From the NCBI RefSeq assembly GCF_004217415.1, contig NZ_SHLI01000001.1, positions 558,001 to 622,000 on the forward strand: a stretch of DNA of 64,000 nucleotides, written 5' to 3'. The notes beneath the pieces are model-generated. The model was given only the letters and a program-made list of their open reading frames with translations. It was not told the DNA's origin and did no database searches. Source of the DNA: Spiribacter vilamensis. Its GTDB lineage: Bacteria; Pseudomonadota; Gammaproteobacteria; Nitrococcales; Nitrococcaceae. Position numbers and translations under genes: made by a program. Positions 1 to 64,000 of the stretch are shown one piece after another. How positions within the stretch are numbered: position 1 is the first letter of the stretch; every line of letters begins with the position of its first letter.

Positions 1-540
1 AATGCCGATCTACCGCCGGGATACGAGATACAGATTGCGGGTAGCGAGGAGCAGTCCGCGCAGGCGCAGGCCTCTATCCGGGCACTGCTGCCGGTAATGG
101 TGGCGCTCATGCTGATGCTGATCATGCTGCAGATGCGCAGCTTCAGCGGGCTTTTCATTACTTTGATGACGGCGCCGCTGGGGCTTATCGGGGCAGTGAT
201 CGCTCTGCTGGCCTTCGGCCAGCCATTCGGATTCGTGGCAACGCTAGGCCTGATCGGGCTGGCGGGTATCCTCATGCGCAATGCATTGATCCTTACCCAG
301 CAGGTGGCTGACAACCGGCAGGCCGGCATGGAGGATCGTGAGGCGATTATCGAGGCGGCGGTTCAGCGGGCCCGTCCGGTGATGCTGACCGCGGTCGCGG
401 CGGGCCTAGCTTTTGTTCCGCTGACGATGGACAGCTTCTGGGGGCCGCTCGCCTATGTCCTCATCGGTGGCGTGCTGGTCGGCACGGTTGTGACGCTGTT
501 GGCGGTGCCGGCGGTCTATGCCTGGGTGCACCGGACCTGA
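1..540 (+). CDS. RND-family efflux transporter, C-terminal fragment
   Basis: Open reading frame 1 runs in from the left edge, so only about 179 C-terminal residues are present. After a short periplasmic stretch (NADLPPGYEIQIAGSEEQSA) come hydrophobic helices typical of the last transmembrane segments of AcrB/CzcA/MdtB-type proton-driven pumps, including the family-typical GLIGLAGILMRNALIL and a final helix ending in AVPAVYAWVHR. The family works as an inner-membrane trimer with a periplasmic adaptor and an outer-membrane channel. The substrate cannot be judged from this piece. The adaptor gene, if linked, lies outside the window. sufE follows convergently after 5 bp. Confidence 0.9.
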   Translation, partial: NADLPPGYEIQIAGSEEQSAQAQASIRALLPVMVALMLMLIMLQMRSFSGLFITLMTAPLGLIGAVIALLAFGQPFGFVATLGLIGLAGILMRNALILTQQVADNRQAGMEDREAIIEAAVQRARPVMLTAVAAGLAFVPLTMDSFWGPLAYVLIGGVLVGTVVTLLAVPAVYAWVHRT

Positions 541-545
541 CTTTT

Positions 546-983
546 TCAGTCTGCCGTGGCGGCGGTTCCACCGGACTGAATCGCCTGGGCCCGGTTGCGC
601 ACCTGTTTAACCATGGCGACGAAGCCGTCCCGCCGGTTGGCGGTCAACTGCTGCGAAAGCCCCAGGTCATCGAAGAGCGACTCGATATCGGTATCGAGTA
701 TCTCCTGCGGGGTCTTGCCGGAGTAGGCCTTGAGGAGAATGGCGACGAGCCCCTTGACGATAAACGCGTCGCTGTCGGCCGTGAAGTGCATCCGAGGCGG
801 CGTCTCGTCGCTGACCGTCGTCTCGAGCCAGACGTTACTCGTGCAGCCATCGACACGATTCGCCTCGACGCGCGCCTCGTCCGGCAGCGCCGGCAACTCG
901 CGGCCCATATCGATCAGCAGGCGATAACGATCTTCCCAGTTATCAAGGAAGTTGAAAGTGTCGATCAGTCGCTGAAGATCCAT
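546..983 (-). CDS. sufE: SufE cysteine-desulfuration protein
   Basis: 145 residues, the usual SufE length. SufE accepts persulfide sulfur from a SufS/CsdA-type cysteine desulfurase and passes it to the Fe-S cluster scaffold in the cytoplasm. The sulfur-accepting cysteine is Cys47 in the motif VDGCTSNVWL, and the conserved VKGLVAILL and LGLSQQLTANRRDGF segments follow. It is transcribed away from the EAL gene, from a divergent intergenic region at 984-1095. No desulfurase or other suf gene is adjacent, so it acts with partners encoded elsewhere. CsdE is the close paralogue and cannot be excluded. Confidence 0.93.
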   Translation of the reverse strand: MDLQRLIDTFNFLDNWEDRYRLLIDMGRELPALPDEARVEANRVDGCTSNVWLETTVSDETPPRMHFTADSDAFIVKGLVAILLKAYSGKTPQEILDTDIESLFDDLGLSQQLTANRRDGFVAMVKQVRNRAQAIQSGGTAATAD

Positions 984-1095
984 GAAGTGCTCCTGGCGTA
1001 GCGGTTTGGCCGATTTCAGCTAGAATAGGATTTTCACAAAATTTAGTGTGCGCGGACAGAATGCGGACAAGCAAGGACAGCGGGGAGTTCAAGGC

Positions 1096-1881
1096 ATGAG
1101 TGACAGCCCGATCGATATCGACGAGGACGAACTCTTCGATGAGTCCCATTGCGCTCTGTGCCAGAACGGCGCCGGCCTCGATTTCGACTTCACATTCGCC
1201 TTCCAGCCGATTGTTGATGCGAACCGGCGCGAGATCAGGGCCTACGAGGCACTGGTCCGGGGGCTGAACGGCGAAGGCGCCGGTACGATTCTCCAACAGG
1301 TCACGGGTAGAGCGATCTATCAGTTCGACCAGGCCTGCCGCGTCAAGGCGGTGAAGCTCGCCTCCGACCTGGGTCTCAAGCAGCAGCTGTCGATCAATTT
1401 CATGCCCAACGCGGTGTACAGTCCCGCGACGTGCATCCGCACCACACTGGCAGCGGCACGACAGTACGATTTCGATACCAGCAAACTGGTGTTCGAGTTC
1501 ACCGAGTCGGAGACGCTGTCAGACACCAATCATCTGGTCTGGATTATCGATGCTTACCGCGAGATGGGTTTTACCATCGCGATCGATGACTACGGTGCAG
1601 GCTACTCGCGGATCAATCTGTTGACCGATACCTGCCCGCAGTATCTGAAGCTCGACATGTCACTGATTCGTGACTGCGACCGTCAACCCGCGAAGCAGGC
1701 TCTGATTGAGGGGACGCTGCTATCGATGGGCCGGCTCGGCATCGAAACCATCGCTGAGGGGGTCGAGACCGAGGCGGAGTATGCCTGGTGCCGGGCGCAT
1801 GGCATCAACCTTTTCCAGGGGTATCTGCTGGCTCGCCCCGGGTTTCAGGCACTCCCCGAGCCCTATATCCCGGTCTGGTGA
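1096..1881 (+). CDS. EAL-domain cyclic di-GMP phosphodiesterase
   Basis: About 261 residues, almost entirely one EAL domain. The family hydrolyses c-di-GMP to pGpG. Signature residues are all visible: EALVR (about 51-55), the SINF Asn, FEFTES Glu, IDDYGAGYS, the Lys in YLKLDMS, AEGVE, and the Gln of QGYLLARP. Catalytic activity is therefore expected. The first 30 residues are acidic and carry a CALC pair (Cys19, Cys22) with no recognisable sensory domain. I chose ATG 1096 because GGGGAG lies about 9 bp upstream. A longer GTG start at 1048 would add 16 residues without a good ribosome site. Confidence 0.9.
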   Translation: MSDSPIDIDEDELFDESHCALCQNGAGLDFDFTFAFQPIVDANRREIRAYEALVRGLNGEGAGTILQQVTGRAIYQFDQACRVKAVKLASDLGLKQQLSINFMPNAVYSPATCIRTTLAAARQYDFDTSKLVFEFTESETLSDTNHLVWIIDAYREMGFTIAIDDYGAGYSRINLLTDTCPQYLKLDMSLIRDCDRQPAKQALIEGTLLSMGRLGIETIAEGVETEAEYAWCRAHGINLFQGYLLARPGFQALPEPYIPVW

Positions 1882-1894
1882 GCGCCGGATAACA

Positions 1895-2605
1895 CTACCA
1901 ATTCTCCCCGAACGGCCGCGCCTCGACCTCGAAAGACCATGCCGAGCGCGGCTGACTGGTAAGCCAGTGGGCCGTCTCGGCGATGTCGTTCGGGTCGAGG
2001 AAGAAGTCATCCGGCTTGTCCGCAAGCCGCTCCCGGGCTTGCGGCGCATCGACGACGCCGTCCACCACGATCAGCGAGACATGAATCCCCTGAGGCCAGA
2101 GTTGCTTTGCCAGCGACTCGGTCAGATTTCGCTGTGCACCCTTGGCGCTGGCAAACGCCGCGGTCTTCGCGCCGCCTCGCCGTGAGGCGGTCGCACCGGT
2201 GACAATGATGCTCCCGTGGCCTTTTTCGCGCATGTCCGGGGCAATCGCGCGCGCAGCGGTTAGCAGACCGAGGGTGTTCACCCGCCAGGATTGCTCGAAC
2301 ACGGCCGGATCCACCGATTCGAAGTCGCCCCAGATACCGGCTCCGGCGTTATGCAGCATCACATCCGGCGGCCCCAGTTCTTCGCGGATACGTGCATAGG
2401 TCGCGGTGACGGCATCGGGATCGGCCAGATCGCAGGTATAGGCCCGCGCCTGATCCCCGATTTCATTGACCAGGCTTTCCGAAAACTCCGATGTTCTTGC
2501 GATGAGCGCCACGCGATAGCCCGCTGCGGCGAATCGACGCGCGAATGCGGCACCGTTGCCGGGACCGACGCCGTTAATGGCACAGACGGGAAAATGGTCA
2601 GACAT
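1895..2605 (-). CDS. SDR-family protein with Phe in place of the catalytic Tyr
   Basis: About 236 residues with a Rossmann fold: nucleotide loop GVGPGNG near the N terminus, NAG motif, and a catalytic-region Ser in TGATAS. The usual YxxxK reads FASAK, so the catalytic tyrosine is phenylalanine while the lysine is kept. Some SDR groups naturally have this substitution, so it need not be a dead enzyme, but classical dehydrogenase chemistry is doubtful. Substrate unknown. The start is the ATG at 2605 (MSDHFPV), preceded by GGAG at good spacing. An in-frame ATG four codons upstream has weaker support. It is convergent with the EAL gene. Confidence 0.82.
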   Translation of the reverse strand: MSDHFPVCAINGVGPGNGAAFARRFAAAGYRVALIARTSEFSESLVNEIGDQARAYTCDLADPDAVTATYARIREELGPPDVMLHNAGAGIWGDFESVDPAVFEQSWRVNTLGLLTAARAIAPDMREKGHGSIIVTGATASRRGGAKTAAFASAKGAQRNLTESLAKQLWPQGIHVSLIVVDGVVDAPQARERLADKPDDFFLDPNDIAETAHWLTSQPRSAWSFEVEARPFGENW

Positions 2606-2676
2606 CCTGGTCTCCACTGATCTATAAAATCCCAGTGTAGCAATCCATCCGTAGACGGTTATAACACCCGAGCAGT

Positions 2677-2730
2677 CTTATATTTCACAATCGAATATAA
2701 GAATATTTGATAATTTCTTCTAGATATAAT
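2677..2730 (+). promoter_or_regulatory. AT-rich dyad and probable promoter of the rhodanese operon
   Basis: A perfect inverted repeat, CTTATATT (2677-2684) and AATATAAG (2694-2701), separated by 9 bases, lies in a strongly AT-rich stretch of otherwise GC-rich DNA. A TATAAT hexamer follows at 2725-2730, about 40 bp before the chosen start codon. The arrangement fits an operator and a -10 box. I found no convincing -35 at normal spacing. ArsR-type sulfide sensors such as BigR are known to bind AT-rich dyads upstream of rhodanese/YeeE-type genes. Assigning one here is inference, and no regulator gene is adjacent. Confidence 0.45.
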
Positions 2731-2770
2731 GAACTATTCGGGTAATACCACTGCTAAGCGGAGCTCAATC

Positions 2771-3727
2771 ATGCACAAACAATTGTCCTCACTCGGCGTC
2801 GGGTTGCTGACTTTGCTCGGCAGTGCTTCGGCACTGGCCGCGACGCCACCACTAGTCGGTCCGGACTGGCTGTCCGATCGAGTAGAAAATAGCGATATCG
2901 CCGTGCTTGATGTCCGTAGTGCGATTGATGACGGCGATAAGATCGCTTTTGCGGATGGCCACATCCCGGGTGCAGTGGATGCGGGCTATACGAGTCATCC
3001 CTGGCGCGCCACACAGGACGATGTGGTTGGCAAGTTGCCACCTGTCGATGAGCTCGAAACCCTGATCGGGTCGCTGGGTGTTGAAAACGGCGACACCGTT
3101 GTGGTGGTCCCGGCAGGGACCGGTCCAACCGACTTCGGCAGTGCCGCCAGGATCTATTGGACATTCAAAACACTGGGCCACGATGACGTCACCATTCTCA
3201 ACGGCGGCTACCAGGGCTGGGTCGCTTCAGGGGAGTCAGTGGCAACCGGTTTGGTCAGTCCCGAGCAGACGAGCTTCAGTGCGGATCTGCGTCAATCGAT
3301 GCTCGTCTCTACCGATGCGATAGAAAATGCCGATACACGCGGGCTGCAATTAGTGGATGCGCGTCCCTCGGACTACTTCAAAGGCGAGACCAAGCACCCC
3401 GAGGCCGCGGCTGCCGGTACTATTCCGGACGCCGTGAACCTGGAGCACCAGCGGTTTTTCAGCAATGACGATGTCTGGCGGTTTGACGAGTCAAGCGTCA
3501 GCAGCATTGTCGACGGTATAACCCTGGATGCAGATCGCCGTCCCGTGTCTTTCTGCAATACCGGTCACTGGGCCAGTACGACCTGGTTTGCCCTGTCCGA
3601 GATCGAGGGAGTTGATAACGTCGGCCTCTACGACGGTTCAATGGTGGAGTGGACGGCGAATGAGTCGCGCCCGGTTGCCGTTGCCAAGCGCGGGCTTGCG
3701 CGGATCCTCGAGTTCTTTGGTGGCTAA
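2771..3727 (+). CDS. Exported tandem rhodanese sulfurtransferase
   Basis: About 318 residues starting MHKQLSSLGVG with a Sec signal peptide ending near SASALAA, so it probably acts in the periplasm. Two rhodanese domains follow. The first has no cysteine in its active-site position (VVVVPAGTGPTDFGS) and looks structural. The second carries the active-site loop CNTGHWAS with Cys near residue 262, the thiosulfate sulfurtransferase signature region. ATG 2771 is preferred over an upstream in-frame ATG at 2729 because the latter sits on the predicted -10 box, while GGAG precedes 2771 and exposes the signal peptide. It overlaps the next gene by one base. Confidence 0.9.
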   Translation: MHKQLSSLGVGLLTLLGSASALAATPPLVGPDWLSDRVENSDIAVLDVRSAIDDGDKIAFADGHIPGAVDAGYTSHPWRATQDDVVGKLPPVDELETLIGSLGVENGDTVVVVPAGTGPTDFGSAARIYWTFKTLGHDDVTILNGGYQGWVASGESVATGLVSPEQTSFSADLRQSMLVSTDAIENADTRGLQLVDARPSDYFKGETKHPEAAAAGTIPDAVNLEHQRFFSNDDVWRFDESSVSSIVDGITLDADRRPVSFCNTGHWASTTWFALSEIEGVDNVGLYDGSMVEWTANESRPVAVAKRGLARILEFFGG

Positions 3728-4968
3728 TGATGGCGACCACGCAGACAACGCTGAACACGGGGCTCCCGCCGCAATCGGAGACCGACGAAGCGCGCCGGAT
3801 TGACGGGTTTGTCGTTTCCACTGCACTAACTTCACTGGCTTTGCTGGCGGGTCTGATCGGGCTGGAGGCGCCGATCGACCGCGTGTGGCTGCTCTTCGTT
3901 GGAGTGGGGTTAGGTATTGCGCTCTACCACGCGGCATTCGGGTTCACCGCCGGCTGGCGGAACCTGGTCCTCAAACGCCGCAGCGGCGGCATGCGCGCGC
4001 AGATGCTGTTACTGGCGATTGCAACGGTGCTGTTCGTGCCGGTGCTCGGCTTCGCCGAAACACTGGGCCTGACGGGTATCAGCGGCACCCTTGCGCCGGT
4101 CGGGGTGTCGCTACTGGTGGGCTCGTCGTTGTTCGGTTTCGGGATGCAGCTCGGCGGCGGTTGCGGTTCAGGCACGCTGTTTACGGTGGGTGCCGGTAAC
4201 CTCCGGATGATGGTAACGCTGACTACTTTCATCATTGGCTCCGTGATCGGCACGATGCATCTCCCCTGGTGGCTCGCACAGCCCGGCATTGATCCCGTGG
4301 ATCTGATCGCCGGTGTGGGTGTGATGCCGACGCTGGTGCTGCAACTCGGTGCGCTTGGATTGCTGGCGATGTGGTTTGCCCGGATCGAGCGCCAGCATCA
4401 CGGCGAGGTGGAACGAGCCATCCTGCAGCGCCCGGTCGGTCCCTGGTATACGACCCTGCTGAAGGGCGGATGGCCGTTGCTCTGGGGCGCTATCGCGCTG
4501 GCGCTGCTCAACCTGGCGACGCTACTCATCGCGGGGTACCCCTGGGGTATTACCTTCGCCTTCGGACTCTGGGGGGCGAAGGTACTTCAGGCACTGGGCG
4601 TTGACATGGCGCAGTGGGCGTTCTGGACCTGGGACTACCCGGCGCTTGCCCTGGCAGACAGTGTTCTCGTGAACGTCGTTTCCGTCATGGATTTCGGCTT
4701 GCTGCTAGGTGCGATGCTTGCCGCTGGACTGGCAGGTCGCTTCAACCGCGCGAGCCGTCGACCGCTACCGGCCCGTTCCATTACAGCCGCGGTAATCGGT
4801 GGGCTGTCGATGGGATATGGGGCCCGGCTGGGATTTGGCTGCAACATCGGCGCCATGTTCAGCGGCATTGCATCGGCCAGTCTGCATGGCTGGATCTGGT
4901 TCGCCTGCGCCTTTGCCGGGTCGCTGGCCGGCATTCGCCTGCGTCCCTGGTTCGGCCTCGATCAGTGA
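3727..4968 (+). CDS. YeeE/YedE (TsuA-like) sulfur-compound permease
   Basis: 413 residues with many hydrophobic helices. Two pseudo-repeated cysteine motifs, GGGCGSGTLFTVGAGN (Cys near 145) and GFGCNIGAMFSGIAS (Cys near 371), match the duplicated pore signature of YeeE/YedE proteins, some of which carry thiosulfate across the inner membrane. Such proteins are often paired with a sulfurtransferase, as here. The ATG at 3727 shares its A with the rhodanese stop codon, and a second ATG follows directly at 3730. The likely role is to take up or relay reduced sulfur produced by the periplasmic rhodanese. The exact substrate is not shown by the sequence. Confidence 0.88.
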   Translation: MMATTQTTLNTGLPPQSETDEARRIDGFVVSTALTSLALLAGLIGLEAPIDRVWLLFVGVGLGIALYHAAFGFTAGWRNLVLKRRSGGMRAQMLLLAIATVLFVPVLGFAETLGLTGISGTLAPVGVSLLVGSSLFGFGMQLGGGCGSGTLFTVGAGNLRMMVTLTTFIIGSVIGTMHLPWWLAQPGIDPVDLIAGVGVMPTLVLQLGALGLLAMWFARIERQHHGEVERAILQRPVGPWYTTLLKGGWPLLWGAIALALLNLATLLIAGYPWGITFAFGLWGAKVLQALGVDMAQWAFWTWDYPALALADSVLVNVVSVMDFGLLLGAMLAAGLAGRFNRASRRPLPARSITAAVIGGLSMGYGARLGFGCNIGAMFSGIASASLHGWIWFACAFAGSLAGIRLRPWFGLDQ

Positions 4969-4978
4969 GGAAGCCGGA

Positions 4979-5176
4979 ATGACAATCCAGCGCGACTATA
5001 GCCGCATTAGAGTTCTGGCGGTCCTCCTCGGCCTGCTGGTGTTGATTCTTGCCGATCACTTCAATTCGGCGACTTTCGCCCTGAACAGCGGCCAGGGCGG
5101 CGTGGCGACCAGCTATTCCCAGCTTGATAGCGGGGCATGCGCCCCTTGTGGCGCACCCTGTCCGTCCGAGGATTGA
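4979..5176 (+). CDS. 65-residue membrane peptide with C-terminal Cys cluster
   Basis: ATG 4979 is preceded by GAGGAAG at good spacing and lies 10 bp after the permease stop. The product has a short basic N terminus, one hydrophobic helix (about residues 11-26, VLAVLLGLLVLILA), a polar segment, and ends in ACAPCGAPCPSED, giving three cysteines spaced CxxCxxxC. The topology would place the Cys tail in the periplasm if the N terminus is cytoplasmic. I do not recognise a family. The position and cysteines suggest a partner in sulfur relay or redox handling with the rhodanese and permease, which is inference. Confidence 0.68.
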   Translation: MTIQRDYSRIRVLAVLLGLLVLILADHFNSATFALNSGQGGVATSYSQLDSGACAPCGAPCPSED

Positions 5177-5219
5177 ACCGAGTACACTGAGGGCTGGGAA
5201 TATCACCCGGAGAAGGCCA

Positions 5220-6185
5220 GTGAATCCGCTCGTTCAGCCCTTTGAAGATTTCGAGTCCGCCAGCCGTGCCGTGCTTGCCTACCTGCATGAGCAGATCGGC
5301 ATGGGCCTGTGGATGATGACGCGCACGGAGGGGGACGACTGGATTATCCTTCAAACCGATGACCGCTTCTATGCGCTTGACGAAGGCAGCGTGCTGCGCT
5401 GGTCGGACAGCTATTGTTCGCGCATGGTCAATAACGAGGCGCCTCGCTTTGCGCCGGACGCCATGGGATTTTCCGCCTACGCGACGGCCCCCATTAATCA
5501 AACGGTCCAGATCGGGGCCTATGTTGGTGTCCCCATCCAGCGGGAGGATGGCACGCTCTTCGGGACGCTGTGCGGTATTTCCCCCGATACGCAGGATGAA
5601 GCGATCACCCGGCAAGAGCCTACCGTCACCCTTCTGGCTCGACTGCTCGGCACGGTGCTTGATCGGGATCTAAAGGCGATCGACGACCAGCGCCGCCACG
5701 AGCGTGCCCAGACCGAGGCCCACACGGACTATCTCACCGGTCTCAACAACCGGCGCGGTTGGGAATCGGCAGTGGCCCAGGAAGAATTGAGGACCGCCCA
5801 CTATGGCGAACCCGTCGGTGTCCTCGTGATCGATCTCGACGGGCTAAAGCCCGTCAACGATGAGCAGGGGCACGAGGCGGGTGATGCGCTGATCAGAGGT
5901 GCGGCCGGCGCACTGCGCGAGGCGGTTCGTCCGAATGATGTGGTCGCGCGTCTGGGCGGGGACGAATTCGGCGTGCTCGCCTTTAACTGTAATCCAAACT
6001 GTATCGAGGGCGTTGTCGAGCGTGTTCGCGCCGCGCTCGAGGCGTCAGAGGTAAGCGCGTCGATCGGCAGTGCTATCCACTATCCCGCAAGACGGTTCAA
6101 TCAGACAGTCGGCGAAGCGGACGGCCGGATGTACGCGGATAAGTTCAGCCGCCGGGATCGCACCCGAAATGTCGCTCCGGGTTGA
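5220..6185 (+). CDS. GAF-GGDEF diguanylate cyclase
   Basis: About 321 residues from GTG 5220, chosen because GGAGAAGG sits just upstream and the domain begins at once. Residues about 10-150 resemble a GAF sensor domain (IGAYVGVPIQREDGTLFGTLCG). A GGDEF domain follows with HTDYLTGLNNRRGW, LVIDLDGLKPVNDEQGHEAGD and an intact GGDEF at about 246-250. RPND lies exactly five residues before GGDEF, the RxxD inhibitory site, so product-feedback control is likely. It makes c-di-GMP from two GTP. The glycerate kinase gene starts only 9 bp downstream, so the two are probably cotranscribed. Confidence 0.92.
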   Translation: MNPLVQPFEDFESASRAVLAYLHEQIGMGLWMMTRTEGDDWIILQTDDRFYALDEGSVLRWSDSYCSRMVNNEAPRFAPDAMGFSAYATAPINQTVQIGAYVGVPIQREDGTLFGTLCGISPDTQDEAITRQEPTVTLLARLLGTVLDRDLKAIDDQRRHERAQTEAHTDYLTGLNNRRGWESAVAQEELRTAHYGEPVGVLVIDLDGLKPVNDEQGHEAGDALIRGAAGALREAVRPNDVVARLGGDEFGVLAFNCNPNCIEGVVERVRAALEASEVSASIGSAIHYPARRFNQTVGEADGRMYADKFSRRDRTRNVAPG

Positions 6186-6194
6186 TCAGTCGAC

Positions 6195-7478
6195 ATGACC
6201 GCCACGTCGAGGGATTTACTGGACAGCTTGTTACGTGCGGGGCTGGCGGCGGCTGATCCGGCGCAGATCGTGCCGCCCTGTCTGCCCGCGCCGGCGGCGA
6301 CGGGCCGCACGCTGATCGTCGGTGCCGGCAAGGCATCAGCGGCTATGGCAAGCGCTGTCGAGAGCCACTGGCCTGCTAATCTTCCGCCACCCACTGGCCT
6401 TGTAGTTACCCGCTATGGACATGCCGTCAGCCTCGACAGCATCAGCTGTGTCGAGGCGAGTCATCCCGTGCCGGACGCAGCAGGGTGTAAGGCGGCGCAG
6501 AAGATGCTCGACACCGCCCGTGATCTGGGCCCGAACGACCGGCTGATCGGGCTGTTTTCCGGGGGTGGCTCGGCGCTGCTCACGCTGCCCGCCGGTGCGG
6601 TAACGCTCGAGGACAAGCAGGTATTGACCGCTGCGCTGCTGCGATCGGGCGCCACCATTACCGAGATCAACTGCGTGCGCAAACATCTCTCCGCGATCAA
6701 GGGCGGACGACTTGCGGCGGCGGCCTATCCTGCCCACGTCACCAACCTTTTGATCTCGGACGTGCCCGGCGACGATCCGGGAATGGTGGCGTCCGGTCCG
6801 CTGGTAGCGGACGCAACGACCTGCGCGGATGCCCGATCGGTGTTGAATCGATACGCGATTGATCCCCCGGAGCGCATCCGCCGTCACCTACAGCTGGAGA
6901 GTAGCGAAACACCGAAGCCGAACGATCCCCGTCTTGCCGGCGTCGAGACCGTGTTTGCCGCCCGCGCCCAGATGTCGCTGGAGGCAATGGCGCGGAGCGC
7001 ACGTGAAGCGGGCATAACGCCGGTCATACTCGGAGATTCCATCGAAGGGGAGGCCCGCGATGTCGCCCGGGTGATGGCGGGAATCGCGCGCCAGGTCGCA
7101 CGCTACGGGCAACCGGCGGCGGCACCAAGCGTCCTTCTATCCGGGGGTGAAACCACCGTGAGCCTGCGGGGCGAGGGTCGAGGTGGGCGCAATACGGAGT
7201 TTTTGCTGGCGCTGGCGATCGCGCTCGAGGGCGAGCCCGGTGTGCATGCGCTCGCCGTCGACAGTGACGGGATCGACGGCAGTGAGGATAACGCTGGCGC
7301 CCGGATTGCGCCGGACACACTCGCTCGCGCACGGTCAGCGGGGGTCGATGCGAAAGGGCGGCTGGCTGACAATGATGGTTACGGTTTTTTCGAGGCCCTC
7401 GATGACCTCCTCGTGACCGGGCCGACCCTTACGAATGTCAATGATTTACGGGCGATACTTATACTGCCAGGGAATTAG
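6195..7478 (+). CDS. gckA: Glycerate 2-kinase (GckA/MOFRL family)
   Basis: 427 residues, the family length. The N-terminal domain has GAGKASAAMA, SGGGSALL, EINCVRKHLSAIKGGRLA and SDVPGDDPGMVASGP. The C-terminal MOFRL-type domain has LSGGETTV, GRGGRNTEFLLALA and DSDGIDGSEDNAGA. The family phosphorylates D-glycerate with ATP to 2-phosphoglycerate in the serine/glyoxylate/tartrate branches. It ends with a 4-bp convergent overlap with the LacI regulator gene of the sugar-acid island, so a shared metabolic theme is plausible, although it is cotranscribed with a diguanylate cyclase rather than with the island operon. Confidence 0.9.
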   Translation: MTATSRDLLDSLLRAGLAAADPAQIVPPCLPAPAATGRTLIVGAGKASAAMASAVESHWPANLPPPTGLVVTRYGHAVSLDSISCVEASHPVPDAAGCKAAQKMLDTARDLGPNDRLIGLFSGGGSALLTLPAGAVTLEDKQVLTAALLRSGATITEINCVRKHLSAIKGGRLAAAAYPAHVTNLLISDVPGDDPGMVASGPLVADATTCADARSVLNRYAIDPPERIRRHLQLESSETPKPNDPRLAGVETVFAARAQMSLEAMARSAREAGITPVILGDSIEGEARDVARVMAGIARQVARYGQPAAAPSVLLSGGETTVSLRGEGRGGRNTEFLLALAIALEGEPGVHALAVDSDGIDGSEDNAGARIAPDTLARARSAGVDAKGRLADNDGYGFFEALDDLLVTGPTLTNVNDLRAILILPGN

Positions 7479-8530
7479 GTGCTGTCCTGGGCAACCAGCC
7501 GAAAACCGACATCCTTCGAGCACTGGGGGACCGACTCGCCCCGGATCCTTGCGAGGAGCATTTCAGCGGCGCGTCGCCCCATGCGCAGGCGCGGCGACAC
7601 GATCGTAGTAAGCCGCGGTGTGATGTGATTGCCGAGGTTGAGTCCGTTAAAGCCTGCAATCGCCATGTCATCGGGCACGCGAATGCCGGAACGCTGCGCC
7701 TCGAGGATCGCGCCGATTGCGAGATCGTCATTGGCGAAAAAAGTGGCCTCGGCCTGCGGGTACCTCTCAACGATTCGTCTCAGGGCGCGCCCTCCCAGCC
7801 CGACCGTGGAGGGCGCATCAAACCGCTCCACGAAATCCAGTTCGATCCCGGCCTGGTCGAGGGATTGACTGAATCCGGCGAGACGCTGCGCAGCACGATA
7901 GTCCCAGTCGATTCGTGCGCCCACGAAACCGATCCGTCGATAACCACGCGAGATGAGGTGCTGTGCCATGGCTGCACCGGCCGCCTCGTGGGAAAGCCCG
8001 ACATTCATGTCGATGTTCGGCGTGCCGAATTCCATCATCTCCACGCAGGGACCATTCCATCGACGGAGCATCGCGAGTGTGCCTTCGCTGTGCCGCAGCC
8101 CGGCAATAATGACGCCGGCGGGCGACCAGCCGAGCAGCGTTTGCATGAGTCTCTGCTCGCGGCTGACGTCGTAGTCGGTATTCCCCAGTAAGGATTCGTA
8201 CCCCGCGGTCTCGAGTACCGTCTGCGCGCCCCGAATGACCTCGAGGAATACGGCATTGGAGAGCGAGGGGACGACGATCGGCACGACGGGGCTGACCGCT
8301 GACGCGAGGCTCCCCGCATGCCGGTTGGGGACGTAACCAAGTTCACTGACAGCGGCGTCAATGCGTTTTCGCAGATCCGCTGAGACCGTGCCCGGGTCGT
8401 TCAGCGCGCGCGAGACGGTTATCCGGGCTACATTGGCTCGTTCTGCCACATCGGTAATCGTGATGCGGCCGGATCGTCGGCGGCGTGTGGGCGAGCCCCC
8501 TGCACCCCTGGGGTTGTTGTCTTCCTCCAT
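7475..8530 (-). CDS. LacI-family transcriptional regulator of the acid-sugar operon
   Basis: 351 residues. A LacI helix-turn-helix with hinge occupies about residues 20-75 (ITITDVAERANVARITVSRAL, then LGYVPNRHAGSLAS), followed by a periplasmic-binding-protein-like effector domain resembling GntR/IdnR-type gluconate regulators. It is divergent from ltnD, and the shared intergenic region has two identical 14-bp dyads with the central CG typical of LacI operators. It most likely represses the ltnD-to-SDR operon and itself until a sugar acid or derivative binds. The effector is not determinable from sequence. Confidence 0.92.
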   Translation of the reverse strand: MEEDNNPRGAGGSPTRRRRSGRITITDVAERANVARITVSRALNDPGTVSADLRKRIDAAVSELGYVPNRHAGSLASAVSPVVPIVVPSLSNAVFLEVIRGAQTVLETAGYESLLGNTDYDVSREQRLMQTLLGWSPAGVIIAGLRHSEGTLAMLRRWNGPCVEMMEFGTPNIDMNVGLSHEAAGAAMAQHLISRGYRRIGFVGARIDWDYRAAQRLAGFSQSLDQAGIELDFVERFDAPSTVGLGGRALRRIVERYPQAEATFFANDDLAIGAILEAQRSGIRVPDDMAIAGFNGLNLGNHITPRLTTIVSPRLRMGRRAAEMLLARIRGESVPQCSKDVGFRLVAQDST

Positions 8531-8553
8531 ATTCGAGGATTATTCATGAAAGG

Positions 8554-8567
8554 TGGTACCGTTACCA
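8554..8567. promoter_or_regulatory. LacI-type operator 1
   Basis: TGGTACCGTTACCA is a near-perfect palindrome with central CG, the hallmark of LacI/GalR family sites. It lies in the divergent region, about 24 bp from the regulator start codon. Confidence 0.8.
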
Positions 8568-8576
8568 GAAATAGAT

Positions 8577-8590
8577 TGGTACCGTTACCA
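8577..8590. promoter_or_regulatory. LacI-type operator 2, identical to operator 1
   Basis: The same 14 bases TGGTACCGTTACCA recur with a centre-to-centre distance of 23 bp, about two helical turns, and about 20 bp before the ltnD start codon. Exact duplication in a short intergenic region strongly supports a cooperative repressor site for the adjacent LacI protein. Confidence 0.82.
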
Positions 8591-8609
8591 TCAAACGAGG
8601 AGGAGAGAT

Positions 8610-9539
8610 ATGAGCGAACCATCCAGTACACGGGTCGCCGTAATCGGTCTGGGCGCGATGGGCATGGGAACAGCAAAGGCCCTCGTTGATGCCGGCTTCA
8701 GCGTCACCGGTTGTGACGTCAGTCCGGGCGCGCTGGAGCAGTTTTCCGATGCGGGTGGCACGATTGCCCGTACACCGGCCGAGGCAGCTCGTGGCGCAAA
8801 TGTCGTCCTTCTGATCGTTGTCAATGCAGACCAGGTCGAACAGGTAATCTTCGGTGACGATGGCCTTGTCCATGCCGCGCTGGGGAACGATGCGGTCGTG
8901 CTGCAGAACGCGACGGTTCCGCCCGCTTTCGCGAGGTCGCTGCCCGGGCGCCTGCCCGATGGCATCGAAATCCTGGATGCGCCTATCAGCGGCGGCGCGG
9001 TCAAGGCGCGCGAAGGCGCTCTGTCCGTCATGGCCTCTGGCACACCGGTTGGCTTTGAACGTGCAGAGCCGGTGCTTGAGGCAATGGCGGCCACGGTGCA
9101 CCGCCTGGGCGATCACTGTGGTCCGGGTTCAAGCGTCAAGCTGGTCAACCAGCTGCTTGCAGGCGTGCATATCTCCGCCGCCGCCGAGGCGATGGCGCTG
9201 GGGATTCGCATGGGGCTCGATGCCGATACGATCTACAACGTCATTACCTCGTCGGCGGGCAATTCCTGGATGTTCGAAAATCGCATGGCGCATGTGCTGG
9301 CGGGAGACTACAGCCCCCGCTCGGCGGTGGAGATCTTCGTCAAGGATATGGGGATTGTTACCGAGACCGGTCACGATCTGCGCTTCCCGCTGCCACTCTC
9401 GGCCGCTGCTCAGCAACAGTTCAATGCCGCCTCGGCCGCGGGGTTCGGGCGCGAGGATGACTGTGCGGTGATCAAGGTCTACGAACGCCTCGCAGGCATT
9501 GCCCTGCCGCCTGCGGCCAACGATGCGGCAGCGGTCTGA
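8610..9539 (+). CDS. ltnD: L-threonate dehydrogenase-like enzyme (3-hydroxyisobutyrate dehydrogenase family)
   Basis: About 309 residues from ATG 8610, behind a strong GAGGAGGAG ribosome site. The N terminus is an NAD-binding Rossmann fold (VIGLGAMGMG), then the DAPISGGAVKAREG substrate motif and GSSVKLVNQLL with the family catalytic lysine near 177. LtnD oxidises L-threonate at C2 to 2-oxo-tetronate. The family alone would allow other 3-hydroxyacids, but the immediate otnK-otnC-otnI-denD neighbours make the threonate-type assignment strong. It is the first gene after the twin LacI operators and the gap to otnK is 2 bp. Confidence 0.88.
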   Translation: MSEPSSTRVAVIGLGAMGMGTAKALVDAGFSVTGCDVSPGALEQFSDAGGTIARTPAEAARGANVVLLIVVNADQVEQVIFGDDGLVHAALGNDAVVLQNATVPPAFARSLPGRLPDGIEILDAPISGGAVKAREGALSVMASGTPVGFERAEPVLEAMAATVHRLGDHCGPGSSVKLVNQLLAGVHISAAAEAMALGIRMGLDADTIYNVITSSAGNSWMFENRMAHVLAGDYSPRSAVEIFVKDMGIVTETGHDLRFPLPLSAAAQQQFNAASAAGFGREDDCAVIKVYERLAGIALPPAANDAAAV

Positions 9540-9541
9540 TC

Positions 9542-10843
9542 ATGGCGTTTCTTGGCTGCATCGCGGATGACTTCACCGGCGCGACGGACCTTGCCAACAA
9601 CCTGGTTCGGGCGGGGATGCGCACAGTGCAGGTGATTGGCGTGCCCACGGCCTCGGCTCTCGCCGGACTAGGCGAGGTGGACGCGATCGTTGTCGCTCTG
9701 AAATCCCGGACCATACCGGCGGCGGATGCGGTGGCCCAGTCGCGCGCGGCGCTTGCCGCACTACAGACCGCCGGTTGCAAGCGGTTTTACTTCAAATACT
9801 GTTCAACCTTCGACTCTACGCCAGACGGTAATATCGGTCCCGTCGCCGAGGCCCTCCTGAGCGATCTGGGGGCCCCGTTAGCGATCGCTGCGCCGGCATT
9901 TCCGGCCACCGGCCGCACTGTTGTGAACGGCGAGCTTTTCGTCAACGGCGTACCGCTCAATGCATCCGGCATGCAGCATCATCCATTGACGCCCATGACC
10001 GACAACAACCTGGTGCGCTGGCTGGGCAAACAGTGCCGTGGCGACGTCGGGCTGATCGATTACGAAACGCTCGATAGGGGTGTCGAGGCAGTCCGCATGC
10101 AAATCGCTAACCTGACCGGTGCAGGCGTGTCGCTGGCGATTGCCGACACAGTGAACGACCGGCACCTCGCTGTATTAGGTGAAGCAGTGGCGGACTGCAT
10201 GCTCGTGACAGGTGGTTCCGGGGTTGCGCTTGGCCTGCCGGACCCCTGGCGGGATGCCGGGCTGATCGAGTTGCAGTCCGATGCGGCGGAGCTCGGGACG
10301 TTCGGGGGTGCAACAGCCGTCGTCTCGGGGAGTTGCTCGGCACGCACCCGTGAACAGGTGGCGGCCTTTAGCAGCATCTACCCGGCGCTGGCCCTCGATC
10401 CATTGAGGATTGCCGAGCACCCCGCAGAGGCCGTTGATCAGGCGCTCGCGTGGGCCAGGCCAAAGCTTGGCGCCGGGCCTGTGCTCATCTACTCGACGGA
10501 TGCGCCCGAGGCGGTCGCAGCGGCTCAGTCCCGCCTCGGCACGACCGAAGCGGGGGCGCTTGTCGAGCGAGCGCTGGCGCAGATTGGCGCAGGACTGGTC
10601 AAAGCGGGTGTACGACGGCTCATCGTCGCCGGTGGTGAGACCTCGGGGGCTGTTGTCGGTGCACTGGGGATCCAGATGCTGCGCATCGGTCCGCAGATCG
10701 ACCCGGGAGTGCCCTGGACGGCCGCACGCTGGAGCGGATCGGCGGAGGCCGATGGAGCGCCCGTCGACCTGGGGCTGGCCCTCAAGTCGGGTAACTTTGG
10801 CGAAGTGGACTTTTTCACCCGTGCGTTCGAGGTGTGTGCATGA
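9542..10843 (+). CDS. otnK: 3-oxo-tetronate kinase
   Basis: 433 residues of the former DUF1537 four-carbon acid-sugar kinase family. The N-terminal motif IADDFTGATDLANNLVRAG and the C-terminal nucleotide-binding segment GGETSGAVVGALG with LALKSGNFG are clear. OtnK phosphorylates 3-oxo-tetronate at O4 with ATP in the cytoplasm, supplying the substrate of the aldolase-like decarboxylase encoded next. The stop overlaps the otnC start in an ATGA, so translation is probably coupled. Confidence 0.93.
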   Translation: MAFLGCIADDFTGATDLANNLVRAGMRTVQVIGVPTASALAGLGEVDAIVVALKSRTIPAADAVAQSRAALAALQTAGCKRFYFKYCSTFDSTPDGNIGPVAEALLSDLGAPLAIAAPAFPATGRTVVNGELFVNGVPLNASGMQHHPLTPMTDNNLVRWLGKQCRGDVGLIDYETLDRGVEAVRMQIANLTGAGVSLAIADTVNDRHLAVLGEAVADCMLVTGGSGVALGLPDPWRDAGLIELQSDAAELGTFGGATAVVSGSCSARTREQVAAFSSIYPALALDPLRIAEHPAEAVDQALAWARPKLGAGPVLIYSTDAPEAVAAAQSRLGTTEAGALVERALAQIGAGLVKAGVRRLIVAGGETSGAVVGALGIQMLRIGPQIDPGVPWTAARWSGSAEADGAPVDLGLALKSGNFGEVDFFTRAFEVCA

Positions 10844-11475
10844 TTGAGAGCGCCCTGCGAGAGCAGATCTGCACTCTTGGTCAGTCCCTCTTCGACCGCG
10901 GACTGACCATGGGGTCGAGTGGCAACATCTCCCTGCGCCTGGATGAAGGCTGGCTCATGACACCGACCAACGCATGTCTCGGGCGGCTGGATCCGGCACG
11001 GCTGACCCGGCTCGATGCCGAGGGCCGTCACGTTGACGGTGATGCGCCGACCAAGGAGCAGTTCCTGCACTGGGCCATGTACGCCGAGCGCCCGCAATCC
11101 GGGGCCATCGTGCATTTGCACTCGACCCATTCCGTAGCGGTGTCCTGTCTGCCGGACGTTGATCCGCACAACTGTATTCCGCCGCTCACCGCTTACTACG
11201 TCATGCGGGTGGGGACCCTGCCGCTGGTCGCATACCACGAACCGGGAGATCCGGCGATCGCGGATGCGGTACGCGGCCTTGCCGGTAAGCATGCCGCCGT
11301 GCTGCTTGCCAATCACGGGCCGATCGTGGCCGGCAAAAACCTCGATGCCGCGGTCTATGCCACCGAGGAGCTCGAAGAGACCGCGAAACTCCATCTGCTC
11401 CTCCATGGCCGCAATCCCCGCACGCTGACCGAGGCCCAGGTCGCCTCGCTGCAGAACACCTTCGGGAGCCCCTGA
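10840..11475 (+). CDS. otnC: 3-oxo-tetronate 4-phosphate decarboxylase (class II aldolase family)
   Basis: About 211 residues. The fold is that of fuculose-1-phosphate aldolases: GSSGNISLRL, the Glu in TKEQFLHW and the zinc histidines in HLHSTHSVAV, with a third metal ligand in the HGPIVAGKNL region. OtnC decarboxylates 3-oxo-tetronate 4-phosphate to dihydroxyacetone phosphate, linking the pathway to glycolysis. ATG 10840 is preferred over GTG 10834 because it gives the ATGA overlap with otnK that recurs through this operon. Confidence 0.9.
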   Translation: MIESALREQICTLGQSLFDRGLTMGSSGNISLRLDEGWLMTPTNACLGRLDPARLTRLDAEGRHVDGDAPTKEQFLHWAMYAERPQSGAIVHLHSTHSVAVSCLPDVDPHNCIPPLTAYYVMRVGTLPLVAYHEPGDPAIADAVRGLAGKHAAVLLANHGPIVAGKNLDAAVYATEELEETAKLHLLLHGRNPRTLTEAQVASLQNTFGSP

Positions 11476-12296
11476 TGATCCGTCTCGCCGCCAATCTTTC
11501 AATGATGTTCACCGAGTATCCATTCATGGATCGCTTTGCCGCGGCCGCCGATGCGGGGTTTCGGGGCGTTGAGTACCTGTTCCCCTACGAGTACTCCGCC
11601 AGCGACATTGCCGAAGCGCTCGCAGCGAATGGTCTCGAACAGGTGCTGTTCAATCTGCCTCCGGGTGACTGGGATGCCGGCGAGCGGGGAGTCGCGTGTC
11701 TGCCGGGCCGGGAAACAGAGTTTCGCGAGGGCGTGGAGACCGCGCTGCGCTATGCCGAGAAGCTTGAATGCCGGCAACTCCACATGATGGCCGGGATTGC
11801 TCCGCCGCGTACCGATCCGGCGCGGGTGGAAATGACCTATCTGTCGAATCTGCACTACGCCGCCGCCCAGGCGGAGGCGAGGGGCATAAAAATCCTCATC
11901 GAGCCGATCAACCCGACGGATATGCCGGGCTATTTCCTGCGCAGCGCGGGTTATGCCCACGAACTCATCCAGCGCGTGCAGGCCGTGACAGGTGATAACG
12001 GTGCGCGGAATATCGCCATCCAGCTCGACCTGTACCACCGCCAGATGCTCGAAGGGCGGCTTGCCGTGGCCATTGATGAATATCTCGGCGAAAGCGCGCA
12101 TATTCAGATCGCAGGCGTACCGGGTCGCCACGAGCCGGATGCCGATGGCGAGGTCAACTGGGACTGGGTGTTGGGAACACTCGATCGGCTTGGATACGAC
12201 GGCTGGATCGGTTGCGAATACCGCCCGAGAGGACGCACCGATGCCGGGATCGTCTGGGCGAATCCGTGGCTTGCATCAATGGAGAGCCGTTCATGA
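11475..12296 (+). CDS. otnI: 2-oxo-tetronate isomerase (hydroxypyruvate isomerase-like)
   Basis: 273 residues forming a xylose-isomerase-like TIM barrel: AANLSMMFTEYPFMDRFAAA, GFRGVEYLFPYEY, LIEPINPTDMPGYFL and the C-terminal GWIGCEYRPRG metal-site Glu. OtnI converts the 2-oxo-tetronate made by LtnD or DenD into 3-oxo-tetronate for OtnK. It shares one base with the otnC stop and overlaps denD by ATGA. Hydroxypyruvate isomerase (Hyi) is the closest alternative, and the gene order decides for OtnI. Confidence 0.9.
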   Translation: MIRLAANLSMMFTEYPFMDRFAAAADAGFRGVEYLFPYEYSASDIAEALAANGLEQVLFNLPPGDWDAGERGVACLPGRETEFREGVETALRYAEKLECRQLHMMAGIAPPRTDPARVEMTYLSNLHYAAAQAEARGIKILIEPINPTDMPGYFLRSAGYAHELIQRVQAVTGDNGARNIAIQLDLYHRQMLEGRLAVAIDEYLGESAHIQIAGVPGRHEPDADGEVNWDWVLGTLDRLGYDGWIGCEYRPRGRTDAGIVWANPWLASMESRS

Positions 12297-13297
12297 AAGT
12301 CGCGATGACCGGTGCTGCCGGATTCCTCGGGCAGCGGTTCATATCCCGCGTCCTGGCGGATCCGACACTGCCAACGCCCAACGGCCCCGAGGCGGTGGAG
12401 GAGCTGCGGCTTTTCGACGTGATTCGCCCGGCGCTGCCCGCCGGGGCGGACACAGCCCAGGAAGCCCTGACCATCGTTACGCAGGTGGGTGACATTACTT
12501 GCGCCGACGATCTTGCCCAGCTGCTTGGTGATTCCGTCGACGTGGTTATCCATCTTGCCGCGGTTGTCAGTTCCGCCGCCGAGGCGGATCTCGATCTCGG
12601 TCTGCGGGTCAATCTCGACGGTACCCGGATGCTGCTTGAGGCCTGCCGTGGCCTGACCCGGCCGCCCATGGTGATCTTTGCGAGCTCCGTTGCGGCTTAC
12701 GGCGGTTCGCTCCCCGACGTGGTGACCGACGATACCGCGCTGACTCCCCAGAGCAGCTATGGTGCCCAGAAAGCGATCGGTGAGCAGCTCATCAACGACT
12801 TCTCTCGCCGGGGGCTGATCGACGGGCGCGTCCTGCGACTGCCAACAATCGCCGTTCGTCCGGGCCGACCGAATGCGGCGGCCTCGAGCTTTGCCAGCAG
12901 CATCATCCGCGAGCCGCTTCAGGGTGAGGATGCGGTCCTGCCGGTAGCGGAGGATCTATTGTTGTACCTGCTCTCACCCCGAGCGGTGGTTCGCAACATG
13001 GTTCATGCACTCGGCATACCCGGATCGGCATTCGGCACATGGCGCAGCGTCATGCTGCCGGGGTGCACGGTGTCCGTGGGCGAGATGCTGAGCGCGCTGG
13101 CGCGAACGGGCGGATCGGATGTCCGCAGCCGCGTTCGCCATGAGCCCGACTCGCGTATCGAGGCCATTGTCGGGAGCTGGCCCGCGCGTTTCGATACAAC
13201 CCGAGCCACGGCGCTCGGATTCGACGGGGACGGGGACATCGACGCAATCGTCGAAGCATTCCTCGAGGATGACTGCACGGCAGGCATCCACCAATAA
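12293..13297 (+). CDS. denD: D-erythronate dehydrogenase
   Basis: About 334 residues of the extended SDR (NAD-dependent epimerase/dehydratase) family. GAAGFLGQ binds the cofactor, HLAAVVSSAAE follows, and the catalytic pair is in SSYGAQKAIGE. DenD oxidises D-erythronate at C2, feeding the same OtnI-OtnK-OtnC route. ATG 12293 overlaps the otnI stop. An upstream in-frame extension would lie entirely inside otnI. Having both ltnD and denD suggests the cell uses both stereoisomers. An 89-bp gap with CCTGGAGGAG separates it from dctP. Confidence 0.9.
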   Translation: MKVAMTGAAGFLGQRFISRVLADPTLPTPNGPEAVEELRLFDVIRPALPAGADTAQEALTIVTQVGDITCADDLAQLLGDSVDVVIHLAAVVSSAAEADLDLGLRVNLDGTRMLLEACRGLTRPPMVIFASSVAAYGGSLPDVVTDDTALTPQSSYGAQKAIGEQLINDFSRRGLIDGRVLRLPTIAVRPGRPNAAASSFASSIIREPLQGEDAVLPVAEDLLLYLLSPRAVVRNMVHALGIPGSAFGTWRSVMLPGCTVSVGEMLSALARTGGSDVRSRVRHEPDSRIEAIVGSWPARFDTTRATALGFDGDGDIDAIVEAFLEDDCTAGIHQ

Positions 13298-13386
13298 AAA
13301 CAAGAGCATCGACGGCACGCCAGGCTGGCGGGTCGTCGGACAAAGCCACATCAAGTGGCAATAAAAGCAACCTCCTGGAGGAGATT

Positions 13387-14352
13387 ATGAAGTTCAAGAA
13401 CCTGACTGTTGCAGCCTCAGCGCTGCTGATCGTGGGCGGTACCGTGGAAGCACGGGAAATCCAGCTCGGCCACGTACTCTCTGACGATTCGCATTACAGC
13501 GTGGGCGCCGACGCGTTCAAGGAAACCCTCGAGTCGGTCAGTGACGGCGAGTTCACCGTGCGCGAGCATCCGGCGGGATCGCTCGGCGGCGAGCGGGATA
13601 TGATCGAGGGGCTACAGATCGGCACGGTCGATGCGGTGATCACCTCGACCGGACCGCTCGGAAACTTCGTCCCCGAGACGTACGTGCTCGACCTTCCGTT
13701 CCTCTTTACCGATTACGAGCACGCGCGCTCGGTACTCGACAGCGAGATCGGCGATGACCTGCTCGGGAGAATGGAGCAGCACGACATCATCGGGCTTGCC
13801 TGGTCGGAAAATGGTTTCCGGCACATGACCAACTCCCGTAACGAGGTCAAGGAGCCGGCAGATGTTGATGGCATGAAGATACGCACGATGGAAAACCAGG
13901 TGCATATGAATGCGTTCAGCGAGCTGGGAGCGAGTCCGACGCCGATGGCCTTCCCGGAGCTCTTCACAGCGCTCCAGCAGGGTACGGTGGACGCCCAGGA
14001 AAACCCGATCACGGTGATCGTGGCGACCAAATTCTGGGAAGTCCAGGACTACATCTCACTGACGGGTCACGTCTACTCGCCCGCTGCGGTTCTCGGGTCG
14101 GGTCCGCTCTGGAGTGATCTGAGCGAGCAGGAGAAGCAGTGGTTCAACGAGGCTGCACAGGCCTCGGCCGAGGCCACCCGGGCCGAGGTGCTCCGGCTCG
14201 AGACCGAAGGTCTGGATCTGCTGCGCGAAAAGGGCATGACCGTGATAGAGGACGTGGACAAGGCGCCCTTCCAGGAGGCAATCGAACCGGTCTACGAGTC
14301 TTTCACCGACCAGTATGGGGACGAAATGCTGGATCGGATCCGGAATTTCTGA
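13387..14352 (+). CDS. dctP: TRAP transporter substrate-binding protein, DctP family
   Basis: 321 residues with a signal peptide (KFKNLTVAASALLIVGGTVEA), so periplasmic. The DctP fold is shown by LGHVLSDDSHYSVGADAFKE, AGSLGGERDMIEGLQIGTVDA, the substrate-carboxylate Arg region GMKIRTMEN, and FPELFTALQQGTVDAQENP. It should capture a carboxylated sugar, most likely threonate/erythronate-type given the adjacent genes, and hand it to DctQM. A hairpin follows before dctQ, often seen where the binding protein is made in excess over the permease. Confidence 0.92.
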   Translation: MKFKNLTVAASALLIVGGTVEAREIQLGHVLSDDSHYSVGADAFKETLESVSDGEFTVREHPAGSLGGERDMIEGLQIGTVDAVITSTGPLGNFVPETYVLDLPFLFTDYEHARSVLDSEIGDDLLGRMEQHDIIGLAWSENGFRHMTNSRNEVKEPADVDGMKIRTMENQVHMNAFSELGASPTPMAFPELFTALQQGTVDAQENPITVIVATKFWEVQDYISLTGHVYSPAAVLGSGPLWSDLSEQEKQWFNEAAQASAEATRAEVLRLETEGLDLLREKGMTVIEDVDKAPFQEAIEPVYESFTDQYGDEMLDRIRNF

Positions 14353-14375
14353 TTCCAGGCCTGTATGAGCCATGG

Positions 14376-14405
14376 CGCCGGAGTCCGTCGGGCTCCGGCG
14401 TCCGG
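14376..14405 (+). terminator. Hairpin between dctP and dctQ (attenuator or partial terminator)
   Basis: CGCCGGAG (14376-14383) and CTCCGGCG (14393-14400) form a perfect 8-bp stem with a 9-base loop, followed by TCCGGTTTT. The T-run is short, so partial termination or 3' end protection of the dctP mRNA is more likely than complete arrest. Confidence 0.6.
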
Positions 14406-14429
14406 TTTTGAAATGACCGGGAGCCGATC

Positions 14430-14975
14430 ATGAGCGTATCCCTGCCTGAGTCCCTTTGCCATGCCATTGTTGCGATAGAGCGAGTAACGACGCGCACCGC
14501 GCTGGTGCTGTCAATTGGCATGCTCGCGCTGGCCGCCGTTGCAGCCTTCTACCAGGTCATCACCCGATTTGTATTCAATGATCCGTCGCATTTCTCCGAG
14601 GTCGCTTCGCGATCACTGATTATCTGGAGTGTGTTTCTCGGCGCCGCCAACGTCTTTCGACGCAACGAGATGATGCGCGTTGAGATCATCTTTGCGGTTC
14701 TCCCACGTCGCCTGCATGTGGTGCTGGAGTATTTTGTTGCGCTGCTTTGTCTGCTCTTTTTCGTGCTTCTCGCCTACTACGGCTATCTCATGGGCTTGCG
14801 TGTACAGCCCCAGCGTATGGCGGGGATGGATATTTCCATGGCGTGGGCCTATTCCGCTCTGCCCGTGGGTAGTGCCTTTGCCATCATTGCACTGATCGGC
14901 CGGCTGCTGGATTCGGATATACGCCAGTTGCGGGCAGAGCCGGTGCCGGCCGTGGCGGAGGGGCCGGATCGATGA
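14430..14975 (+). CDS. dctQ: TRAP transporter small permease, DctQ family
   Basis: 181 residues with four hydrophobic helices. The conserved DctQ segment FNDPSHFSEVASRSLIIWSVFLGAANVFRRNEMMRVE is recognisable in pieces, notably SEVASRSLIIW and NEMMRVE. It is the small integral inner-membrane subunit that pairs with DctM for sodium-driven uptake. Its stop overlaps the dctM start in ATGA. Confidence 0.9.
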   Translation: MSVSLPESLCHAIVAIERVTTRTALVLSIGMLALAAVAAFYQVITRFVFNDPSHFSEVASRSLIIWSVFLGAANVFRRNEMMRVEIIFAVLPRRLHVVLEYFVALLCLLFFVLLAYYGYLMGLRVQPQRMAGMDISMAWAYSALPVGSAFAIIALIGRLLDSDIRQLRAEPVPAVAEGPDR

Positions 14976-16246
14976 ATGCCGCGATTGCAAGCGCCCTGAT
15001 CGTTTTCTTTGTGCTTGGCGTACCGATTGCTGTCGCCATCGCCCTCGCGTCAATGTTCGGGATCCACTTTTTCTCGCCACTCCCGCTCATCCTCTCTGCC
15101 CAGCGGATGTTCGTCAGTATCGATCACTATCCTCTGATGGCGATCCCGTTTTTCATCCTCGCAGGCAATCTCATGGCCGGCGGCGGGATTTCCCGGCGTC
15201 TGGTGGAGCTTGCCAAATCCATTATCGGTGGCATTCAGGGGGGGCTTGCCTGTTCCTGTGTGCTGACCTGCATGTTCTTCGCGTCCGTGTCCGGCTCGAG
15301 TGTCGCGACGACTTATGCAATCGGCGCGATCCTGATCCCGGCGATGGTCCGGCACCACTACCCAAAGCCACTCGCTGCCTCTATTCAGGCCTCTTCGGCC
15401 GAGCTGGGTGTGCTGTTGCCACCTTCGATCCCTCTGATCCTCTACGGGGTCAGCACCGACACCTCGATCGGCAAGCTCTTTATCGCGGGGATCGGGCCAG
15501 GGCTACTGTTCGGTACAGCGATGATTCTGCTGGTTTACGTGATCTGCAAGTTCAAGGGGCTTGGCAAGGGCGACGGCGCGGAGCGCGATTCCCTGCATAT
15601 CGCTATCAGCAAGGCCTGGGCGGCCATTCTGATGCCGGTGGTAGTGATCGGCGGTATCTACGGGGGCGTGTTCACACCGACCGAAGCCGCCGCCGTGGCC
15701 GTGTTCTATGCGCTGTTCGTCGGAATGGTGGTCTACCGAGAGCTCAGCTGGCGGGACCTGTGGCCGATTTTCGTGACCAGCGTGAAGGGCACGACCGCCA
15801 TCATGCTGATCATTGCGGCGGCGGGGCTATTCAGTTTCCTCATCAGTCGCTCGGGGTTGCCCGCCGATGTCGGCGAGTGGATCAACATGAATTTCGACAG
15901 CGTCTGGGCGTTTCTGCTGGCGGTGAACCTGTTGCTCCTCTTTGTCGGCATGTTCATAGAAACATCGGCCGCCATTCTGGTCCTTGCCCCGATTCTCGCC
16001 CCGGTCGCGGTCGGCTTCGGGGTGGATCCGGTCCATTTCGGACTCATCGTCGTCGTCAACCTGGCAATCGGCATGTTTACGCCTCCGCTTGGCGTGAACC
16101 TGTTCGCCGCGTGCGCGGTGGCCGATCTGCCGCTGGAGCGCATGATCCCGTGGCTGCTGCAGTTCGTGCTGGTGGCCATCGGCTGTCTCCTGCTGGTGAC
16201 CTTTGTCCCGATGATCAGTCTGGGGCTGGTGGAAATGCTTTATTAA
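14972..16246 (+). CDS. dctM: TRAP transporter large permease, DctM family
   Basis: 424 residues, about 12 hydrophobic helices. Family landmarks include FILAGNLMAGGGISRRLV, SGSSVATTYAIGAILIPAM, ASSAELGVLLPPSIPLILYGV and NLAIGMFTPPLGVNLF. It is the transport channel of the system and uses the sodium gradient, consistent with a saline habitat. GAGGAGAGGG lies between it and the following SDR. Confidence 0.94.
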   Translation: MNAAIASALIVFFVLGVPIAVAIALASMFGIHFFSPLPLILSAQRMFVSIDHYPLMAIPFFILAGNLMAGGGISRRLVELAKSIIGGIQGGLACSCVLTCMFFASVSGSSVATTYAIGAILIPAMVRHHYPKPLAASIQASSAELGVLLPPSIPLILYGVSTDTSIGKLFIAGIGPGLLFGTAMILLVYVICKFKGLGKGDGAERDSLHIAISKAWAAILMPVVVIGGIYGGVFTPTEAAAVAVFYALFVGMVVYRELSWRDLWPIFVTSVKGTTAIMLIIAAAGLFSFLISRSGLPADVGEWINMNFDSVWAFLLAVNLLLLFVGMFIETSAAILVLAPILAPVAVGFGVDPVHFGLIVVVNLAIGMFTPPLGVNLFAACAVADLPLERMIPWLLQFVLVAIGCLLLVTFVPMISLGLVEMLY

Positions 16247-16262
16247 TGAGGAGAGGGTAGTA

Positions 16263-17009
16263 ATGAGACTCGCGGGAAAAGTAGCAATCGTGACGGGGGC
16301 GGCCTCCGGATTTGGTAAGGGCATTGCCGAGCGTTTCGCCGAGGAGGGCGCGCGCGTCGTGCTGGCCGATATAAGCGATGCGGCTGGTGAGCGTGTGGCT
16401 GACAGTATTCGCAGCGCCGGTTGCGAGGCGATCTACGTCCATGCCGATGTTGCCCGGGCTGACTCTGTCCAGAGCCTGGTCGATCACACAACCGAGCATT
16501 TCGGTGACCTCGATATCGTCGTAAACAATGCGGGCATCACCCATCGGAACGGCCCGATGCTGGGCGTCGATGAGGCGACATTCGATCGTATCTACGCGGT
16601 CAATGTGAAATCCCTGTACCACATGGCGCAGGCGGCCGTTCCGCTTTTCCGCTCGCGGGGCGGCGGGTGTTTCGTGAACGTGGCCTCCACGGCAGGGGTG
16701 CGGCCAAGACCGGGATTGACCTGGTATAACGGCAGCAAAGGGGCGACCATCATTACCGGTAAATCCATGGCGGTGGAGCTCGCGCCTGACCATATCCGGG
16801 TGAACACCATTAACCCGGTGATGGGAGAAACAGGCCTCATCGAGGACTTTCTGGGTGATAACACCCGGGAAAAAATTATTAGTGGGATCCCGATGGGACG
16901 GCTCAGTCAGCCCCTGGATATCGCCAATGCTGCGCTTTTCCTGGCGAGTGACGAGGCCGACTTCATCACCGGCGCCTGCCTGGAGGTCGATGGCGGTCGG
17001 TGCGTGTAG
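16263..17009 (+). CDS. SDR-family oxidoreductase of the acid-sugar operon
   Basis: 248 residues of the classical SDR family with all motifs intact: TGAASGFG cofactor loop, NNAG, catalytic Ser in NVASTAG and YNGSK. It ends in the common ITGACLEVDGG tail. As last gene of the ltnD-TRAP operon, 16 bp after dctM, it probably oxidises or reduces a sugar-acid relative imported by the transporter. The specific substrate is not visible. The similarity to 3-oxoacyl-ACP reductases and glucose dehydrogenases is generic. Confidence 0.88.
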   Translation: MRLAGKVAIVTGAASGFGKGIAERFAEEGARVVLADISDAAGERVADSIRSAGCEAIYVHADVARADSVQSLVDHTTEHFGDLDIVVNNAGITHRNGPMLGVDEATFDRIYAVNVKSLYHMAQAAVPLFRSRGGGCFVNVASTAGVRPRPGLTWYNGSKGATIITGKSMAVELAPDHIRVNTINPVMGETGLIEDFLGDNTREKIISGIPMGRLSQPLDIANAALFLASDEADFITGACLEVDGGRCV

Positions 17010-17028
17010 AGCTACTGCCGCTGCGATG

Positions 17029-17328
17029 TCAGTGTGGTGAACCCTGGCGAGTGGCGGCCTTGTGCCGTTCGCTCGCATCGTAATTTTTTCGGCTGTAGCG
17101 CAGCACGTAATAGGTCACGAAGCACATGGTGATAAGGGCGACATGGCCTGCGATTGAGTAGCCAATGGTCATGTATTCACCGACGTACAGACCGAATGAG
17201 ACGCACCACATGAATGCGAGGACGTTGGTGGCAAGGTATTTCCATTCAAGCGGCGCGTTCGATAAGGCGTTGGCCGCAGGATCGACGAGCGTGAATAGAA
17301 ATCGAATGAATTTAAATAGTCCGAACAT
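17029..17328 (-). CDS. Small two-helix membrane protein downstream of katG
   Basis: 99 residues starting MFGLFKFIRF. Two hydrophobic segments (about LATNVLAFMWCVSFGLYV and GHVALITMCFVTYYVL) predict an integral inner-membrane protein with a basic C-terminal tail. I do not recognise the family. ATG 17328 is chosen because GGGGAA lies 8 bp upstream. A TTG six codons earlier is possible but has no site. It lies 91 bp downstream of katG on the same strand. Its leader contains a hairpin that holds the ribosome site, so translation may be regulated. Confidence 0.65.
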   Translation of the reverse strand: MFGLFKFIRFLFTLVDPAANALSNAPLEWKYLATNVLAFMWCVSFGLYVGEYMTIGYSIAGHVALITMCFVTYYVLRYSRKNYDASERHKAATRQGSPH

Positions 17329-17375
17329 CGCCGATTCCCCAACCAATAGTTAAATTATTGGAAGAGGAATCGGCG
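17329..17375 (-). promoter_or_regulatory. Leader hairpin sequestering the ribosome-binding site of the small membrane gene
   Basis: CGCCGATTCC (17329-17338) and GGAATCGGCG (17366-17375) are perfect 10-bp complements. Inside, CCAATA (17343-17348) and TATTGG (17356-17361) pair again around a 7-base loop, separated by a symmetric 4x4 internal loop. On the minus strand the inner arm holds the GGGGAA ribosome site and ends directly at the ATG at 17328. Such geometry fits an RNA switch, for example a thermometer. There is no U-run, so it does not look like a katG terminator. Confidence 0.6.
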
Positions 17376-17419
17376 GGTAAGTTCCTAAAAAGACGTCGCC
17401 TTGAAAATCAGGCGCGGCT

Positions 17420-19672
<2,253 letters not shown>

Positions 19673-19863
19673 TTAGTGCTGCGTTTGATAGTGGTCTCAA
19701 TAACTGTTTGAAATTAACACCTGCAGCCTGGGACGACTAATTCAACCGCTCACTGAGATCTATATGCCGAAACTATCGAGTGAAGGCAAGTCATTGATGG
19801 CGTGAAAGCTCGATTCGCGTGTGGCGGGATATCATCAGTCAATCAACACGGAGGGAACACCCC

Positions 19864-20259
19864 ATGGCCCAGGTCCTGCATCACATGATACCGGCGGCGC
19901 CGACGCCGGTCGCGCCATTCAGTCATGCCGTCGAGTCCGACGGCTGGATTTACACCAGTGGACAGATCCCGCAGGACCCCTCTGATCCCGACGGCCCGAT
20001 GCCGGGCGATATTGTCGAGCAGACGCATCGGTGTATGCGTAACCTCGTAACGGTTCTCGAGGGGCTGGAGCTGACACTGGCCGATGTGGTCTCCACCCGC
20101 GTTTATCTGACGCACTTCTACGACGACTACGATGCCATGAACGCGACCTACGAGAGTTACTTTCCGGTTGGCGAGCGGCCAGCGCGTACCTGCATCGGGG
20201 TGACGGGACTGGCCAGACGGGCAAGAGTCGAAATCGACATGGTCGCCCGAAAGGGCTGA
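19864..20259 (+). CDS. ridA: RidA-family reactive-imine deaminase
   Basis: 131 residues, the family length, from ATG 19864 behind GGAGGGAA. The fold is marked by PFSHAVESDGWIYTSGQIP and the catalytic Arg in RPARTCIGV. RidA enzymes hydrolyse 2-aminoacrylate and similar enamines or imines generated by PLP enzymes, protecting the cytoplasm. It is divergent from katG. The YjgF/RutC subfamilies are not distinguishable with certainty. Confidence 0.9.
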   Translation: MAQVLHHMIPAAPTPVAPFSHAVESDGWIYTSGQIPQDPSDPDGPMPGDIVEQTHRCMRNLVTVLEGLELTLADVVSTRVYLTHFYDDYDAMNATYESYFPVGERPARTCIGVTGLARRARVEIDMVARKG

Positions 20260-20306
20260 CCCCGGCGAGAATCACGGATTACTTTTGTGACCAGGAGGGT
20301 ATTGGC

Positions 20307-20690
20307 ATGAGGAAAATCGATACCGGGAAGCTCGATCGGGTCGTAGCCGACGCCAATCGCGCGGCGGATGCGCGCAGCCAGGGGTATCGCGAACGCGCGC
20401 TCAAGCTGTTCCCGTGGATTTGTGGTCGTTGCACCCGCGAGTTCACGCGAGCCAATGTGCACGAACTCACCGTGCATCACATCGATCATGACCATCACAA
20501 CAATCCGGATGATGGCAGCAACTGGGAACTGCTCTGTATTTACTGTCATGACAACGAGCACCAGCGCGAGCTGGAAGCGCGCAATCACTCGGGGGCTGCC
20601 GAGGATCGGCCTCAGCCGGCGGGCACCCATTCACCGTTCGCGGATCTGAAATCGTTACTCGGAAAGGGCGGCAGTAACGGCGAAGATTGA
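20307..20690 (+). CDS. yajD: YajD-type HNH nuclease-family protein
   Basis: 127 residues. The central ICGRCTREFTRANVHELTVHHIDHDHHNNPDDGSNWELLCIYCHDNEHQ region (given by its parts CGRC, VHHIDHDHHNNPDDGSNW and CIYCHDNEH) contains two CxxC zinc-binding pairs and the HNH catalytic core. The neutral YajD family is widespread in gammaproteobacteria and of uncertain role. CCAGGAGGG precedes the ATG. It stands alone, with no restriction methylase or phage gene nearby, so a defence role is not indicated. Confidence 0.86.
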   Translation: MRKIDTGKLDRVVADANRAADARSQGYRERALKLFPWICGRCTREFTRANVHELTVHHIDHDHHNNPDDGSNWELLCIYCHDNEHQRELEARNHSGAAEDRPQPAGTHSPFADLKSLLGKGGSNGED

Positions 20691-20799
20691 CGAGGTGATC
20701 AACGCCCGGCAGGAGTTACTTGTTGCGACGAATTCTCCTGGGCGTCGAGCGCGCCCTGGGCCGGGTGACACACGCCGCCGGATATCTATCACGGCTCGG

Positions 20800-21555
20800 T
20801 CAGTCGAGGAAGAACAGCACGGTGGTGATCGTGCCCACGACGACAATCCCCGCCCGCAGGGTACGCGGTGGCAGGCGCCTGCCGATCCTGGCGCCGGCCA
20901 ATCCCCCGATGCTGGCGGCAATGGCCATGGGCAACACCTCCGCCCAGGCAATGGCTCCGCCGATCGCGTAGATCGTAACCGCGATGACCGTCAGCACGGC
21001 GGATAGCAGATTCTTCAGGGCATTCGCCAGATTGATGTCATCCACGCCCAGTAGCCGAAACGCGGCCAGCATCACGATGCCCATCCCGCCCGCGAAGTAA
21101 CCGCCATAGAGACTGACGACGAGGATTCCAAGGCGTCCCGGCAGGGAATGCCGGGCGGCGACCCGGGTCGTCAGCACGCGGTGGATGGCGGGACCGGTTG
21201 CGAACAGCAACGTTGCAAACAGCAAAAGCCACGGCACGATCGCGCTGAAGGCCTCGTTCGAGGTCAGTAGCAGCAGACCCGCGCCCAGGCTGCCGCCGAT
21301 GGCGCCCAGGATCACGATGGCGAACAGTGTCATGCCCCGTGGCGCGCGGATCAGATCGCGGGATCCCCAGACGCTCGCGAGATACCCGGGGAGCAGGGCG
21401 GTTGTCCCTGTGGCGTTCGCCATGACCGGCGGTACCCCGGTGAAAACCAGCGCGGGCAGCGTCAAGAAACTGCCGCCGCCGGCGAGGGCGTTAATAACGC
21501 CACCGATGAGCGCCGCCAGCACGACAACCGTGAGATCGAGGATCAGGTCCGACAT
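20800..21555 (-). CDS. TauE/SafE-family membrane transporter
   Basis: About 251 residues with roughly eight hydrophobic helices. The GGVINALAGGGSFLTLPALVFTGV start and the second repeat GGYFAGGMGIVMLAAF are the duplicated signature of the sulfite/sulfonate exporter family. Members move small sulfur or organic anions across the inner membrane. I chose the ATG at 21555 (MSDLILDLTV). An upstream GTG would add 10 residues, and neither start has a strong ribosome site. It is not linked to the sulfur operon at 2.8-5.2 kb. Confidence 0.88.
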   Translation of the reverse strand: MSDLILDLTVVVLAALIGGVINALAGGGSFLTLPALVFTGVPPVMANATGTTALLPGYLASVWGSRDLIRAPRGMTLFAIVILGAIGGSLGAGLLLLTSNEAFSAIVPWLLLFATLLFATGPAIHRVLTTRVAARHSLPGRLGILVVSLYGGYFAGGMGIVMLAAFRLLGVDDINLANALKNLLSAVLTVIAVTIYAIGGAIAWAEVLPMAIAASIGGLAGARIGRRLPPRTLRAGIVVVGTITTVLFFLD

Positions 21556-21681
21556 GGGTGAGAGGTTAGCAGGCGGTGGAGCCACGCAGGCAGGTCAGAT
21601 CGTCGAGATTGAAAGGTTGGTCGGAGTGGGTCTAGCTTATGGCTTGTCAATCGCCGATCGTCGGAAAAAGTCTTGAAGATA

Positions 21682-21864
21682 ATGCGATCAAATCGCACCG
21701 CTGCAGGGTTCACACTGATCGAGCTGGTTATCGTTCTGGTCGTGCTCGGGACGCTCGTGGCGATTGCAGTGCCTCGACTCCAGGGTATCGGTCATCAGGC
21801 CGAGGTCGTCGCCAGATCGGCGAGAAACCGATACAGCCGATCGTCATCGGACAGGTCACCGTAG
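21682..21864 (+). pseudogene. Truncated type IV pilin/pseudopilin gene
   Basis: From ATG 21682 the frame encodes GFTLIELVIVLVVLGTLVAIAVPRL, in pieces GFTLIEL and the hydrophobic helix, preceded by a short basic leader: an unmistakable prepilin peptidase site and pilin N-terminal helix. After about IGHQAEVVA the frame continues into sequence antisense to the KaiB-like gene and stops at 21864. A real pilin has 120-180 residues, so about 35-45 codons of a former gene remain. The kaiB 3' end at 21795 sits at or close to the break. Confidence 0.75.
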
Positions 21865-22109
21865 AGCAGCGAGCCACCGTGTTCGTCGTCGGTTTTGAGC
21901 AACGAGGGCGTGGCAAACACCGAGTAGGTCAACCCTTCCTGCGGTTGCTGCAGCAGGTCGATCTCGTAGGGCGTCAGGTCGTCACGGCCAATCTCCTCGA
22001 GCATCCTCGCCAGGTTTGCACGCGCACGCTGTGTTCGCGGTGCATTGCCCGTCACGAATAGAATCAGTCGTGGCATACGGGATTCCTGTACCGACGAATC
22101 GTTAGTCAT
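21795..22109 (-). CDS. kaiB: KaiB-like thioredoxin-fold protein
   Basis: 104 residues, the KaiB length. The motif order matches KaiB: LILFVTGNAPRTQRARANL, YEIDLLQQPQEGL, FATPSLLK and LYGDLSDDDRLYRFL. In cyanobacteria KaiB switches fold and binds KaiC to time its phosphorylation cycle. In proteobacteria without KaiA, KaiB-KaiC pairs have been linked to stress or timing functions. The start overlaps the kaiC stop in ATGA, so the two are translated together. An alternative start is the internal Met12. Confidence 0.9.
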   Translation of the reverse strand: MTNDSSVQESRMPRLILFVTGNAPRTQRARANLARMLEEIGRDDLTPYEIDLLQQPQEGLTYSVFATPSLLKTDDEHGGSLLYGDLSDDDRLYRFLADLATTSA

Positions 22110-23806
22110 GATTGATCTCCATCGTTCCGGTCCTGGACCTCGTCGTTGGCGGTCGGGTTATCCCGATCGGGGTCCCTCTGCTGCCTGATCTCCCCGCGAG
22201 TTTCCTCATCCAGGCGACTGGTCTCGGTATGTTCCTTCTGCTCAAGCTCCATGATGGCCTCCAGACGGCGGCGCTCCTTCTCTGCCTGGGCGATCTGCTC
22301 CTCGAGGTCGGTGCGGCGTTGCTCCCATTCCAGCGATCGCCGTCGTGCGGCGGCCGCGTCCTCGAGCTCGCGGGTGACCCGCGCGGTTCCCATTAACACC
22401 TCGCTGCCATTCTCGTAGATATCGGCCAGATCCGGGCCGCTTTCGCCGATGAGGAGCTCGCGCTGCTGGTTTGAATGCCCGGTTCCGCGGGATTTGACGA
22501 TGGAAAGGGAGCGGTTCCGCTCGCCGGCACGAACGTTATAGTCGAGGACGATCCAGCTGTCGGCCAGCGTCGAGACTTGTCCCTGTGTCGCTTCACCTTC
22601 CGGGTCTTCTTCACCGCTCAGCGAAGTGATGATGGTGGTGATGCCACGCCGCCGCACCAGGTCGAGGAGTTGCTCGGTGGCCATATTGGCGCCCTCGGTG
22701 GCGCTTGCCTTGAGCATGGCGGAAATCGGATCAATCACCAGGCAATGCGGCTCGAACGTATCGAGCAGCCGCCGGATAGTCAGGAAATGCTCGGTGACCC
22801 GCGCGGCATAGGCCGAAAGCGTTCGAAAACATACCCAGCCGGCCTCGATCGGCTCGCGCAGGTTGATACCGACGGATTCGAGGTTGCGGACATACGGACC
22901 CTCGAGTTCATCGAAGCTGATATACAGCGTCCGCTCACCCCGTGCGGCCGCTGCCTCCGCGAAGGCACCTGCCAGCGTGCTTTTGGCGGTTCCCGGCCGC
23001 CCGGAGATCAACAGGCTCGATCCACGATAGATCCCGCCCCCCAATAGGGTGTCCAGGCGTTCGACGCCCAGGCTCAGTCGCTCGTTGGTGGCCTCGACAT
23101 CCGCTCTTTCGTCCGCCCCGTGGTAGGGGAGTGTGATGCCGTGGCGGTCGATCAGCATCGGCATCTCGTCAGCGGTATGATCGGAACCCCGATATTTGGC
23201 GATACGCAGCGAGCGGTTGAGCTGCTGGTTGACGATCTGTGCGCTAAGCACCAGTGATGCCGAGAGGAGGAATTCAACGCCTTCGAGATGGGCGGGGGCT
23301 GTGCTGTCCCGGGTGGCCTTACCGGTGAGCAGCAGGGTCCAGCCATACTGCTCGCAGGCCTCCTCCACCCGCCGAATCTGGTTGATGGCCGCCTTGTGGT
23401 CGGGTTGATACTGCAGTAGCTGATCGATGCCATCGAAAACGATCCAGAGCGCCCCCACCTGAGTGGCTGCCGCCGCCACGACCGAAAGCAGGCCGTCGAG
23501 ATCGAAATTCCCGGCCGACTCGCTGTCAATCGGGGGGCGGGCGTCGATGATCTGCAGCCGATCAGACTCGAGTAATGACTGGCCCCAACTAAACGACGCC
23601 GCATCGCGCCGGATCTGCGCGGGTGATTCCTCGAACGAGACAAACACCGCTCCCTCGCCACGCTCGATCGAATGAGCCAGCACCTGGAGCGCCAGCACGG
23701 TCTTGCCGGCCGCGGCCTCGCCCAGTACAAGCGTCGCCTGCCCCGTGGGTAGCCCGCCGTTAGTGACCCGGTCCAGGTCGGCGATGCCTGTTCTGCGTTT
23801 CTCCAA
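22106..23806 (-). CDS. kaiC: KaiC-like double-domain ATPase
   Basis: 566 residues with two RecA-like domains. Domain 1: Walker A GEAAAGKT at 29-36 and FEESP carrying the catalytic Glu pair. Domain 2: GRPGTAKST near 268-276, FDELEG (first Glu is Asp), and Walker B CLVIDPISAML. The segment QVSTLADSW aligns with the KaiC autophosphorylation region, with Ser412-Thr413 where KaiC has its phosphorylated Ser-Thr pair. About 80 residues beyond the clock protein form a charged coiled coil. The start is TTG 23806, five bases after GGAGG. No kaiA gene is present. Confidence 0.92.
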   Translation of the reverse strand: MEKRRTGIADLDRVTNGGLPTGQATLVLGEAAAGKTVLALQVLAHSIERGEGAVFVSFEESPAQIRRDAASFSWGQSLLESDRLQIIDARPPIDSESAGNFDLDGLLSVVAAAATQVGALWIVFDGIDQLLQYQPDHKAAINQIRRVEEACEQYGWTLLLTGKATRDSTAPAHLEGVEFLLSASLVLSAQIVNQQLNRSLRIAKYRGSDHTADEMPMLIDRHGITLPYHGADERADVEATNERLSLGVERLDTLLGGGIYRGSSLLISGRPGTAKSTLAGAFAEAAAARGERTLYISFDELEGPYVRNLESVGINLREPIEAGWVCFRTLSAYAARVTEHFLTIRRLLDTFEPHCLVIDPISAMLKASATEGANMATEQLLDLVRRRGITTIITSLSGEEDPEGEATQGQVSTLADSWIVLDYNVRAGERNRSLSIVKSRGTGHSNQQRELLIGESGPDLADIYENGSEVLMGTARVTRELEDAAAARRRSLEWEQRRTDLEEQIAQAEKERRRLEAIMELEQKEHTETSRLDEETRGEIRQQRDPDRDNPTANDEVQDRNDGDQS

Positions 23807-23842
23807 AATGTCCTCCGCTCTATTGATCGCCAGTGAATGGCG

Positions 23843-25933
23843 CTATTCGATCTGGTCAGCCGTCAGGGGGAGCTGGCTACCGCGCTCCAGCAGCCACCGA
23901 AAGTCCTCCGCCTCCAGTGGAAAGCTGTAGTAGAAGCCCTGGCCGAGCCGAATCCCCATATCCAACAGTGTGTCGCGCACGGTAGTGGACTCGATCCCCT
24001 CGGCAATAATCTCGGCATCGAGAGCACTGGCAAGCATCTTCACCGCCTCAACAATGTTGCGACTGAAGTCGTCGTTCATCAAATGAGTGACAAACCCCTG
24101 GTCGATTTTGATCTCATCGAACGGGTACTGCTGAAGATAGAGCAGCGAGGAATAGCCGGTGCCGAAATCATCCAGCGAGAGGCGCACATTCATAGCTCGT
24201 AGCTCACGCATCTGCCGCAACAGATACGCCGACTCCTGGGCAAAGACACTCTCCGTGATCTCCAGGGAGAGCTGCTCGGGCGCTATGCCCGTCTCTTCGA
24301 GTATTCTGTGGACGGTATGCGGGAAGCTGCCGGAGCGGAACTGCACGAGCGAGACGTTGACCGCAACACGCACGACATCGAGGCCCTCGTTCTGCCAGCT
24401 CCGTAGGTGCTCGCAGGCGCACCGGACGGCCCATTCGCCGATCGGTCCGATCAACTGACTCTGCTCGGCGATGGGGATAAAAACGCCGGGCGAGATGAGC
24501 CCCCGCTCCGGGTGATTCCAGCGCAGCAGCGCCTCGGCCGAGACAAGATGCCCGGTGGATAGATCCACCTTGGGCTGGAAATGGAGCTCGAGCTGATTGT
24601 CCTGTAGCGCCGTGCGCAGCTCACGGGTTAGATCAACACGTGCGCGCGCCTCCTGCTCGAGACGGTCCGTATAGGCCACCCATGGCAGGTTCGAGTCGGC
24701 CCGATGCTGGAACAATGCCCGTTCGGCCTCGCGAAGCAGCGTGTCCGCCGGTCTTGTGCCGTGGTTTAGCCGGGTATAGCCGACACGTATGGCGATACCG
24801 ATGGCTACGCCATCGAGATCGAATGGACGGGAGAGCTGATCGACGATCGCCTCGAGCCGTGTCTGAATCGGCTCATCGGGATCCGGAGCCAGAAAGAGGG
24901 TGCACTCGTCGCCCCCGATTCGACCGGCGAGTCCCGGTCCGCTGGCGGTTTGCAGCAGTCGCTTACTGAACTCGATGAGCAGTCGATCACCGCCCTCGTA
25001 GCCGTAGGCGTCGTTGATATCCCGCAGACCGATCACGTCGACCATCACCACCATGGCCTCGCTATGCCAGCCTTCCCTGTCGACCCACTCCTGAAGCGCC
25101 TGGCTGAAACCGTTGCGCGTGTAAAGCCCCGTCAGCGAGTCCTCGAATGCCAATCGCTCGAGATCGCTTTCCGTTGTCCGAAGGGCGGTCGTATCCTGTT
25201 TAATCGCGGCGTAGTTGACGACCTTCCCATCGTCGTCCCGCAGGGGGGCGATCAGCGTGTATTCGTGGTAAAGGCTGCCATCCCTGCGCCGGTTCTCGAG
25301 CTCACCGATCCACGTTTGCCCGCCCTCGATGGTCTCCCAGAGATTGCGATAGACATCGTCCGGCGTGTTGCCGCTCTTGAGTACGGCGGACGTATTGCCG
25401 ATCAGCTCGTCGCGGGAATAGCCCGAGATCTTCTCAAGTGCCGGATTCACATACTCGATACGACCCTGCAGATCAGTGATCGCGATCGAGGAGGGGCTCA
25501 GGTGCGCGATGGACATCATCTTCTGTAACTCGCGCTCACACTCGCGTCGATGGGTGATGTCGGCAATCACGATCCCGATCTCGCGTTGCCCCAATTCCGA
25601 GTGCATCAGGGGAATATAACGGACCTCGAGATCGCGCTCCCCCATAACGGCGCTCTGGCGCTCGATCTCATAGCACTGGGGCTGGCCGTCGAGGCACCTG
25701 TTCAGGCGCGGCCTTGTGACGCTTGCGAAGTGCTCATCGCCAACGACCCTGCGCACGCTGACCCCCACGAGGCTGTCGGGAGATGGCGCATGCAGGCGCT
25801 GATAGGCCGCATTGACCCAGCGGTAGCGGTAGTCGGCGTCGACAATGGCGCAGAGGTTATCGCTTGCCTCCAGCAGTGTCTGGAAGCTCGATGGATCGGG
25901 CATGTGATTATCGCTAGCGGCTTCCTGAGTCAT
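23843..25933 (-). CDS. PAS-PAS-GGDEF-EAL c-di-GMP signalling protein
   Basis: 696 residues, cytosolic. Two PAS domains occupy about 15-130 and 140-260 (SIAITDLQGRIEYVNPALE). The GGDEF domain has GGDEC near residue 338 and no RxxD site, so cyclase activity is possible but atypical. The EAL domain is intact: EALLRW near 465, NVSLVQF, EITES, DDFGTGYSSL near 586, KIDQGFV, AEGIE and a C-terminal QGFYYSFP. Net phosphodiesterase activity is likely. Its stop is 36 bp before kaiC on the same strand, suggesting one transcription unit. No transmembrane helix or receiver domain is seen. Confidence 0.93.
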   Translation of the reverse strand: MTQEAASDNHMPDPSSFQTLLEASDNLCAIVDADYRYRWVNAAYQRLHAPSPDSLVGVSVRRVVGDEHFASVTRPRLNRCLDGQPQCYEIERQSAVMGERDLEVRYIPLMHSELGQREIGIVIADITHRRECERELQKMMSIAHLSPSSIAITDLQGRIEYVNPALEKISGYSRDELIGNTSAVLKSGNTPDDVYRNLWETIEGGQTWIGELENRRRDGSLYHEYTLIAPLRDDDGKVVNYAAIKQDTTALRTTESDLERLAFEDSLTGLYTRNGFSQALQEWVDREGWHSEAMVVMVDVIGLRDINDAYGYEGGDRLLIEFSKRLLQTASGPGLAGRIGGDECTLFLAPDPDEPIQTRLEAIVDQLSRPFDLDGVAIGIAIRVGYTRLNHGTRPADTLLREAERALFQHRADSNLPWVAYTDRLEQEARARVDLTRELRTALQDNQLELHFQPKVDLSTGHLVSAEALLRWNHPERGLISPGVFIPIAEQSQLIGPIGEWAVRCACEHLRSWQNEGLDVVRVAVNVSLVQFRSGSFPHTVHRILEETGIAPEQLSLEITESVFAQESAYLLRQMRELRAMNVRLSLDDFGTGYSSLLYLQQYPFDEIKIDQGFVTHLMNDDFSRNIVEAVKMLASALDAEIIAEGIESTTVRDTLLDMGIRLGQGFYYSFPLEAEDFRWLLERGSQLPLTADQIE

Positions 25934-26053
25934 TGCACTGGTTGATGCGCATCATTAATCAATCGGATACCCGTTAGGATACGCCGATCAAGAGGACGGC
26001 GCCCAATCCGCTCCGGTCCCGGCGCGGCCGCGGGGTTGTACCGATCAAAAAAA

Positions 26054-26072
26054 TTGTTCTACAGTTAAACAA
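26054..26072. promoter_or_regulatory. Weak dyad upstream of the betaine-binding protein gene
   Basis: TTGTT (26054-26058) and AACAA (26068-26072) flank 9 bases in the only AT-rich stretch of the 268-bp gap between the PAS-GGDEF-EAL gene and the betaine-binding protein gene. It could be an operator, but the arms are short. Confidence 0.25.
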
Positions 26073-26201
26073 GGCTGGATGCCTGACCTGGCAGATTCCT
26101 CCCGCAAGACCGCTTGAACGCCGTCCCTCGCTACGAAGGCGCCAGCCCGCGATTTGGTACTGGAACGGCACGGTTGAGCGCGGAGAATATGGAGTAAACC
26201 T

Positions 26202-27164
26202 ATGAACAAGCGTTCTCTCTACGCTTTGGCGCTGACCGGCGCACTGGTCCCGATGGCCGCGAATGCCGAGTGCGGCAAAATCTCTGTCGCCGAGATGAAC
26301 TGGACCTCCGGCGGCATCATTACCGGTGTGACTGAATTCCTGCTGGAGCAGGGCTATGGCTGCGATGTCACGGTGATACCGTCGGCAACGACGACGGCGA
26401 TAACCTCGCTCGCGGAAAATAATGAGCCTGATATCGTCCCCGAGCTCTGGCCTAACGGCGCGCCGTCGTATTACGACCTCGCCGAGCAGGGCAAGCTGGT
26501 CAAGGCCTCGGATGCCTTCAGCAAGGGGGGGCAGGAGCACTGGCTGGTCCCTGCGTTCCTTGTCGAGGAACATCCGGAGTTGGCTACCATCGAGGGTGTA
26601 TTGAACAACCCCGAGCTTGTTGGTGGTCGCTTCCACAATTGCCCCGATGGCTGGGGTTGCCGGATCGCCAATGATTCGCTCAAGCAGGCTTACGATCTCG
26701 AGGGTCACGGTATCGAGGTGTTCAACCACGGTTCGGGCGAGACCCTGCAGGCGGCACTCGTGACCGCGGCGGAAAACCGCGAGCCGTACTTCGGCTACTA
26801 CTGGGGCCCGACGGCACCGCTCGGCAAGTACGACATGGTGAGCGTTGATATGGGGCCGATCGATCGCGAGGCCTATGAGTGCAATCAGGACACCGAGTGT
26901 GACGAGGTCGGCAAGACCGCGTTCCCTGCGGCGCCGGTCTTCAATGTCGTGACCAACGACCTGGCCGATCGCGAGCCGGAGGCCTTCGAGCTCATGCAGC
27001 ACGTCACATTCGAGAATGACACGATGAGTGGGCTGCTTGCCTGGCACTCCGAGAATTCGGCGTCGATCGACGAAGCGGTTGTCCATTTCCTGCAGAATAA
27101 CCAGGACACATGGCTGGACTGGGTCAGCGAGGATGCACGGGCGAACCTTCAGGGCATGTTCTAA
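26202..27164 (+). CDS. Glycine betaine/proline-type ABC substrate-binding protein
   Basis: 320 residues, with a signal peptide cut near AANA-EC. The OpuAC/ProX type II binding fold is shown by VAEMNWTSGGIITGVTEFLL, PDIVPELWPNG and YWGPTAPLGKYDM, with aromatic residues that box quaternary ammonium groups. Paired cysteines (CPDGWGC, CNQDTEC) may form disulfides in the periplasm. No permease or ATPase is adjacent and a terminator follows, so it is a solitary binding protein that must serve a transporter encoded elsewhere. It starts after GGAGT. Confidence 0.9.
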   Translation: MNKRSLYALALTGALVPMAANAECGKISVAEMNWTSGGIITGVTEFLLEQGYGCDVTVIPSATTTAITSLAENNEPDIVPELWPNGAPSYYDLAEQGKLVKASDAFSKGGQEHWLVPAFLVEEHPELATIEGVLNNPELVGGRFHNCPDGWGCRIANDSLKQAYDLEGHGIEVFNHGSGETLQAALVTAAENREPYFGYYWGPTAPLGKYDMVSVDMGPIDREAYECNQDTECDEVGKTAFPAAPVFNVVTNDLADREPEAFELMQHVTFENDTMSGLLAWHSENSASIDEAVVHFLQNNQDTWLDWVSEDARANLQGMF

Positions 27165-27190
27165 ACTCTGAATAGCGCGATGCCTGAAGG

Positions 27191-27220
27191 CGCCGGGGCG
27201 GGTTCCGTCCCGGCGTTTTT
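27191..27220 (+). terminator. Rho-independent terminator after the betaine-binding gene
   Basis: CGCCGGGGCGG and CCGTCCCGGCG pair over 11 bp with one G-T, around a 3-base loop, followed directly by TTTTT. It lies 26 bp past the stop codon and isolates the betaine-binding gene as a monocistronic unit. Confidence 0.88.
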
Positions 27221-27340
27221 CGTTGTATCGCCGCTGTGCGACGCGCCGTCAGCGCGGGTAGAGTCGTGAATTCATGCTGCTCCGTGATGTCTTTATAAAT
27301 ATCCAGCTGCAGCCTCAAGGGCGAGACATAAGAGGAAACC

Positions 27341-28501
27341 ATGAGAGCCTTTTCAACAAAAATCATTATTCTCACCGGTTTGCTACTCGGCCTCCCGTCC
27401 ACGGGTGGCGCCCAAACCGGTGACTCGGACTTTGCGCCGGATAATCCGGACCTTGCAGTGGCAACCTTCGCAGGTGGTTGTTTCTGGTGCGTCGAGGCCT
27501 ACTACGAAAAGAACGTCCCGGGCGTTGTCGAGGCGGTATCCGGCTACAGTGGCGGCGACGAAGTCGATCCGACCTACGAACAGGTCTCGGGCGGACGGAC
27601 GGGCCACACCGAAGCCGTGCAGGTCTACTACGACCCGGACAAGATGACCTACGAGGGCCTGCTGCAGGGACTGTGGCGGACCGCGAATCCAACCGACACC
27701 GACGGACAATACGTCGATCGGGGCAAGCAGTACCGTCCGGCGATCTTCTATCACAGCGAGGCCGAGCGGCGTGCCGCCGAGGCGGCAGTGGAGGCACTGG
27801 AGGCTTCCGGGCGCTACGACGAACCGGTCGCCATCGAGATCGTCCCGTTCGAGGCCTTCTACGCGGCGGAGGCGTACCACCAGGACTATTACGAGAAAAA
27901 GCCGGTGCGGTACAAGTTCTACACATTCAACTCGGGCCGCTACGACTTCATCGAGGAGGTCTGGGGCGATGATCAGGAGGTGGACTATTCCCAGTACCGG
28001 CCTGATCGCCAGGCGGCGAGTAACGGCGTTGAGGCATTCGACCCCGCCACCTTTGAAAAGCCCGATCTCGAGGTGCTGCGCTCACGCCTGAGTGCCGAGC
28101 AGTTCCAGGTGACGCAGGAAGATGGTACCGAGCCGGCGTATCAGAACGACTATTACGACGAAAAACGGCCGGGGATTTACGTTGACGTAGTCTCCGGAGA
28201 GCCACTGTTTTCATCGAGCGACAAGTACAAGTCGAACACCGGCTGGCCGAGCTTCACTCGGCCGATTGCTTCGGATGCGGTGGTTGAGCGCGAGGATCGG
28301 TCCTTTTTCATGACGCGCACCGAGATCCGCAGTCGGCATGCCGACTCCCACCTCGGCCATGTCTTCAAGGATGGCCCCGAGCCGACCGGCCTGCGCTACT
28401 GCATGAACTCGGCAGCCATGAAGTTCATCCCGCTGGAAGATATGGAAGCCGAGGGTTACGGTCCCCTGATCAGCCAAGTTGAAGAAGGAAACACGGAATG
28501 A
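27341..28501 (+). CDS. msrAB: Exported MsrA-MsrB fusion methionine sulfoxide reductase
   Basis: 386 residues. A signal peptide (about 1-25) sends it to the periplasm. MsrA comes first with the catalytic GCFWC (Cys47, Cys50), GYSGG and [11 protein letters not shown]. MsrB follows from about residue 235, with NTGWPSF and the catalytic Cys near 354 in [10 protein letters not shown]. The zinc CxxC pairs of many MsrB proteins are replaced here ([12 protein letters not shown]), so the B domain is of the zinc-free type. Together they repair both S and R methionine sulfoxides. The stop overlaps the next SDR by ATGA. Confidence 0.95.
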
Positions 28502-29229
28502 CTGCACCCGTTCTCATCATGGGCGCCCGCGGCGGTATCGGCGAGGCGCTGGCACGGCGACTCGCGGCTCAGGGGCATCCGCTCGTACTCTCGGCACGTG
28601 ACCCGGATACCCTCCAGGCGCTGGCGCGGGAGACGGGTGCCTCGACCGTCGCCTGTGATGTCCTCGATCCCGACTCGATCAAGCGCGCCGTGGAGGCCGC
28701 ACAGTCCGACGAGGGCCTTGCCGGACTCGCTTACTGCGTCGGCAATATCGTACTCAAGCCGCTGAAAAACCTCACGGAAGCCGATCTGATCGATTGCTAC
28801 CGATTGAATACCGTCGGCGCGGCGCTTGCTGTTCAGGCGGCGGCACCGGCTCTGCAGCGGGCTAACGGCAGCGTGGTGATGTTCTCGACAGTGGCCGCGG
28901 GGCAGGGCTTCGGCAATCACGCCATTATTTCGGCTGCGAAAGGGGGCGTCGAGGCGCTTTGCCGTTCTCTCGCGACGGATCTGGCACCCAAGGTGCGGGT
29001 CAACTGTATCGCGCCGAGTATCAGCCAGACGGAGATCGCCGGGCAGCTGCTCTCCAACGAGAAAATGGCGGACGCGCTGGCGGCCAGTCACCCGATGAAG
29101 CGCGTGGGCGAAGCGGATGATTCCGCGGCCATGGCGGCGTTCCTGCTGAGCGACGATGCGGGCTGGATCACTGGGCAAATATTCCCGGTCGATGGTGGCC
29201 GAGGTGCCCTGCGCGCAAGGGGTCAGTAA
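28498..29229 (+). CDS. SDR-family protein lacking the catalytic Tyr
   Basis: 243 residues with GARGGIGE cofactor loop, SARDPDTLQ, and the C-terminal [13 protein letters not shown] of classical SDRs. The active-site region reads [21 protein letters not shown], in pieces STVAAG and IISAAK: the Ser and Lys positions remain, but Ile occupies the Tyr position of YxxxK. The NAG motif is also changed (YCVGN). The enzyme may bind cofactor without standard chemistry. It is translationally coupled to msrAB, which could mean a shared stress role, though this is inference. Confidence 0.85.
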
Positions 29230-29306
29230 CCGCCTCCGGATATTGCGGTATCTCCATTGACAAGTGGCTTTGGTTTTGATCAAAGTCATTTAAAAGGGGA
29301 TACATC

Positions 29307-30836
29307 ATGGAACCGATAAGACGCCTGAACTACAGGGATAACCCGGCGTTACATCCGCTTGCCGAAACTGATCCGATTAGCACTGAGGTGAGGTTGCCGC
29401 CCATGCCGTTGACGGGTGGCAGTTCCTCTCCGCGCTCGGTGTTCCTCACCCATAGTCTGTCGCTGGGCGTTATTGCCGGCCTGCAGTGGATCATGCCGGC
29501 GCTGTTGACGGTCGTCCTGCTATACGGTCTCGCAGCCCTCGGCGGGGTAGCGATCGACAGCTACCTGACGGCCCTGGCGATTTTCGCGGCCGTTCTGACA
29601 ATCCTGCTGATTCGGGTGCTCCCCGCGAGTGGAACCCATACGGCTTCCACGTATTTTATCGACCAGACAGGGAGCCTCCTCGGGCGATGGCTGGCGGTGC
29701 TGGGCGCGCTGCTGGCGACCGCCTATCTGACCGGTTTCCAGGGATATTACCCGGCCGGTCTCGTCATTGCCTGGGCGGTGACAACGCCCGTCGCGGTGCT
29801 GGTGGTTCACTGGCTTCTGGACCGTCTCTTCCGCCATATCCTGGTGTCTCGGGAATTGGTGCGCACCAGCGTAATTGCCGGTGGGAACGAGCTGGGTCGC
29901 GGACTCGCCGAGCGGATCAGGCATCACCCGGAATACGGGTTTCGGGTGAGGGGTTTCTTTGACGATCGCAGCCTCGATCGACTTGGCGCCATGGACGACG
30001 TCGAGTATCTCGGTCGGCTTGATGAAGTCAGCCGTTACGTTCGTGAGTATTACATCGACGTCCTCTTCATCGTGCTGCCGATGCGCCACATCCGGCGCGT
30101 CATGAGGATGCTCGACGAGCTGAGTGACTCGACGGTCTCGATTTACTACGTCCCGGACTTCTTTGTCTGTGATCTGATTCAGTCGCATACGGCCGATGTC
30201 GCGGGCGTTCCGGTCGTCTCCATGTGGGAGACGCCTTTCTATGGTTATCGCGGCATTCTCAAGCGCGTCAGTGATGTCGCCCTGACACTGGCGGTCCTTG
30301 TGCCCGCGTTGCCAGTGATGGCGATTATCGCGCTTTTGATCAGGCTGACCTCCCGAGGGCCCGCGATCTTCCGCCAGCAACGCTACGGGCTCGATGGCAG
30401 GCCGATCACCGTCTATAAATTCCGGTCGATGCATGTGCTCGAAGATGGTGATCGGATTGTCCAGGCCTGGCGGGGTGATCCGCGCGTCACGTCGCTGGGC
30501 CGCTTCCTTCGAAAGACCTCGCTGGATGAATTGCCGCAGCTGTTCAATGTCCTCCAGGGGCGTATGAGCCTGGTTGGCCCACGGCCTCACGCCGTTGCGC
30601 ACAACGAGGAGTACCGCGGCCGGATCAAGGGCTACATGCTCCGTCACAAGGTGCTGCCGGGCATTACCGGACTGGCGCAGGTCAATGGCTGCCGGGGTGA
30701 AACCAGCGACCTGTCGGATATGGAGGAGCGCATACGCTACGACCTCGAGTATCTCAAGCAATGGACGCCCCTGCTCGATCTCAAGATCCTGTTCCGGACA
30801 GGCATCGAGGTCATCAAGGGTGACAGGGCGTACTGA
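29307..30836 (+). CDS. Polyprenyl-phosphate sugar-1-phosphate transferase (WcaJ/WbaP-like)
   Basis: 509 residues. N-terminal membrane helices (about 45-180), a CoA-binding-like Rossmann domain ([16 protein letters not shown]), one more helix near 330, then the catalytic domain: [46 protein letters not shown] and [11 protein letters not shown]. The family moves a hexose-1-phosphate from its UDP carrier to undecaprenyl phosphate, the first step in building the repeat unit at the inner membrane. It opens the EPS locus and is followed after 30 bp by prsR. Confidence 0.95.
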
Positions 30837-30866
30837 ACGCTCGGAGAGACCTATGAGAGAAAATCG

Positions 30867-32213
30867 GTGAGTGCCGAAAAGCTGCTGATCGTGGAAGACG
30901 ATCCCGGTCTGCAGCGGCAACTTCGCTGGTGTTTCGATCGCTACGAGATCCTCGTTGCCGAGGATCGGCCATCCGCCATGGCGCAACTCCGTCGCCACGA
31001 GCCCGCGGTGGTTCTGCAGGATCTGGGCCTGCCTCCGGATCCGGATGGCGTCTCCGAGGGTCTGGCAACCCTCAACGACATCATTGATGCCGCCCCCCAC
31101 ACCAAGGTGATCGTGGTCACCGGCAACGGTGATGCGACCAGCGCCGTGCGGTCGGTATCGCTGGGCGCCTATGACTTCTACGAAAAGCCGGTGGATACCG
31201 ATACGCTCAACCTGATCGTGGCAAGGGCCTTTCACCTCGCCGATCTGGAACGCCAGAACCGGGCGCTGATGCTGGCCCGGCAGACCCCCCTGGCGGGCGT
31301 TCTCGGTGCCAGCGAGTCCATGGCGAGGATTGCGCGGACGGTCGAAAAGGTCGCCCGAACGCGGGCCACGGTTTTGTTACAGGGGGAAACGGGGACCGGT
31401 AAGGAAGTCCTGGCGCGAGCGATCCACCGGCTGAGCGATCGCGCCAGTGAGAGTTTCGTTGCCATCAACTGCGCCGCGATCCCCGAGAATCTCCTCGAGA
31501 GTGAATTGTTCGGTTACGAGCGCGGGGCCTTTACCGGTGCCCAGAACCAGACCCGGGGCAAAATCGAGATGGCCGAGGGCGGCACGCTCTTTCTCGACGA
31601 AATCGGCGACATGCCCGTATCCCTCCAGAGCAAACTGTTGCGTTTTCTCCAGGAACGTGTGCTTGAGCGGGTCGGTGGCCGTCGGGAAATCCCCGTGGAC
31701 ACGCGCGTGGTCTGCGCGACACACCAGAATCTTCCCGGACAGATCGATTCGGGCAATTTTCGCCAGGATCTCTATTACCGGATCAGCGAGATCGTCATCG
31801 ACATCCCCCCGCTGCGGGCCCGGGAGAGTGACCCGTTGCTACTCGCCCGCCATTTCCTTGCCGCCGCCGCGCAGCAGCACGGTAGCGCCGTCCGCGGACT
31901 GACCGATGATGCGGCGGAGGCGGTATCGGCCTACGAATGGCCGGGCAACGTGCGCGAGCTCGAGCACAGGATCAATCGCGCCGTCATCATGGCAGAGGGG
32001 AAGCTGATCACCCTCGAGGACCTGGGCCTGGATCATTCCGGCGGTGAGCGCCCCAGTTTCAGCCTCCGCGAGGTTCGCGACCGGGCCGAAGAACGCGCCG
32101 TTCGCGAAGCGCTCGCACGCGCGACGGACAATGTCTCGAAGGCGGCCGATTTGCTAGGGGTATCCCGTCCGACATTGTATGACCTGATGAGAAAATTCGA
32201 CCTTAAATGCTGA
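30867..32213 (+). CDS. prsR: PrsR-type sigma-54-dependent response regulator of the exosortase/EPS system
   Basis: 448 residues from GTG 30867. Receiver domain 1-125 with acidic pocket EDD (10-12) and phospho-acceptor Asp52 (LQDLGLP). AAA+ domain with Walker A GETGTGKE near 173 and the sigma-54 contact loop GAFTGA near 220. C-terminal Fis-type helix-turn-helix (KAADLLGVSRPTLYDLMRKF). The overall make-up and the neighbouring prsT and prsK match the PEP-CTERM-box regulator. It should activate sigma-54 promoters of exosortase substrates or EPS genes on signal from PrsK. I found no clear -24/-12 site within the window. Confidence 0.92.
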   Translation: MSAEKLLIVEDDPGLQRQLRWCFDRYEILVAEDRPSAMAQLRRHEPAVVLQDLGLPPDPDGVSEGLATLNDIIDAAPHTKVIVVTGNGDATSAVRSVSLGAYDFYEKPVDTDTLNLIVARAFHLADLERQNRALMLARQTPLAGVLGASESMARIARTVEKVARTRATVLLQGETGTGKEVLARAIHRLSDRASESFVAINCAAIPENLLESELFGYERGAFTGAQNQTRGKIEMAEGGTLFLDEIGDMPVSLQSKLLRFLQERVLERVGGRREIPVDTRVVCATHQNLPGQIDSGNFRQDLYYRISEIVIDIPPLRARESDPLLLARHFLAAAAQQHGSAVRGLTDDAAEAVSAYEWPGNVRELEHRINRAVIMAEGKLITLEDLGLDHSGGERPSFSLREVRDRAEERAVREALARATDNVSKAADLLGVSRPTLYDLMRKFDLKC

Positions 32214-32244
32214 AAACATGCCCCCGGGGCAGGAGAGAGTAGCG

Positions 32245-34335
32245 ATGCGAATCGGATGGCGAAAAGGATTTGTTCTCCTGTCGGTCGCGTTACTGGCCGC
32301 ATGTACCGACACGGTGGATGACCTCAGGGGACAGGCCGTGGAGCTCCAGGCCGGGGGGCAGTATCAGGCCGCACTGGCACAGTATCGCAAGGTACTTGAA
32401 ACACAACCGGATGACCGCGAGGCGCGGCTCGGCGTAGCGGAAAACAACCTCTATCTGGGCGAATATGCCCGGGCCCTCGACGCGCTGCAACGCGCCGCAG
32501 CCCTTGGTGCCGAGGCCGATCGCCTCCAGCCCCTGCTCGCGGCCGCGCTCCTTGCCCAGAGGGATTACGAGGGAGTTATCGATCGTATCGCCGCGGACAG
32601 CGTCGCAGATCCGGCGGTCGCCGCCGAGCTGTTTGCGGCGCGGGCAACCGCCTATCTGGCGCAGGGCGAGAGTGCACGCGCCGAGGCGGCAGCGGAGGCG
32701 GCCATGGCGGCCAAGACGGATTCGGTACGTGCACTGACCGTGACCGGATGGGTCGCACTCGCGCAGGACGATCGCGCCCGCGCCCGCGACCATCTCGAGC
32801 GAGCCGTGGAGAGCGATGATCAGATCGCCGCGGCGCTTTTCACGCTCGCAGGCATGGCGGCGGAAGCCAATGAGATTGATCTGGCGATTGAGTACCTGGC
32901 CGAGGCTATTGAACAACCGGCAACGGATCGCTCGACCTCGATGCGTGAGCGATTCATGGCTCGGGGGCAGCGGATTGAACTGCTGTTGCAGGAGGATCGA
33001 GTCGCTGAGGCGTCCGAGGTCCTGGAGGTGATGCTTCGGCAGGGCGAGCGCCATCCCTACGCGAACTACGTGGCAGGGCTGGTCGCGGTGCGCGAGGGTC
33101 GGCTCGACGAGGCCGTCGAACGCCTCCAGACCACCCTCGCAGCGTCGTCTGGCGACGTCCGCGCCAAGGCCCTGATGGCGGCGGTTCGCATGGAGCAGGA
33201 TCAACCCGTTCAAGCGATCGGCCTGCTTCAGGATGTTCTCGCTGTTGCGCCGGATAATCGGCCCGCCCGCCTGAGACTGGTCGCGGCACTTCGCGAGACG
33301 GACGCCCGCGAACGGGCTGTCGAAGTGCTCATCGAGGGGGTGCGACTGGCCCGCAACGACCCGCGGGGACTGGCCTCGTTGCTGGCGGCCGCAGGCGATG
33401 ACATTGAAGCGGTTCTCGCCGGTGCCCAGCCCGTAGACGGTAATGATGGCGAGTCGGAGCAAACGCGCACAAGCCTTGCCCGGGCCCTTCTGCAATCCGG
33501 CAACGTTAATCCGGAGGTGGCGCTGGCAGCGGCTCGGCAACTTGCCGCCGATCATCCGGACAACATCAGCGCGCACAATCTGATAGGGGGGATCCACCTC
33601 TCGCAGGGGCGTCTCGAGGCGGCGCGAATGGCGTTCGAGCGCGCACGGGATATTGATCCGGCGAGCGCCGAAGTGCGTTTCAACCTCGGGTTCACCGCCG
33701 CCGCTGCGGGTGATCTGGATCAGGCCGCGCTGCATTTCCAGCGTGGCTTCGAGCGGGCCCCGGGCAATATCGCCCCTATCCTGCGGCTTGCCGAAATCCA
33801 GCGCGCGACCGGGAACGCCGAGGCGGCCGCGGCCACCTTCGAAAAGGCACTGGCGACCGGTGGTGAGAATGCCTCACTGTCCCTCGTCCCGCAGCGACTT
33901 GCCCTGGCGGCCTGGTACCTTGAGCAGGCGTCATTCGACGACGCGAGTCGCCATTACGAGGCGCTGGTAAGGCAGACCGATCGTGCGGTGCCGGGGGTGC
34001 TGAACAATCTCGCCTGGGTTTATCTGCAGACGGGCGATGAGCGGGCGCTCGCGACGGCGCAGGAGGCCCATGAACTGGCGCCGGACAATCCAGCGGTTCA
34101 GGACACGCTGGGCTGGATTCATTTCCGGCAGGGCCGTGTCGATGAAGCGGTAGCGCTTCTGTCCGAGGCGGCGGAGCAGGCAAGCGACGCGCCCGAAACG
34201 CTCTACCACCTCGGTGCCGCGCTGGCAGGGGCCGGCAACCCGGTCGATGCGCGGGTGAATCTGGAGCGGGCCCTGGAACTGGACGAGGACGCGGACTGGG
34301 CGGGGCAGGCTCGGCGACTTCTCGAGGCGCTTTGA
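32245..34335 (+). CDS. prsT: PrsT-type TPR lipoprotein of the exosortase system
   Basis: About 696 residues from ATG 32245 (GGAGAGAG upstream). The N terminus is a lipoprotein signal with lipobox LLAAC, so it is anchored to a membrane facing the periplasm. The remainder is a long series of tetratricopeptide repeats, for example AALAQYRKVLETQPDDREARLGVAE and QDTLGWIHFRQGRVDEAV in pieces. It sits between prsR and prsK as in known PEP-CTERM loci, where a TPR protein of this size is standard. The likely role is scaffolding of EPS or exosortase-substrate export. Confidence 0.9.
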   Translation: MRIGWRKGFVLLSVALLAACTDTVDDLRGQAVELQAGGQYQAALAQYRKVLETQPDDREARLGVAENNLYLGEYARALDALQRAAALGAEADRLQPLLAAALLAQRDYEGVIDRIAADSVADPAVAAELFAARATAYLAQGESARAEAAAEAAMAAKTDSVRALTVTGWVALAQDDRARARDHLERAVESDDQIAAALFTLAGMAAEANEIDLAIEYLAEAIEQPATDRSTSMRERFMARGQRIELLLQEDRVAEASEVLEVMLRQGERHPYANYVAGLVAVREGRLDEAVERLQTTLAASSGDVRAKALMAAVRMEQDQPVQAIGLLQDVLAVAPDNRPARLRLVAALRETDARERAVEVLIEGVRLARNDPRGLASLLAAAGDDIEAVLAGAQPVDGNDGESEQTRTSLARALLQSGNVNPEVALAAARQLAADHPDNISAHNLIGGIHLSQGRLEAARMAFERARDIDPASAEVRFNLGFTAAAAGDLDQAALHFQRGFERAPGNIAPILRLAEIQRATGNAEAAAATFEKALATGGENASLSLVPQRLALAAWYLEQASFDDASRHYEALVRQTDRAVPGVLNNLAWVYLQTGDERALATAQEAHELAPDNPAVQDTLGWIHFRQGRVDEAVALLSEAAEQASDAPETLYHLGAALAGAGNPVDARVNLERALELDEDADWAGQARRLLEAL

Positions 34336-34366
34336 ACCGGCCCGGCTCTGCATACAGGCACCGGTA

Positions 34367-36463
34367 GTGGCGTTGATCGGCTTTGCGAGCTATGCGGTGG
34401 CCGCGGTCGTTTTCGCCCTGGCGGCCCTCCTTTTGGTGCTGCACTGGCATAGCGATCTGCGCGGCGGGCTGCTGATTGCCGCCGTGAGTCTGACCGCGTT
34501 GTGGGGCGCAGTGCTCGCGTGGGGGGCGCTCAACCCCGGGGCAGTGGTCGTCGCTGAAGTCGCGGAGCTGTTGCGCTCGGGGGGGTGGCTGGTATTCATC
34601 AGCGCGCTGCTTGCCCCTGTCAGTCGTCTCAATGGCTGGCTGCGAGCGCTGTCAATCATGACGATTGCCCTTGTGGGGATAAGCCTGCTGTCGGTGTTGA
34701 TGCGACATGGCATGAACGGTCCGGTGTCGATGCAGGGGATCCCGGGTGATGATCTATCATTTGCCGTTCCGGCCCTCGCGCTGGCGGTGCTCGGGTTGAT
34801 TCTGCTCGAACAACTGCTGCGTAGTCTTCCCGCGGAAAACCGCGCATCAATCCGTTTTCTGTGCATCGGCGTCGGCATCATCCTCGCCTACGATGTCTAC
34901 CTCTACTCGTTTCGCTTGCTCTACCAGCAAATGCAGATTTCGGCCTGGGATGCCCGCGGTCTAGTCACCGCCCTTGCCGTGCCTATGATCCTGATCGCTG
35001 CACGGCGCAACCGCGAATGGGAGGTTCCAGTGTTCCTCTCCCGCGAAGTCGTGTTCCAGACGACAACGCTGTTGGCGGTGGGCGGCTATCTGCTGATGGT
35101 GGCGCTGGGCGGTTATTACGTCCGTGATTTCGGCGGGACCTGGGGAGCATTCGCGCAGATCGTGCTGGTGGCCGGCGCATTGATCGGCCTGCTGCTGTTG
35201 CTGGTATCGGAGCCCATCCGACGCCGGTTCCGGGTGTTGATCAACAAGCATTTCTTCACGCGCAAGTACGACTACCGCGAGGAATGGCTGCGACTGACCG
35301 AGCGCCTTGCCGAGGCGCAGGATGATCTAACGCCTTACGAGCGGGCCGTGCGGGTGGTGGCGGACGTTGTAGAGAGCCCTGCGGGGTTGCTCTGGCGTGA
35401 CGGAGACCAGGGGTTCGAGCTATCGGCCAGCTGGCGGATCGATCCGCCGGCCGAGGCGACCATTCCCCGGGATGCGTCCCTGGTCACCTTCCTCCGTGAC
35501 AGCGAGTGGATTGTCGACGTCGCGGAGCTGGATGCGATCCCCGCGCGCTATCGCGATATGCAACTCCCTGACTCCGTACGGCGCGTACCGGCAGCGTGGG
35601 CGATTGTGCCGTTGCTGTATCAGCAGACACTGACCGGCATTCTCCTGCTCACCCGCCCCCGTAGTGGCGGCGAGATCAAGTGGGAGGATCGCGACCTTCT
35701 CAAAACACTGGGCAAGCAGGTCGCGAGTTATCTCGGTCAGCACGAGAATGCCCAGGCCCTGGCACAGGCCCGCCAGTTCGAGGCATTCAACCAGCTCACC
35801 GCCTTTCTGATGCACGATCTCAAAAACCTCATCGCCCAGCAGTCACTGATTGTCCGCAACGCGGATCGGCACAAGCATAATCCGGCGTTCGTGGACGATG
35901 CCTTCGCGACCATCGGCGATTCAGTGAAGCGCATGGAACACATCCTCGAATACATGCAGCGCCGTAGAGTGAGTCACCTCAGCGAACAGGTGGATGTCCA
36001 TCATCTGCTTGTCGAAGCGGTCTCACGCTGTGCCGATCGCCGGCCCGAGCCGTCGCTTGAGCTCGACGTCCGCGGGGCGCATATCGACACCGATCGCGAG
36101 GCCTTCGCCATGGTGGTGATCCATCTGCTCCGCAACGCGCAGGACGCGACACCCGAGGAGGGCATGATCCTGCTTGCCGCTCGCGAGGAAGGCGGCCAGG
36201 TGACCCTCGAGGTCCGCGACAGCGGGTCGGGGATGTCGGAGGCATTTATCCGGGACGGGCTGTTCAAGCCGTTCCATACCACCAAGTCCACCAAGGGGAT
36301 GGGGATCGGTGCCCACCAGGTGCGGGAGTTCACGCAGCGTCACGGCGGTCAACTGACCGTGACCAGCCAGGTTGGCGAAGGCACGACTTTTCGCCTGACG
36401 CTCCCGACATCCGCCGTGGAGAGCCCCGACGACGAGGCGCGCGTATCAGGACAGGGCCTGTAG
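34367..36463 (+). CDS. prsK: PrsK-type membrane histidine kinase
   Basis: 698 residues from GTG 34367. About eight N-terminal transmembrane helices (1-285), a GAF-like domain (about 320-460), then dimerisation and ATPase domains: the phospho-His is near 483 in FLMHDLKNLIAQQS, N-box LLRNAQDATPEEG, G-boxes RDSGSGMS and TKSTKGMGIGAHQVREF. Presumed partner of PrsR. The GTG start has only a weak ribosome site, perhaps compensated by coupling. Its 3' end overlaps convergent rfbD by 18 bp. Confidence 0.92.
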   Translation: MALIGFASYAVAAVVFALAALLLVLHWHSDLRGGLLIAAVSLTALWGAVLAWGALNPGAVVVAEVAELLRSGGWLVFISALLAPVSRLNGWLRALSIMTIALVGISLLSVLMRHGMNGPVSMQGIPGDDLSFAVPALALAVLGLILLEQLLRSLPAENRASIRFLCIGVGIILAYDVYLYSFRLLYQQMQISAWDARGLVTALAVPMILIAARRNREWEVPVFLSREVVFQTTTLLAVGGYLLMVALGGYYVRDFGGTWGAFAQIVLVAGALIGLLLLLVSEPIRRRFRVLINKHFFTRKYDYREEWLRLTERLAEAQDDLTPYERAVRVVADVVESPAGLLWRDGDQGFELSASWRIDPPAEATIPRDASLVTFLRDSEWIVDVAELDAIPARYRDMQLPDSVRRVPAAWAIVPLLYQQTLTGILLLTRPRSGGEIKWEDRDLLKTLGKQVASYLGQHENAQALAQARQFEAFNQLTAFLMHDLKNLIAQQSLIVRNADRHKHNPAFVDDAFATIGDSVKRMEHILEYMQRRRVSHLSEQVDVHHLLVEAVSRCADRRPEPSLELDVRGAHIDTDREAFAMVVIHLLRNAQDATPEEGMILLAAREEGGQVTLEVRDSGSGMSEAFIRDGLFKPFHTTKSTKGMGIGAHQVREFTQRHGGQLTVTSQVGEGTTFRLTLPTSAVESPDDEARVSGQGL

Positions 36464-37309
36464 CGTCCGGGTCAGCCCGATTTCCCAGTCCGGTGAGTAG
36501 CCGGTCGCGGCGTTCAGTGCGGGACTGGGGGCGAGCACGGCGCGCAGGGGCCGCGTCGCCGGGGTCGGATAGCTTGCGGTAGCAATCGGCTCCACCGCGG
36601 GTGCCTGTTCCAGGAGCCCCCGTTGGGTGGCCTCGCGGAAGATCATGCCGGCAAACTCGTACCAGCTAACGATTCGACCGCCAACGGCATGGTAAATGCC
36701 CCAGGGGAGGCTCGGCTCCGCGATCGATGTCGCCAGGTGCCGGATAACCGTTGCGATATCCCCTGCATAAGTGGGGCGGCCGTACTGGTCCGAAACCACC
36801 TGCAGCGCGTCGCGCTCGGCGCCCACGCGCAGCATTGTCTTGACGAAATTGCTGCCGAACTCACTGAACACCCAGCTGACCCGCAGGATCCAGTGGCGCT
36901 CGCAGAGCGTGGTAACGGCGAGCTCACCGGCGAGTTTGGTCCGGCCGTAGGTGTTGACGGGACAGGTGCCGGCATCGGGACCGTACTCGGCCTCGGCACT
37001 GCCATCGAAGACATAGTCGGTAGAGATGTGGATCAGGGGGACGCCGAGCTGCTCCGCTACCCGGGCCAGCGCCGCCGGCCCCTCGGCATTGATCCGCCAG
37101 GCCGTCGCCGGCTCGCTTTCGGCGCCGTCCACGTCCGTATAGGCGGCCGCGTTGATGATCAGGGACGGGGCGAGTGCCTGAACCGCCGGCCCAATCGTCG
37201 CCGCCTCCGCCAGATCCAGATCGACCCGGCCGCGGAAGACCGCCGAGGGTATCTGCTCGCGAAGGTGAGAGGCGAGCTGGCCCGAGGCACCGATCACCAG
37301 GATCGTCAT
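36446..37309 (-). CDS. rfbD: dTDP-4-dehydrorhamnose reductase
   Basis: About 287 residues starting MTILVIGASGQLA, with NADPH loop GASGQLASHL, NAAAYTDVDGAE, ISTDYVFDG and the catalytic TYGRTKLAGE. It makes dTDP-L-rhamnose in the last step of the Rml pathway. The start overlaps the rfbC stop in ATGA. A longer upstream start would lie inside rfbC. The cytoplasmic product feeds rhamnosyltransferases of the locus. Confidence 0.94.
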   Translation of the reverse strand: MTILVIGASGQLASHLREQIPSAVFRGRVDLDLAEAATIGPAVQALAPSLIINAAAYTDVDGAESEPATAWRINAEGPAALARVAEQLGVPLIHISTDYVFDGSAEAEYGPDAGTCPVNTYGRTKLAGELAVTTLCERHWILRVSWVFSEFGSNFVKTMLRVGAERDALQVVSDQYGRPTYAGDIATVIRHLATSIAEPSLPWGIYHAVGGRIVSWYEFAGMIFREATQRGLLEQAPAVEPIATASYPTPATRPLRAVLAPSPALNAATGYSPDWEIGLTRTLQALS

Positions 37310-37848
37310 CGGTCGGCCTTGATCTGCGCGAGCGTCGGCCATGCCCTGTCCTTGTCCGAGAGGACCGGGTCTGCGAGCGGCCAGTCGATGCCGACGGCCG
37401 AGTCGTCCCAGACCAGGCCGACCTCGTCATCCGGCACGTAGTAATCGGTGCACTTGTACTCGAAATCCGCCACGTCGGAGAGCACAAGGAAGCCGTGGGC
37501 ATAGCCCGGCGGTATCCAGAGCTGGCGCTGGTTGTCGTCGGAAAGGACCGCGCCGGTCCAGACGCCGAAATACGGCGACGCGGGGTCGATATCCACGCTC
37601 ACATCGAAGACCTCGCCGCGGGCGACGCGCACGAGCTTGCCCTGGGGGTAACGATGCTGGGCATGGAGTCCGCGAAGTACGCCGCGGGGCGAGCGGGAGT
37701 GGTTGTCCTGGACAAAGGGGAGGGTGATGCCGGCCGCCTCGCGATAGCGCTGGGCCTGGAAAGTCTCGAGGAAGAAACCCCGGGGGTCGCGAAAGACATC
37801 GGGCTCGATCAGCATCACCCCCGGCAGGCGGAGCTCCGTGACGATCAT
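37306..37848 (-). CDS. rfbC: dTDP-4-dehydrorhamnose 3,5-epimerase
   Basis: About 180 residues, the usual size, starting MIVTELRLPGV. The cupin fold has FRDPRGFFLETFQAQRY, the catalytic His in LRGLHAQH, and IPPGYAHGFLVLS with DYYVPDDEVGLVWDD. An upstream in-frame extension would fall inside rfbA and has no support. It is joined to rfbA and rfbD by ATGA overlaps on both sides. Confidence 0.95.
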   Translation of the reverse strand: MIVTELRLPGVMLIEPDVFRDPRGFFLETFQAQRYREAAGITLPFVQDNHSRSPRGVLRGLHAQHRYPQGKLVRVARGEVFDVSVDIDPASPYFGVWTGAVLSDDNQRQLWIPPGYAHGFLVLSDVADFEYKCTDYYVPDDEVGLVWDDSAVGIDWPLADPVLSDKDRAWPTLAQIKADR

Positions 37849-38723
37849 GCCTCCCGCTCCAGCAGGTCCATCAGGTAGCTGCCATACCCGCTTTTGATCA
37901 GTGGCTGCGCCAGCCGCTCGAGCTGGAGGCTGTCGATCCAGCCCTCGTTCCACGCGACTTCTTCCGGGCAGCCGACCTTCAGACCCTGGCGTTTCTCGAG
38001 GGTCTGGATGAACTGCCCGGCATCGAGCAGCGAGTCGTGAGTGCCGGTATCGAGCCATGCCATACCGCGCGCCATTCGCTCGACATGCAGCGCATCGTCC
38101 GCCAGGTACTGATTGTTGAGATCGGTAATCTCGAGCTCGCCACGCTCGGAGGGTGTCAGCGTCCGGGCCCGCCTGGCGGCGTCGCCGTCGTAGAAATAGA
38201 GTCCGGTGACGGCGAAACGGCTGGATGGTCGGGATGGTTTTTCCTCGATGGCCAGGGCATGGCCGCGGGCATCGAAATCGACCACGCCGAAGGCCTGCGG
38301 GTTGACCACCGGATAGGCGAATACGGTGGCGCCATGCTCCCGCGCCGCTGCCGAGCGAAGGAGGCCGGTCAGGCCGCTGCCGAAGAACAGGTTATCGCCG
38401 AGTATCAGCGCACAGGGCTGTCCGGCGAGGAAATCCTCGCCGATGACGAGCGCCTGGGCCAGCCCTTCCGGCCGCGGCTGGATCGCGTACTCGATCTGCA
38501 TGCCCCACTGCGACCCGTCGCCGAGGATCTGCCGGAACCGGTCGATGTCGTCGGGGGTGGAGATCACCAGCACCTCGCGGATGCCGGTGAGCATGAGCGT
38601 GCTGAGCGGATAGTAGATCATGGGCTTGTCGTAGATCGGCAACAGCTGTTTACACACACCCAATGTCACCGGGTGCAGCCGGGTGCCGGCCCCGCCGGCG
38701 AGAATAATGCCGCGTCGTTTCAT
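37845..38723 (-). CDS. rfbA: Glucose-1-phosphate thymidylyltransferase
   Basis: 292 residues. GGAGTRLHPVTLGVCKQLLP is the nucleotide-binding signature, with KPMIYYPLSTLML, LGDNLFFG holding the metal-binding Asp, and a C-terminal YLMDLLERE helix. It makes dTDP-glucose from dTTP and glucose-1-phosphate. First gene of the rfbACD unit, divergent from the exosortase gene. The 4,6-dehydratase gene rfbB is absent from the window and must be elsewhere for the pathway to work. Confidence 0.96.
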   Translation of the reverse strand: MKRRGIILAGGAGTRLHPVTLGVCKQLLPIYDKPMIYYPLSTLMLTGIREVLVISTPDDIDRFRQILGDGSQWGMQIEYAIQPRPEGLAQALVIGEDFLAGQPCALILGDNLFFGSGLTGLLRSAAAREHGATVFAYPVVNPQAFGVVDFDARGHALAIEEKPSRPSSRFAVTGLYFYDGDAARRARTLTPSERGELEITDLNNQYLADDALHVERMARGMAWLDTGTHDSLLDAGQFIQTLEKRQGLKVGCPEEVAWNEGWIDSLQLERLAQPLIKSGYGSYLMDLLEREA

Positions 38724-38836
38724 CGCCCTGTCCGCTGGCCGTCGCTCGAAAAAATAGGTGATGCCAGTAATACCGCTTATTCCAATGAAAGGCTATCCAT
38801 AGTAGAAGAGAGGTTACCGATCATCAAAAGGAGCTG

Positions 38837-40411
38837 ATGAGATTGGTTAAAGCGGTCATGGCGGCGGAACGGGCCAATGCGCTATCGCGTTTTTTCAGGC
38901 GCGTAGTTGCCCATCTTTCATCTTACTGGGTCGCCTGGCTGGCTCTGGCGGTGACTGCCGTTGCGATGGCGGTCGGCCTCGAGACCGGATTCGAACGCCT
39001 CTACGAGCGCTGGCGGTTTTCCTACAACCACAGTTTTCTGGTCTTTCCCATGGCGGCGTGGCTGGCCTGGGTCATGCTGTCGCGGGTGCCCGTCACCCGC
39101 GTCGCTCCCTCGGTGGTCGGCATTGTCGGCCTTGCACTGTCTCTCGGGATCTACGCGCTGTTCGAGGCGCTCGATTTCACGCTGGGAATGCAGATGGCCG
39201 TGCCCCTGGTTGTATTCGCGGCGGTTGCCGGACTGCTCGGTCTCTCCGTCGCCGCCGTCATGATGGTGCCCGTCGGGTTTCTCTACTTCACGGTGCCCGT
39301 CTGGGACCTTTCCACCGGCATCCTCCAGGATATCTCGACGGCGATGGTCTCGGCGCTGCTTCGCCTGAGCGATGTCACCGCACATATCGATCTCTACTAC
39401 ATTACGATCCCTTCCGGGACTTTCGAGATCGAGAAGGGCTGTGCCGGACTGCAGTATGTCATCGTCGGGCTGATTCTCACCGTCTTCTACGCCATGGTCT
39501 GGCTCCAGCGCTGGCGGACACGCATCCTGCTCGTGGCGGTGGCCGTCGTATTCACCATGATCGCCAACTGGATCCGGATCTATACGTTGATCCTGATCGG
39601 TCACTGGTCGCAGATGCAGCACTACCTCATCCAGGTAAGCCACGATGAGTATGGCTGGCTGGTGTTCATCGTCGCCATGGCGCCCGTCCTGTGGCTTGCC
39701 CGTCGACTCGAGACGCGCGAGCCAGAGACCGCCATGCCGCGGGCAGAAAATCCACCCGCGCGCGCATCCGTGAAAGCCTTTGTCGTTGCAGGAGGGGTGG
39801 TTGCCGCCCTGACCGCCGCGCCGGCGCTGACGGATGCCGGGCCCGAGGCACCCCCGACACCACGCGACATAAGCGCGATCACGGCGCCGGGTGGAGAGTG
39901 GCATGAAAGTGCAGCAACGCCGGCCTGGTCACCGCAATTCCATGCCCCGCACATGCAGGCACGATCCGCATTCCGCGCGCCCGGGGAAAACCAGGTCGAT
40001 GTCTACATCGCGCGCTATCTTGGCAAGCAACCCGACTCCAAGCTGCTTGCGTCACGCAATGAACTCGCCCCGAACTGGCGGACATTGAGAAGCGAGATGC
40101 ACGAGATCGGCATCGGTAATGACCGGCGCGCGGTTCGGGCCATGCATCTCGAATCGAGGGGTGATCAGCGCCTGCTCTGGAGTTGGTATGTGATCGGCGG
40201 ATACTCAACGGGCGAGGCCGTCCGGGCGAAGATGCTCGAGATCCCCGCGCTGCTCGGGGGACGGCGCGATGGTGCGGTCATCGCGGTTTCCGCGGCCTGC
40301 GAAGGCGATTGCGACAACGCTAAGCGCAGTATGACAGGTTTTTTTGAAACACACGGTCAGCAGATCGAGGCAGTCGCCCGTGGCGCTGCCGATTCGGATG
40401 GGCGGATATGA
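38837..40411 (+). CDS. xrtA: Exosortase A fused to an EpsI-type domain
   Basis: 524 residues. About eight transmembrane helices (1-295) contain the exosortase triad: Cys202 in EKGCAGLQYV, Arg near 247 in NWIRIYTL, and His near 269 in VSHDEYGW. From about 305 a further helix is followed by a periplasmic EpsI/DUF3485-type domain (GWHES-like GGEWHESA, VDVYIARYLGKQ, VRAMHLES, LLWSWYVIGG). The enzyme cleaves PEP-CTERM tails and probably links the proteins to EPS. It is the landmark that defines the surrounding locus. It overlaps the aminotransferase gene by 4 bp. Confidence 0.93.
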   Translation: MRLVKAVMAAERANALSRFFRRVVAHLSSYWVAWLALAVTAVAMAVGLETGFERLYERWRFSYNHSFLVFPMAAWLAWVMLSRVPVTRVAPSVVGIVGLALSLGIYALFEALDFTLGMQMAVPLVVFAAVAGLLGLSVAAVMMVPVGFLYFTVPVWDLSTGILQDISTAMVSALLRLSDVTAHIDLYYITIPSGTFEIEKGCAGLQYVIVGLILTVFYAMVWLQRWRTRILLVAVAVVFTMIANWIRIYTLILIGHWSQMQHYLIQVSHDEYGWLVFIVAMAPVLWLARRLETREPETAMPRAENPPARASVKAFVVAGGVVAALTAAPALTDAGPEAPPTPRDISAITAPGGEWHESAATPAWSPQFHAPHMQARSAFRAPGENQVDVYIARYLGKQPDSKLLASRNELAPNWRTLRSEMHEIGIGNDRRAVRAMHLESRGDQRLLWSWYVIGGYSTGEAVRAKMLEIPALLGGRRDGAVIAVSAACEGDCDNAKRSMTGFFETHGQQIEAVARGAADSDGRI

Positions 40412-41583
40412 CGCGTAGCAAGGATGAGTTTCTCCCGTTCGGGGCACCCTACATCGGTGAGGAAGAGATCGACGAAGTCGTGGCGTGCCTGCGCAGCGGC
40501 TGGATCGGCAAGGGACCGCGCGTGGATCGACTGGAACGGGATTTCGCCGCGTACCGGCGGACCGCCCGTGCGGTCGCCGTGAGCTCGTGCACGGCGGCGC
40601 TTCACCTGAGCCTCCTGTCGATTGGCCTGAAACCCGGCGACGAGGTCATCACCTCGCCGATGACGTTCTGTGCGACCGTCAACGCCATTATCCACGCCGG
40701 CTTGACGCCCGTTCTCGCGGATGTCGATCCGGTGACGCAGAACATCGATCCGCAGTGTGTCGAAGACTGCATCACCTCACGCACGCGGGCGATCCTGCCC
40801 GTCCATCTCGCCGGTCGTCCCTGCGACATGGATGCACTGGTTGCCATCGCGCAGCGGCATGACCTGGAGATTATCGAGGACTGTGCCCATGCCACCGAGG
40901 CGGAGTTCCGCGGGCAGCCGCTGGGGACCTTCGGGGCGTTCGGTTGCTTCAGCTTCTACGTCACGAAGAACATGACGACGGCCGAGGGCGGCATGGTGCT
41001 TGCGCGGGATACGGCGGGCCAGGAGCGCGTCAAGATGCTATCGCTGCAAGGCCTCAGCCGTGATGCCTGGAATCGCTTCAGCAGTGATGGCTACAAGCAC
41101 TACGAGGTCGTGGACTGCGGCTTCAAATACAACATGACCGATCTCCAGGCAGCGATCGGTATCCACCAGCTGCATCGGCTCGAGGCCAACTGGCACCGCC
41201 GCGTTGCCCTCTGGGACCGCTATCGGCAGGCCCTGTCGGAGGTCCCCGTGGGGCTCCCTGCTCCCCCGGCGTACAACACCCGACACGCGCGTCATCTGTT
41301 TACCCTCCAGGTCGATCCGGACCATTGCGGCATGGATCGCGATGCGTTCATGCGAGGGATGAACGCTCGACACATCGGCCTCGGAATTCACTATGCAGGC
41401 CTGCCGGACCAGCCCTACTACCAGCGCCAGTTCGGCTGGGATCCGGCGGACTTCCCGCACGCCACGCGCATCTCGCGGCAGACGGTCAGCCTGCCGTTCT
41501 CGGTGCGGTTGTCCGACGAGGATGCCAACGACGTCGTCGAAGCGGTCACCGCAACCATCCGCTCGTCCACCGTTTCCGGCTGA
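40408..41583 (+). CDS. DegT/DnrJ/EryC1/StrS sugar aminotransferase
   Basis: 391 residues of the PLP-dependent fold type I sugar aminotransferases. Landmarks: SGWIGKGPRV, SSCTAALHLSL cofactor phosphate loop, EDCAHATEAE with the PLP-ring Asp, and the Schiff-base Lys near 187 in FYVTKNMTTAEGG. GFKYNMTDLQAAIG follows. It puts an amino group on a nucleotide-linked 4- or 3-keto sugar, giving an amino sugar for the EPS repeat, possibly acetylated later by the GNAT gene at 57.0 kb. The start overlaps the exosortase stop. Confidence 0.93.
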   Translation: MTRSKDEFLPFGAPYIGEEEIDEVVACLRSGWIGKGPRVDRLERDFAAYRRTARAVAVSSCTAALHLSLLSIGLKPGDEVITSPMTFCATVNAIIHAGLTPVLADVDPVTQNIDPQCVEDCITSRTRAILPVHLAGRPCDMDALVAIAQRHDLEIIEDCAHATEAEFRGQPLGTFGAFGCFSFYVTKNMTTAEGGMVLARDTAGQERVKMLSLQGLSRDAWNRFSSDGYKHYEVVDCGFKYNMTDLQAAIGIHQLHRLEANWHRRVALWDRYRQALSEVPVGLPAPPAYNTRHARHLFTLQVDPDHCGMDRDAFMRGMNARHIGLGIHYAGLPDQPYYQRQFGWDPADFPHATRISRQTVSLPFSVRLSDEDANDVVEAVTATIRSSTVSG

Positions 41584-41589
41584 GCGGTC

Positions 41590-42774
41590 ATGGTGGAGCA
41601 CGCAACCCGGCCCACCACCGATGTGATCGTGAATACGGCCTCCTGGCTACCGCTGACCGAGCGCTGGATTTACACACAGGTTGCGTACCTGCCTTCATCG
41701 ATTCGCTCGCACGTCGTATGCCGTAGTACCCGTGATGCAGACCAGGTACCGGTGCCCCGGCTCAACAGTTACGACGCGCTGACACCGGGGGAGAAATGCC
41801 GTGTGCTTTATCGTGGCGGCCGACGCCTGGGAGGCCACCTGCGCCGTCGTACCGCGTTAATAGCCCATGTTGCCGAACAGACCGGGGCCGGCATCGTGCA
41901 TTCGCACTTCGGCTACGCCGGTTACATGGTCGCGAGCGCGGTCAACCGCCTTGGCCTTCGTCACATCGTGACGTTCTATGGTGTCGACATGAGCGCGCTG
42001 CCTCAGGCTGATCCGCGCTGGCACGATCGTTACAGCGAGCTGTTCGGACTCGCCGATCGCGTGCTTTGCGAAGGCGAGCACATGGCGGGGTGCCTGGCCG
42101 ACCTGGGCTGTCCCGCGGAAAAGCTCCGCGTGCACCACCTGGGTGTCGATACCGGCGCGCTCGAGTTCCGGCCGAGACAGCGGCAACCGGACGAACCATT
42201 GCGCGTGCTCATGGCCGCGTCGTTCCGGGAGAAAAAGGGCCTGACCTACGGCATCCGGGCGCTCGCGCTGCTGGCCGAGCGAGTACCGGTGGAACTTACG
42301 CTTATCGGCGACGCCGGCAGCCATCCGAAATCGGTGGCGGAAAAGCACCGAATCGAGGCAGTCCTGGCCGAGACCGGCCTGATGGACCGGACACGGCTTC
42401 TTGGCTATCAGCCCTACGCACGACTGCTAAAAGAAAGCGATGCGCATCATGTCTTTCTCTCGCCGAGCGTTACCGCCAGCGACGGAGATACCGAAGGCGG
42501 TGCACCGGTGACGCTGATTGAAATGGCCGCGATCGGCATACCGATTGTCAGCAGCCGACACGCCGATATTCCCGGCGTCGTGGAAGACGGGGTCGGAGGT
42601 CTGCTGGCGGACGAAGGTGACGTGAAAGGCCTGGCCGCCTGCCTGGCGCGATTCGTGGACGAGCCGGCACTCTCGTGGGAGCTGACGGCCGCGGCTCGGC
42701 GGCATGTCGAGCAGTCCTTCGATGCATCGGCGCAGGGGCGTGCGCTCGCCGCGGTTTATAGCGAATTTGCATAG
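41590..42774 (+). CDS. GT4-type glycosyltransferase
   Basis: 394 residues with a GT-B fold. The N-terminal domain has VHSHFGYAGYMVASAVNRLG and TFYGVDMS. The C-terminal nucleotide-sugar domain has VLMAASFREKKGLTYGIRAL, LLGYQPYARLL and the EGGAPVTLIEMAAIGIPIVSS signature with its E-x7-E-like pair. It adds one sugar of the repeat unit at the cytoplasmic face. Donor and acceptor are not predictable. The gap to the aminotransferase gene is 6 bp. Confidence 0.9.
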   Translation: MVEHATRPTTDVIVNTASWLPLTERWIYTQVAYLPSSIRSHVVCRSTRDADQVPVPRLNSYDALTPGEKCRVLYRGGRRLGGHLRRRTALIAHVAEQTGAGIVHSHFGYAGYMVASAVNRLGLRHIVTFYGVDMSALPQADPRWHDRYSELFGLADRVLCEGEHMAGCLADLGCPAEKLRVHHLGVDTGALEFRPRQRQPDEPLRVLMAASFREKKGLTYGIRALALLAERVPVELTLIGDAGSHPKSVAEKHRIEAVLAETGLMDRTRLLGYQPYARLLKESDAHHVFLSPSVTASDGDTEGGAPVTLIEMAAIGIPIVSSRHADIPGVVEDGVGGLLADEGDVKGLAACLARFVDEPALSWELTAAARRHVEQSFDASAQGRALAAVYSEFA

Positions 42775-42792
42775 CAGGTACCAGAGAGAATC

Positions 42793-43680
42793 ATGCGATG
42801 CTCGGTCATCATTCCATGCCACAACAACGCCGGTACGATCGCCGGAGCACTTGAAAGTGTCCGGATGCAGGCTTATCCGGCGACGGAGATCATCGTGATT
42901 GACGATGCCTCCGATGATGACAGTGCAGCAATCGCGGCCGCGACGGGCATCCCGGACCGGATCCTGCGGGTTGAACACCGAAATGCTGCCGCGGCCCGCA
43001 ACGCTGGCATTGCGCAGGCGTCATGCGAGTGGGTTGCCTTCCTTGATGCGGATAACCACTGGCTCCTCGATCATCTGGCAACAGCGCGTGTCCTGCTTGA
43101 AGCAGGAAATGACGGCGTTTTCTACGCGTCACCGCTCGCCGCCGGGCAGCAAGCCCGTGATGGCTTTGGGGTAATGCGATCAGGTCACCCCTTAAAGCAG
43201 GCGGCAACCGGCCTCGATAGAGATACGTTCCTTGACTGGCGGTTGCGATGGGGCTGGGGCTTTCCGACCACGGGGATCGTGATCTCACGATCAATCCTTC
43301 AGGAGATCGGCGGCTTCGACGTCACGCAGATCAAGCGACACGACTTTGAGCTGGTGATGCGGGCGATTTGCCATGCCACCTGGTGCGCCACTCCTATCGC
43401 GACCTGGTGGTCGCATCCGCCTCGGCCGGGAGATATTTCAGCCGATCCCGTGGATTGTGCGTTTTACGCGTTTCGTGCTGTTCAGCGGAACGAGGCGCGA
43501 TATTCCGGGCGGCGATTCTCCCGCCTTCTTTCCCGTAGTGCCTATCGTGCAGCGCTCACCGCTTACCGGCATGGCGATCGTCAATCCGTGAGCAACGCAG
43601 TCGGCGATGGAAAGCGATACCTTAAAACCCATCAGCTAGCGAGACTATCGCTGGTGACTCTGAGTAATTGGTTCAAATGA
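42793..43680 (+). CDS. GT2-family glycosyltransferase
   Basis: 295 residues, GT-A fold: CSVIIPCHNNAGTIAGALES, VIDDASDDDS (first catalytic Asp region), NAAAARNAGI and the DxD-like FLDADNHW. A hydrophobic C-terminal anchor is absent, so it is a peripheral inner-membrane enzyme. The donor is unknown. It is preceded by GAGAG and its stop overlaps the next gene in ATGA. Confidence 0.9.
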   Translation: MRCSVIIPCHNNAGTIAGALESVRMQAYPATEIIVIDDASDDDSAAIAAATGIPDRILRVEHRNAAAARNAGIAQASCEWVAFLDADNHWLLDHLATARVLLEAGNDGVFYASPLAAGQQARDGFGVMRSGHPLKQAATGLDRDTFLDWRLRWGWGFPTTGIVISRSILQEIGGFDVTQIKRHDFELVMRAICHATWCATPIATWWSHPPRPGDISADPVDCAFYAFRAVQRNEARYSGRRFSRLLSRSAYRAALTAYRHGDRQSVSNAVGDGKRYLKTHQLARLSLVTLSNWFK

Positions 43681-44525
43681 GCTCTCGTATGCACGATATC
43701 CTGATGATTACCTATAACCGGCCGGTATTCACGCGATTGGCGCTCGAGCAGCTCCTCAGAACGTGCGATGACCAGATGCGGGTCTGGCTCTGGCATAACG
43801 GGACCGACCCCGAAACGCTCGCTGTGGTGCATGACCTCAAGGATCACCCAAGTGTGCATTCTCTCCAAGTGTGCGAGGAGAATAAAAAGCTCCGCGAGCC
43901 AACTAACTGGTTCTGGGCCAACGCCGATGGAGATTATCTCTCGAAGGTTGATGATGACTGCCTGCTGCCCGAGGGCTGGGGAGCGTCGCTCAGGCACGCC
44001 CTTGACGATGCCCCCTCGCTAGGCCTTGTGGCCTGTTGGCGATTCTATGACGAAGATTTCCTGCCAGAAGCAGCCGAGCCCAAAATAAAGGAGCTTCCAG
44101 GCGGCCACCGTCTAATGACACACCACCATGTTCAGGGCAGCGGCTATGTGATGAAGCGGGCAGTCTTAGATGAAGCAGGCCCGATCCGCGACACCGAGTC
44201 TTTTACCCATTATTGCTGGCGTGTCGCGGCTAGTGGATGGGATGTGGGCTGGTATTTCCCTTTCATTCATGAAGAGCACATGGATGATGCCCGTTCCGCT
44301 TATTACCCGTATCACTCGGACGAAGCATTCCTGGCCAAGCGCCCTTTAACCGCCATTAGTAAAAACATCACCTCGCTGGCGGAATGGCGTGCCCGGAGTC
44401 ATCGGCAGGCGAGGATTCTGCAGACCGATACGACACCGGCCCGCAACCTCATTGGCTGGCGCGGGCTGGTAAGGCGTTTAACCATACGACTGCGTCAGCG
44501 AATCCGCCGTCCCGGCATGACTTAA
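43677..44525 (+). CDS. GT-A glycosyltransferase of the GT2-like group
   Basis: About 282 residues starting MSSRMHDILMITYNRP. TYNRPVFTRLALEQLL and the metal-binding SKVDDDCLLP identify a GT-A enzyme, and the later HHVQGSGYVMKRAV and HEEHMDD hold conserved acceptor-site residues. ATG 43677 gives an ATGA overlap with the previous gene. From here the sequence looks more AT-rich than the flanking EPS genes, as if the next three genes had another source. Confidence 0.82.
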   Translation: MSSRMHDILMITYNRPVFTRLALEQLLRTCDDQMRVWLWHNGTDPETLAVVHDLKDHPSVHSLQVCEENKKLREPTNWFWANADGDYLSKVDDDCLLPEGWGASLRHALDDAPSLGLVACWRFYDEDFLPEAAEPKIKELPGGHRLMTHHHVQGSGYVMKRAVLDEAGPIRDTESFTHYCWRVAASGWDVGWYFPFIHEEHMDDARSAYYPYHSDEAFLAKRPLTAISKNITSLAEWRARSHRQARILQTDTTPARNLIGWRGLVRRLTIRLRQRIRRPGMT

Positions 44526-44537
44526 GGGCGGTTTCCA

Positions 44538-45761
44538 ATGGGTGTGCTTTTCATTGCGCCGAGATTAACCGCCGCCTCCCAACTCTGGATGCGACGAATG
44601 GTCGATATGGTTGGGGAAGATATCTCGCTTCTTGTTGATATCGAGGAATTACCGGAAGCTTATACGTCACGTTTCGAGACGTTGATACTGAACCGGATCG
44701 GGGGGAAGTGGCCAGGTCCATCAGACCGCTTACGCAAGCGCTGTGAGACTTATAAGCACTCACGAATACTGGCGAATGCAGTCGCGCGGGCTGACGTTGA
44801 TTGCGTCTTTGTCCACTTTCTCGTCTATGCCGTTCGCTATCGGGAAGTCTGGAGTGCCACTGAAAAGCCTGTCTTTGTACATTGCCACGGCTGGGATGTT
44901 AGCTGGGATTTACAGCGCGCACGACCCGGTATAACGGGACGTACTCACGTCCATCCACCGGGGTATCAGAAAGCCGCCCTAACACTACCCGACAACGTCA
45001 AGTTTATTGCCAATTCTAAAACAACGGCCACTTCCATCGCACGGATCGGCGTCAAGCCTGATCGCATCGCCATGAAATACCTGGGAGTGCCGTGTGAGGA
45101 CGAAACACCGGAAAAACTGGTCGCTACATCTGATCCATCGAAGCCGCTGAGAATCCTTTATCTGGGCCGTTTTATTGACTGTAAAGGTCCGGATACGACC
45201 ATCCGAGCTTTCGCCCGAGCTCGTGAAAAGGGGCTTGAGGCGATACTGGTCATGGCGGGGGACGGTCCGTTGAAAACGGTCTGCGAACAACTTGTCGAGA
45301 TATTGGGGCTCGAGTCGTACGTCTATCTGCCCGGTTCTGTGACTGCCGCAGAGGGTGAACAGCTCCGAGAGCAGTCGGACATCTTTACGGCACATAATCA
45401 AACGGGCGGTAATAGTCGTCAAACCGAGGCACTTGGCGTTGCATTCCTTGAGGCAATGGCGGTTGGTCTGCCGGTGGTAACCGGCCGAAGCGGATCCCTC
45501 CCGGAAATAGTCGAAGACGGCATATCAGGCATCCTTTTCGAGCCGGGGGATATCGAGGCGCATGCCGATGCACTTACAGAGCTGGCTCATGACCGGGAGC
45601 TTCGTCGCCGACTCGGGCTGGCCGGCTATCGTCGAATAAGAAAGGATTTTTCGCTTGGTAGAGAGCGCCATTCACTTCGGGTTTTGCTAGGTCTGGAGCT
45701 TGAGCCGGAACTGTCGCGGCAGATCGAGTCGAGGCCGGGTCCCGAGGTTTTCAACCAGTAG
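44538..45761 (+). CDS. GT4-type glycosyltransferase
   Basis: 407 residues, GT-B fold. The N-terminal half has HCHGWDVSWD and FIANSKTTATSIARIG. The C-terminal half has LRILYLGRFIDCKGPDTTIRAF, the diphosphate-binding DIFTAHNQTGGNSRQTEALG and VAFLEAMAVGLPVVTGRSG. This is the colanic-acid-type arrangement of GT4 enzymes. It adds a sugar to the repeat unit. It follows the previous glycosyltransferase by 12 bp. Confidence 0.9.
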   Translation: MGVLFIAPRLTAASQLWMRRMVDMVGEDISLLVDIEELPEAYTSRFETLILNRIGGKWPGPSDRLRKRCETYKHSRILANAVARADVDCVFVHFLVYAVRYREVWSATEKPVFVHCHGWDVSWDLQRARPGITGRTHVHPPGYQKAALTLPDNVKFIANSKTTATSIARIGVKPDRIAMKYLGVPCEDETPEKLVATSDPSKPLRILYLGRFIDCKGPDTTIRAFARAREKGLEAILVMAGDGPLKTVCEQLVEILGLESYVYLPGSVTAAEGEQLREQSDIFTAHNQTGGNSRQTEALGVAFLEAMAVGLPVVTGRSGSLPEIVEDGISGILFEPGDIEAHADALTELAHDRELRRRLGLAGYRRIRKDFSLGRERHSLRVLLGLELEPELSRQIESRPGPEVFNQ

Positions 45762-45781
45762 GCATATGGGTTTTCTGATAA

Positions 45782-46675
45782 TTGAAAATAGAAACAGCTT
45801 TGAGTGAAAAGTTATTCCGCTTGCGCCGGCCGAATCGGGTTGTCAGGATTTGTCAGAAGCTGGGACTAACCAGTCGCCGAAATATTCTGTGGTCGTGGTA
45901 TGAGCCACGTAATTTCGGCGACTGGGTTGGCCCCTATCTCTTCTGGAAAATGACTGGAGATCGCCCATTATTCTGTCGCCCGTCATTGACGAAGGGTCGG
46001 TTTAGAAATCGCGCTGAAGCGATAGCCACAGCTGGATCCATTTTGCGGCATATTACGGTCCCGGAAAGGGTTCATGTTTGGGGAAGTGGAATCATTTCGG
46101 CTCATGACGAATTTCAGGAACCATTGGAAATTTACGCAGTTAGGGGGCCGCGCTCGATGAAGCGGGCTCATCAGCTGGGTTACGAGTGTCCAGATATTTT
46201 TGGCGATCCGGCTATTGTACTGCCTAAGGTGTACGCTCCGATAGTTGAAAGGAAATACCGCCTTGGGATTATCCCGCATTATTCTGACTTCGAGAAAGTT
46301 TCTTTGTTGCTTCAGCATAGATACGACTTACATGTTGTAGATGTCACTCAAAGCGTAGAAACAGTGATTAGCGAGATCTTGAGCTGTGAAGCAACACTGG
46401 CATCGTCACTTCATGGACTCATTGTTTCACACGCTTATGGATTGCGGTCTACATGGATTGCATCGGAAGATCGGTTGATCGGTGATAACATTAAATTTGT
46501 TGACTATTTAGAATCTGTTGGTTTGTATGGAATGACCGAGCCAGAGACAGTCGACTGGCATCAGTCGGCTGACAAGCTAGAGAATCTGGCCACTCATCAA
46601 TTCAATGTCGAGCAGGAGCGGCTTAGCATTCCGCTTCTTGAAGCATGTCCGTTCCTGGAAAAAACAAATGAATAA
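45782..46675 (+). CDS. Polysaccharide pyruvyl transferase-family protein (first copy)
   Basis: About 297 residues from TTG 45782; the start is uncertain and has no good ribosome site. NFGDWVGPYLFWKMTG, HVWGSGIISA, YAVRGPRS, DIFGDPAIVLP and ASSLHGLIVSHAYG match the CsaB/WcaK fold that moves pyruvate from PEP to form ketals on sugars. Base composition is clearly more AT-rich than the neighbours, the strongest composition shift in the locus. It is followed by a non-coding region with transposase remains. Confidence 0.82.
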   Translation: MKIETALSEKLFRLRRPNRVVRICQKLGLTSRRNILWSWYEPRNFGDWVGPYLFWKMTGDRPLFCRPSLTKGRFRNRAEAIATAGSILRHITVPERVHVWGSGIISAHDEFQEPLEIYAVRGPRSMKRAHQLGYECPDIFGDPAIVLPKVYAPIVERKYRLGIIPHYSDFEKVSLLLQHRYDLHVVDVTQSVETVISEILSCEATLASSLHGLIVSHAYGLRSTWIASEDRLIGDNIKFVDYLESVGLYGMTEPETVDWHQSADKLENLATHQFNVEQERLSIPLLEACPFLEKTNE

Positions 46676-47351
46676 TCTGCCTTTAGCCGGTCATAACCAG
46701 TATAAATTGCCTGTCCGCTGCGGAAGAAAAAAGTCATAAAAATTCCGGATTATTCACGCACAGCCATGACTTCGAATCGCTTGTAGATGTTTTTGTGAAA
46801 TCTGTTCTCGGAGGGTGGGGAAGAGGAGCACGACACATACACCCGGACCACTTAGCGAAACGCGGATCTAAAGCCGTTTCAGTGTTATAAACGGCCTGCA
46901 GAGGCGATGTCGCGGCTTGAATCGCGCTCGTCTCGGCCCATTGATGTGCTTTATGACGGTTTTGTCGTTTGGTTGCCGGTTTCAAAACACACCTCTTCTC
47001 CGGAACGCGGGCAGTTGTTGCTGACCGATGATCACGCGCGGCATGCGCTCCAGGCCAATCGGCGGGCGTCCGTGCTTGCCGCCCCAGGATAGAACCCCTC
47101 AAACTTGGCAATCAGCGTTTCCTTAAGGATATGGCAGTCATCTCTGACTGCCGATAGACAAAAACTGATCTACCACTGTTCGCATGACCGCGCTGAGAGA
47201 TCGGTAAACGAAAGCCACCGTTCAAAAGTCCCAGGGGCTGAGTAAACTCGCGACGTTCAGTGCCTTTCCTCGCTTTTTCGGGCACAGAGGCGCCGTTCAG
47301 CCAGTGAAAGTCTGTATGCTCTGAATCATGGGGATCAGGGAAGGAATGTAG
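46676..47351. other. Gene-free interval with insertion-sequence remains
   Basis: About 676 bp between the AT-rich pyruvyl-transferase gene and the ABC flippase. Reading frames on both strands are short and have no protein-like composition, apart from the transposase fragment listed separately. A perfect hairpin GGCAGTCA-TCTC-TGACTGCC lies at 47133-47152 next to that fragment, without a T-run. The last 150 bp probably hold the promoter for the flippase and downstream genes, but I cannot identify its boxes. Confidence 0.6.
47035..47124 (-). pseudogene. Decayed IS5-family transposase N-terminal fragment
   Basis: On the minus strand one frame gives KETLIAKFEGFYP, and after a frame change GGKHGRPPIGLERMPR. 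The IS5-type transposase N terminus has a segment like LIEPHYPKGG-GRPPIGLERML at this place, so this is a short, frameshifted remnant. The rest of the gene is missing. The AAGGAAACGCTGATT stretch at its start could be part of an IS terminal repeat, which I cannot confirm. Confidence 0.55.
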
Positions 47352-49154
47352 GTGCTAGGGAAGATCCTGTTTTTACTGTCCCGCAGGGAGAAACGCCGGG
47401 GTGCGCTGGTCCTCGGCATGGTGATCGTCATGGCGCTGCTCGAAACGGCAGGCGTGGCGTCGGTGATGCCGTTTCTGAGTGTGCTGAGCAATCCAGGCGT
47501 GGTCGAAAGTAATCCACTCCTCCGAAGGCTCTATGCGATGCTGGGCGTTGAGTCGGTGGACACGTTCCTGGTGGTCCTCGGTGCCTCTGTTTTCTGTCTC
47601 CTTATTTTCTCGGCGCTGTTTCGGACGGTTACGCATTTTGCGATGAACCGGTTTATCGAAATGCGTCGACACAGCGTCAGTGCTCGCCTGCTGGAAACCT
47701 ACCTGCGTCAGCCCTACGCTTTTTTCCTCGATCGCCACAGCGGCGATATGGCCAAGAATATCCTCTCTGAGGTGGATCAGTTGGTGGCGCGTGTGTTTCG
47801 CCCGGCCATGTTGTTGGTAGCGTACAGCGTGGTCGTCGTCTCCATCGTGGCCTTGCTCGTCGTAGTCAGTCCGGTGCTTGCCGGGATTGTGGCCCTCGCG
47901 ATTGGTTCGATGTACGGGCTGATTTATGTCGCTGTTCGTACGCCACTGGGAAAGATCGGACGAGAGCGCGCCCGCGCCAACCAGGAGCGCTTTGAGGCCG
48001 CCGGTGAGGCGCTCGGCGGCATCAAGGACATTAAATTGCTGGGGAGGGAAAACGCTTACCTGCAACGCTTCCTGCGGCCATCGATAACCCAGGCCCGTAA
48101 CCAGTCCACGACACAGACGCTCGCGGAGGTGCCCAAATTCCTGATCGAGGCAGTCGCAATGGGGGGTATTATCGCTCTGACGCTTGGGCTCATGGCGATT
48201 CATGGTGGTGTAGAGGGAGATGGTCTGGGACAGGTTCTGCCGGTGCTCGGGCTGTATGCCCTCGCGGCGTATCGAATGCTGCCCGCCGCCAATCACATCT
48301 ATGGTGGCGCGGCACGGATGCGCTTTGGCGAAGCCGCGCTGGACAGCGCTTACAACGACCTGCGCTATCGCGCTGAGCTTTGCGAGATTCGCGGCCGAAT
48401 GCCAGCTCCGATGCGTCCACGGTACGAAGTAGCGCTGGACCGGATCAGCTTTACCTACCCGAACGCGACGCAGCCCGCGCTTGAAGAGATTGCATTAACG
48501 ATTCCCGTGGGCAGTTCTGTCGGGTTGGTGGGAAGTACCGGGGCAGGTAAAACAACGCTCGTGGATGTGCTGCTCGGGCTCCTGCGTCCGACTGAGGGCG
48601 CGTTGCGCGTTGATGGCGAACCGGTGACCGAAAGCAACCTGCGCGCCTGGCAGGGCGCGCTGGGCTACGTGCCACAGGATATCTTTCTTACCGACTCGAC
48701 AGTGACCGAGAACATCGCGCTCGGTGTTCCGCCGGCGCAGATTGATCATGAGCAGGTCGAGCGCTGCGCCCGCATGGCGCAGGTTCATGACTTCATAATC
48801 CGGGATATGCCCGATCAGTACGAGACGATGGTCGGCGAGCGCGGCGTGCGCCTGTCGGGGGGGCAGCGCCAGCGAATCGGGATTGCCCGCGCGCTCTACC
48901 ATGATCCCAGTGTGCTGGTGTTCGATGAGGCGACGAGTGCGCTCGACAGCGTGACCGAGAAGGCGGTGATGCGGGCGATAAATGACTTGCACCACGAAAA
49001 GACCATTATCCTCATCGCGCATCGGCTGACCACGGTCGAGCACTGCGACCAGGTCGTTCTCCTCGAGCATGGCGCTGTCGTTGCCAGGGGTGGTTTCGAG
49101 GCACTGCGGGCTTCCAGCGAAAAGTTTCGGGAGATGGCGGGTGCAAGAGTCTGA
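47352..49154 (+). CDS. ABC transporter (membrane plus ATPase), PglK-like flippase
   Basis: 600 residues from GTG 47352. Six transmembrane helices (about 20-330), then the ATPase: Walker A GSTGAGKTT near 393, Q-loop YVPQDIFL, signature RLSGGQRQRIGIARAL near 500 and Walker B VLVFDEATSALD near 522, with switch His in IAHRLTT. Half-transporters with this fused design work as dimers and in glycan loci flip lipid-linked oligosaccharides. No Wzx-type flippase is present in the window, so this may be the translocase of the locus. An exporter of another lipid is the alternative. Confidence 0.9.
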   Translation: MLGKILFLLSRREKRRGALVLGMVIVMALLETAGVASVMPFLSVLSNPGVVESNPLLRRLYAMLGVESVDTFLVVLGASVFCLLIFSALFRTVTHFAMNRFIEMRRHSVSARLLETYLRQPYAFFLDRHSGDMAKNILSEVDQLVARVFRPAMLLVAYSVVVVSIVALLVVVSPVLAGIVALAIGSMYGLIYVAVRTPLGKIGRERARANQERFEAAGEALGGIKDIKLLGRENAYLQRFLRPSITQARNQSTTQTLAEVPKFLIEAVAMGGIIALTLGLMAIHGGVEGDGLGQVLPVLGLYALAAYRMLPAANHIYGGAARMRFGEAALDSAYNDLRYRAELCEIRGRMPAPMRPRYEVALDRISFTYPNATQPALEEIALTIPVGSSVGLVGSTGAGKTTLVDVLLGLLRPTEGALRVDGEPVTESNLRAWQGALGYVPQDIFLTDSTVTENIALGVPPAQIDHEQVERCARMAQVHDFIIRDMPDQYETMVGERGVRLSGGQRQRIGIARALYHDPSVLVFDEATSALDSVTEKAVMRAINDLHHEKTIILIAHRLTTVEHCDQVVLLEHGAVVARGGFEALRASSEKFREMAGARV

Positions 49155-49653
49155 GCGGCAGAGCGCGATAAATGCCCGACCCCGCGTGCTGCTCATCGCA
49201 TCGGGCGGTGGGCACTGGACGCAGCTCCTGCGTCTGCGACCGGCCTGGGTTCGCTGTGATGTCGCCTATGCCACGACCGACGCCGGCTATCGGCCGGATG
49301 TGATTCGAGCGGACGACATTGATCCGCCACGGTTTTATGTGATTCCGCCGGCCAATATGCACCATAAGTTGCGCCTTGCCTGGCAGTTCCTGGCGGTGGT
49401 GCGGTTAATAGTCCGGGAGCGGCCGGATGCCGTTGTCACGACGGGCGCGTCGGCCGGGTATTTCGCGCTGCGATTAGGTCGAATCCTTGGCTCACGCACG
49501 GTTTGGGTCGACAGTATTGCCAACGCGGCTGAGCTCTCGCTCGCGGGACGGCGCATCGGGCCTTATGCCGATCTATGGCTTACACAGTGGCCGGAACTCG
49601 CCGGTGAACCCGGGGCAGGCGATCGACCGGTGTTCCGAGGCGCGGTTATATGA
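49141..49653 (+). CDS. Alg14/PssD-like glycosyltransferase membrane subunit
   Basis: About 170 residues from GTG 49141, with GGGAG upstream and a 14-bp overlap with the flippase gene. ARPRVLLIASGGGHWTQLL is the N-terminal glycine-rich loop of Alg14-type proteins, followed by TTGASAGYFALRLGRILG and VWVDSIANAAELSLAGR. Alg14-like subunits hold the acceptor-binding half of a split GT28-type enzyme and recruit the catalytic Alg13-like subunit, here the next gene. Confidence 0.88.
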   Translation: MQESERQSAINARPRVLLIASGGGHWTQLLRLRPAWVRCDVAYATTDAGYRPDVIRADDIDPPRFYVIPPANMHHKLRLAWQFLAVVRLIVRERPDAVVTTGASAGYFALRLGRILGSRTVWVDSIANAAELSLAGRRIGPYADLWLTQWPELAGEPGAGDRPVFRGAVI

Positions 49654-50153
49654 TTTTGGTGAGCGTTGGCTCCGAATTGCCATTCGACCGCTTGGTACGC
49701 GGCGTTGATATCTGGCGGGCTTCTCACCCCACTGTGGCGGTCTTCGCGCAGATTGCCGATCCGGGTGGGCAGGGCTATTACCCGCAAAATATCGAGTGGG
49801 CACGATTTCTGACGCGGGACGAATATGACCGCCGATTCGCCGAAGCCGATCTGGTTGTGGCCCATGCCGGTATGGGGTCGATCATTAGCGCGCTGGTAAC
49901 CCCCAAGCCCATCGTGATCATGCCCCGGCGAATGGCGCTGGGCGAGGTCCGCAATGACCACCAGTTGGCAACCGTCGAGAAATTCCGGAATCACCGCAAC
50001 GTTCATGCTGCTGCAAACGAGGACGAATTGCCGGCGGCCATCAATGCCGCCCTTGAGCCGGGGGCAACCGATCAGTCCGACGTAGCGCAGTTCGCCGATG
50101 CGAGCCTGATCAATGCCGTGCGAATGGCGATCCTGGGACAAACGGGCGATTAG
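49650..50153 (+). CDS. Alg13/PssE-like glycosyltransferase catalytic subunit
   Basis: 167 residues. MILVSVGSELPFDRLVRGVD and the donor-binding VVAHAGMGSIISALVTPKPIVIMPR match the C-terminal half of MurG-like GT28 enzymes and Alg13/PssE. It starts in an ATGA overlap with the Alg14-like gene, as expected for two halves of one enzyme. In rhizobial PssDE the pair adds glucuronic acid. The donor here is not known. Confidence 0.9.
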   Translation: MILVSVGSELPFDRLVRGVDIWRASHPTVAVFAQIADPGGQGYYPQNIEWARFLTRDEYDRRFAEADLVVAHAGMGSIISALVTPKPIVIMPRRMALGEVRNDHQLATVEKFRNHRNVHAAANEDELPAAINAALEPGATDQSDVAQFADASLINAVRMAILGQTGD

Positions 50154-50162
50154 GAAAGGGGG

Positions 50163-50867
50163 GTGCAGGTGATTATTCTTCTTCTGACCGGTTTCGCCCT
50201 GATCATGATCTGGTTCGGCCTCCCGATGATGCTTCGCGCATTTCAGACGCGGCAGCTCCATCAAGCGTGTGTCGCCCGACGGGCTATCGCGCTGACCTAC
50301 GATGACGGTCCCAGCGCCGATGTCACGCCGCAATTAAGTGCGCTCCTCGGCGGTCGCGACACGCCCGCGACCTTTTTCGTGATCGGTCGGGAAATCGACA
50401 AACGCGGCGATGTCGTCGATGAATTACGCCGCCAGGGTCATGATGTGGGTAATCACACGCAGAGCCATATCAACGCCTGGAAGGCCGGCCCCCTCGCTGC
50501 TGCAAGGGATATGACCGGTTGCCAGCGCAAATTTTCGCGCGCTGACGCGGTCCCAGGTCTCTTTCGGCCCCCATTCGGTAAGGCGACCGTCGCCACGGTC
50601 CTCCAGGCGATCGCGATGCGGCTACGTTTCGTTTACTGGACCGTCGATACGCAGGATAGTTGGAATCGTCGCGCAATCGATTCGGTGATTGATGAACTGA
50701 GTACGAGGGGCGGCGGCGTGGTATTGATGCATGATTTCTCTGCACCGCGGCGCGGGCCGACGCCATCACGGCATAAAGAGTATGTGCTCGATCTCACGGC
50801 CGCGATCATCGATTTCGCGCGGCAAAACGATTTTCAGCTGGTACGCGTGAGGGATTTGCTGGTTTAA
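50163..50867 (+). CDS. Membrane-anchored NodB-type polysaccharide deacetylase
   Basis: 234 residues. An N-terminal hydrophobic helix (about 3-22) anchors it with the catalytic domain probably in the periplasm. NodB motifs are complete: YDDGP at 46-50 (base and metal Asp), HTQSH metal histidines near 100-104, RPPFGK, WTVDTQDSW and LMHD. It removes N- or O-acetyl groups from the glycan. Deacetylases are a regular part of exosortase-A EPS loci. It is 9 bp after the Alg13-like gene. Confidence 0.9.
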   Translation: MQVIILLLTGFALIMIWFGLPMMLRAFQTRQLHQACVARRAIALTYDDGPSADVTPQLSALLGGRDTPATFFVIGREIDKRGDVVDELRRQGHDVGNHTQSHINAWKAGPLAAARDMTGCQRKFSRADAVPGLFRPPFGKATVATVLQAIAMRLRFVYWTVDTQDSWNRRAIDSVIDELSTRGGGVVLMHDFSAPRRGPTPSRHKEYVLDLTAAIIDFARQNDFQLVRVRDLLV

Positions 50868-50889
50868 CAACTGAGCCGAGGGATAACGC

Positions 50890-52095
50890 GTGGATGGAGC
50901 CGACAACAAACCCTACGACAGCGTCATCTGCTTTGGTGGTGTGGACTGGTGGTATCACAACCGCGGCCATTATGACCTGCAGATCATGCGTGAAATCAGC
51001 CGGACGATGCCCGTGCTCTACGTCAATTCCATTGGCATGAAGACGCCGCAAGTGAGCGAGGGCGGCATGTTTTTCCGTCGCGTGCTGCGCAAGCTGCGGA
51101 GCCTGCGCCGCGGACTCCACTGCGTATCGAATAATTTCTTTGTCTACTCCGCACGGACGCCACCCGGACCGGCGCTGGCATCACCTTTTTTCGCGCGCCA
51201 GCTCGCACGCCAGGTCAACCGCTGTGCCCGGCGGGTCGGGTGTCAGCGACCCCTGCTCTGGATCGCCTGCCCGCCGGCGGGGCACGTGCTCGATTACGTC
51301 TCCCATACGGCACTCGTCTATCAACGCACAGACCGCATGGAGGCCTTCACCGGCGTTGATCATGACTATATTGCCGGTCTGGACCAGGATTTGAAGGCAC
51401 AGGCGGACGTGACCGTGTTTTGCGCGACGTCGCTCTACGAGTCGGAGCAGGCCGATTGCCGCCGGGCCGCGTTTATCGACCACGGCGTGGACTTCGATCG
51501 ATTCGCGCTCGCGGGCACGACCCAAGGGGATGAGGCAGAGCCAGGGGATCTTCGTGATATTTCGCGGCCACGGGTGGGCTTCATCGGTGGAATCGATGCA
51601 CACACCTTCGACCCGGCCTTTTTCAAGACCGTGGCAGAACAACTGCCGGATATCTCTTTCGTACTGGTGGGGGCCTGCTCGCTGCCCGAGGACTGGTGCG
51701 CATTGCCCAATGTCCACTTGCTGGGGCAGCGCCCCTACGCATCCGTACCGAGTTACATGGCCGCTTGCGATGCCCTGATCATGCCGTGGAACCGTAACGA
51801 GTGGATCCACGCCTGCAACCCGGTCAAGCTCAAGGAATACCTGGCGATCGGTCGGCCCGTCGTAAGCACACCATTTCCGGAACTGGCCCACTATGGCGAC
51901 GAAGTGATCGAGGCGGACACGCCCGAGGCGTTTGCCCGGGCAATCCGCAAGGCCCTTTCCCATCCGGGTGATTCAGAGGCGCGCCGAGCGCGGGTTCGCG
52001 GTCATACCTGGGCGCAGAAGGCAATCGATACGATCGCAGCGCTGGAAGCGGCGGGCCTGTCCGCGGAACTTCGGCAAGAGCCACCGTTATCATGA
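50890..52095 (+). CDS. GT4-like glycosyltransferase
   Basis: 401 residues from GTG 50890. The N-terminal half is divergent (CFGGVDWWYHNRGHYDLQIM, LWIACPPAGHVLDYV), while the C-terminal half has a GT-B nucleotide-sugar domain: RVGFIGGIDAHTFDPAFF, HLLGQRPYASVPSYMAACDALIMPW in pieces, and VKLKEYLAIGRPVVSTPFPEL. This type resembles the glycosyltransferases of exosortase EPS loci (TuaH-like). Donor unknown. The stop overlaps the next gene in ATGA. Confidence 0.86.
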   Translation: MDGADNKPYDSVICFGGVDWWYHNRGHYDLQIMREISRTMPVLYVNSIGMKTPQVSEGGMFFRRVLRKLRSLRRGLHCVSNNFFVYSARTPPGPALASPFFARQLARQVNRCARRVGCQRPLLWIACPPAGHVLDYVSHTALVYQRTDRMEAFTGVDHDYIAGLDQDLKAQADVTVFCATSLYESEQADCRRAAFIDHGVDFDRFALAGTTQGDEAEPGDLRDISRPRVGFIGGIDAHTFDPAFFKTVAEQLPDISFVLVGACSLPEDWCALPNVHLLGQRPYASVPSYMAACDALIMPWNRNEWIHACNPVKLKEYLAIGRPVVSTPFPELAHYGDEVIEADTPEAFARAIRKALSHPGDSEARRARVRGHTWAQKAIDTIAALEAAGLSAELRQEPPLS

Positions 52096-53045
52096 GTGAT
52101 ATGGCCCGTCTGAGTGTCATTATCGTCAGCTACAACACGCGTGATCTGACGCTTGCCGCCATCCGTGCGCTCTACGAAAACGCGGGTCACCCCTTCGAGC
52201 TGATCATCATCGATAACGCCTCCGACGACGGATCGGCGGACGCGATCGAGGATGAGTTCCCAACGGCACGATTGATTCGTTCCTCACGCAACCGGGGCTT
52301 CGCCGGCGCCAACAACGAGGCGGCCCGATATGCCACGGGCGATGCGCTGTTATTGCTGAATCCGGACACCGAGGTCCTACCCGGGGCAATCGACCGCCTC
52401 ATGGCGCTGCGGGCGGAATGGCCACAGGCAGGTGTCTGGGGCGGGCGTACCATTTACGCTGACGGTACGCCCAATCCTGCATCCTGCTGGCGTCGCCAGA
52501 CGCTCTGGAGCCTGCTGGTTCAAGCCACCGGGTTGTCCTCGCTGGCACGGCGTTCGCAGTTACTCAATCCCGAGCGGGTGCTGAAACTCTCCCCGAGCGA
52601 GCCGACGCCGGTGGATATCGTCTCCGGCTGTCTACTGCTTATTGATCGAGCGCTTTTCGAGCGTCTCGGAGGGTTCAGTCCGCGATTTTTCATGTATGGC
52701 GAAGATGCGGACCTGTGTCTGCGGGCACAGGCGGCGGGGGCACGGCCGATCGTTCACGCGGATGCGTGCATTGTCCACCACGGGGGCTCCTCGGAACGGG
52801 TCAGGGCCGACAAGCTGGTTCGTCTGATCACCGCGAAGTCGACCCTGATCCAGGTGCACTTCCCGCGCGGGCAGAAACACCTCGGACTGGCACTACTGGC
52901 GGCCTGGCCGTTGTCGCGCATGCTGGCCCACCGGCTCCTGAGCGGTCTTGGCGCCCACCGCTACCGGGAGCAGGCGAGGGCATGGTCCCGGGTCTGGTCA
53001 CGACGCGGCGAGTGGCTCGCCGGATTTCCGGAGCCGGTTGCATGA
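52092..53045 (+). CDS. GT2-family glycosyltransferase, rhamnosyltransferase-like
   Basis: 317 residues. RLSVIIVSYNTRDLTLAAI, IIIDNASDDGS, NRGFAGANNEAARYA, LLLNPDTEV (DxD position) and the acceptor-side GGFSPRFFMYGEDADLCLR are the complete WbbL/RfbF-type signature, a group with many rhamnosyltransferases. The rfbACD genes of the locus would supply dTDP-rhamnose. A hydrophobic patch near 265-285 may attach it to the membrane. Confidence 0.92.
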   Translation: MSDMARLSVIIVSYNTRDLTLAAIRALYENAGHPFELIIIDNASDDGSADAIEDEFPTARLIRSSRNRGFAGANNEAARYATGDALLLLNPDTEVLPGAIDRLMALRAEWPQAGVWGGRTIYADGTPNPASCWRRQTLWSLLVQATGLSSLARRSQLLNPERVLKLSPSEPTPVDIVSGCLLLIDRALFERLGGFSPRFFMYGEDADLCLRAQAAGARPIVHADACIVHHGGSSERVRADKLVRLITAKSTLIQVHFPRGQKHLGLALLAAWPLSRMLAHRLLSGLGAHRYREQARAWSRVWSRRGEWLAGFPEPVA

Positions 53046-54373
53046 AGCCGTCAGAGACCGGTAACGCCGCGCCCCTCCGGATCGGTGCGTTCGGAATGGC
53101 CCCGGACACGGCGAACATGGGTGTTTCGGCGCTTTGCAAGTCGTTCCTCGCGGCGCTGAAAGAGGCTCTGCCCGAGGCTGAGCCGGTAATTTTCGACTAC
53201 GGCAAGGGGATTCGCCGCTCGACACTCCGGGTCGGCGACGATGATATGCCCATTCTGCTCTGTGGTGCCCGCGGCGGACGGCGCTTTTACCGTCGAGAGA
53301 ATCTCCACACCATGGCGGCGCTGGCACGATTCTCCCTTCTCGGCCAATACCACCCGATGCTCCGGCTGATCGATTCCTGCGCCGTGATCGTCGATGCCTC
53401 GGCCGGCGACAGTTTCAGCGATATCTACGGGCAAAGCCGGTTTCGCAGCATCTGCCTGCCCAAGCTCATTGCGATCCGCCGGAGGCGTCCGCTGCTCCTG
53501 CTGCCGCAAACCTACGGGCCTTATGCCGATACGCGGAATGCGCACTGGGCCCGAGATCTGATCATGCAAAGCGATGGCGCCTGGGCGAGGGACGATCATA
53601 GTCTCGAGGTGATGCGCCACCTCCTCGGTGAGGGATTTGATCCGGCACGACATTGGTCGGGTGTGGATATGGCCTTCGGGTTGCCGGCGCGCTGGCCGGA
53701 GCATCCGGATAGGCATGATCTCGAGGCATGGCTGAATGACGGTTCGCCGGTTGTCGGGCTGAACATCAGTGGCCTTATCTGGCATATGGGGGATGAGGCC
53801 CCGCGGCGCTTCGGTTTTCGCGCGGACTATCGTCAACTCGTTTGCCGGGCACTGCACTGGCTGCTCGAACACACCGGGATGCGTGTCCTTTTGATCCCCC
53901 ATGTACTGGCCGCCGACGGGGATCCGGAGTCGGATCGAGACGCGGCGCGGGCAGTACTCGCAATGTTTAACGATTCGGGCGATCGCCTACGACTCGCGCC
54001 GGCAGACCTCGACGAACAGGAACTTAAGGGACTGATCGGCCGCTGTCACTGGTTCTGCGGCACTCGCATGCACTCGACGATCGCGGCGCTCTCCAGTGGC
54101 GTGCCTTCGGCGAGTGTTGTATACAGTGATAAGGCAAGAGGGGTTTTTGCCTGCTGCGGTCAGGAGGACCACATCATTGATCCACGCCGTCTGGACACCG
54201 ACGCTGCTCTTGCCGGGTTTCAACACTCGTTCCATGCCCGCGAGGAGGCACGAGCCAGTCTTGTCCCGGCCCTGGAGACGGTGCGGGAAAAACTCACCGA
54301 GCAGAATGCCGCGATTGCCCGCTTTGCCCGCGACAACGCATCGCGATACGAAAGGTTGAGTAGCGATCGATGA
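53042..54373 (+). CDS. Polysaccharide pyruvyl transferase-family protein (second copy)
   Basis: About 443 residues from ATG 53042, in ATGA overlap with the glycosyltransferase. RIGAFGMAPDTANMGVSALC, VDASAGDSFSDIYG, LLLPQTYGPYAD, ARDDHSLEVM, LIPHVLAADGDPESD and WFCGTRMHSTIAALSSGVP place it in the WcaK/AmsJ group, which adds pyruvate ketals from PEP. It is directly coupled to an FrhB-like gene, a pairing familiar from other EPS loci. An in-frame upstream extension inside the preceding gene was rejected. Confidence 0.9.
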   Translation: MKPSETGNAAPLRIGAFGMAPDTANMGVSALCKSFLAALKEALPEAEPVIFDYGKGIRRSTLRVGDDDMPILLCGARGGRRFYRRENLHTMAALARFSLLGQYHPMLRLIDSCAVIVDASAGDSFSDIYGQSRFRSICLPKLIAIRRRRPLLLLPQTYGPYADTRNAHWARDLIMQSDGAWARDDHSLEVMRHLLGEGFDPARHWSGVDMAFGLPARWPEHPDRHDLEAWLNDGSPVVGLNISGLIWHMGDEAPRRFGFRADYRQLVCRALHWLLEHTGMRVLLIPHVLAADGDPESDRDAARAVLAMFNDSGDRLRLAPADLDEQELKGLIGRCHWFCGTRMHSTIAALSSGVPSASVVYSDKARGVFACCGQEDHIIDPRRLDTDAALAGFQHSFHAREEARASLVPALETVREKLTEQNAAIARFARDNASRYERLSSDR

Positions 54374-55635
54374 CGAAAGCCCGGCTCTCGCTTCAGCAGG
54401 TGGTGGATGGCGGTCTTTGCAGTGGCTGTGGTGCCTGCGCCTACGCCCAGCGTGATGAGATTCGCATGACGGACGTTCCCGATGCCGGACTGCGTCCGAC
54501 TCCCGTCGATCCCGAGGCGCGAACGCTGCCCGAAGGCGATGGCGCCGCCGTTTGCCCGGGCGGCGAACTTGGCCTCGATGCCAGTGACTTCGGGACTGAC
54601 ACCATCGCGGATCTGCGTGCCGGATGGGGGCCCGTCCGCCAACTCTGGGAAGGGGCTGCCGCCGATAACGAGCTCCGTTACAGCGGCTCCAGTGGCGGCG
54701 CCGCCTCCGCGCTCGCGCTGTATGCACTGGAGGCCGAGCAGTACGAGGGAGTGCTGCATATCGCGGCTCGCGAGGATATTCCCTATCTGAATCAGACCGT
54801 GATCAGTCGATCGCGGGCCGAGCTTCTCGCACGTACCGGATCCCGTTATGCACCGGCGTCGCCCTGCGATGGTCTCGCGGCGATCGAGGAAGGCGAGGGA
54901 CCGTTCGTGTTCATCGGCAAGCCCTGTGATGTCGCTGCGACCCGCAAGGCCCGCCGTTTGAGGCCGGAACTGGATCGCAACCTCGGGCTCACCATTGCTT
55001 TCTTCTGCGCGGGCGTACCGTCCACCCGAGGTACCCTGGAAATGCTGGAGAAAATGGGTGTTTCCGATCCATCGACGCTGCGATCGCTGCGCTACCGGGG
55101 CAACGGCTGGCCGGGTAAAGCGACAGCGGTCTATAGCGACGAGGGGGATGGAACGACAAGTGCCCAGCTTAGTTACGAGGAGTCGTGGGGGAGCGTGCTC
55201 ACCCGACATGTCCAGTGGCGCTGCCGCCTCTGCGCGGACCACACCGGTGAGTTCGCTGATATTGCGGTTGGAGATCCGTGGTATCGGCCCGTCGAGCCCG
55301 GCGAGGCTGGATCCAGTCTCGTACTGGCGCGAACGGAGCGCGGTCGGGATTTCGTCCTTGGTGCAATGACAGCGGGTTACCTGATTGCGAAACCGGCGGC
55401 GCCTGATGTGCTACCCCGATCTCAGCCCAATCTGCTCAGCGTTCGCGGCGCGGTATGGGGGAGAATCATGACGCTCAGGCTGATCGGGGCCTATAGCCCG
55501 TCCTTTCGAGGTTTGAAGACGTTCCGGTTCTGGTGCAGCCAGCTCAGTCCAAAGGCAAAGCTTATGTCCGTCGTCGGAACCATCAAGCGATGCCTTAAAC
55601 GGCGTATGCATCCTGCGTTCCACCGATCCAGATAA
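54370..55635 (+). CDS. FrhB-like [4Fe-4S] flavoprotein of the EPS locus
   Basis: 421 residues. The N terminus has a ferredoxin-like set, Cys17, Cys20, Cys23 (GLCSGCGAC) and Cys62 followed by Pro (VCPGG). Then the F420-hydrogenase beta-subunit N and C domains: YSGSSGGAASALALYAL, RTGSRYAPASPC, GKPCDVAATRKAR, AFFCAGVPS, and CRLCADHTGEFADIAVGD with further cysteines. The family reduces or oxidises substrates using F420 or other flavins. In EPS loci it may modify a sugar or pyruvyl group, but no reaction is known to me. It is ATGA-coupled to the pyruvyl transferase gene. Confidence 0.88.
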   Translation: MTKARLSLQQVVDGGLCSGCGACAYAQRDEIRMTDVPDAGLRPTPVDPEARTLPEGDGAAVCPGGELGLDASDFGTDTIADLRAGWGPVRQLWEGAAADNELRYSGSSGGAASALALYALEAEQYEGVLHIAAREDIPYLNQTVISRSRAELLARTGSRYAPASPCDGLAAIEEGEGPFVFIGKPCDVAATRKARRLRPELDRNLGLTIAFFCAGVPSTRGTLEMLEKMGVSDPSTLRSLRYRGNGWPGKATAVYSDEGDGTTSAQLSYEESWGSVLTRHVQWRCRLCADHTGEFADIAVGDPWYRPVEPGEAGSSLVLARTERGRDFVLGAMTAGYLIAKPAAPDVLPRSQPNLLSVRGAVWGRIMTLRLIGAYSPSFRGLKTFRFWCSQLSPKAKLMSVVGTIKRCLKRRMHPAFHRSR

Positions 55636-55666
55636 TTCGTCTTTGTAAAATTAGGATAGAAAGCAA

Positions 55667-57016
55667 ATGGGTGGTTTTTCGAGCTTTTACGGCCAGACTC
55701 TTATCCACCCAGTTGCGATGATCATCACGATCATACTCTTTTTCGCTGTTTTGGTACTCCCTAAAAGAGCTGCGATTTATCCGATTCTGATTGCTGCGAC
55801 GACACTACCCATGGCGCAGCGCCTGGTCGTTGCAGGAGCGGATTTCAATCTGCTGCGTATTCTGCTTCTAGCCTATCTGCTCCGTCTTGTCGCAAAGGGC
55901 AATGCAGTCGATATGAAATGGAATCGCGTCGACACCTTCGTGATTCTATGGTGTCTTACTGGCACGCTCATCATGACGGTTCACTTCGGTACGGTCAGCG
56001 CGTTCACTAATCGGTTGGGGTGGGCCTATGACATTCTTCTGATGTATTTCGCCGCGCGGTCCCTCCTTAGCACCCGCGAAGACTGGGCTGCCCTGGCCCG
56101 ATTTGTCTCGATCCTGAGCATCCCCATCGCCGCTATATTTATTTTTGAATGGATGACTCGTTACAACCTTTTCTCCGTTTTTGGTGGCGTGCCATTGGAA
56201 ACACGGATTCGGGACGGACGGCTCAGGTGCCAGGGTCCGTTCTCCCATCCGATTATGGCTGGCACGTTCTGGGCAGCGATGCTGCCCTTGATATGGATGT
56301 CGTTCAAAGACCAGTTACGCGGAAATAAATTGCCGTATCTCGGGACAGTGGCGGCCTTGCTAATCGTGATGACAACCGCATCAAGCACACCGATCGTATC
56401 AGCTGCGGTGGCTTTTTTTGGTGTTGCGCTTTTTCGGCTTCGGATGCATCGACGCAAAATGTGGCTCGGCCTTTTTGTAATAGCGGCCATCCTCCATTTC
56501 CTTCTCATGGATACGCCTGTCTGGCATCTTATTGCACGAATTGATATTACCGGTTCATCCACTGGCTGGCATCGATACAAAATACTCGATACATTCTTTA
56601 ATCATTTTCCGGACTGGTTTCTAACGGGCGAAAATCAGCCGGAGAAATGGAACTGGTTTATGCGTGACATCACGAATCAGTATGTGCTGGAAGGTCTCCG
56701 GGGCGGTGTGGTAACACTAGTGACCTTCATCACGCTTATCACCCTTGCATTCGGGAATGTGGGACGCGCGCTTCTACGGCTGGAAACTCTGGAGCTCCCG
56801 GATCAGCATCTCGAATGGATGGTCTGGCTTCTTGGCGTGGCGATCTTTATTCATGTTGTTACGTTTTTCGGTGTTTCGTATTTCGGGCAAATGACGACGC
56901 TTTTGTACATTCAGCTCGCGATGGCCGGCACCGTTGGTGCCTGGAATAATGGATCCGAGGATTATCAGAGACGGTCCGTGGATGCCCTGTCGGAGCCTCG
57001 GCTGCGACCAGAGTAA
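55667..57016 (+). CDS. Wzy-like O-antigen ligase/polymerase-family membrane protein
   Basis: 449 residues with about ten or more hydrophobic helices and a long periplasmic loop (about 255-360) holding GSSTGWHRYKILDTFFNHFPDW, in which the H-R and W residues resemble Wzy/WaaL active loops. GPFSHPIMAGTFWAAMLPL is the typical central motif of this superfamily. It probably joins repeat units into the EPS chain on the periplasmic side. Ligase cannot be excluded. The sequence is more AT-rich than the genes before it. Confidence 0.85.
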   Translation: MGGFSSFYGQTLIHPVAMIITIILFFAVLVLPKRAAIYPILIAATTLPMAQRLVVAGADFNLLRILLLAYLLRLVAKGNAVDMKWNRVDTFVILWCLTGTLIMTVHFGTVSAFTNRLGWAYDILLMYFAARSLLSTREDWAALARFVSILSIPIAAIFIFEWMTRYNLFSVFGGVPLETRIRDGRLRCQGPFSHPIMAGTFWAAMLPLIWMSFKDQLRGNKLPYLGTVAALLIVMTTASSTPIVSAAVAFFGVALFRLRMHRRKMWLGLFVIAAILHFLLMDTPVWHLIARIDITGSSTGWHRYKILDTFFNHFPDWFLTGENQPEKWNWFMRDITNQYVLEGLRGGVVTLVTFITLITLAFGNVGRALLRLETLELPDQHLEWMVWLLGVAIFIHVVTFFGVSYFGQMTTLLYIQLAMAGTVGAWNNGSEDYQRRSVDALSEPRLRPE

Positions 57017-57034
57017 AGGTGCTGGAGGGGCTTC

Positions 57035-57658
57035 ATGCAGATCAGGAAAGCCGTGCTGTCCGATCAAGCAGCGCTGATGGCGATTGCAAGCCAAGCATTC
57101 CCGACCAGCTTTCGCTGGCAGCTGCCACCACTGTCAGCAATCTATTGGCATAGTGCGGTCGCCGCGGCAAAGGAGTGCGGTGCCGAGACATGGGTTGCAA
57201 CGGTGAATGAGGAGGTTGTCGGGGGGCTGGTGCTGGTGGTGGATGAGGCGCGGTGGTCTCAGCGTCAGAAATCGCCGCCCTATCCGGCTGTCTGCTATTT
57301 GCGGTGTATCGCCTATACGCCTAGCGCAATCAGGGTGATCCGACGCAGAATTGCGGCTTGTCGGACGGGTATCTCGGGGTCGAAAGAGGTACCCGATCTG
57401 AAAATGGTTGTACCACTCGAAGAGCGTCTGTCGACCGATCTCGGGATGGTCCGGCCGGATTTTCAGGGGCAGGGTATTGCTCGCGCGTTTCGCCGGCATG
57501 CAGAGAGTCGTTGTCGATCCCTCGGCAGACGGTATATGCGAACGATGACAGCGGTCGAGAATGTAGCGATGCGACATCTGCTTGTGTCAATGCAGTATAA
57601 GGTAATGCAGACCAGAGACGGGATGTGCGTCTACGTAAAGGATATTGAGGCCACCTGA
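57035..57658 (+). CDS. GNAT-family N-acetyltransferase
   Basis: 207 residues from ATG 57035 with GGAGGGG upstream. IRKAVLSDQAALMAIASQAF opens the fold, TWVATVNEEVVGGLVLVVDE forms the central strands, and LGMVRPDFQGQGIARAFRRHAE is the acetyl-CoA pyrophosphate loop (Q/RxxGxG/A as QGQGIA). Acetylation of an amino sugar made by the aminotransferase at 40.4 kb is a reasonable guess only. It is convergent with the FemAB-like gene, with no gap between the stops. Confidence 0.87.
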   Translation: MQIRKAVLSDQAALMAIASQAFPTSFRWQLPPLSAIYWHSAVAAAKECGAETWVATVNEEVVGGLVLVVDEARWSQRQKSPPYPAVCYLRCIAYTPSAIRVIRRRIAACRTGISGSKEVPDLKMVVPLEERLSTDLGMVRPDFQGQGIARAFRRHAESRCRSLGRRYMRTMTAVENVAMRHLLVSMQYKVMQTRDGMCVYVKDIEAT

Positions 57659-58819
57659 CTAGCGCGCTACCGGTCGCAGGCGCTGGCGAAGGTATTTCTT
57701 GATGACCGCGACCATTCCGAAACGCTCGAAGAGTCTTTTGAGCAGGCGGTTGATCAGAATACTGATTGACCGCACAAGGTTAACACTGACGCCGACAGGG
57801 CTCGGTGCGCCATAGCCGATTTCCGCCTCCAGCCAATCCCGGTTTGAGAAACGCTGCTTGTAGTCGGCATACCCCAAGCCCCAGTCGATAGTATCGAATT
57901 CTTCCTCTATGAATGTTCTAACGGCATCAACGAGAATCAGTGTCCCCGGGGTGAATGCACTGACCGATGGTTTGTAACCGGTCGCGACGGAATGCGCGAC
58001 GTTTGCCCTGGTTACGAAGAGCCAGAACGCCAGTGGCGTCTTACCCGAGTACATAATGAAAAGTCGAAGCGTATTTCTCTGCGCCTCCATTTCGAGTCGC
58101 CGCTCCCAGGACGCGTTATGAAAAAAGCCTCTGCCCATCCCCCGCTGGTACGTGGTAGCAGCGACTTTCTCGATTGCCTCGCAAAGTGCCTGAATGTCGT
58201 CCTGGCCTTTGTATAGGGAGATAACGACAGGCTCGGAGAATTCGCCATCGATCTTCTTGCGGTAGCGTCTTATTGAGGACCGATGTTTCGAGCTGAGTGT
58301 GTTAAGAAAATCCTGAAAATGGGCGGGTAAATCAAGAGCAAAGTGCCGATAAGGATCGGTTTTCCATTGTCTCCTTAGAGTACCGATGTCCGTGTGGATC
58401 GCCCGGTATAGAACGGAATCGATTGAGAGCGGTGAAAATTTGACGAGCGATACGCCTGTCTTTCGAACGTTGCGATCAATTGCCTTCAGTATGGCTGATG
58501 CATCGGCTGCTGTGATCTCACCGAGAATGCCACCGTATACGATATTCAATGCAGTGGTGCTAAATCTGAACAGGCACGTGTAGCCGATCCGAAACTCTAC
58601 GGCAGTCGGTTCCTCACGACCGACAATCAGCGCATGGGTCGCTCCGTCCTTACCGCATAGGGCGATCAACGTCGGATGTGAATTCTTGCCATGCGACGCG
58701 ATCGCAAGGTCGAAAACACGTCGATCCGCGTTCGGGTGACGAGCAAGCTGGTCCCAGGCTTCTGCGAGACTTTCGATCTGATCGCGATCTCGCATGATGG
58801 CGATGTCAGTTGCTGTCAT
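57659..58819 (-). CDS. FemAB/CelD-like GNAT-superfamily acyltransferase
   Basis: About 386 residues. The second half has the FemAB/BioF2-like double-GNAT features: FLNTLSSKHRSSIRRYRKKI, AFWLFVTRANVAHSVATGYKP, and FTPGTLILVDAVRTFIEEEFDTIDWGLG with YKQRFSNRDW. Exosortase-A EPS loci commonly carry such a protein, thought to transfer an acyl or amino-acyl group to the glycan. ATG 58819 is preferred to a GTG five codons upstream, although neither has a ribosome site. It is transcribed against the main operon direction. Confidence 0.82.
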   Translation of the reverse strand: MTATDIAIMRDRDQIESLAEAWDQLARHPNADRRVFDLAIASHGKNSHPTLIALCGKDGATHALIVGREEPTAVEFRIGYTCLFRFSTTALNIVYGGILGEITAADASAILKAIDRNVRKTGVSLVKFSPLSIDSVLYRAIHTDIGTLRRQWKTDPYRHFALDLPAHFQDFLNTLSSKHRSSIRRYRKKIDGEFSEPVVISLYKGQDDIQALCEAIEKVAATTYQRGMGRGFFHNASWERRLEMEAQRNTLRLFIMYSGKTPLAFWLFVTRANVAHSVATGYKPSVSAFTPGTLILVDAVRTFIEEEFDTIDWGLGYADYKQRFSNRDWLEAEIGYGAPSPVGVSVNLVRSISILINRLLKRLFERFGMVAVIKKYLRQRLRPVAR

Positions 58820-58834
58820 GGGGTCTACACTCAC

Positions 58835-59148
58835 GAAATTTTTGAAAAATCCGCCTTACCGCATCCCGGGGACGGTCTGCCCGATACATGTCTTTTCACT
58901 GATTTTTACCCTGCAGTCGACGCGACAGCAAACTCTGTAGTCTCTCTCACCGGTCACCACTAATTTGGCAGGCCGTCCAGGCCGCCGGGAGATCGTTATC
59001 CTTTGGGTGTTCTCGAAGATCGGGAGCTAGTGCTGAGCCATGACTCGGAACATCTTGACACCAGCGCATTTTCCCACAAGAGTCTTATTCAGAGGGTAAG
59101 TGACGTCACGGGCCATAATTAATCCGTTTCTGTTCGGGGTTGGGAACA
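58835..59148. other. Intergenic region upstream of the secreted unknown protein gene
   Basis: About 314 bp between divergent genes. I see no convincing coding frame, strong hairpin or repeat. A TTGACA at about 59050 has no acceptable -10 at the right distance. Confidence 0.5.
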
Positions 59149-60612
59149 ATGAAGAAAATGCCAGGGGCTCCGTCTTCGAGCCGAATTGCCACCTCGCTCA
59201 TGGTACTTGCCGCCCTAGGCCTAGTAACCACTCAAGCGTTGGCAGAACGTCAGGCATCATCACTGGGCCAGCACGGCATCACATGGACGTTCGATAAGGA
59301 ATATCAGGTAGGGCGATTCATAACGGGTGATTACTGGATCGTCGGCCCTGTCACGATTACCGAAATCGATCCGCCGCTGAAGGAATCCGATTTCGGGGAC
59401 AGAAACGGGACGATGATTAACGCAGCGAACGGTAAGCAAGGACTCGACGGCTACCGAACTCCAAGATATGGACAGATTCAATACGATGAGTCGCTGAACA
59501 TCGAAGCGCGCGATGGGCTACCGGTAACCGTTGATCCGGGTAATTCGGTTATTTCTGCCATAGGTCGGAACCTGGACGCCGATGGTGAGAACATTAATCC
59601 AATGCTGCAATCGGTCGGGATCCTGACAGTCGTCTCGGAACCGCCGCCCGCTGATGCGTTTCGCCCCTCATACGTCGGTGCGGACAAGGTGATCTACCGC
59701 TGGAGTGACGTGGAAGCCAATCTCTCGAGGCTGCCTAACCGGACTCCCGTGGCTGGAATTCCCTCCAGTTACGAGTATATCGAGAAGCTAAGGGGGCCGT
59801 GGGCGTTGTTATCTGTTCCGGGTTGGCAGGGTAGGTATATGCACGCCGGCGAGAATATGCCGAATTATCATCGTGAGGTTGGTCGGTTTCTAGGGCGTTC
59901 TGCAGTCCTGGTCACGATGCGAACCCACAATCGCATGGAAGTCCTGAAGCACCTTCTGCAGGTTGGCATCGACTACTATGCAGTCGGGCAGACGATGCAG
60001 GGAACGGCGGCTCAATGGCAGTGGCCGGTCATTTTCGCAGGGATAATGCTTGGTGATGAGAAAATGAGGGACGTCTACCTGACGGGTAACCGGCATCCCG
60101 ATAACGGAACACGCGGGCAACGACACCTGTATCGACTACCGGAAGAAAACCGAAGCGCCGTTGATAGTGCCATTGTGCCCGGGGGGAAGGGTATGACGAC
60201 CTGGACTGGACATACTGCTGCGTGGAGACAAAGCACTAAATCGGTAAATTGCTATCACCAGGAGCACCTCCATCCCTCTGAATGGTCCTCTGTTACCGCG
60301 CAGGAATCGTGTCCGCAGTCGCTGCACACGCGCGAAACCTATCGTCGAATTAATAGCCCGGCTTACGCCCTTATGGCGCTGGCGGCAAGTTCCATGGGTG
60401 AAAGAGATCGCTTTTATCGATCGGACCTGTACTTCGATTACGCAGAGCGCTGGATGGACGAAGATCTAAGCTCACCCGAGCATGACGTGTACGGTAAGGC
60501 GCCTAGATATACCATCGACAGTCGAGAGTACGGGTCAACGACGTCGGGTTTCGCAGATCGGTATTACCAGCACTATGGATGGGCCGTCGCCGAGGGTGTA
60601 TCAATTGATTAA
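59149..60612 (+). CDS. Secreted protein of unknown function in the EPS locus
   Basis: About 487 residues from ATG 59149 (GGGAACA just upstream). A signal peptide with a hydrophobic core LMVLAALGLVTTQALA ends near residue 33. The mature start HGITWTFDKEYQVGRFITGD and YWIVGPVTITEIDPP looks like a beta-rich domain that I have seen in secreted proteins of polysaccharide loci but cannot name. The remainder (HNRMEVLKHLLQVGIDYYAVG, INSPAYALMALAASSMG) is helix-like, perhaps an (alpha/alpha) toroid as in polysaccharide lyases and hydrolases. No PEP-CTERM tail is present. A glycan-active enzyme is possible, not shown. Confidence 0.75.
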   Translation: MKKMPGAPSSSRIATSLMVLAALGLVTTQALAERQASSLGQHGITWTFDKEYQVGRFITGDYWIVGPVTITEIDPPLKESDFGDRNGTMINAANGKQGLDGYRTPRYGQIQYDESLNIEARDGLPVTVDPGNSVISAIGRNLDADGENINPMLQSVGILTVVSEPPPADAFRPSYVGADKVIYRWSDVEANLSRLPNRTPVAGIPSSYEYIEKLRGPWALLSVPGWQGRYMHAGENMPNYHREVGRFLGRSAVLVTMRTHNRMEVLKHLLQVGIDYYAVGQTMQGTAAQWQWPVIFAGIMLGDEKMRDVYLTGNRHPDNGTRGQRHLYRLPEENRSAVDSAIVPGGKGMTTWTGHTAAWRQSTKSVNCYHQEHLHPSEWSSVTAQESCPQSLHTRETYRRINSPAYALMALAASSMGERDRFYRSDLYFDYAERWMDEDLSSPEHDVYGKAPRYTIDSREYGSTTSGFADRYYQHYGWAVAEGVSID

Positions 60613-60674
60613 GGATAGAGATCGCTTGTTAATAAAGCCCGCACCATGAAAACAACACACGAAAGGTGAGATCC

Positions 60675-62150
60675 GTGCTGCATCCCATAGATTTCTTCCG
60701 CTTGCCCAAGCAATGGTTGATTTCCAGCTCGGAGATCGGTGCGCCCGTGGGCGGTCGTCGAGAGACATTCTCTGGTCTGCATATCGCTGCTGCAGATTCA
60801 GTACCGCTCGTGCGAATCCTGGACGCTGCCGGAAATGACGTGGGCAGATTGATTGGGTGGGTGATTGACTCAGCGTACCTGTACTGCAGCGATACAACGA
60901 TTAGCCTGCAGGTTGAGGAATCACCCGAATCACTCTATTCCCGCCTTGCAGGCCGATTTGTCATGGTCTGGCGAGGTTCAGATGGGGCATTAAGGCTCAG
61001 AGAGGATAGTGCCGGTGGTTTACCGGCGATATATGTTCCGGATGCTGGCGTGGTCGGGGCAACCGTGAGCGTGCTGGACAATGTGGTTAATCTTCCCCCG
61101 GATCCGGACGTCGAGGGAATTTTCTCGTTTCCCGATCGTAATGGATTCCTACCGTTTGGCCTGACGCCGCGGAGGGGGGCTTATCGGCTAATGCCTAATC
61201 ACGTGCTGGATCTGGACAGCTTCGATGTTACGAGGGTATGGCCTAACCTGAATCCACAAAGCCATGAGCCAGTCGTTAAACACGGAAAAAAGGAAGGGGT
61301 AGCAGAAGCGGCTGAGATTTTACGACGTCAGGTCGGCGCGATCCTGTCCACCGGTGAGACCATCATTAATCTCAGCGGTGGGTACGATTCGCGATTGATC
61401 CTCGCGGCCGCAAAGGGGCATACGGAATACCTGCGAGCTGAGACGTTTGGAGAAAAGACGTCTTTGGACGCTCATCTGGCCCGTAAGCTTGCGAGCCGGG
61501 CAGGGATTAACCACCGCGTTCTGGCGGTTGTTCCCTCGAGTCCCACCGAAATCACGGAATGGCTCAACCGCTCCGGGCGGATGATGTGCGATGCTGTTAC
61601 TAGTATGGGCGGGACGGTGGCGAAGCGCGCTCCGGCGATAAACTCCATGAGCGGGACCGGTGCAGATTTAATACAAGGCACGCCGTTCCAGCCCTCAGAT
61701 ATCGGAGCACCTATTCCGACAAGTGAGCGGCTTCTCAGTGAATACTATCTACCTCACCATCCGATACTCGTTGAAGCAGGCGAGCGGTGGATCAGTGACC
61801 TTGCCAGGCATCCGTCAATGGACGCATCAATAATGCTGGACCTTACAAGGATCGAGCAACGGCATGGATGTTGGGCAGGATCGGCCGTTTATGGTCATCC
61901 AACGCCTATGCCTTCGCTCCAACCGTTTGGTGGGCAAAGATTATACGAGATAAGCCTTGGGTTGCCGCGAGACTATGTAGTGAACAGGGGCTTTTACCGA
62001 GACCTTATTGGAGAGTTGTGGCCCGAGCTTGGAGAGATCCCGATTAACCGTGGCGCCGGTTTCGGACGTCTTCGGTATTGGAGAAAAGAAATAAGCAACG
62101 CGCTACCGGGTAGCGCGAAGCATTTTATTAAAAGGATTGCACAGAAATAA
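60675..62150 (+). CDS. Asparagine-synthase-like amidotransferase
   Basis: About 491 residues from GTG 60675, chosen because AAGGTGAG is correctly spaced. The C-terminal synthetase domain has the PP-loop INLSGGYDSRLILAA, AETFGEKTSLDAHLARKLA and SGTGADLIQG. The N-terminal half resembles a glutaminase domain (FVMVWRGSDGALRLREDSAGGLPAIY) but no Cys follows the initiator Met, so glutamine hydrolysis is not expected. Such AsnB-like proteins are frequent in exosortase EPS loci and may amidate uronic acids using ammonia from another source. Confidence 0.85.
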   Translation: MLHPIDFFRLPKQWLISSSEIGAPVGGRRETFSGLHIAAADSVPLVRILDAAGNDVGRLIGWVIDSAYLYCSDTTISLQVEESPESLYSRLAGRFVMVWRGSDGALRLREDSAGGLPAIYVPDAGVVGATVSVLDNVVNLPPDPDVEGIFSFPDRNGFLPFGLTPRRGAYRLMPNHVLDLDSFDVTRVWPNLNPQSHEPVVKHGKKEGVAEAAEILRRQVGAILSTGETIINLSGGYDSRLILAAAKGHTEYLRAETFGEKTSLDAHLARKLASRAGINHRVLAVVPSSPTEITEWLNRSGRMMCDAVTSMGGTVAKRAPAINSMSGTGADLIQGTPFQPSDIGAPIPTSERLLSEYYLPHHPILVEAGERWISDLARHPSMDASIMLDLTRIEQRHGCWAGSAVYGHPTPMPSLQPFGGQRLYEISLGLPRDYVVNRGFYRDLIGELWPELGEIPINRGAGFGRLRYWRKEISNALPGSAKHFIKRIAQK

Positions 62151-62165
62151 TCATTTCTGCCGACG

Positions 62166-63647
62166 CTAGAAAACCCGAGTAATCTCCAACGTAATCGCAT
62201 TTTCTCTGTATTCGACGCTCGGATCGTCCGAATCACGTTCCTCGCGGCGCAAAGTAACGCCCGCCTGCATCTCCGGGCTTAACAGCCGCGTCAGGCTGAT
62301 CCGGGCGCCGTAAATGTCATTATCGATCCCGTTGCGGTCGTCGAGTTGTTGCCAGTCGAGGCTCGGGGTAAGCGTGGTTCGGGGCTGGAACTGCCATCGC
62401 CAGCGGGTATCAACGCCGATCCGGTCGCGTTCCTCGCCGCTGCGAATAAAATCGGCGCGGTCGTCGAACACGTTGACGGTGACCGTCGAGCGACCTTTTT
62501 CGTAGCTGGCTGAGGCGTTGAGCCGCTTACTGAGGGCGACATCAGGTTCAGGGTTATCCTCGTCGGCGCGGACGTCCTGTACTTCCTGGTAGCTGAGGTT
62601 TCCGGTGATGCGCCCGGCGCGATGGTTGATGGCGGCAAAGTACGTGTCATCGAAGAATCGCTTGCCGAACCGTGCCTCGATGCGGGTACGATCATTGCTC
62701 CAACGGCCACCGGCTTCCCAGTATTCGCTGCCAAAGCGGTCGTACCCGCCATCCGGAAGATTCTCGGTCTCCAGACCGCTGCGGGCAGTAAGTGTCAGAC
62801 GCCCACGGACGCGATAGCCGAGCTCAACGAAGGCATTATCGAGATAGCTGGTCTCGTCGGACGCACTGCTTTCATCCCGTTCAATCCGCTCGCTTCGAAT
62901 ACTCCCGAGCCACGAGACCGGGTCGGCCGCTGCGGGACTTGCCAGGCGTACGCTCCCGATATGGCGGTCCGTGTCTCGATCCTTGCGCTCTTCATGGTCC
63001 GTGGTCTCGAAGGCATACCGGGCCTGCATGCTGCCCGCGGGCCCGAGATCCTGATTAATGTAGGGACTGGCGCGCAGATCGAGCACATCTTCCGTGTTGC
63101 CGGTGTCCAGACCGCGGTTTCCGCCGAAGGCCTCGCTAACCGACAGGGGGCGCTGGTCGAACTGGGCATCCAGGTCCAGGAACGCCGTGTTGTCGGCCAG
63201 TTCTGCCGTGTTGGAGGCGTTCAACTGGTGACGGACGTCGTTACGGTTGGTGTCATCGCTGTAATAAAGCAGCTCGGCGCGGTAGTCGATCTGCGTGCGA
63301 AGGCCTGGTCGGTTCTGGCAAAACGTAAAGGCCGGAACGATCTCGCTGACATTGCTCGACTCTTTCTCGCCATCCGGTGTCAGCGCGACGTTATCTGTCG
63401 TGGTGTGCCGGGCCGTGAGCGACGGGGCCAGCAAAAAGCGCTGGCCCTGCCGATTCTGGATGGTGCGCTCCCCGAGGCCACTGTCGCGATCGGCGCCGCC
63501 CGGCAGTGGCAGACCGCAGCCATCCAGACTCTGACCGACGGCGGGCTGGATGCTTACGATAAGCACCACCACGGCGGCCGTTCGCGTGACAATGCGCGAC
63601 CATCGCGCAGACCATAACCACAACACGGGATCAGCGCTCCTCGCCAT
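62166..63647 (-). CDS. Outer-membrane beta-barrel protein of the exosortase/EPS system
   Basis: About 493 residues from ATG 63647 (a longer upstream start lies further inside the kinase gene). A signal peptide (RIVTRTAAVVVLIVSIQPAVG) is followed by repeated amphipathic strands, for example RFLLAPSLTARHTTTDNVALTP and RGRLTLTARSGLETENL, ending in the C-terminal Phe (EITRVF) that marks outer-membrane barrels. The pattern fits the PEP-CTERM-associated barrel family next to EPS secretion genes. It is likely an EPS export or surface component, and the 17-bp overlap couples it to the kinase. Confidence 0.85.
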   Translation of the reverse strand: MARSADPVLWLWSARWSRIVTRTAAVVVLIVSIQPAVGQSLDGCGLPLPGGADRDSGLGERTIQNRQGQRFLLAPSLTARHTTTDNVALTPDGEKESSNVSEIVPAFTFCQNRPGLRTQIDYRAELLYYSDDTNRNDVRHQLNASNTAELADNTAFLDLDAQFDQRPLSVSEAFGGNRGLDTGNTEDVLDLRASPYINQDLGPAGSMQARYAFETTDHEERKDRDTDRHIGSVRLASPAAADPVSWLGSIRSERIERDESSASDETSYLDNAFVELGYRVRGRLTLTARSGLETENLPDGGYDRFGSEYWEAGGRWSNDRTRIEARFGKRFFDDTYFAAINHRAGRITGNLSYQEVQDVRADEDNPEPDVALSKRLNASASYEKGRSTVTVNVFDDRADFIRSGEERDRIGVDTRWRWQFQPRTTLTPSLDWQQLDDRNGIDNDIYGARISLTRLLSPEMQAGVTLRREERDSDDPSVEYRENAITLEITRVF

Positions 63648-64000
63648 AACCATAGCCGTAATACCCGCCATAATGATCACCACCCGGTCCGTCGATGCTT
63701 TGATTGAGGATCATGTTGATGGCCTTGGTCTGATCGAGTTGCTCGAGAGCCATCGTGACTTCGTGCTGCAACGTCGAGGAGGCCTTAACGATCATGCCGA
63801 TCTGCCCCATGTAATGAGAGAGCGTGACGGCTTCCGGCGCCGCCAGAACCGGGGGCGCGTCGAACAGCACGATATGGTTGGGCGTATTACCGCCAAGTTG
63901 GGCGACGAGACTCGCCATTCGCGAGCTCGAGAGCAGTTCCTCGCTCAGTTCATGATGGGCGCCGGCTGCGAGCACGGAAAGGGAATCGATATTGGTTGGC
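63631..64000 (-). CDS. Exosortase-system BY-type tyrosine autokinase, C-terminal fragment
   Basis: The frame is open at the right edge, so only about 122 C-terminal residues are present (PTNIDSLSVLAAGAHH inward). HIVLFDAPPVL is the second Walker B-like segment of bacterial tyrosine kinases, and the tail GGYYGYGYGEER has a cluster of five tyrosines, the usual autophosphorylation site. Such kinases (Wzc C-domain, EpsG type) control chain length of the EPS together with a Wzz-like partner, expected beyond the window. Confidence 0.88.
   Translation of the reverse strand, partial: PTNIDSLSVLAAGAHHELSEELLSSSRMASLVAQLGGNTPNHIVLFDAPPVLAAPEAVTLSHYMGQIGMIVKASSTLQHEVTMALEQLDQTKAINMILNQSIDGPGGDHYGGYYGYGYGEER

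Follow-up and report, generated by a model that had tools for sequence, protein, structure and literature searches.

The closest described counterpart of the locus reported here is the KaiBC hourglass of R. sphaeroides (PMC10076222), which resembles it in having no KaiA and in a KaiC that aligns with ours through the C-terminal coiled coil. The partner genes differ: according to the accessible part of PMC5520375 the R. sphaeroides kaiBC operon encodes a histidine kinase, whereas here the partner encodes a GGDEF-EAL protein. The two KaiC proteins differ as well, ours having Asp-Glu for Glu-Glu in the second ATPase domain (CII), an Ala in the Walker A motif and Ser-Thr for Ser-Ser at the phosphosites. 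With the cyanobacterial KaiABC-SasA system the locus shares homologues of KaiB and KaiC, but we found no KaiA match, a single KaiB-family domain and no sign of a SasA-like kinase.

Linkage between kaiBC and GGDEF/EAL genes is itself known. In its accessible part, the 2011 report on the Ramlibacter genome (PMC3164672) states that the next gene downstream of non-cyanobacterial kaiC-kaiB clusters nearly always encodes a histidine kinase or a GGDEF/EAL protein, and an earlier note on this DNA that had called the linkage unusual was therefore mistaken on this point. In contrast to those clusters, no signalling gene lies immediately downstream of kaiC or kaiB here; the EAL gene comes first, upstream, the KaiC belongs to a separate branch, and the EAL proteins form a clade of their own (12 of 13). 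What appears new is the upstream EAL gene within a KaiC branch marked by Asp-Glu. Beyond the accessible part of PMC3164672, we found no description of a kaiBC-EAL operon in a mainly open-access literature, and none of KaiC in Spiribacter; an earlier description outside it, for instance in work on the Legionella kai operon, is possible.

The kaiBC-EAL locus of Spiribacter vilamensis

The window, a stretch of 64,000 nucleotides, carries three tightly packed genes on the minus strand. The first encodes a PAS-PAS-GGDEF-EAL protein (23843..25933; 696 aa), a predicted c-di-GMP phosphodiesterase. After 36 bp it is followed by kaiC (22106..23806; 566 aa), which encodes a double ATPase domain and a C-terminal coiled coil and has a TTG start behind GGAGGA; kaiC overlaps by 4 bp with kaiB (21795..22109; 104 aa), whose product is predicted in the thioredoxin-like, fold-switched state. 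The arrangement, including gap and overlap, is as the earlier note had described it, and its view that c-di-GMP turnover and KaiBC are joined in an apparent operon holds for an operon-like unit that is kept in relatives. Chance open reading frames were ruled out by domains, conservation, and dN/dS. The trio sits in a 2-Mb genome, and the host bacterium is probably salt-loving.

The three genes are presumably co-transcribed, in which case the promoter must sit in the divergent intergenic region (25934..26201, minus strand). A promoter scan detected no sigma-70-like site in this region and, overall, a single one against 1.3 expected, located inside the EAL gene. The intergenic sequence is conserved in three of four genomes, which have the divergent gene there in common.

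The PAS-PAS-GGDEF-EAL protein

Profile searches identified EAL (229.5 bits), GGDEF (85.0 bits), and PAS_4 (105.4 bits) domains in the product of the first gene. The EAL domain (23924..24625, minus strand; residues 437-670) is intact at all seven motifs checked (EALLRW, VNVS, EITES, DDFGTGYSS, KIDQGF, AEGIES, QGF), which we take to be catalytic. The GGDEF domain (24698..25147, minus strand; residues 263-412) keeps GGDE, as GGDEC, but lacks the FK and GH residues of what is presumably the substrate-site motif (FK/ND/GH), as well as RxxD, presumably the inhibitory site. It does not show the combination of GG[DE]EF and substrate-site motif expected of a diguanylate cyclase, and is probably not one. 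An intact EAL site beside a degenerate GGDEF half suggests that the enzyme is probably a c-di-GMP phosphodiesterase. Intact EAL motifs were found in all nine upstream-linked proteins examined and are also usual among 36 unlinked EALs, so they show competence only; the GGDEF domain of an unlinked sister (L126) is degenerate as well.

Among solved chains, the nearest are 4rnh, a 'Motility regulator', and those of DosP (9clo and others). Like the present protein, these GGDEF-EAL phosphodiesterases and 5xgb (PA0861) have intact EAL motifs and sensors placed before GGDEF-EAL; the present protein differs from them in its linkage to kaiBC and in a GGDEF half without the FK and GH positions. The second PAS domain (25178..25498, minus strand; residues 146-252) most resembles the PAS domains of 3ewk (3.9e-37), which we take to be MmoS, and of NifL (2gj3; 4.2e-20), both presumably FAD-binding. 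Such sensor domains suit input as well as output.

KaiC and KaiB

KaiC contains two ATPase stretches in tandem (PF06745; 255.3 bits in all by profile search). It aligns with R. sphaeroides KaiC over residues 3-548 (1.7e-79), through the coiled coil, and the best fold matches of its structure model are R. sphaeroides KaiC chains (8fwi/8dba). It falls below the NCBIfam equivalog cut-offs of PRK09302.1 (397.7 bits against 408) and circ_KaiC (222.1 against 546.25); judged by that sequence standard, it classes as a homologue, not an equivalog, of the circadian clock KaiC.

The two domains differ in their active sites. CI has a canonical Walker A motif (GEAAAGKT, residues 29-36; 23699..23722, minus strand) and a Glu-Glu pair (SFEES). 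CII has neither: its Walker A is the variant GRPGTAKS, with Ala274 for the last Gly (residues 269-276; 22979..23002, minus strand), and its catalytic pair is Asp299-Glu300 (SFDEL; 22907..22912, minus strand), corresponding to Glu302-Glu303 in R. sphaeroides KaiC. The earlier claim that both Walker A motifs are kept is accordingly right for CI and wrong for CII, whose active site is unlike those of known KaiC kinases. Its placement of Ser412-Thr413 (22568..22573, minus strand) at the KaiC phosphorylation position is borne out, this adjacent Ser/Thr pair of CII aligning with the R. sphaeroides phosphosites, which are Glu-Glu in the phosphomimetic chain. A long C-terminal helix (22178..22387, minus strand; residues 474-543 in the model) is indeed present; rather than extra, as had been proposed, it corresponds to the coiled-coil extension of R. 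sphaeroides KaiC.

KaiB scored 31.1 bits against the PF07689 cut-off of 27 in the profile search, which points to a divergent KaiB, and it is below the NCBIfam circ_KaiB cut-off (25.4 against 145.3). A single model is thioredoxin-like (pLDDT 78.6), and its best matches are KaiC-bound and fold-switched KaiB chains, with 8fwj first. The only KaiB-family match in the whole genome is kaiB itself, and a SasA-like kinase carrying a KaiB domain was accordingly not seen there. Neither kaiA nor a kinase gene occurs within the three-gene run, and a genome search at E <= 0.001 returned no KaiA, while the control genome of S. elongatus was positive; both absences had been claimed from the locus.

Conservation and co-inheritance of the trio

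The EAL-kaiC-kaiB order on one strand recurs in all four kaiC-bearing genomes of the genus (kaiC being present in 4 of 14) and in further families (G015, G027 with two copies, G036, G040, G207, G192, and G317, where the EAL and kaiC frames are fragmented). Within the genus, purifying selection acts on each gene of the trio: pairwise dN/dS among the four genomes is 0.09-0.18 for EAL, 0.09-0.15 for KaiC, and 0.08-0.36 for KaiB, with dS of 0.5-2.9 partly saturated and the mechanically called KaiB frames of G013 and G004 overlong. Mere synteny was rejected, as the trio is kept outside the genus while the flanking genes change. Flanks common within the genus include a putative permease (PRK10621-like; L037-L039) and several more genes between L036, L037, and L038; outside it, the flanking genes found at 1e-15, in a test that did not include L171, were those for an NMT1-type binding protein (L101, where it is upstream, L102, L103, L170) and GGDEF-type genes (L098, L101, L102, L103, L169). 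Sensors before GGDEF-EAL also vary among relatives, with multiple PAS domains in L098 and L104, HAMP in L101, and HAMP plus PAS in L103. At L053, KaiB and the GGDEF-EAL protein share one frame, a layout like that of SasA, in which a KaiB-like part is joined to a kinase.

The CII Asp marks a KaiC branch of 20 loci, throughout which Ala or Ser precedes the Walker A Lys and Asp replaces the first catalytic Glu; 18 of the 20 retain Ser-Thr phosphosites. For these counts an operon is a same-strand run of mechanically called ORFs, which include shadow ORFs, with gaps of at most 150 bp. The kaiC operon contains an EAL gene at 14 of the 20 branch loci against 6 of 68 other KaiCs, and a histidine kinase at 0 of 20 against 33 of 68; the loci are related, so that Fisher values make them look more independent than they are, and the kinase counts, from a home-made profile, are lower bounds. 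L095 and L117 were excluded for lack of a full KaiC, L039 and L043 because they duplicate the window and L098, and L172, which a contig end cuts, as unclassified; L093 (partial KaiC) was counted but left out of one KaiC tree.

The EAL phylogeny groups 12 of the 13 upstream EALs of the branch, plus a second copy at one locus, in a single clade (98/94, bootstrap unsettled). None of 36 unlinked EALs, a sample of those matched, falls inside; the trees omit L140 and L141, two of the 38 unlinked stretches fetched, and a 166-aa EAL piece of L098. In a KaiC tree including 16 chosen from 68 Glu-Glu rows, the KaiCs of the same 12 loci and of L173 also form one clade (100/98). Across the clade, leaving aside the partial L171, distances among the KaiCs correlate with those among the EALs (11 of 12 loci; r = 0.82), and the two trees conflict over L098. 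A family search with the EAL protein returned the five upstream-linked proteins as its five best matches, the next being 41% identical and unlinked. Six branch loci have no EAL gene in the operon (L044, L045, L099, L173, L174, L175); among these, L173 is nested within EAL-linked loci, and at L099 the neighbors of kaiC are genes for a REC-EAL protein and, divergently oriented, a hybrid kinase. At L176 the upstream EAL is of a different lineage and KaiC lacks both phosphosites, which suggests that phosphorylation is not always part of the system; L055 combines a Glu-Glu KaiC with an upstream EAL outside the clade.

A possible timer acting through c-di-GMP

We slightly favor the view that the trio functions as a single unit, in which a timer like that of R. 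sphaeroides works without KaiA and is paired with a c-di-GMP phosphodiesterase dedicated to it. The basis is the order of the genes, their conservation and joint inheritance across four families, purifying selection within the genus, the intact EAL and degenerate GGDEF domains, and fold-level matches of KaiC and KaiB. The observations of the earlier note are confirmed and its interpretation is supported in part. KaiC would assemble through its C-terminal coiled coil and autophosphorylate at Ser412/Thr413 under high ATP; on a falling ATP/ADP ratio, fold-switched KaiB would bind and reset it. The KaiC/KaiB state might then switch the PAS-PAS-GGDEF-EAL enzyme by direct contact, cellular c-di-GMP would track the timer via the switched enzyme, and the second PAS domain may contribute a redox signal. 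We infer the physical contact between EAL and Kai proteins, the direction from timer to enzyme, redox sensing, and timing itself. As the trio is kept together in several relatives, the timer may exert its effect by way of a small signal molecule in place of the usual histidine kinase. More tentatively, and with the balance somewhat against it, we propose that a separate KaiBC branch with Asp-Glu in CII and Ala/Ser before the P-loop Lys dropped histidine-kinase output and has the level of c-di-GMP serve as the clock hand, which it sets by acting directly on the co-encoded phosphodiesterase.

The phosphodiesterase is probably the output of the timer rather than its input. The converse, in which PAS senses redox or a ligand and the protein acts on KaiC directly or via its nucleotide products, c-di-GMP being secondary, seems rather unlikely to us, even if the varying front sensors (L098, L101, L103, L104) would befit an input device and PAS2 is closest to the PAS domains of 3ewk and NifL. 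Speaking likewise for input, the accessible part of PMC13001216 reports that phosphodiesterase expression in S. elongatus lengthens the period by 0.6 h, and that in vitro c-di-GMP did not consistently affect KaiC directly. Against an input role, the part common to these proteins is GGDEF-EAL, with an EAL site intact throughout the nine examined that input alone would not need.

It is unlikely, too, that KaiC is no timer and instead serves the phosphodiesterase as a fast ATP-sensing switch or scaffold. An altered CII could be unfit for slow phosphorylation cycles: the changes are branch-wide, glutamine at both CII glutamates of R. sphaeroides KaiC was employed to abolish CII hydrolysis, according to the accessible text on that protein, and EAL linkage persists at L176 despite the loss of both phosphosites, L175 having Ser-Ala. 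The retention of Ser-Thr at most branch loci and the canonical CI of the window KaiC argue the other way, and P-loops with the pattern GxxGxAKS are known from MCM, MoxR and other active ATPases. That the genes are co-transcribed yet independent, neighbors without a shared function, we hold very improbable. EAL domains are numerous in the kaiBC genomes of the genus (9, 6, 4, and 6), so chance adjacency is less improbable there than elsewhere, and the six branch loci without an EAL neighbor fit this reading; still, the linkage is kept at 12 loci in four families despite changing flanks, EAL genes were recruited beside kaiBC more than once, and G027 has the whole cassette twice.

If the trio is indeed a timer with a phosphodiesterase output, it could set c-di-GMP and thereby surface growth or exopolysaccharide. 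Flagellar output and PilZ effectors were considered and left, all 14 genus genomes being without flagellin and PilZ domains. A compact, co-inherited trio offers a testable answer to how KaiBC without KaiA and SasA passes on time, and the CII changes of the branch are a natural experiment on the extent to which a timer requires the KaiC kinase site. A rhodopsin gene is present in 12 of the 14 genus genomes, which makes daily swings in ATP plausible.

A conserved EAL-kaiC-kaiB trio

Three minus-strand genes lie together in the window: a PAS-PAS-GGDEF-EAL gene (23843-25933), kaiB (21795-22109) and kaiC (22106-23806), which has a TTG start behind GGAGGA. The first gene is separated from kaiC by 36 bp, and kaiC and kaiB overlap by 4 bp, confirming the genes, strand and spacing described in the earlier note. 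The genome (2.08 Mb, two contigs) yielded a single KaiB-family match, zero matches to KaiA and no second KaiC with a comparable score.

The trio is real and conserved, and its functional meaning is suggestive. Gene order had been proposed as a check, and EAL-kaiC-kaiB indeed recurs in the genus, the family and beyond. Within the genus, kaiC and kaiB occur in 4 of 14 genomes (4 of the 9 of high quality), all four with the EAL gene immediately upstream; pairwise dN/dS is 0.09-0.18 for the EAL gene, 0.09-0.15 for KaiC and 0.08-0.36 for KaiB. KaiC was detected in 7 of 23 family genomes (at 1e-40), 20 of 54 order genomes (1e-50) and 13 of 369 genomes of a class sample (1e-75). Among relatives' genomes, the trio is present in G015, G027 (two copies), G036, G040, G207 and G192, and in broken frames in G317; G014 encodes a GGDEF-EAL protein downstream, and G021 has a REC-EAL gene and a divergent hybrid kinase gene nearby. 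In the family, the five upstream-linked proteins take the first five places among matches to the window's EAL protein; the sixth match (41% identity) is unlinked, and the downstream-linked protein of G014 ranks much lower (32%). The kaiBC genomes of the genus carry 9, 6, 4 and 6 EAL domains, and the ten genomes without kaiBC carry 3, 2 and, in eight cases, 0 (five of the ten are <90% complete). In the genus, kaiBC accompanies a rich c-di-GMP system, which shared ancestry may alternatively explain.

At four loci (L101, L102, L103, L170), the EAL gene shares 4 bp with a gene for an NMT1-type periplasmic binding protein, assigned by Pfam for L101 and by similarity for the others. A HAMP domain occurs in the L101 and L103 EAL proteins, and G027 contains the entire cassette twice.

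A KaiC branch with an altered second ATPase domain

The best solved relative of the window KaiC is that of R. sphaeroides; the alignment takes in the coiled coil because it runs from residue 3 to 548. The predicted model (pLDDT 81.2, pTM 0.66) has a single long helix at 474-543, and a PDB fold search with it matched the dodecameric R. sphaeroides structures best. According to PMC10076222, the C-terminal extension of that protein links two hexamers, it self-phosphorylates without KaiA, and its hourglass is driven by the ATP/ADP ratio. The putative phosphosites noted earlier, Ser412-Thr413, align with Ser413-Ser414 of R. sphaeroides KaiC.

The claim that both Walker A motifs are kept fails for the second ATPase domain (CII), where the motif reads GRPGTAKS. 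Its catalytic pair, Asp299-Glu300, likewise departs from the canonical Glu-Glu; in cyanobacterial KaiC1-3, GXXXXGKT and EE are reported as conserved (PMC5520375). Asp replaces the first CII Glu at 20 loci among 88 classifiable KaiCs, and in a tree of these 20 and 16 chosen Glu-Glu rows, a branch supported at 100/100 separates the Asp-Glu proteins from the rest. At one locus, L176, the KaiC phosphosites are gone (Ala-Asn) and the upstream EAL comes from another lineage.

Opposite partners in the two branches

Partners were counted as genes inside the same operon-like run (same strand, gaps up to 150 bp). A scan of genome contigs (54 loci) gave 5 EAL and 31 histidine kinase (HK) partners, order loci (n=25) 12 and 0, and further class loci (n=11) 4 and 2. 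EAL partners occur at 14/20 Asp-Glu loci vs 6/68 Glu-Glu loci, and HKs at 0/20 vs 33/68 (Fisher 1.4e-7 and 3.0e-5, respectively; given the relatedness of the loci, the values do not give probabilities of independent events). Six Asp-Glu loci have no EAL (L044, L045, L099, L173, L174, L175); at L044, the gene after kaiB has a Crp-type DNA-binding domain.

The EAL tree comprises 62 domains, 36 of them unlinked, with a bootstrap not fully settled. Of the 13 upstream EALs of the Asp-Glu branch, 12 fall in one clade (98/94), which also holds a second EAL copy from L169 and no unlinked EAL. L176, the thirteenth, is placed elsewhere, as is the EAL found upstream at the Glu-Glu locus L055, and therefore the linkage arose more than once. 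A second clade (99/93) groups five EALs whose genes follow kaiC or kaiB (L053, L054, L113, L114, L179); the L179 gene, separated by a 371-bp gap plus one further gene, is excluded from operon counts. The KaiCs of the 12 loci and L173 form one clade (100/98). KaiC and EAL distances correlate across 11 loci (r = 0.82; 0/5000 label shuffles), as shared descent alone can yield, and the two trees conflict on L098.

The earlier note considered a kaiBC/c-di-GMP linkage unusual; since PMC3164672 (2011) already described a histidine kinase or GGDEF/EAL gene directly behind nearly all kaiC-kaiB clusters outside cyanobacteria, the linkage as such is not new. As far as our literature searches show, what is new is the upstream trio, the separate clade formed by its EALs, a KaiC branch whose CII site is altered, and the opposite partner choice of the two branches.

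Among genes up to three places downstream of kaiC, we observed a short N-terminal motif, G-x-V/I-D-A, in 28/35 HKs, 4/8 EAL proteins and 8/43 other genes, two of these at Rubrivivax loci (L044, L045), and in 0/14 upstream EALs (examples: L046, L054, L055, L100, L044). It may be an input module tied to KaiBC that has passed from one output to another.

The EAL protein, KaiB and a possible mechanism

The EAL motifs examined are complete in the window protein, in 9/9 upstream-linked proteins and in most unlinked ones compared. The GGDEF half keeps GGDE and lacks the FK and GH positions. The same pattern holds for each of the 11 clade members inspected in this region (L171 left out) and for the unlinked sister L126, whereas the GGDEF of L176, which is not in the clade, looks canonical. 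None of the nine upstream-linked proteins compared has the RxxD site. Because the EAL motifs are complete and the GGDEF half lacks these positions, the protein is most likely, by analogy with known families, a phosphodiesterase whose GGDEF domain is regulatory. The closest solved domains to PAS2 are 3ewk and NifL PAS, which are FAD-binding; for PAS1, no solved structure was clearly related (best E 0.052).

The window KaiB is a divergent family member, scoring 31.1 bits against a cut-off of 27. Its model has a beta-alpha-beta-alpha-beta-beta-alpha order and, as one predicted state, best matches KaiC-bound and fold-switched KaiB. On the L053 contig, a 20-bp gap relative to L054, whose protein has PAS and GAF domains, puts KaiB in frame with the following GGDEF-EAL gene, giving an open frame of 911 aa (L053:2597-5332) with matches to KaiB, GGDEF and EAL. 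This fusion, on a single metagenome contig, could be a sequence error; the open frame and the mostly single-base differences around the gap count against this. Its layout resembles that of SasA, with another output.

On the best reading, the trio would be a KaiBC timer partnered by a phosphodiesterase dedicated to it; contact and co-regulation are likely. That the timer acts on the enzyme is the more likely direction, since the enzyme is what the linked proteins share and since signalling enzymes are kaiBC neighbours elsewhere. The front sensors of the EAL protein, which differ between linked proteins, could instead provide input to KaiBC. KaiC could also be a switch rather than a timer, a possibility left by the branch-wide CII changes and by the L176 protein without phosphosites. 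In S. elongatus, according to PMC13001216, expression of a phosphodiesterase made the period 0.6 h longer, and c-di-GMP did not consistently act on KaiC directly: clocks and c-di-GMP can be linked, indirectly in that case.

Surroundings and possible outputs

PilZ domains (despite up to nine EAL domains) and flagellin gave zero matches in 14/14 genus genomes. A stand-alone EAL protein (1048-1881, plus strand) is most like RimA, but its 297.8 bits fall short of the 430-bit cut-off. Abutting the kaiB end, 21679-21792 (plus) has a type IV pilin-like start (MRSNRTAAGFTLIELVIVLVVLGTLVAIAVPRLQ...) whose frame enters kaiB and soon stops; it looks like a truncated pilin gene, and a plain text search of four relatives turned up no such motif behind kaiB. 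An exopolysaccharide/PEP-CTERM cluster (29307-42774, plus), encoding a WcaJ-type transferase, PrsR, PrsT, PrsK, an exosortase and a glycosyltransferase, lies 3.4 kb from the kai operon and is a possible c-di-GMP-controlled output.
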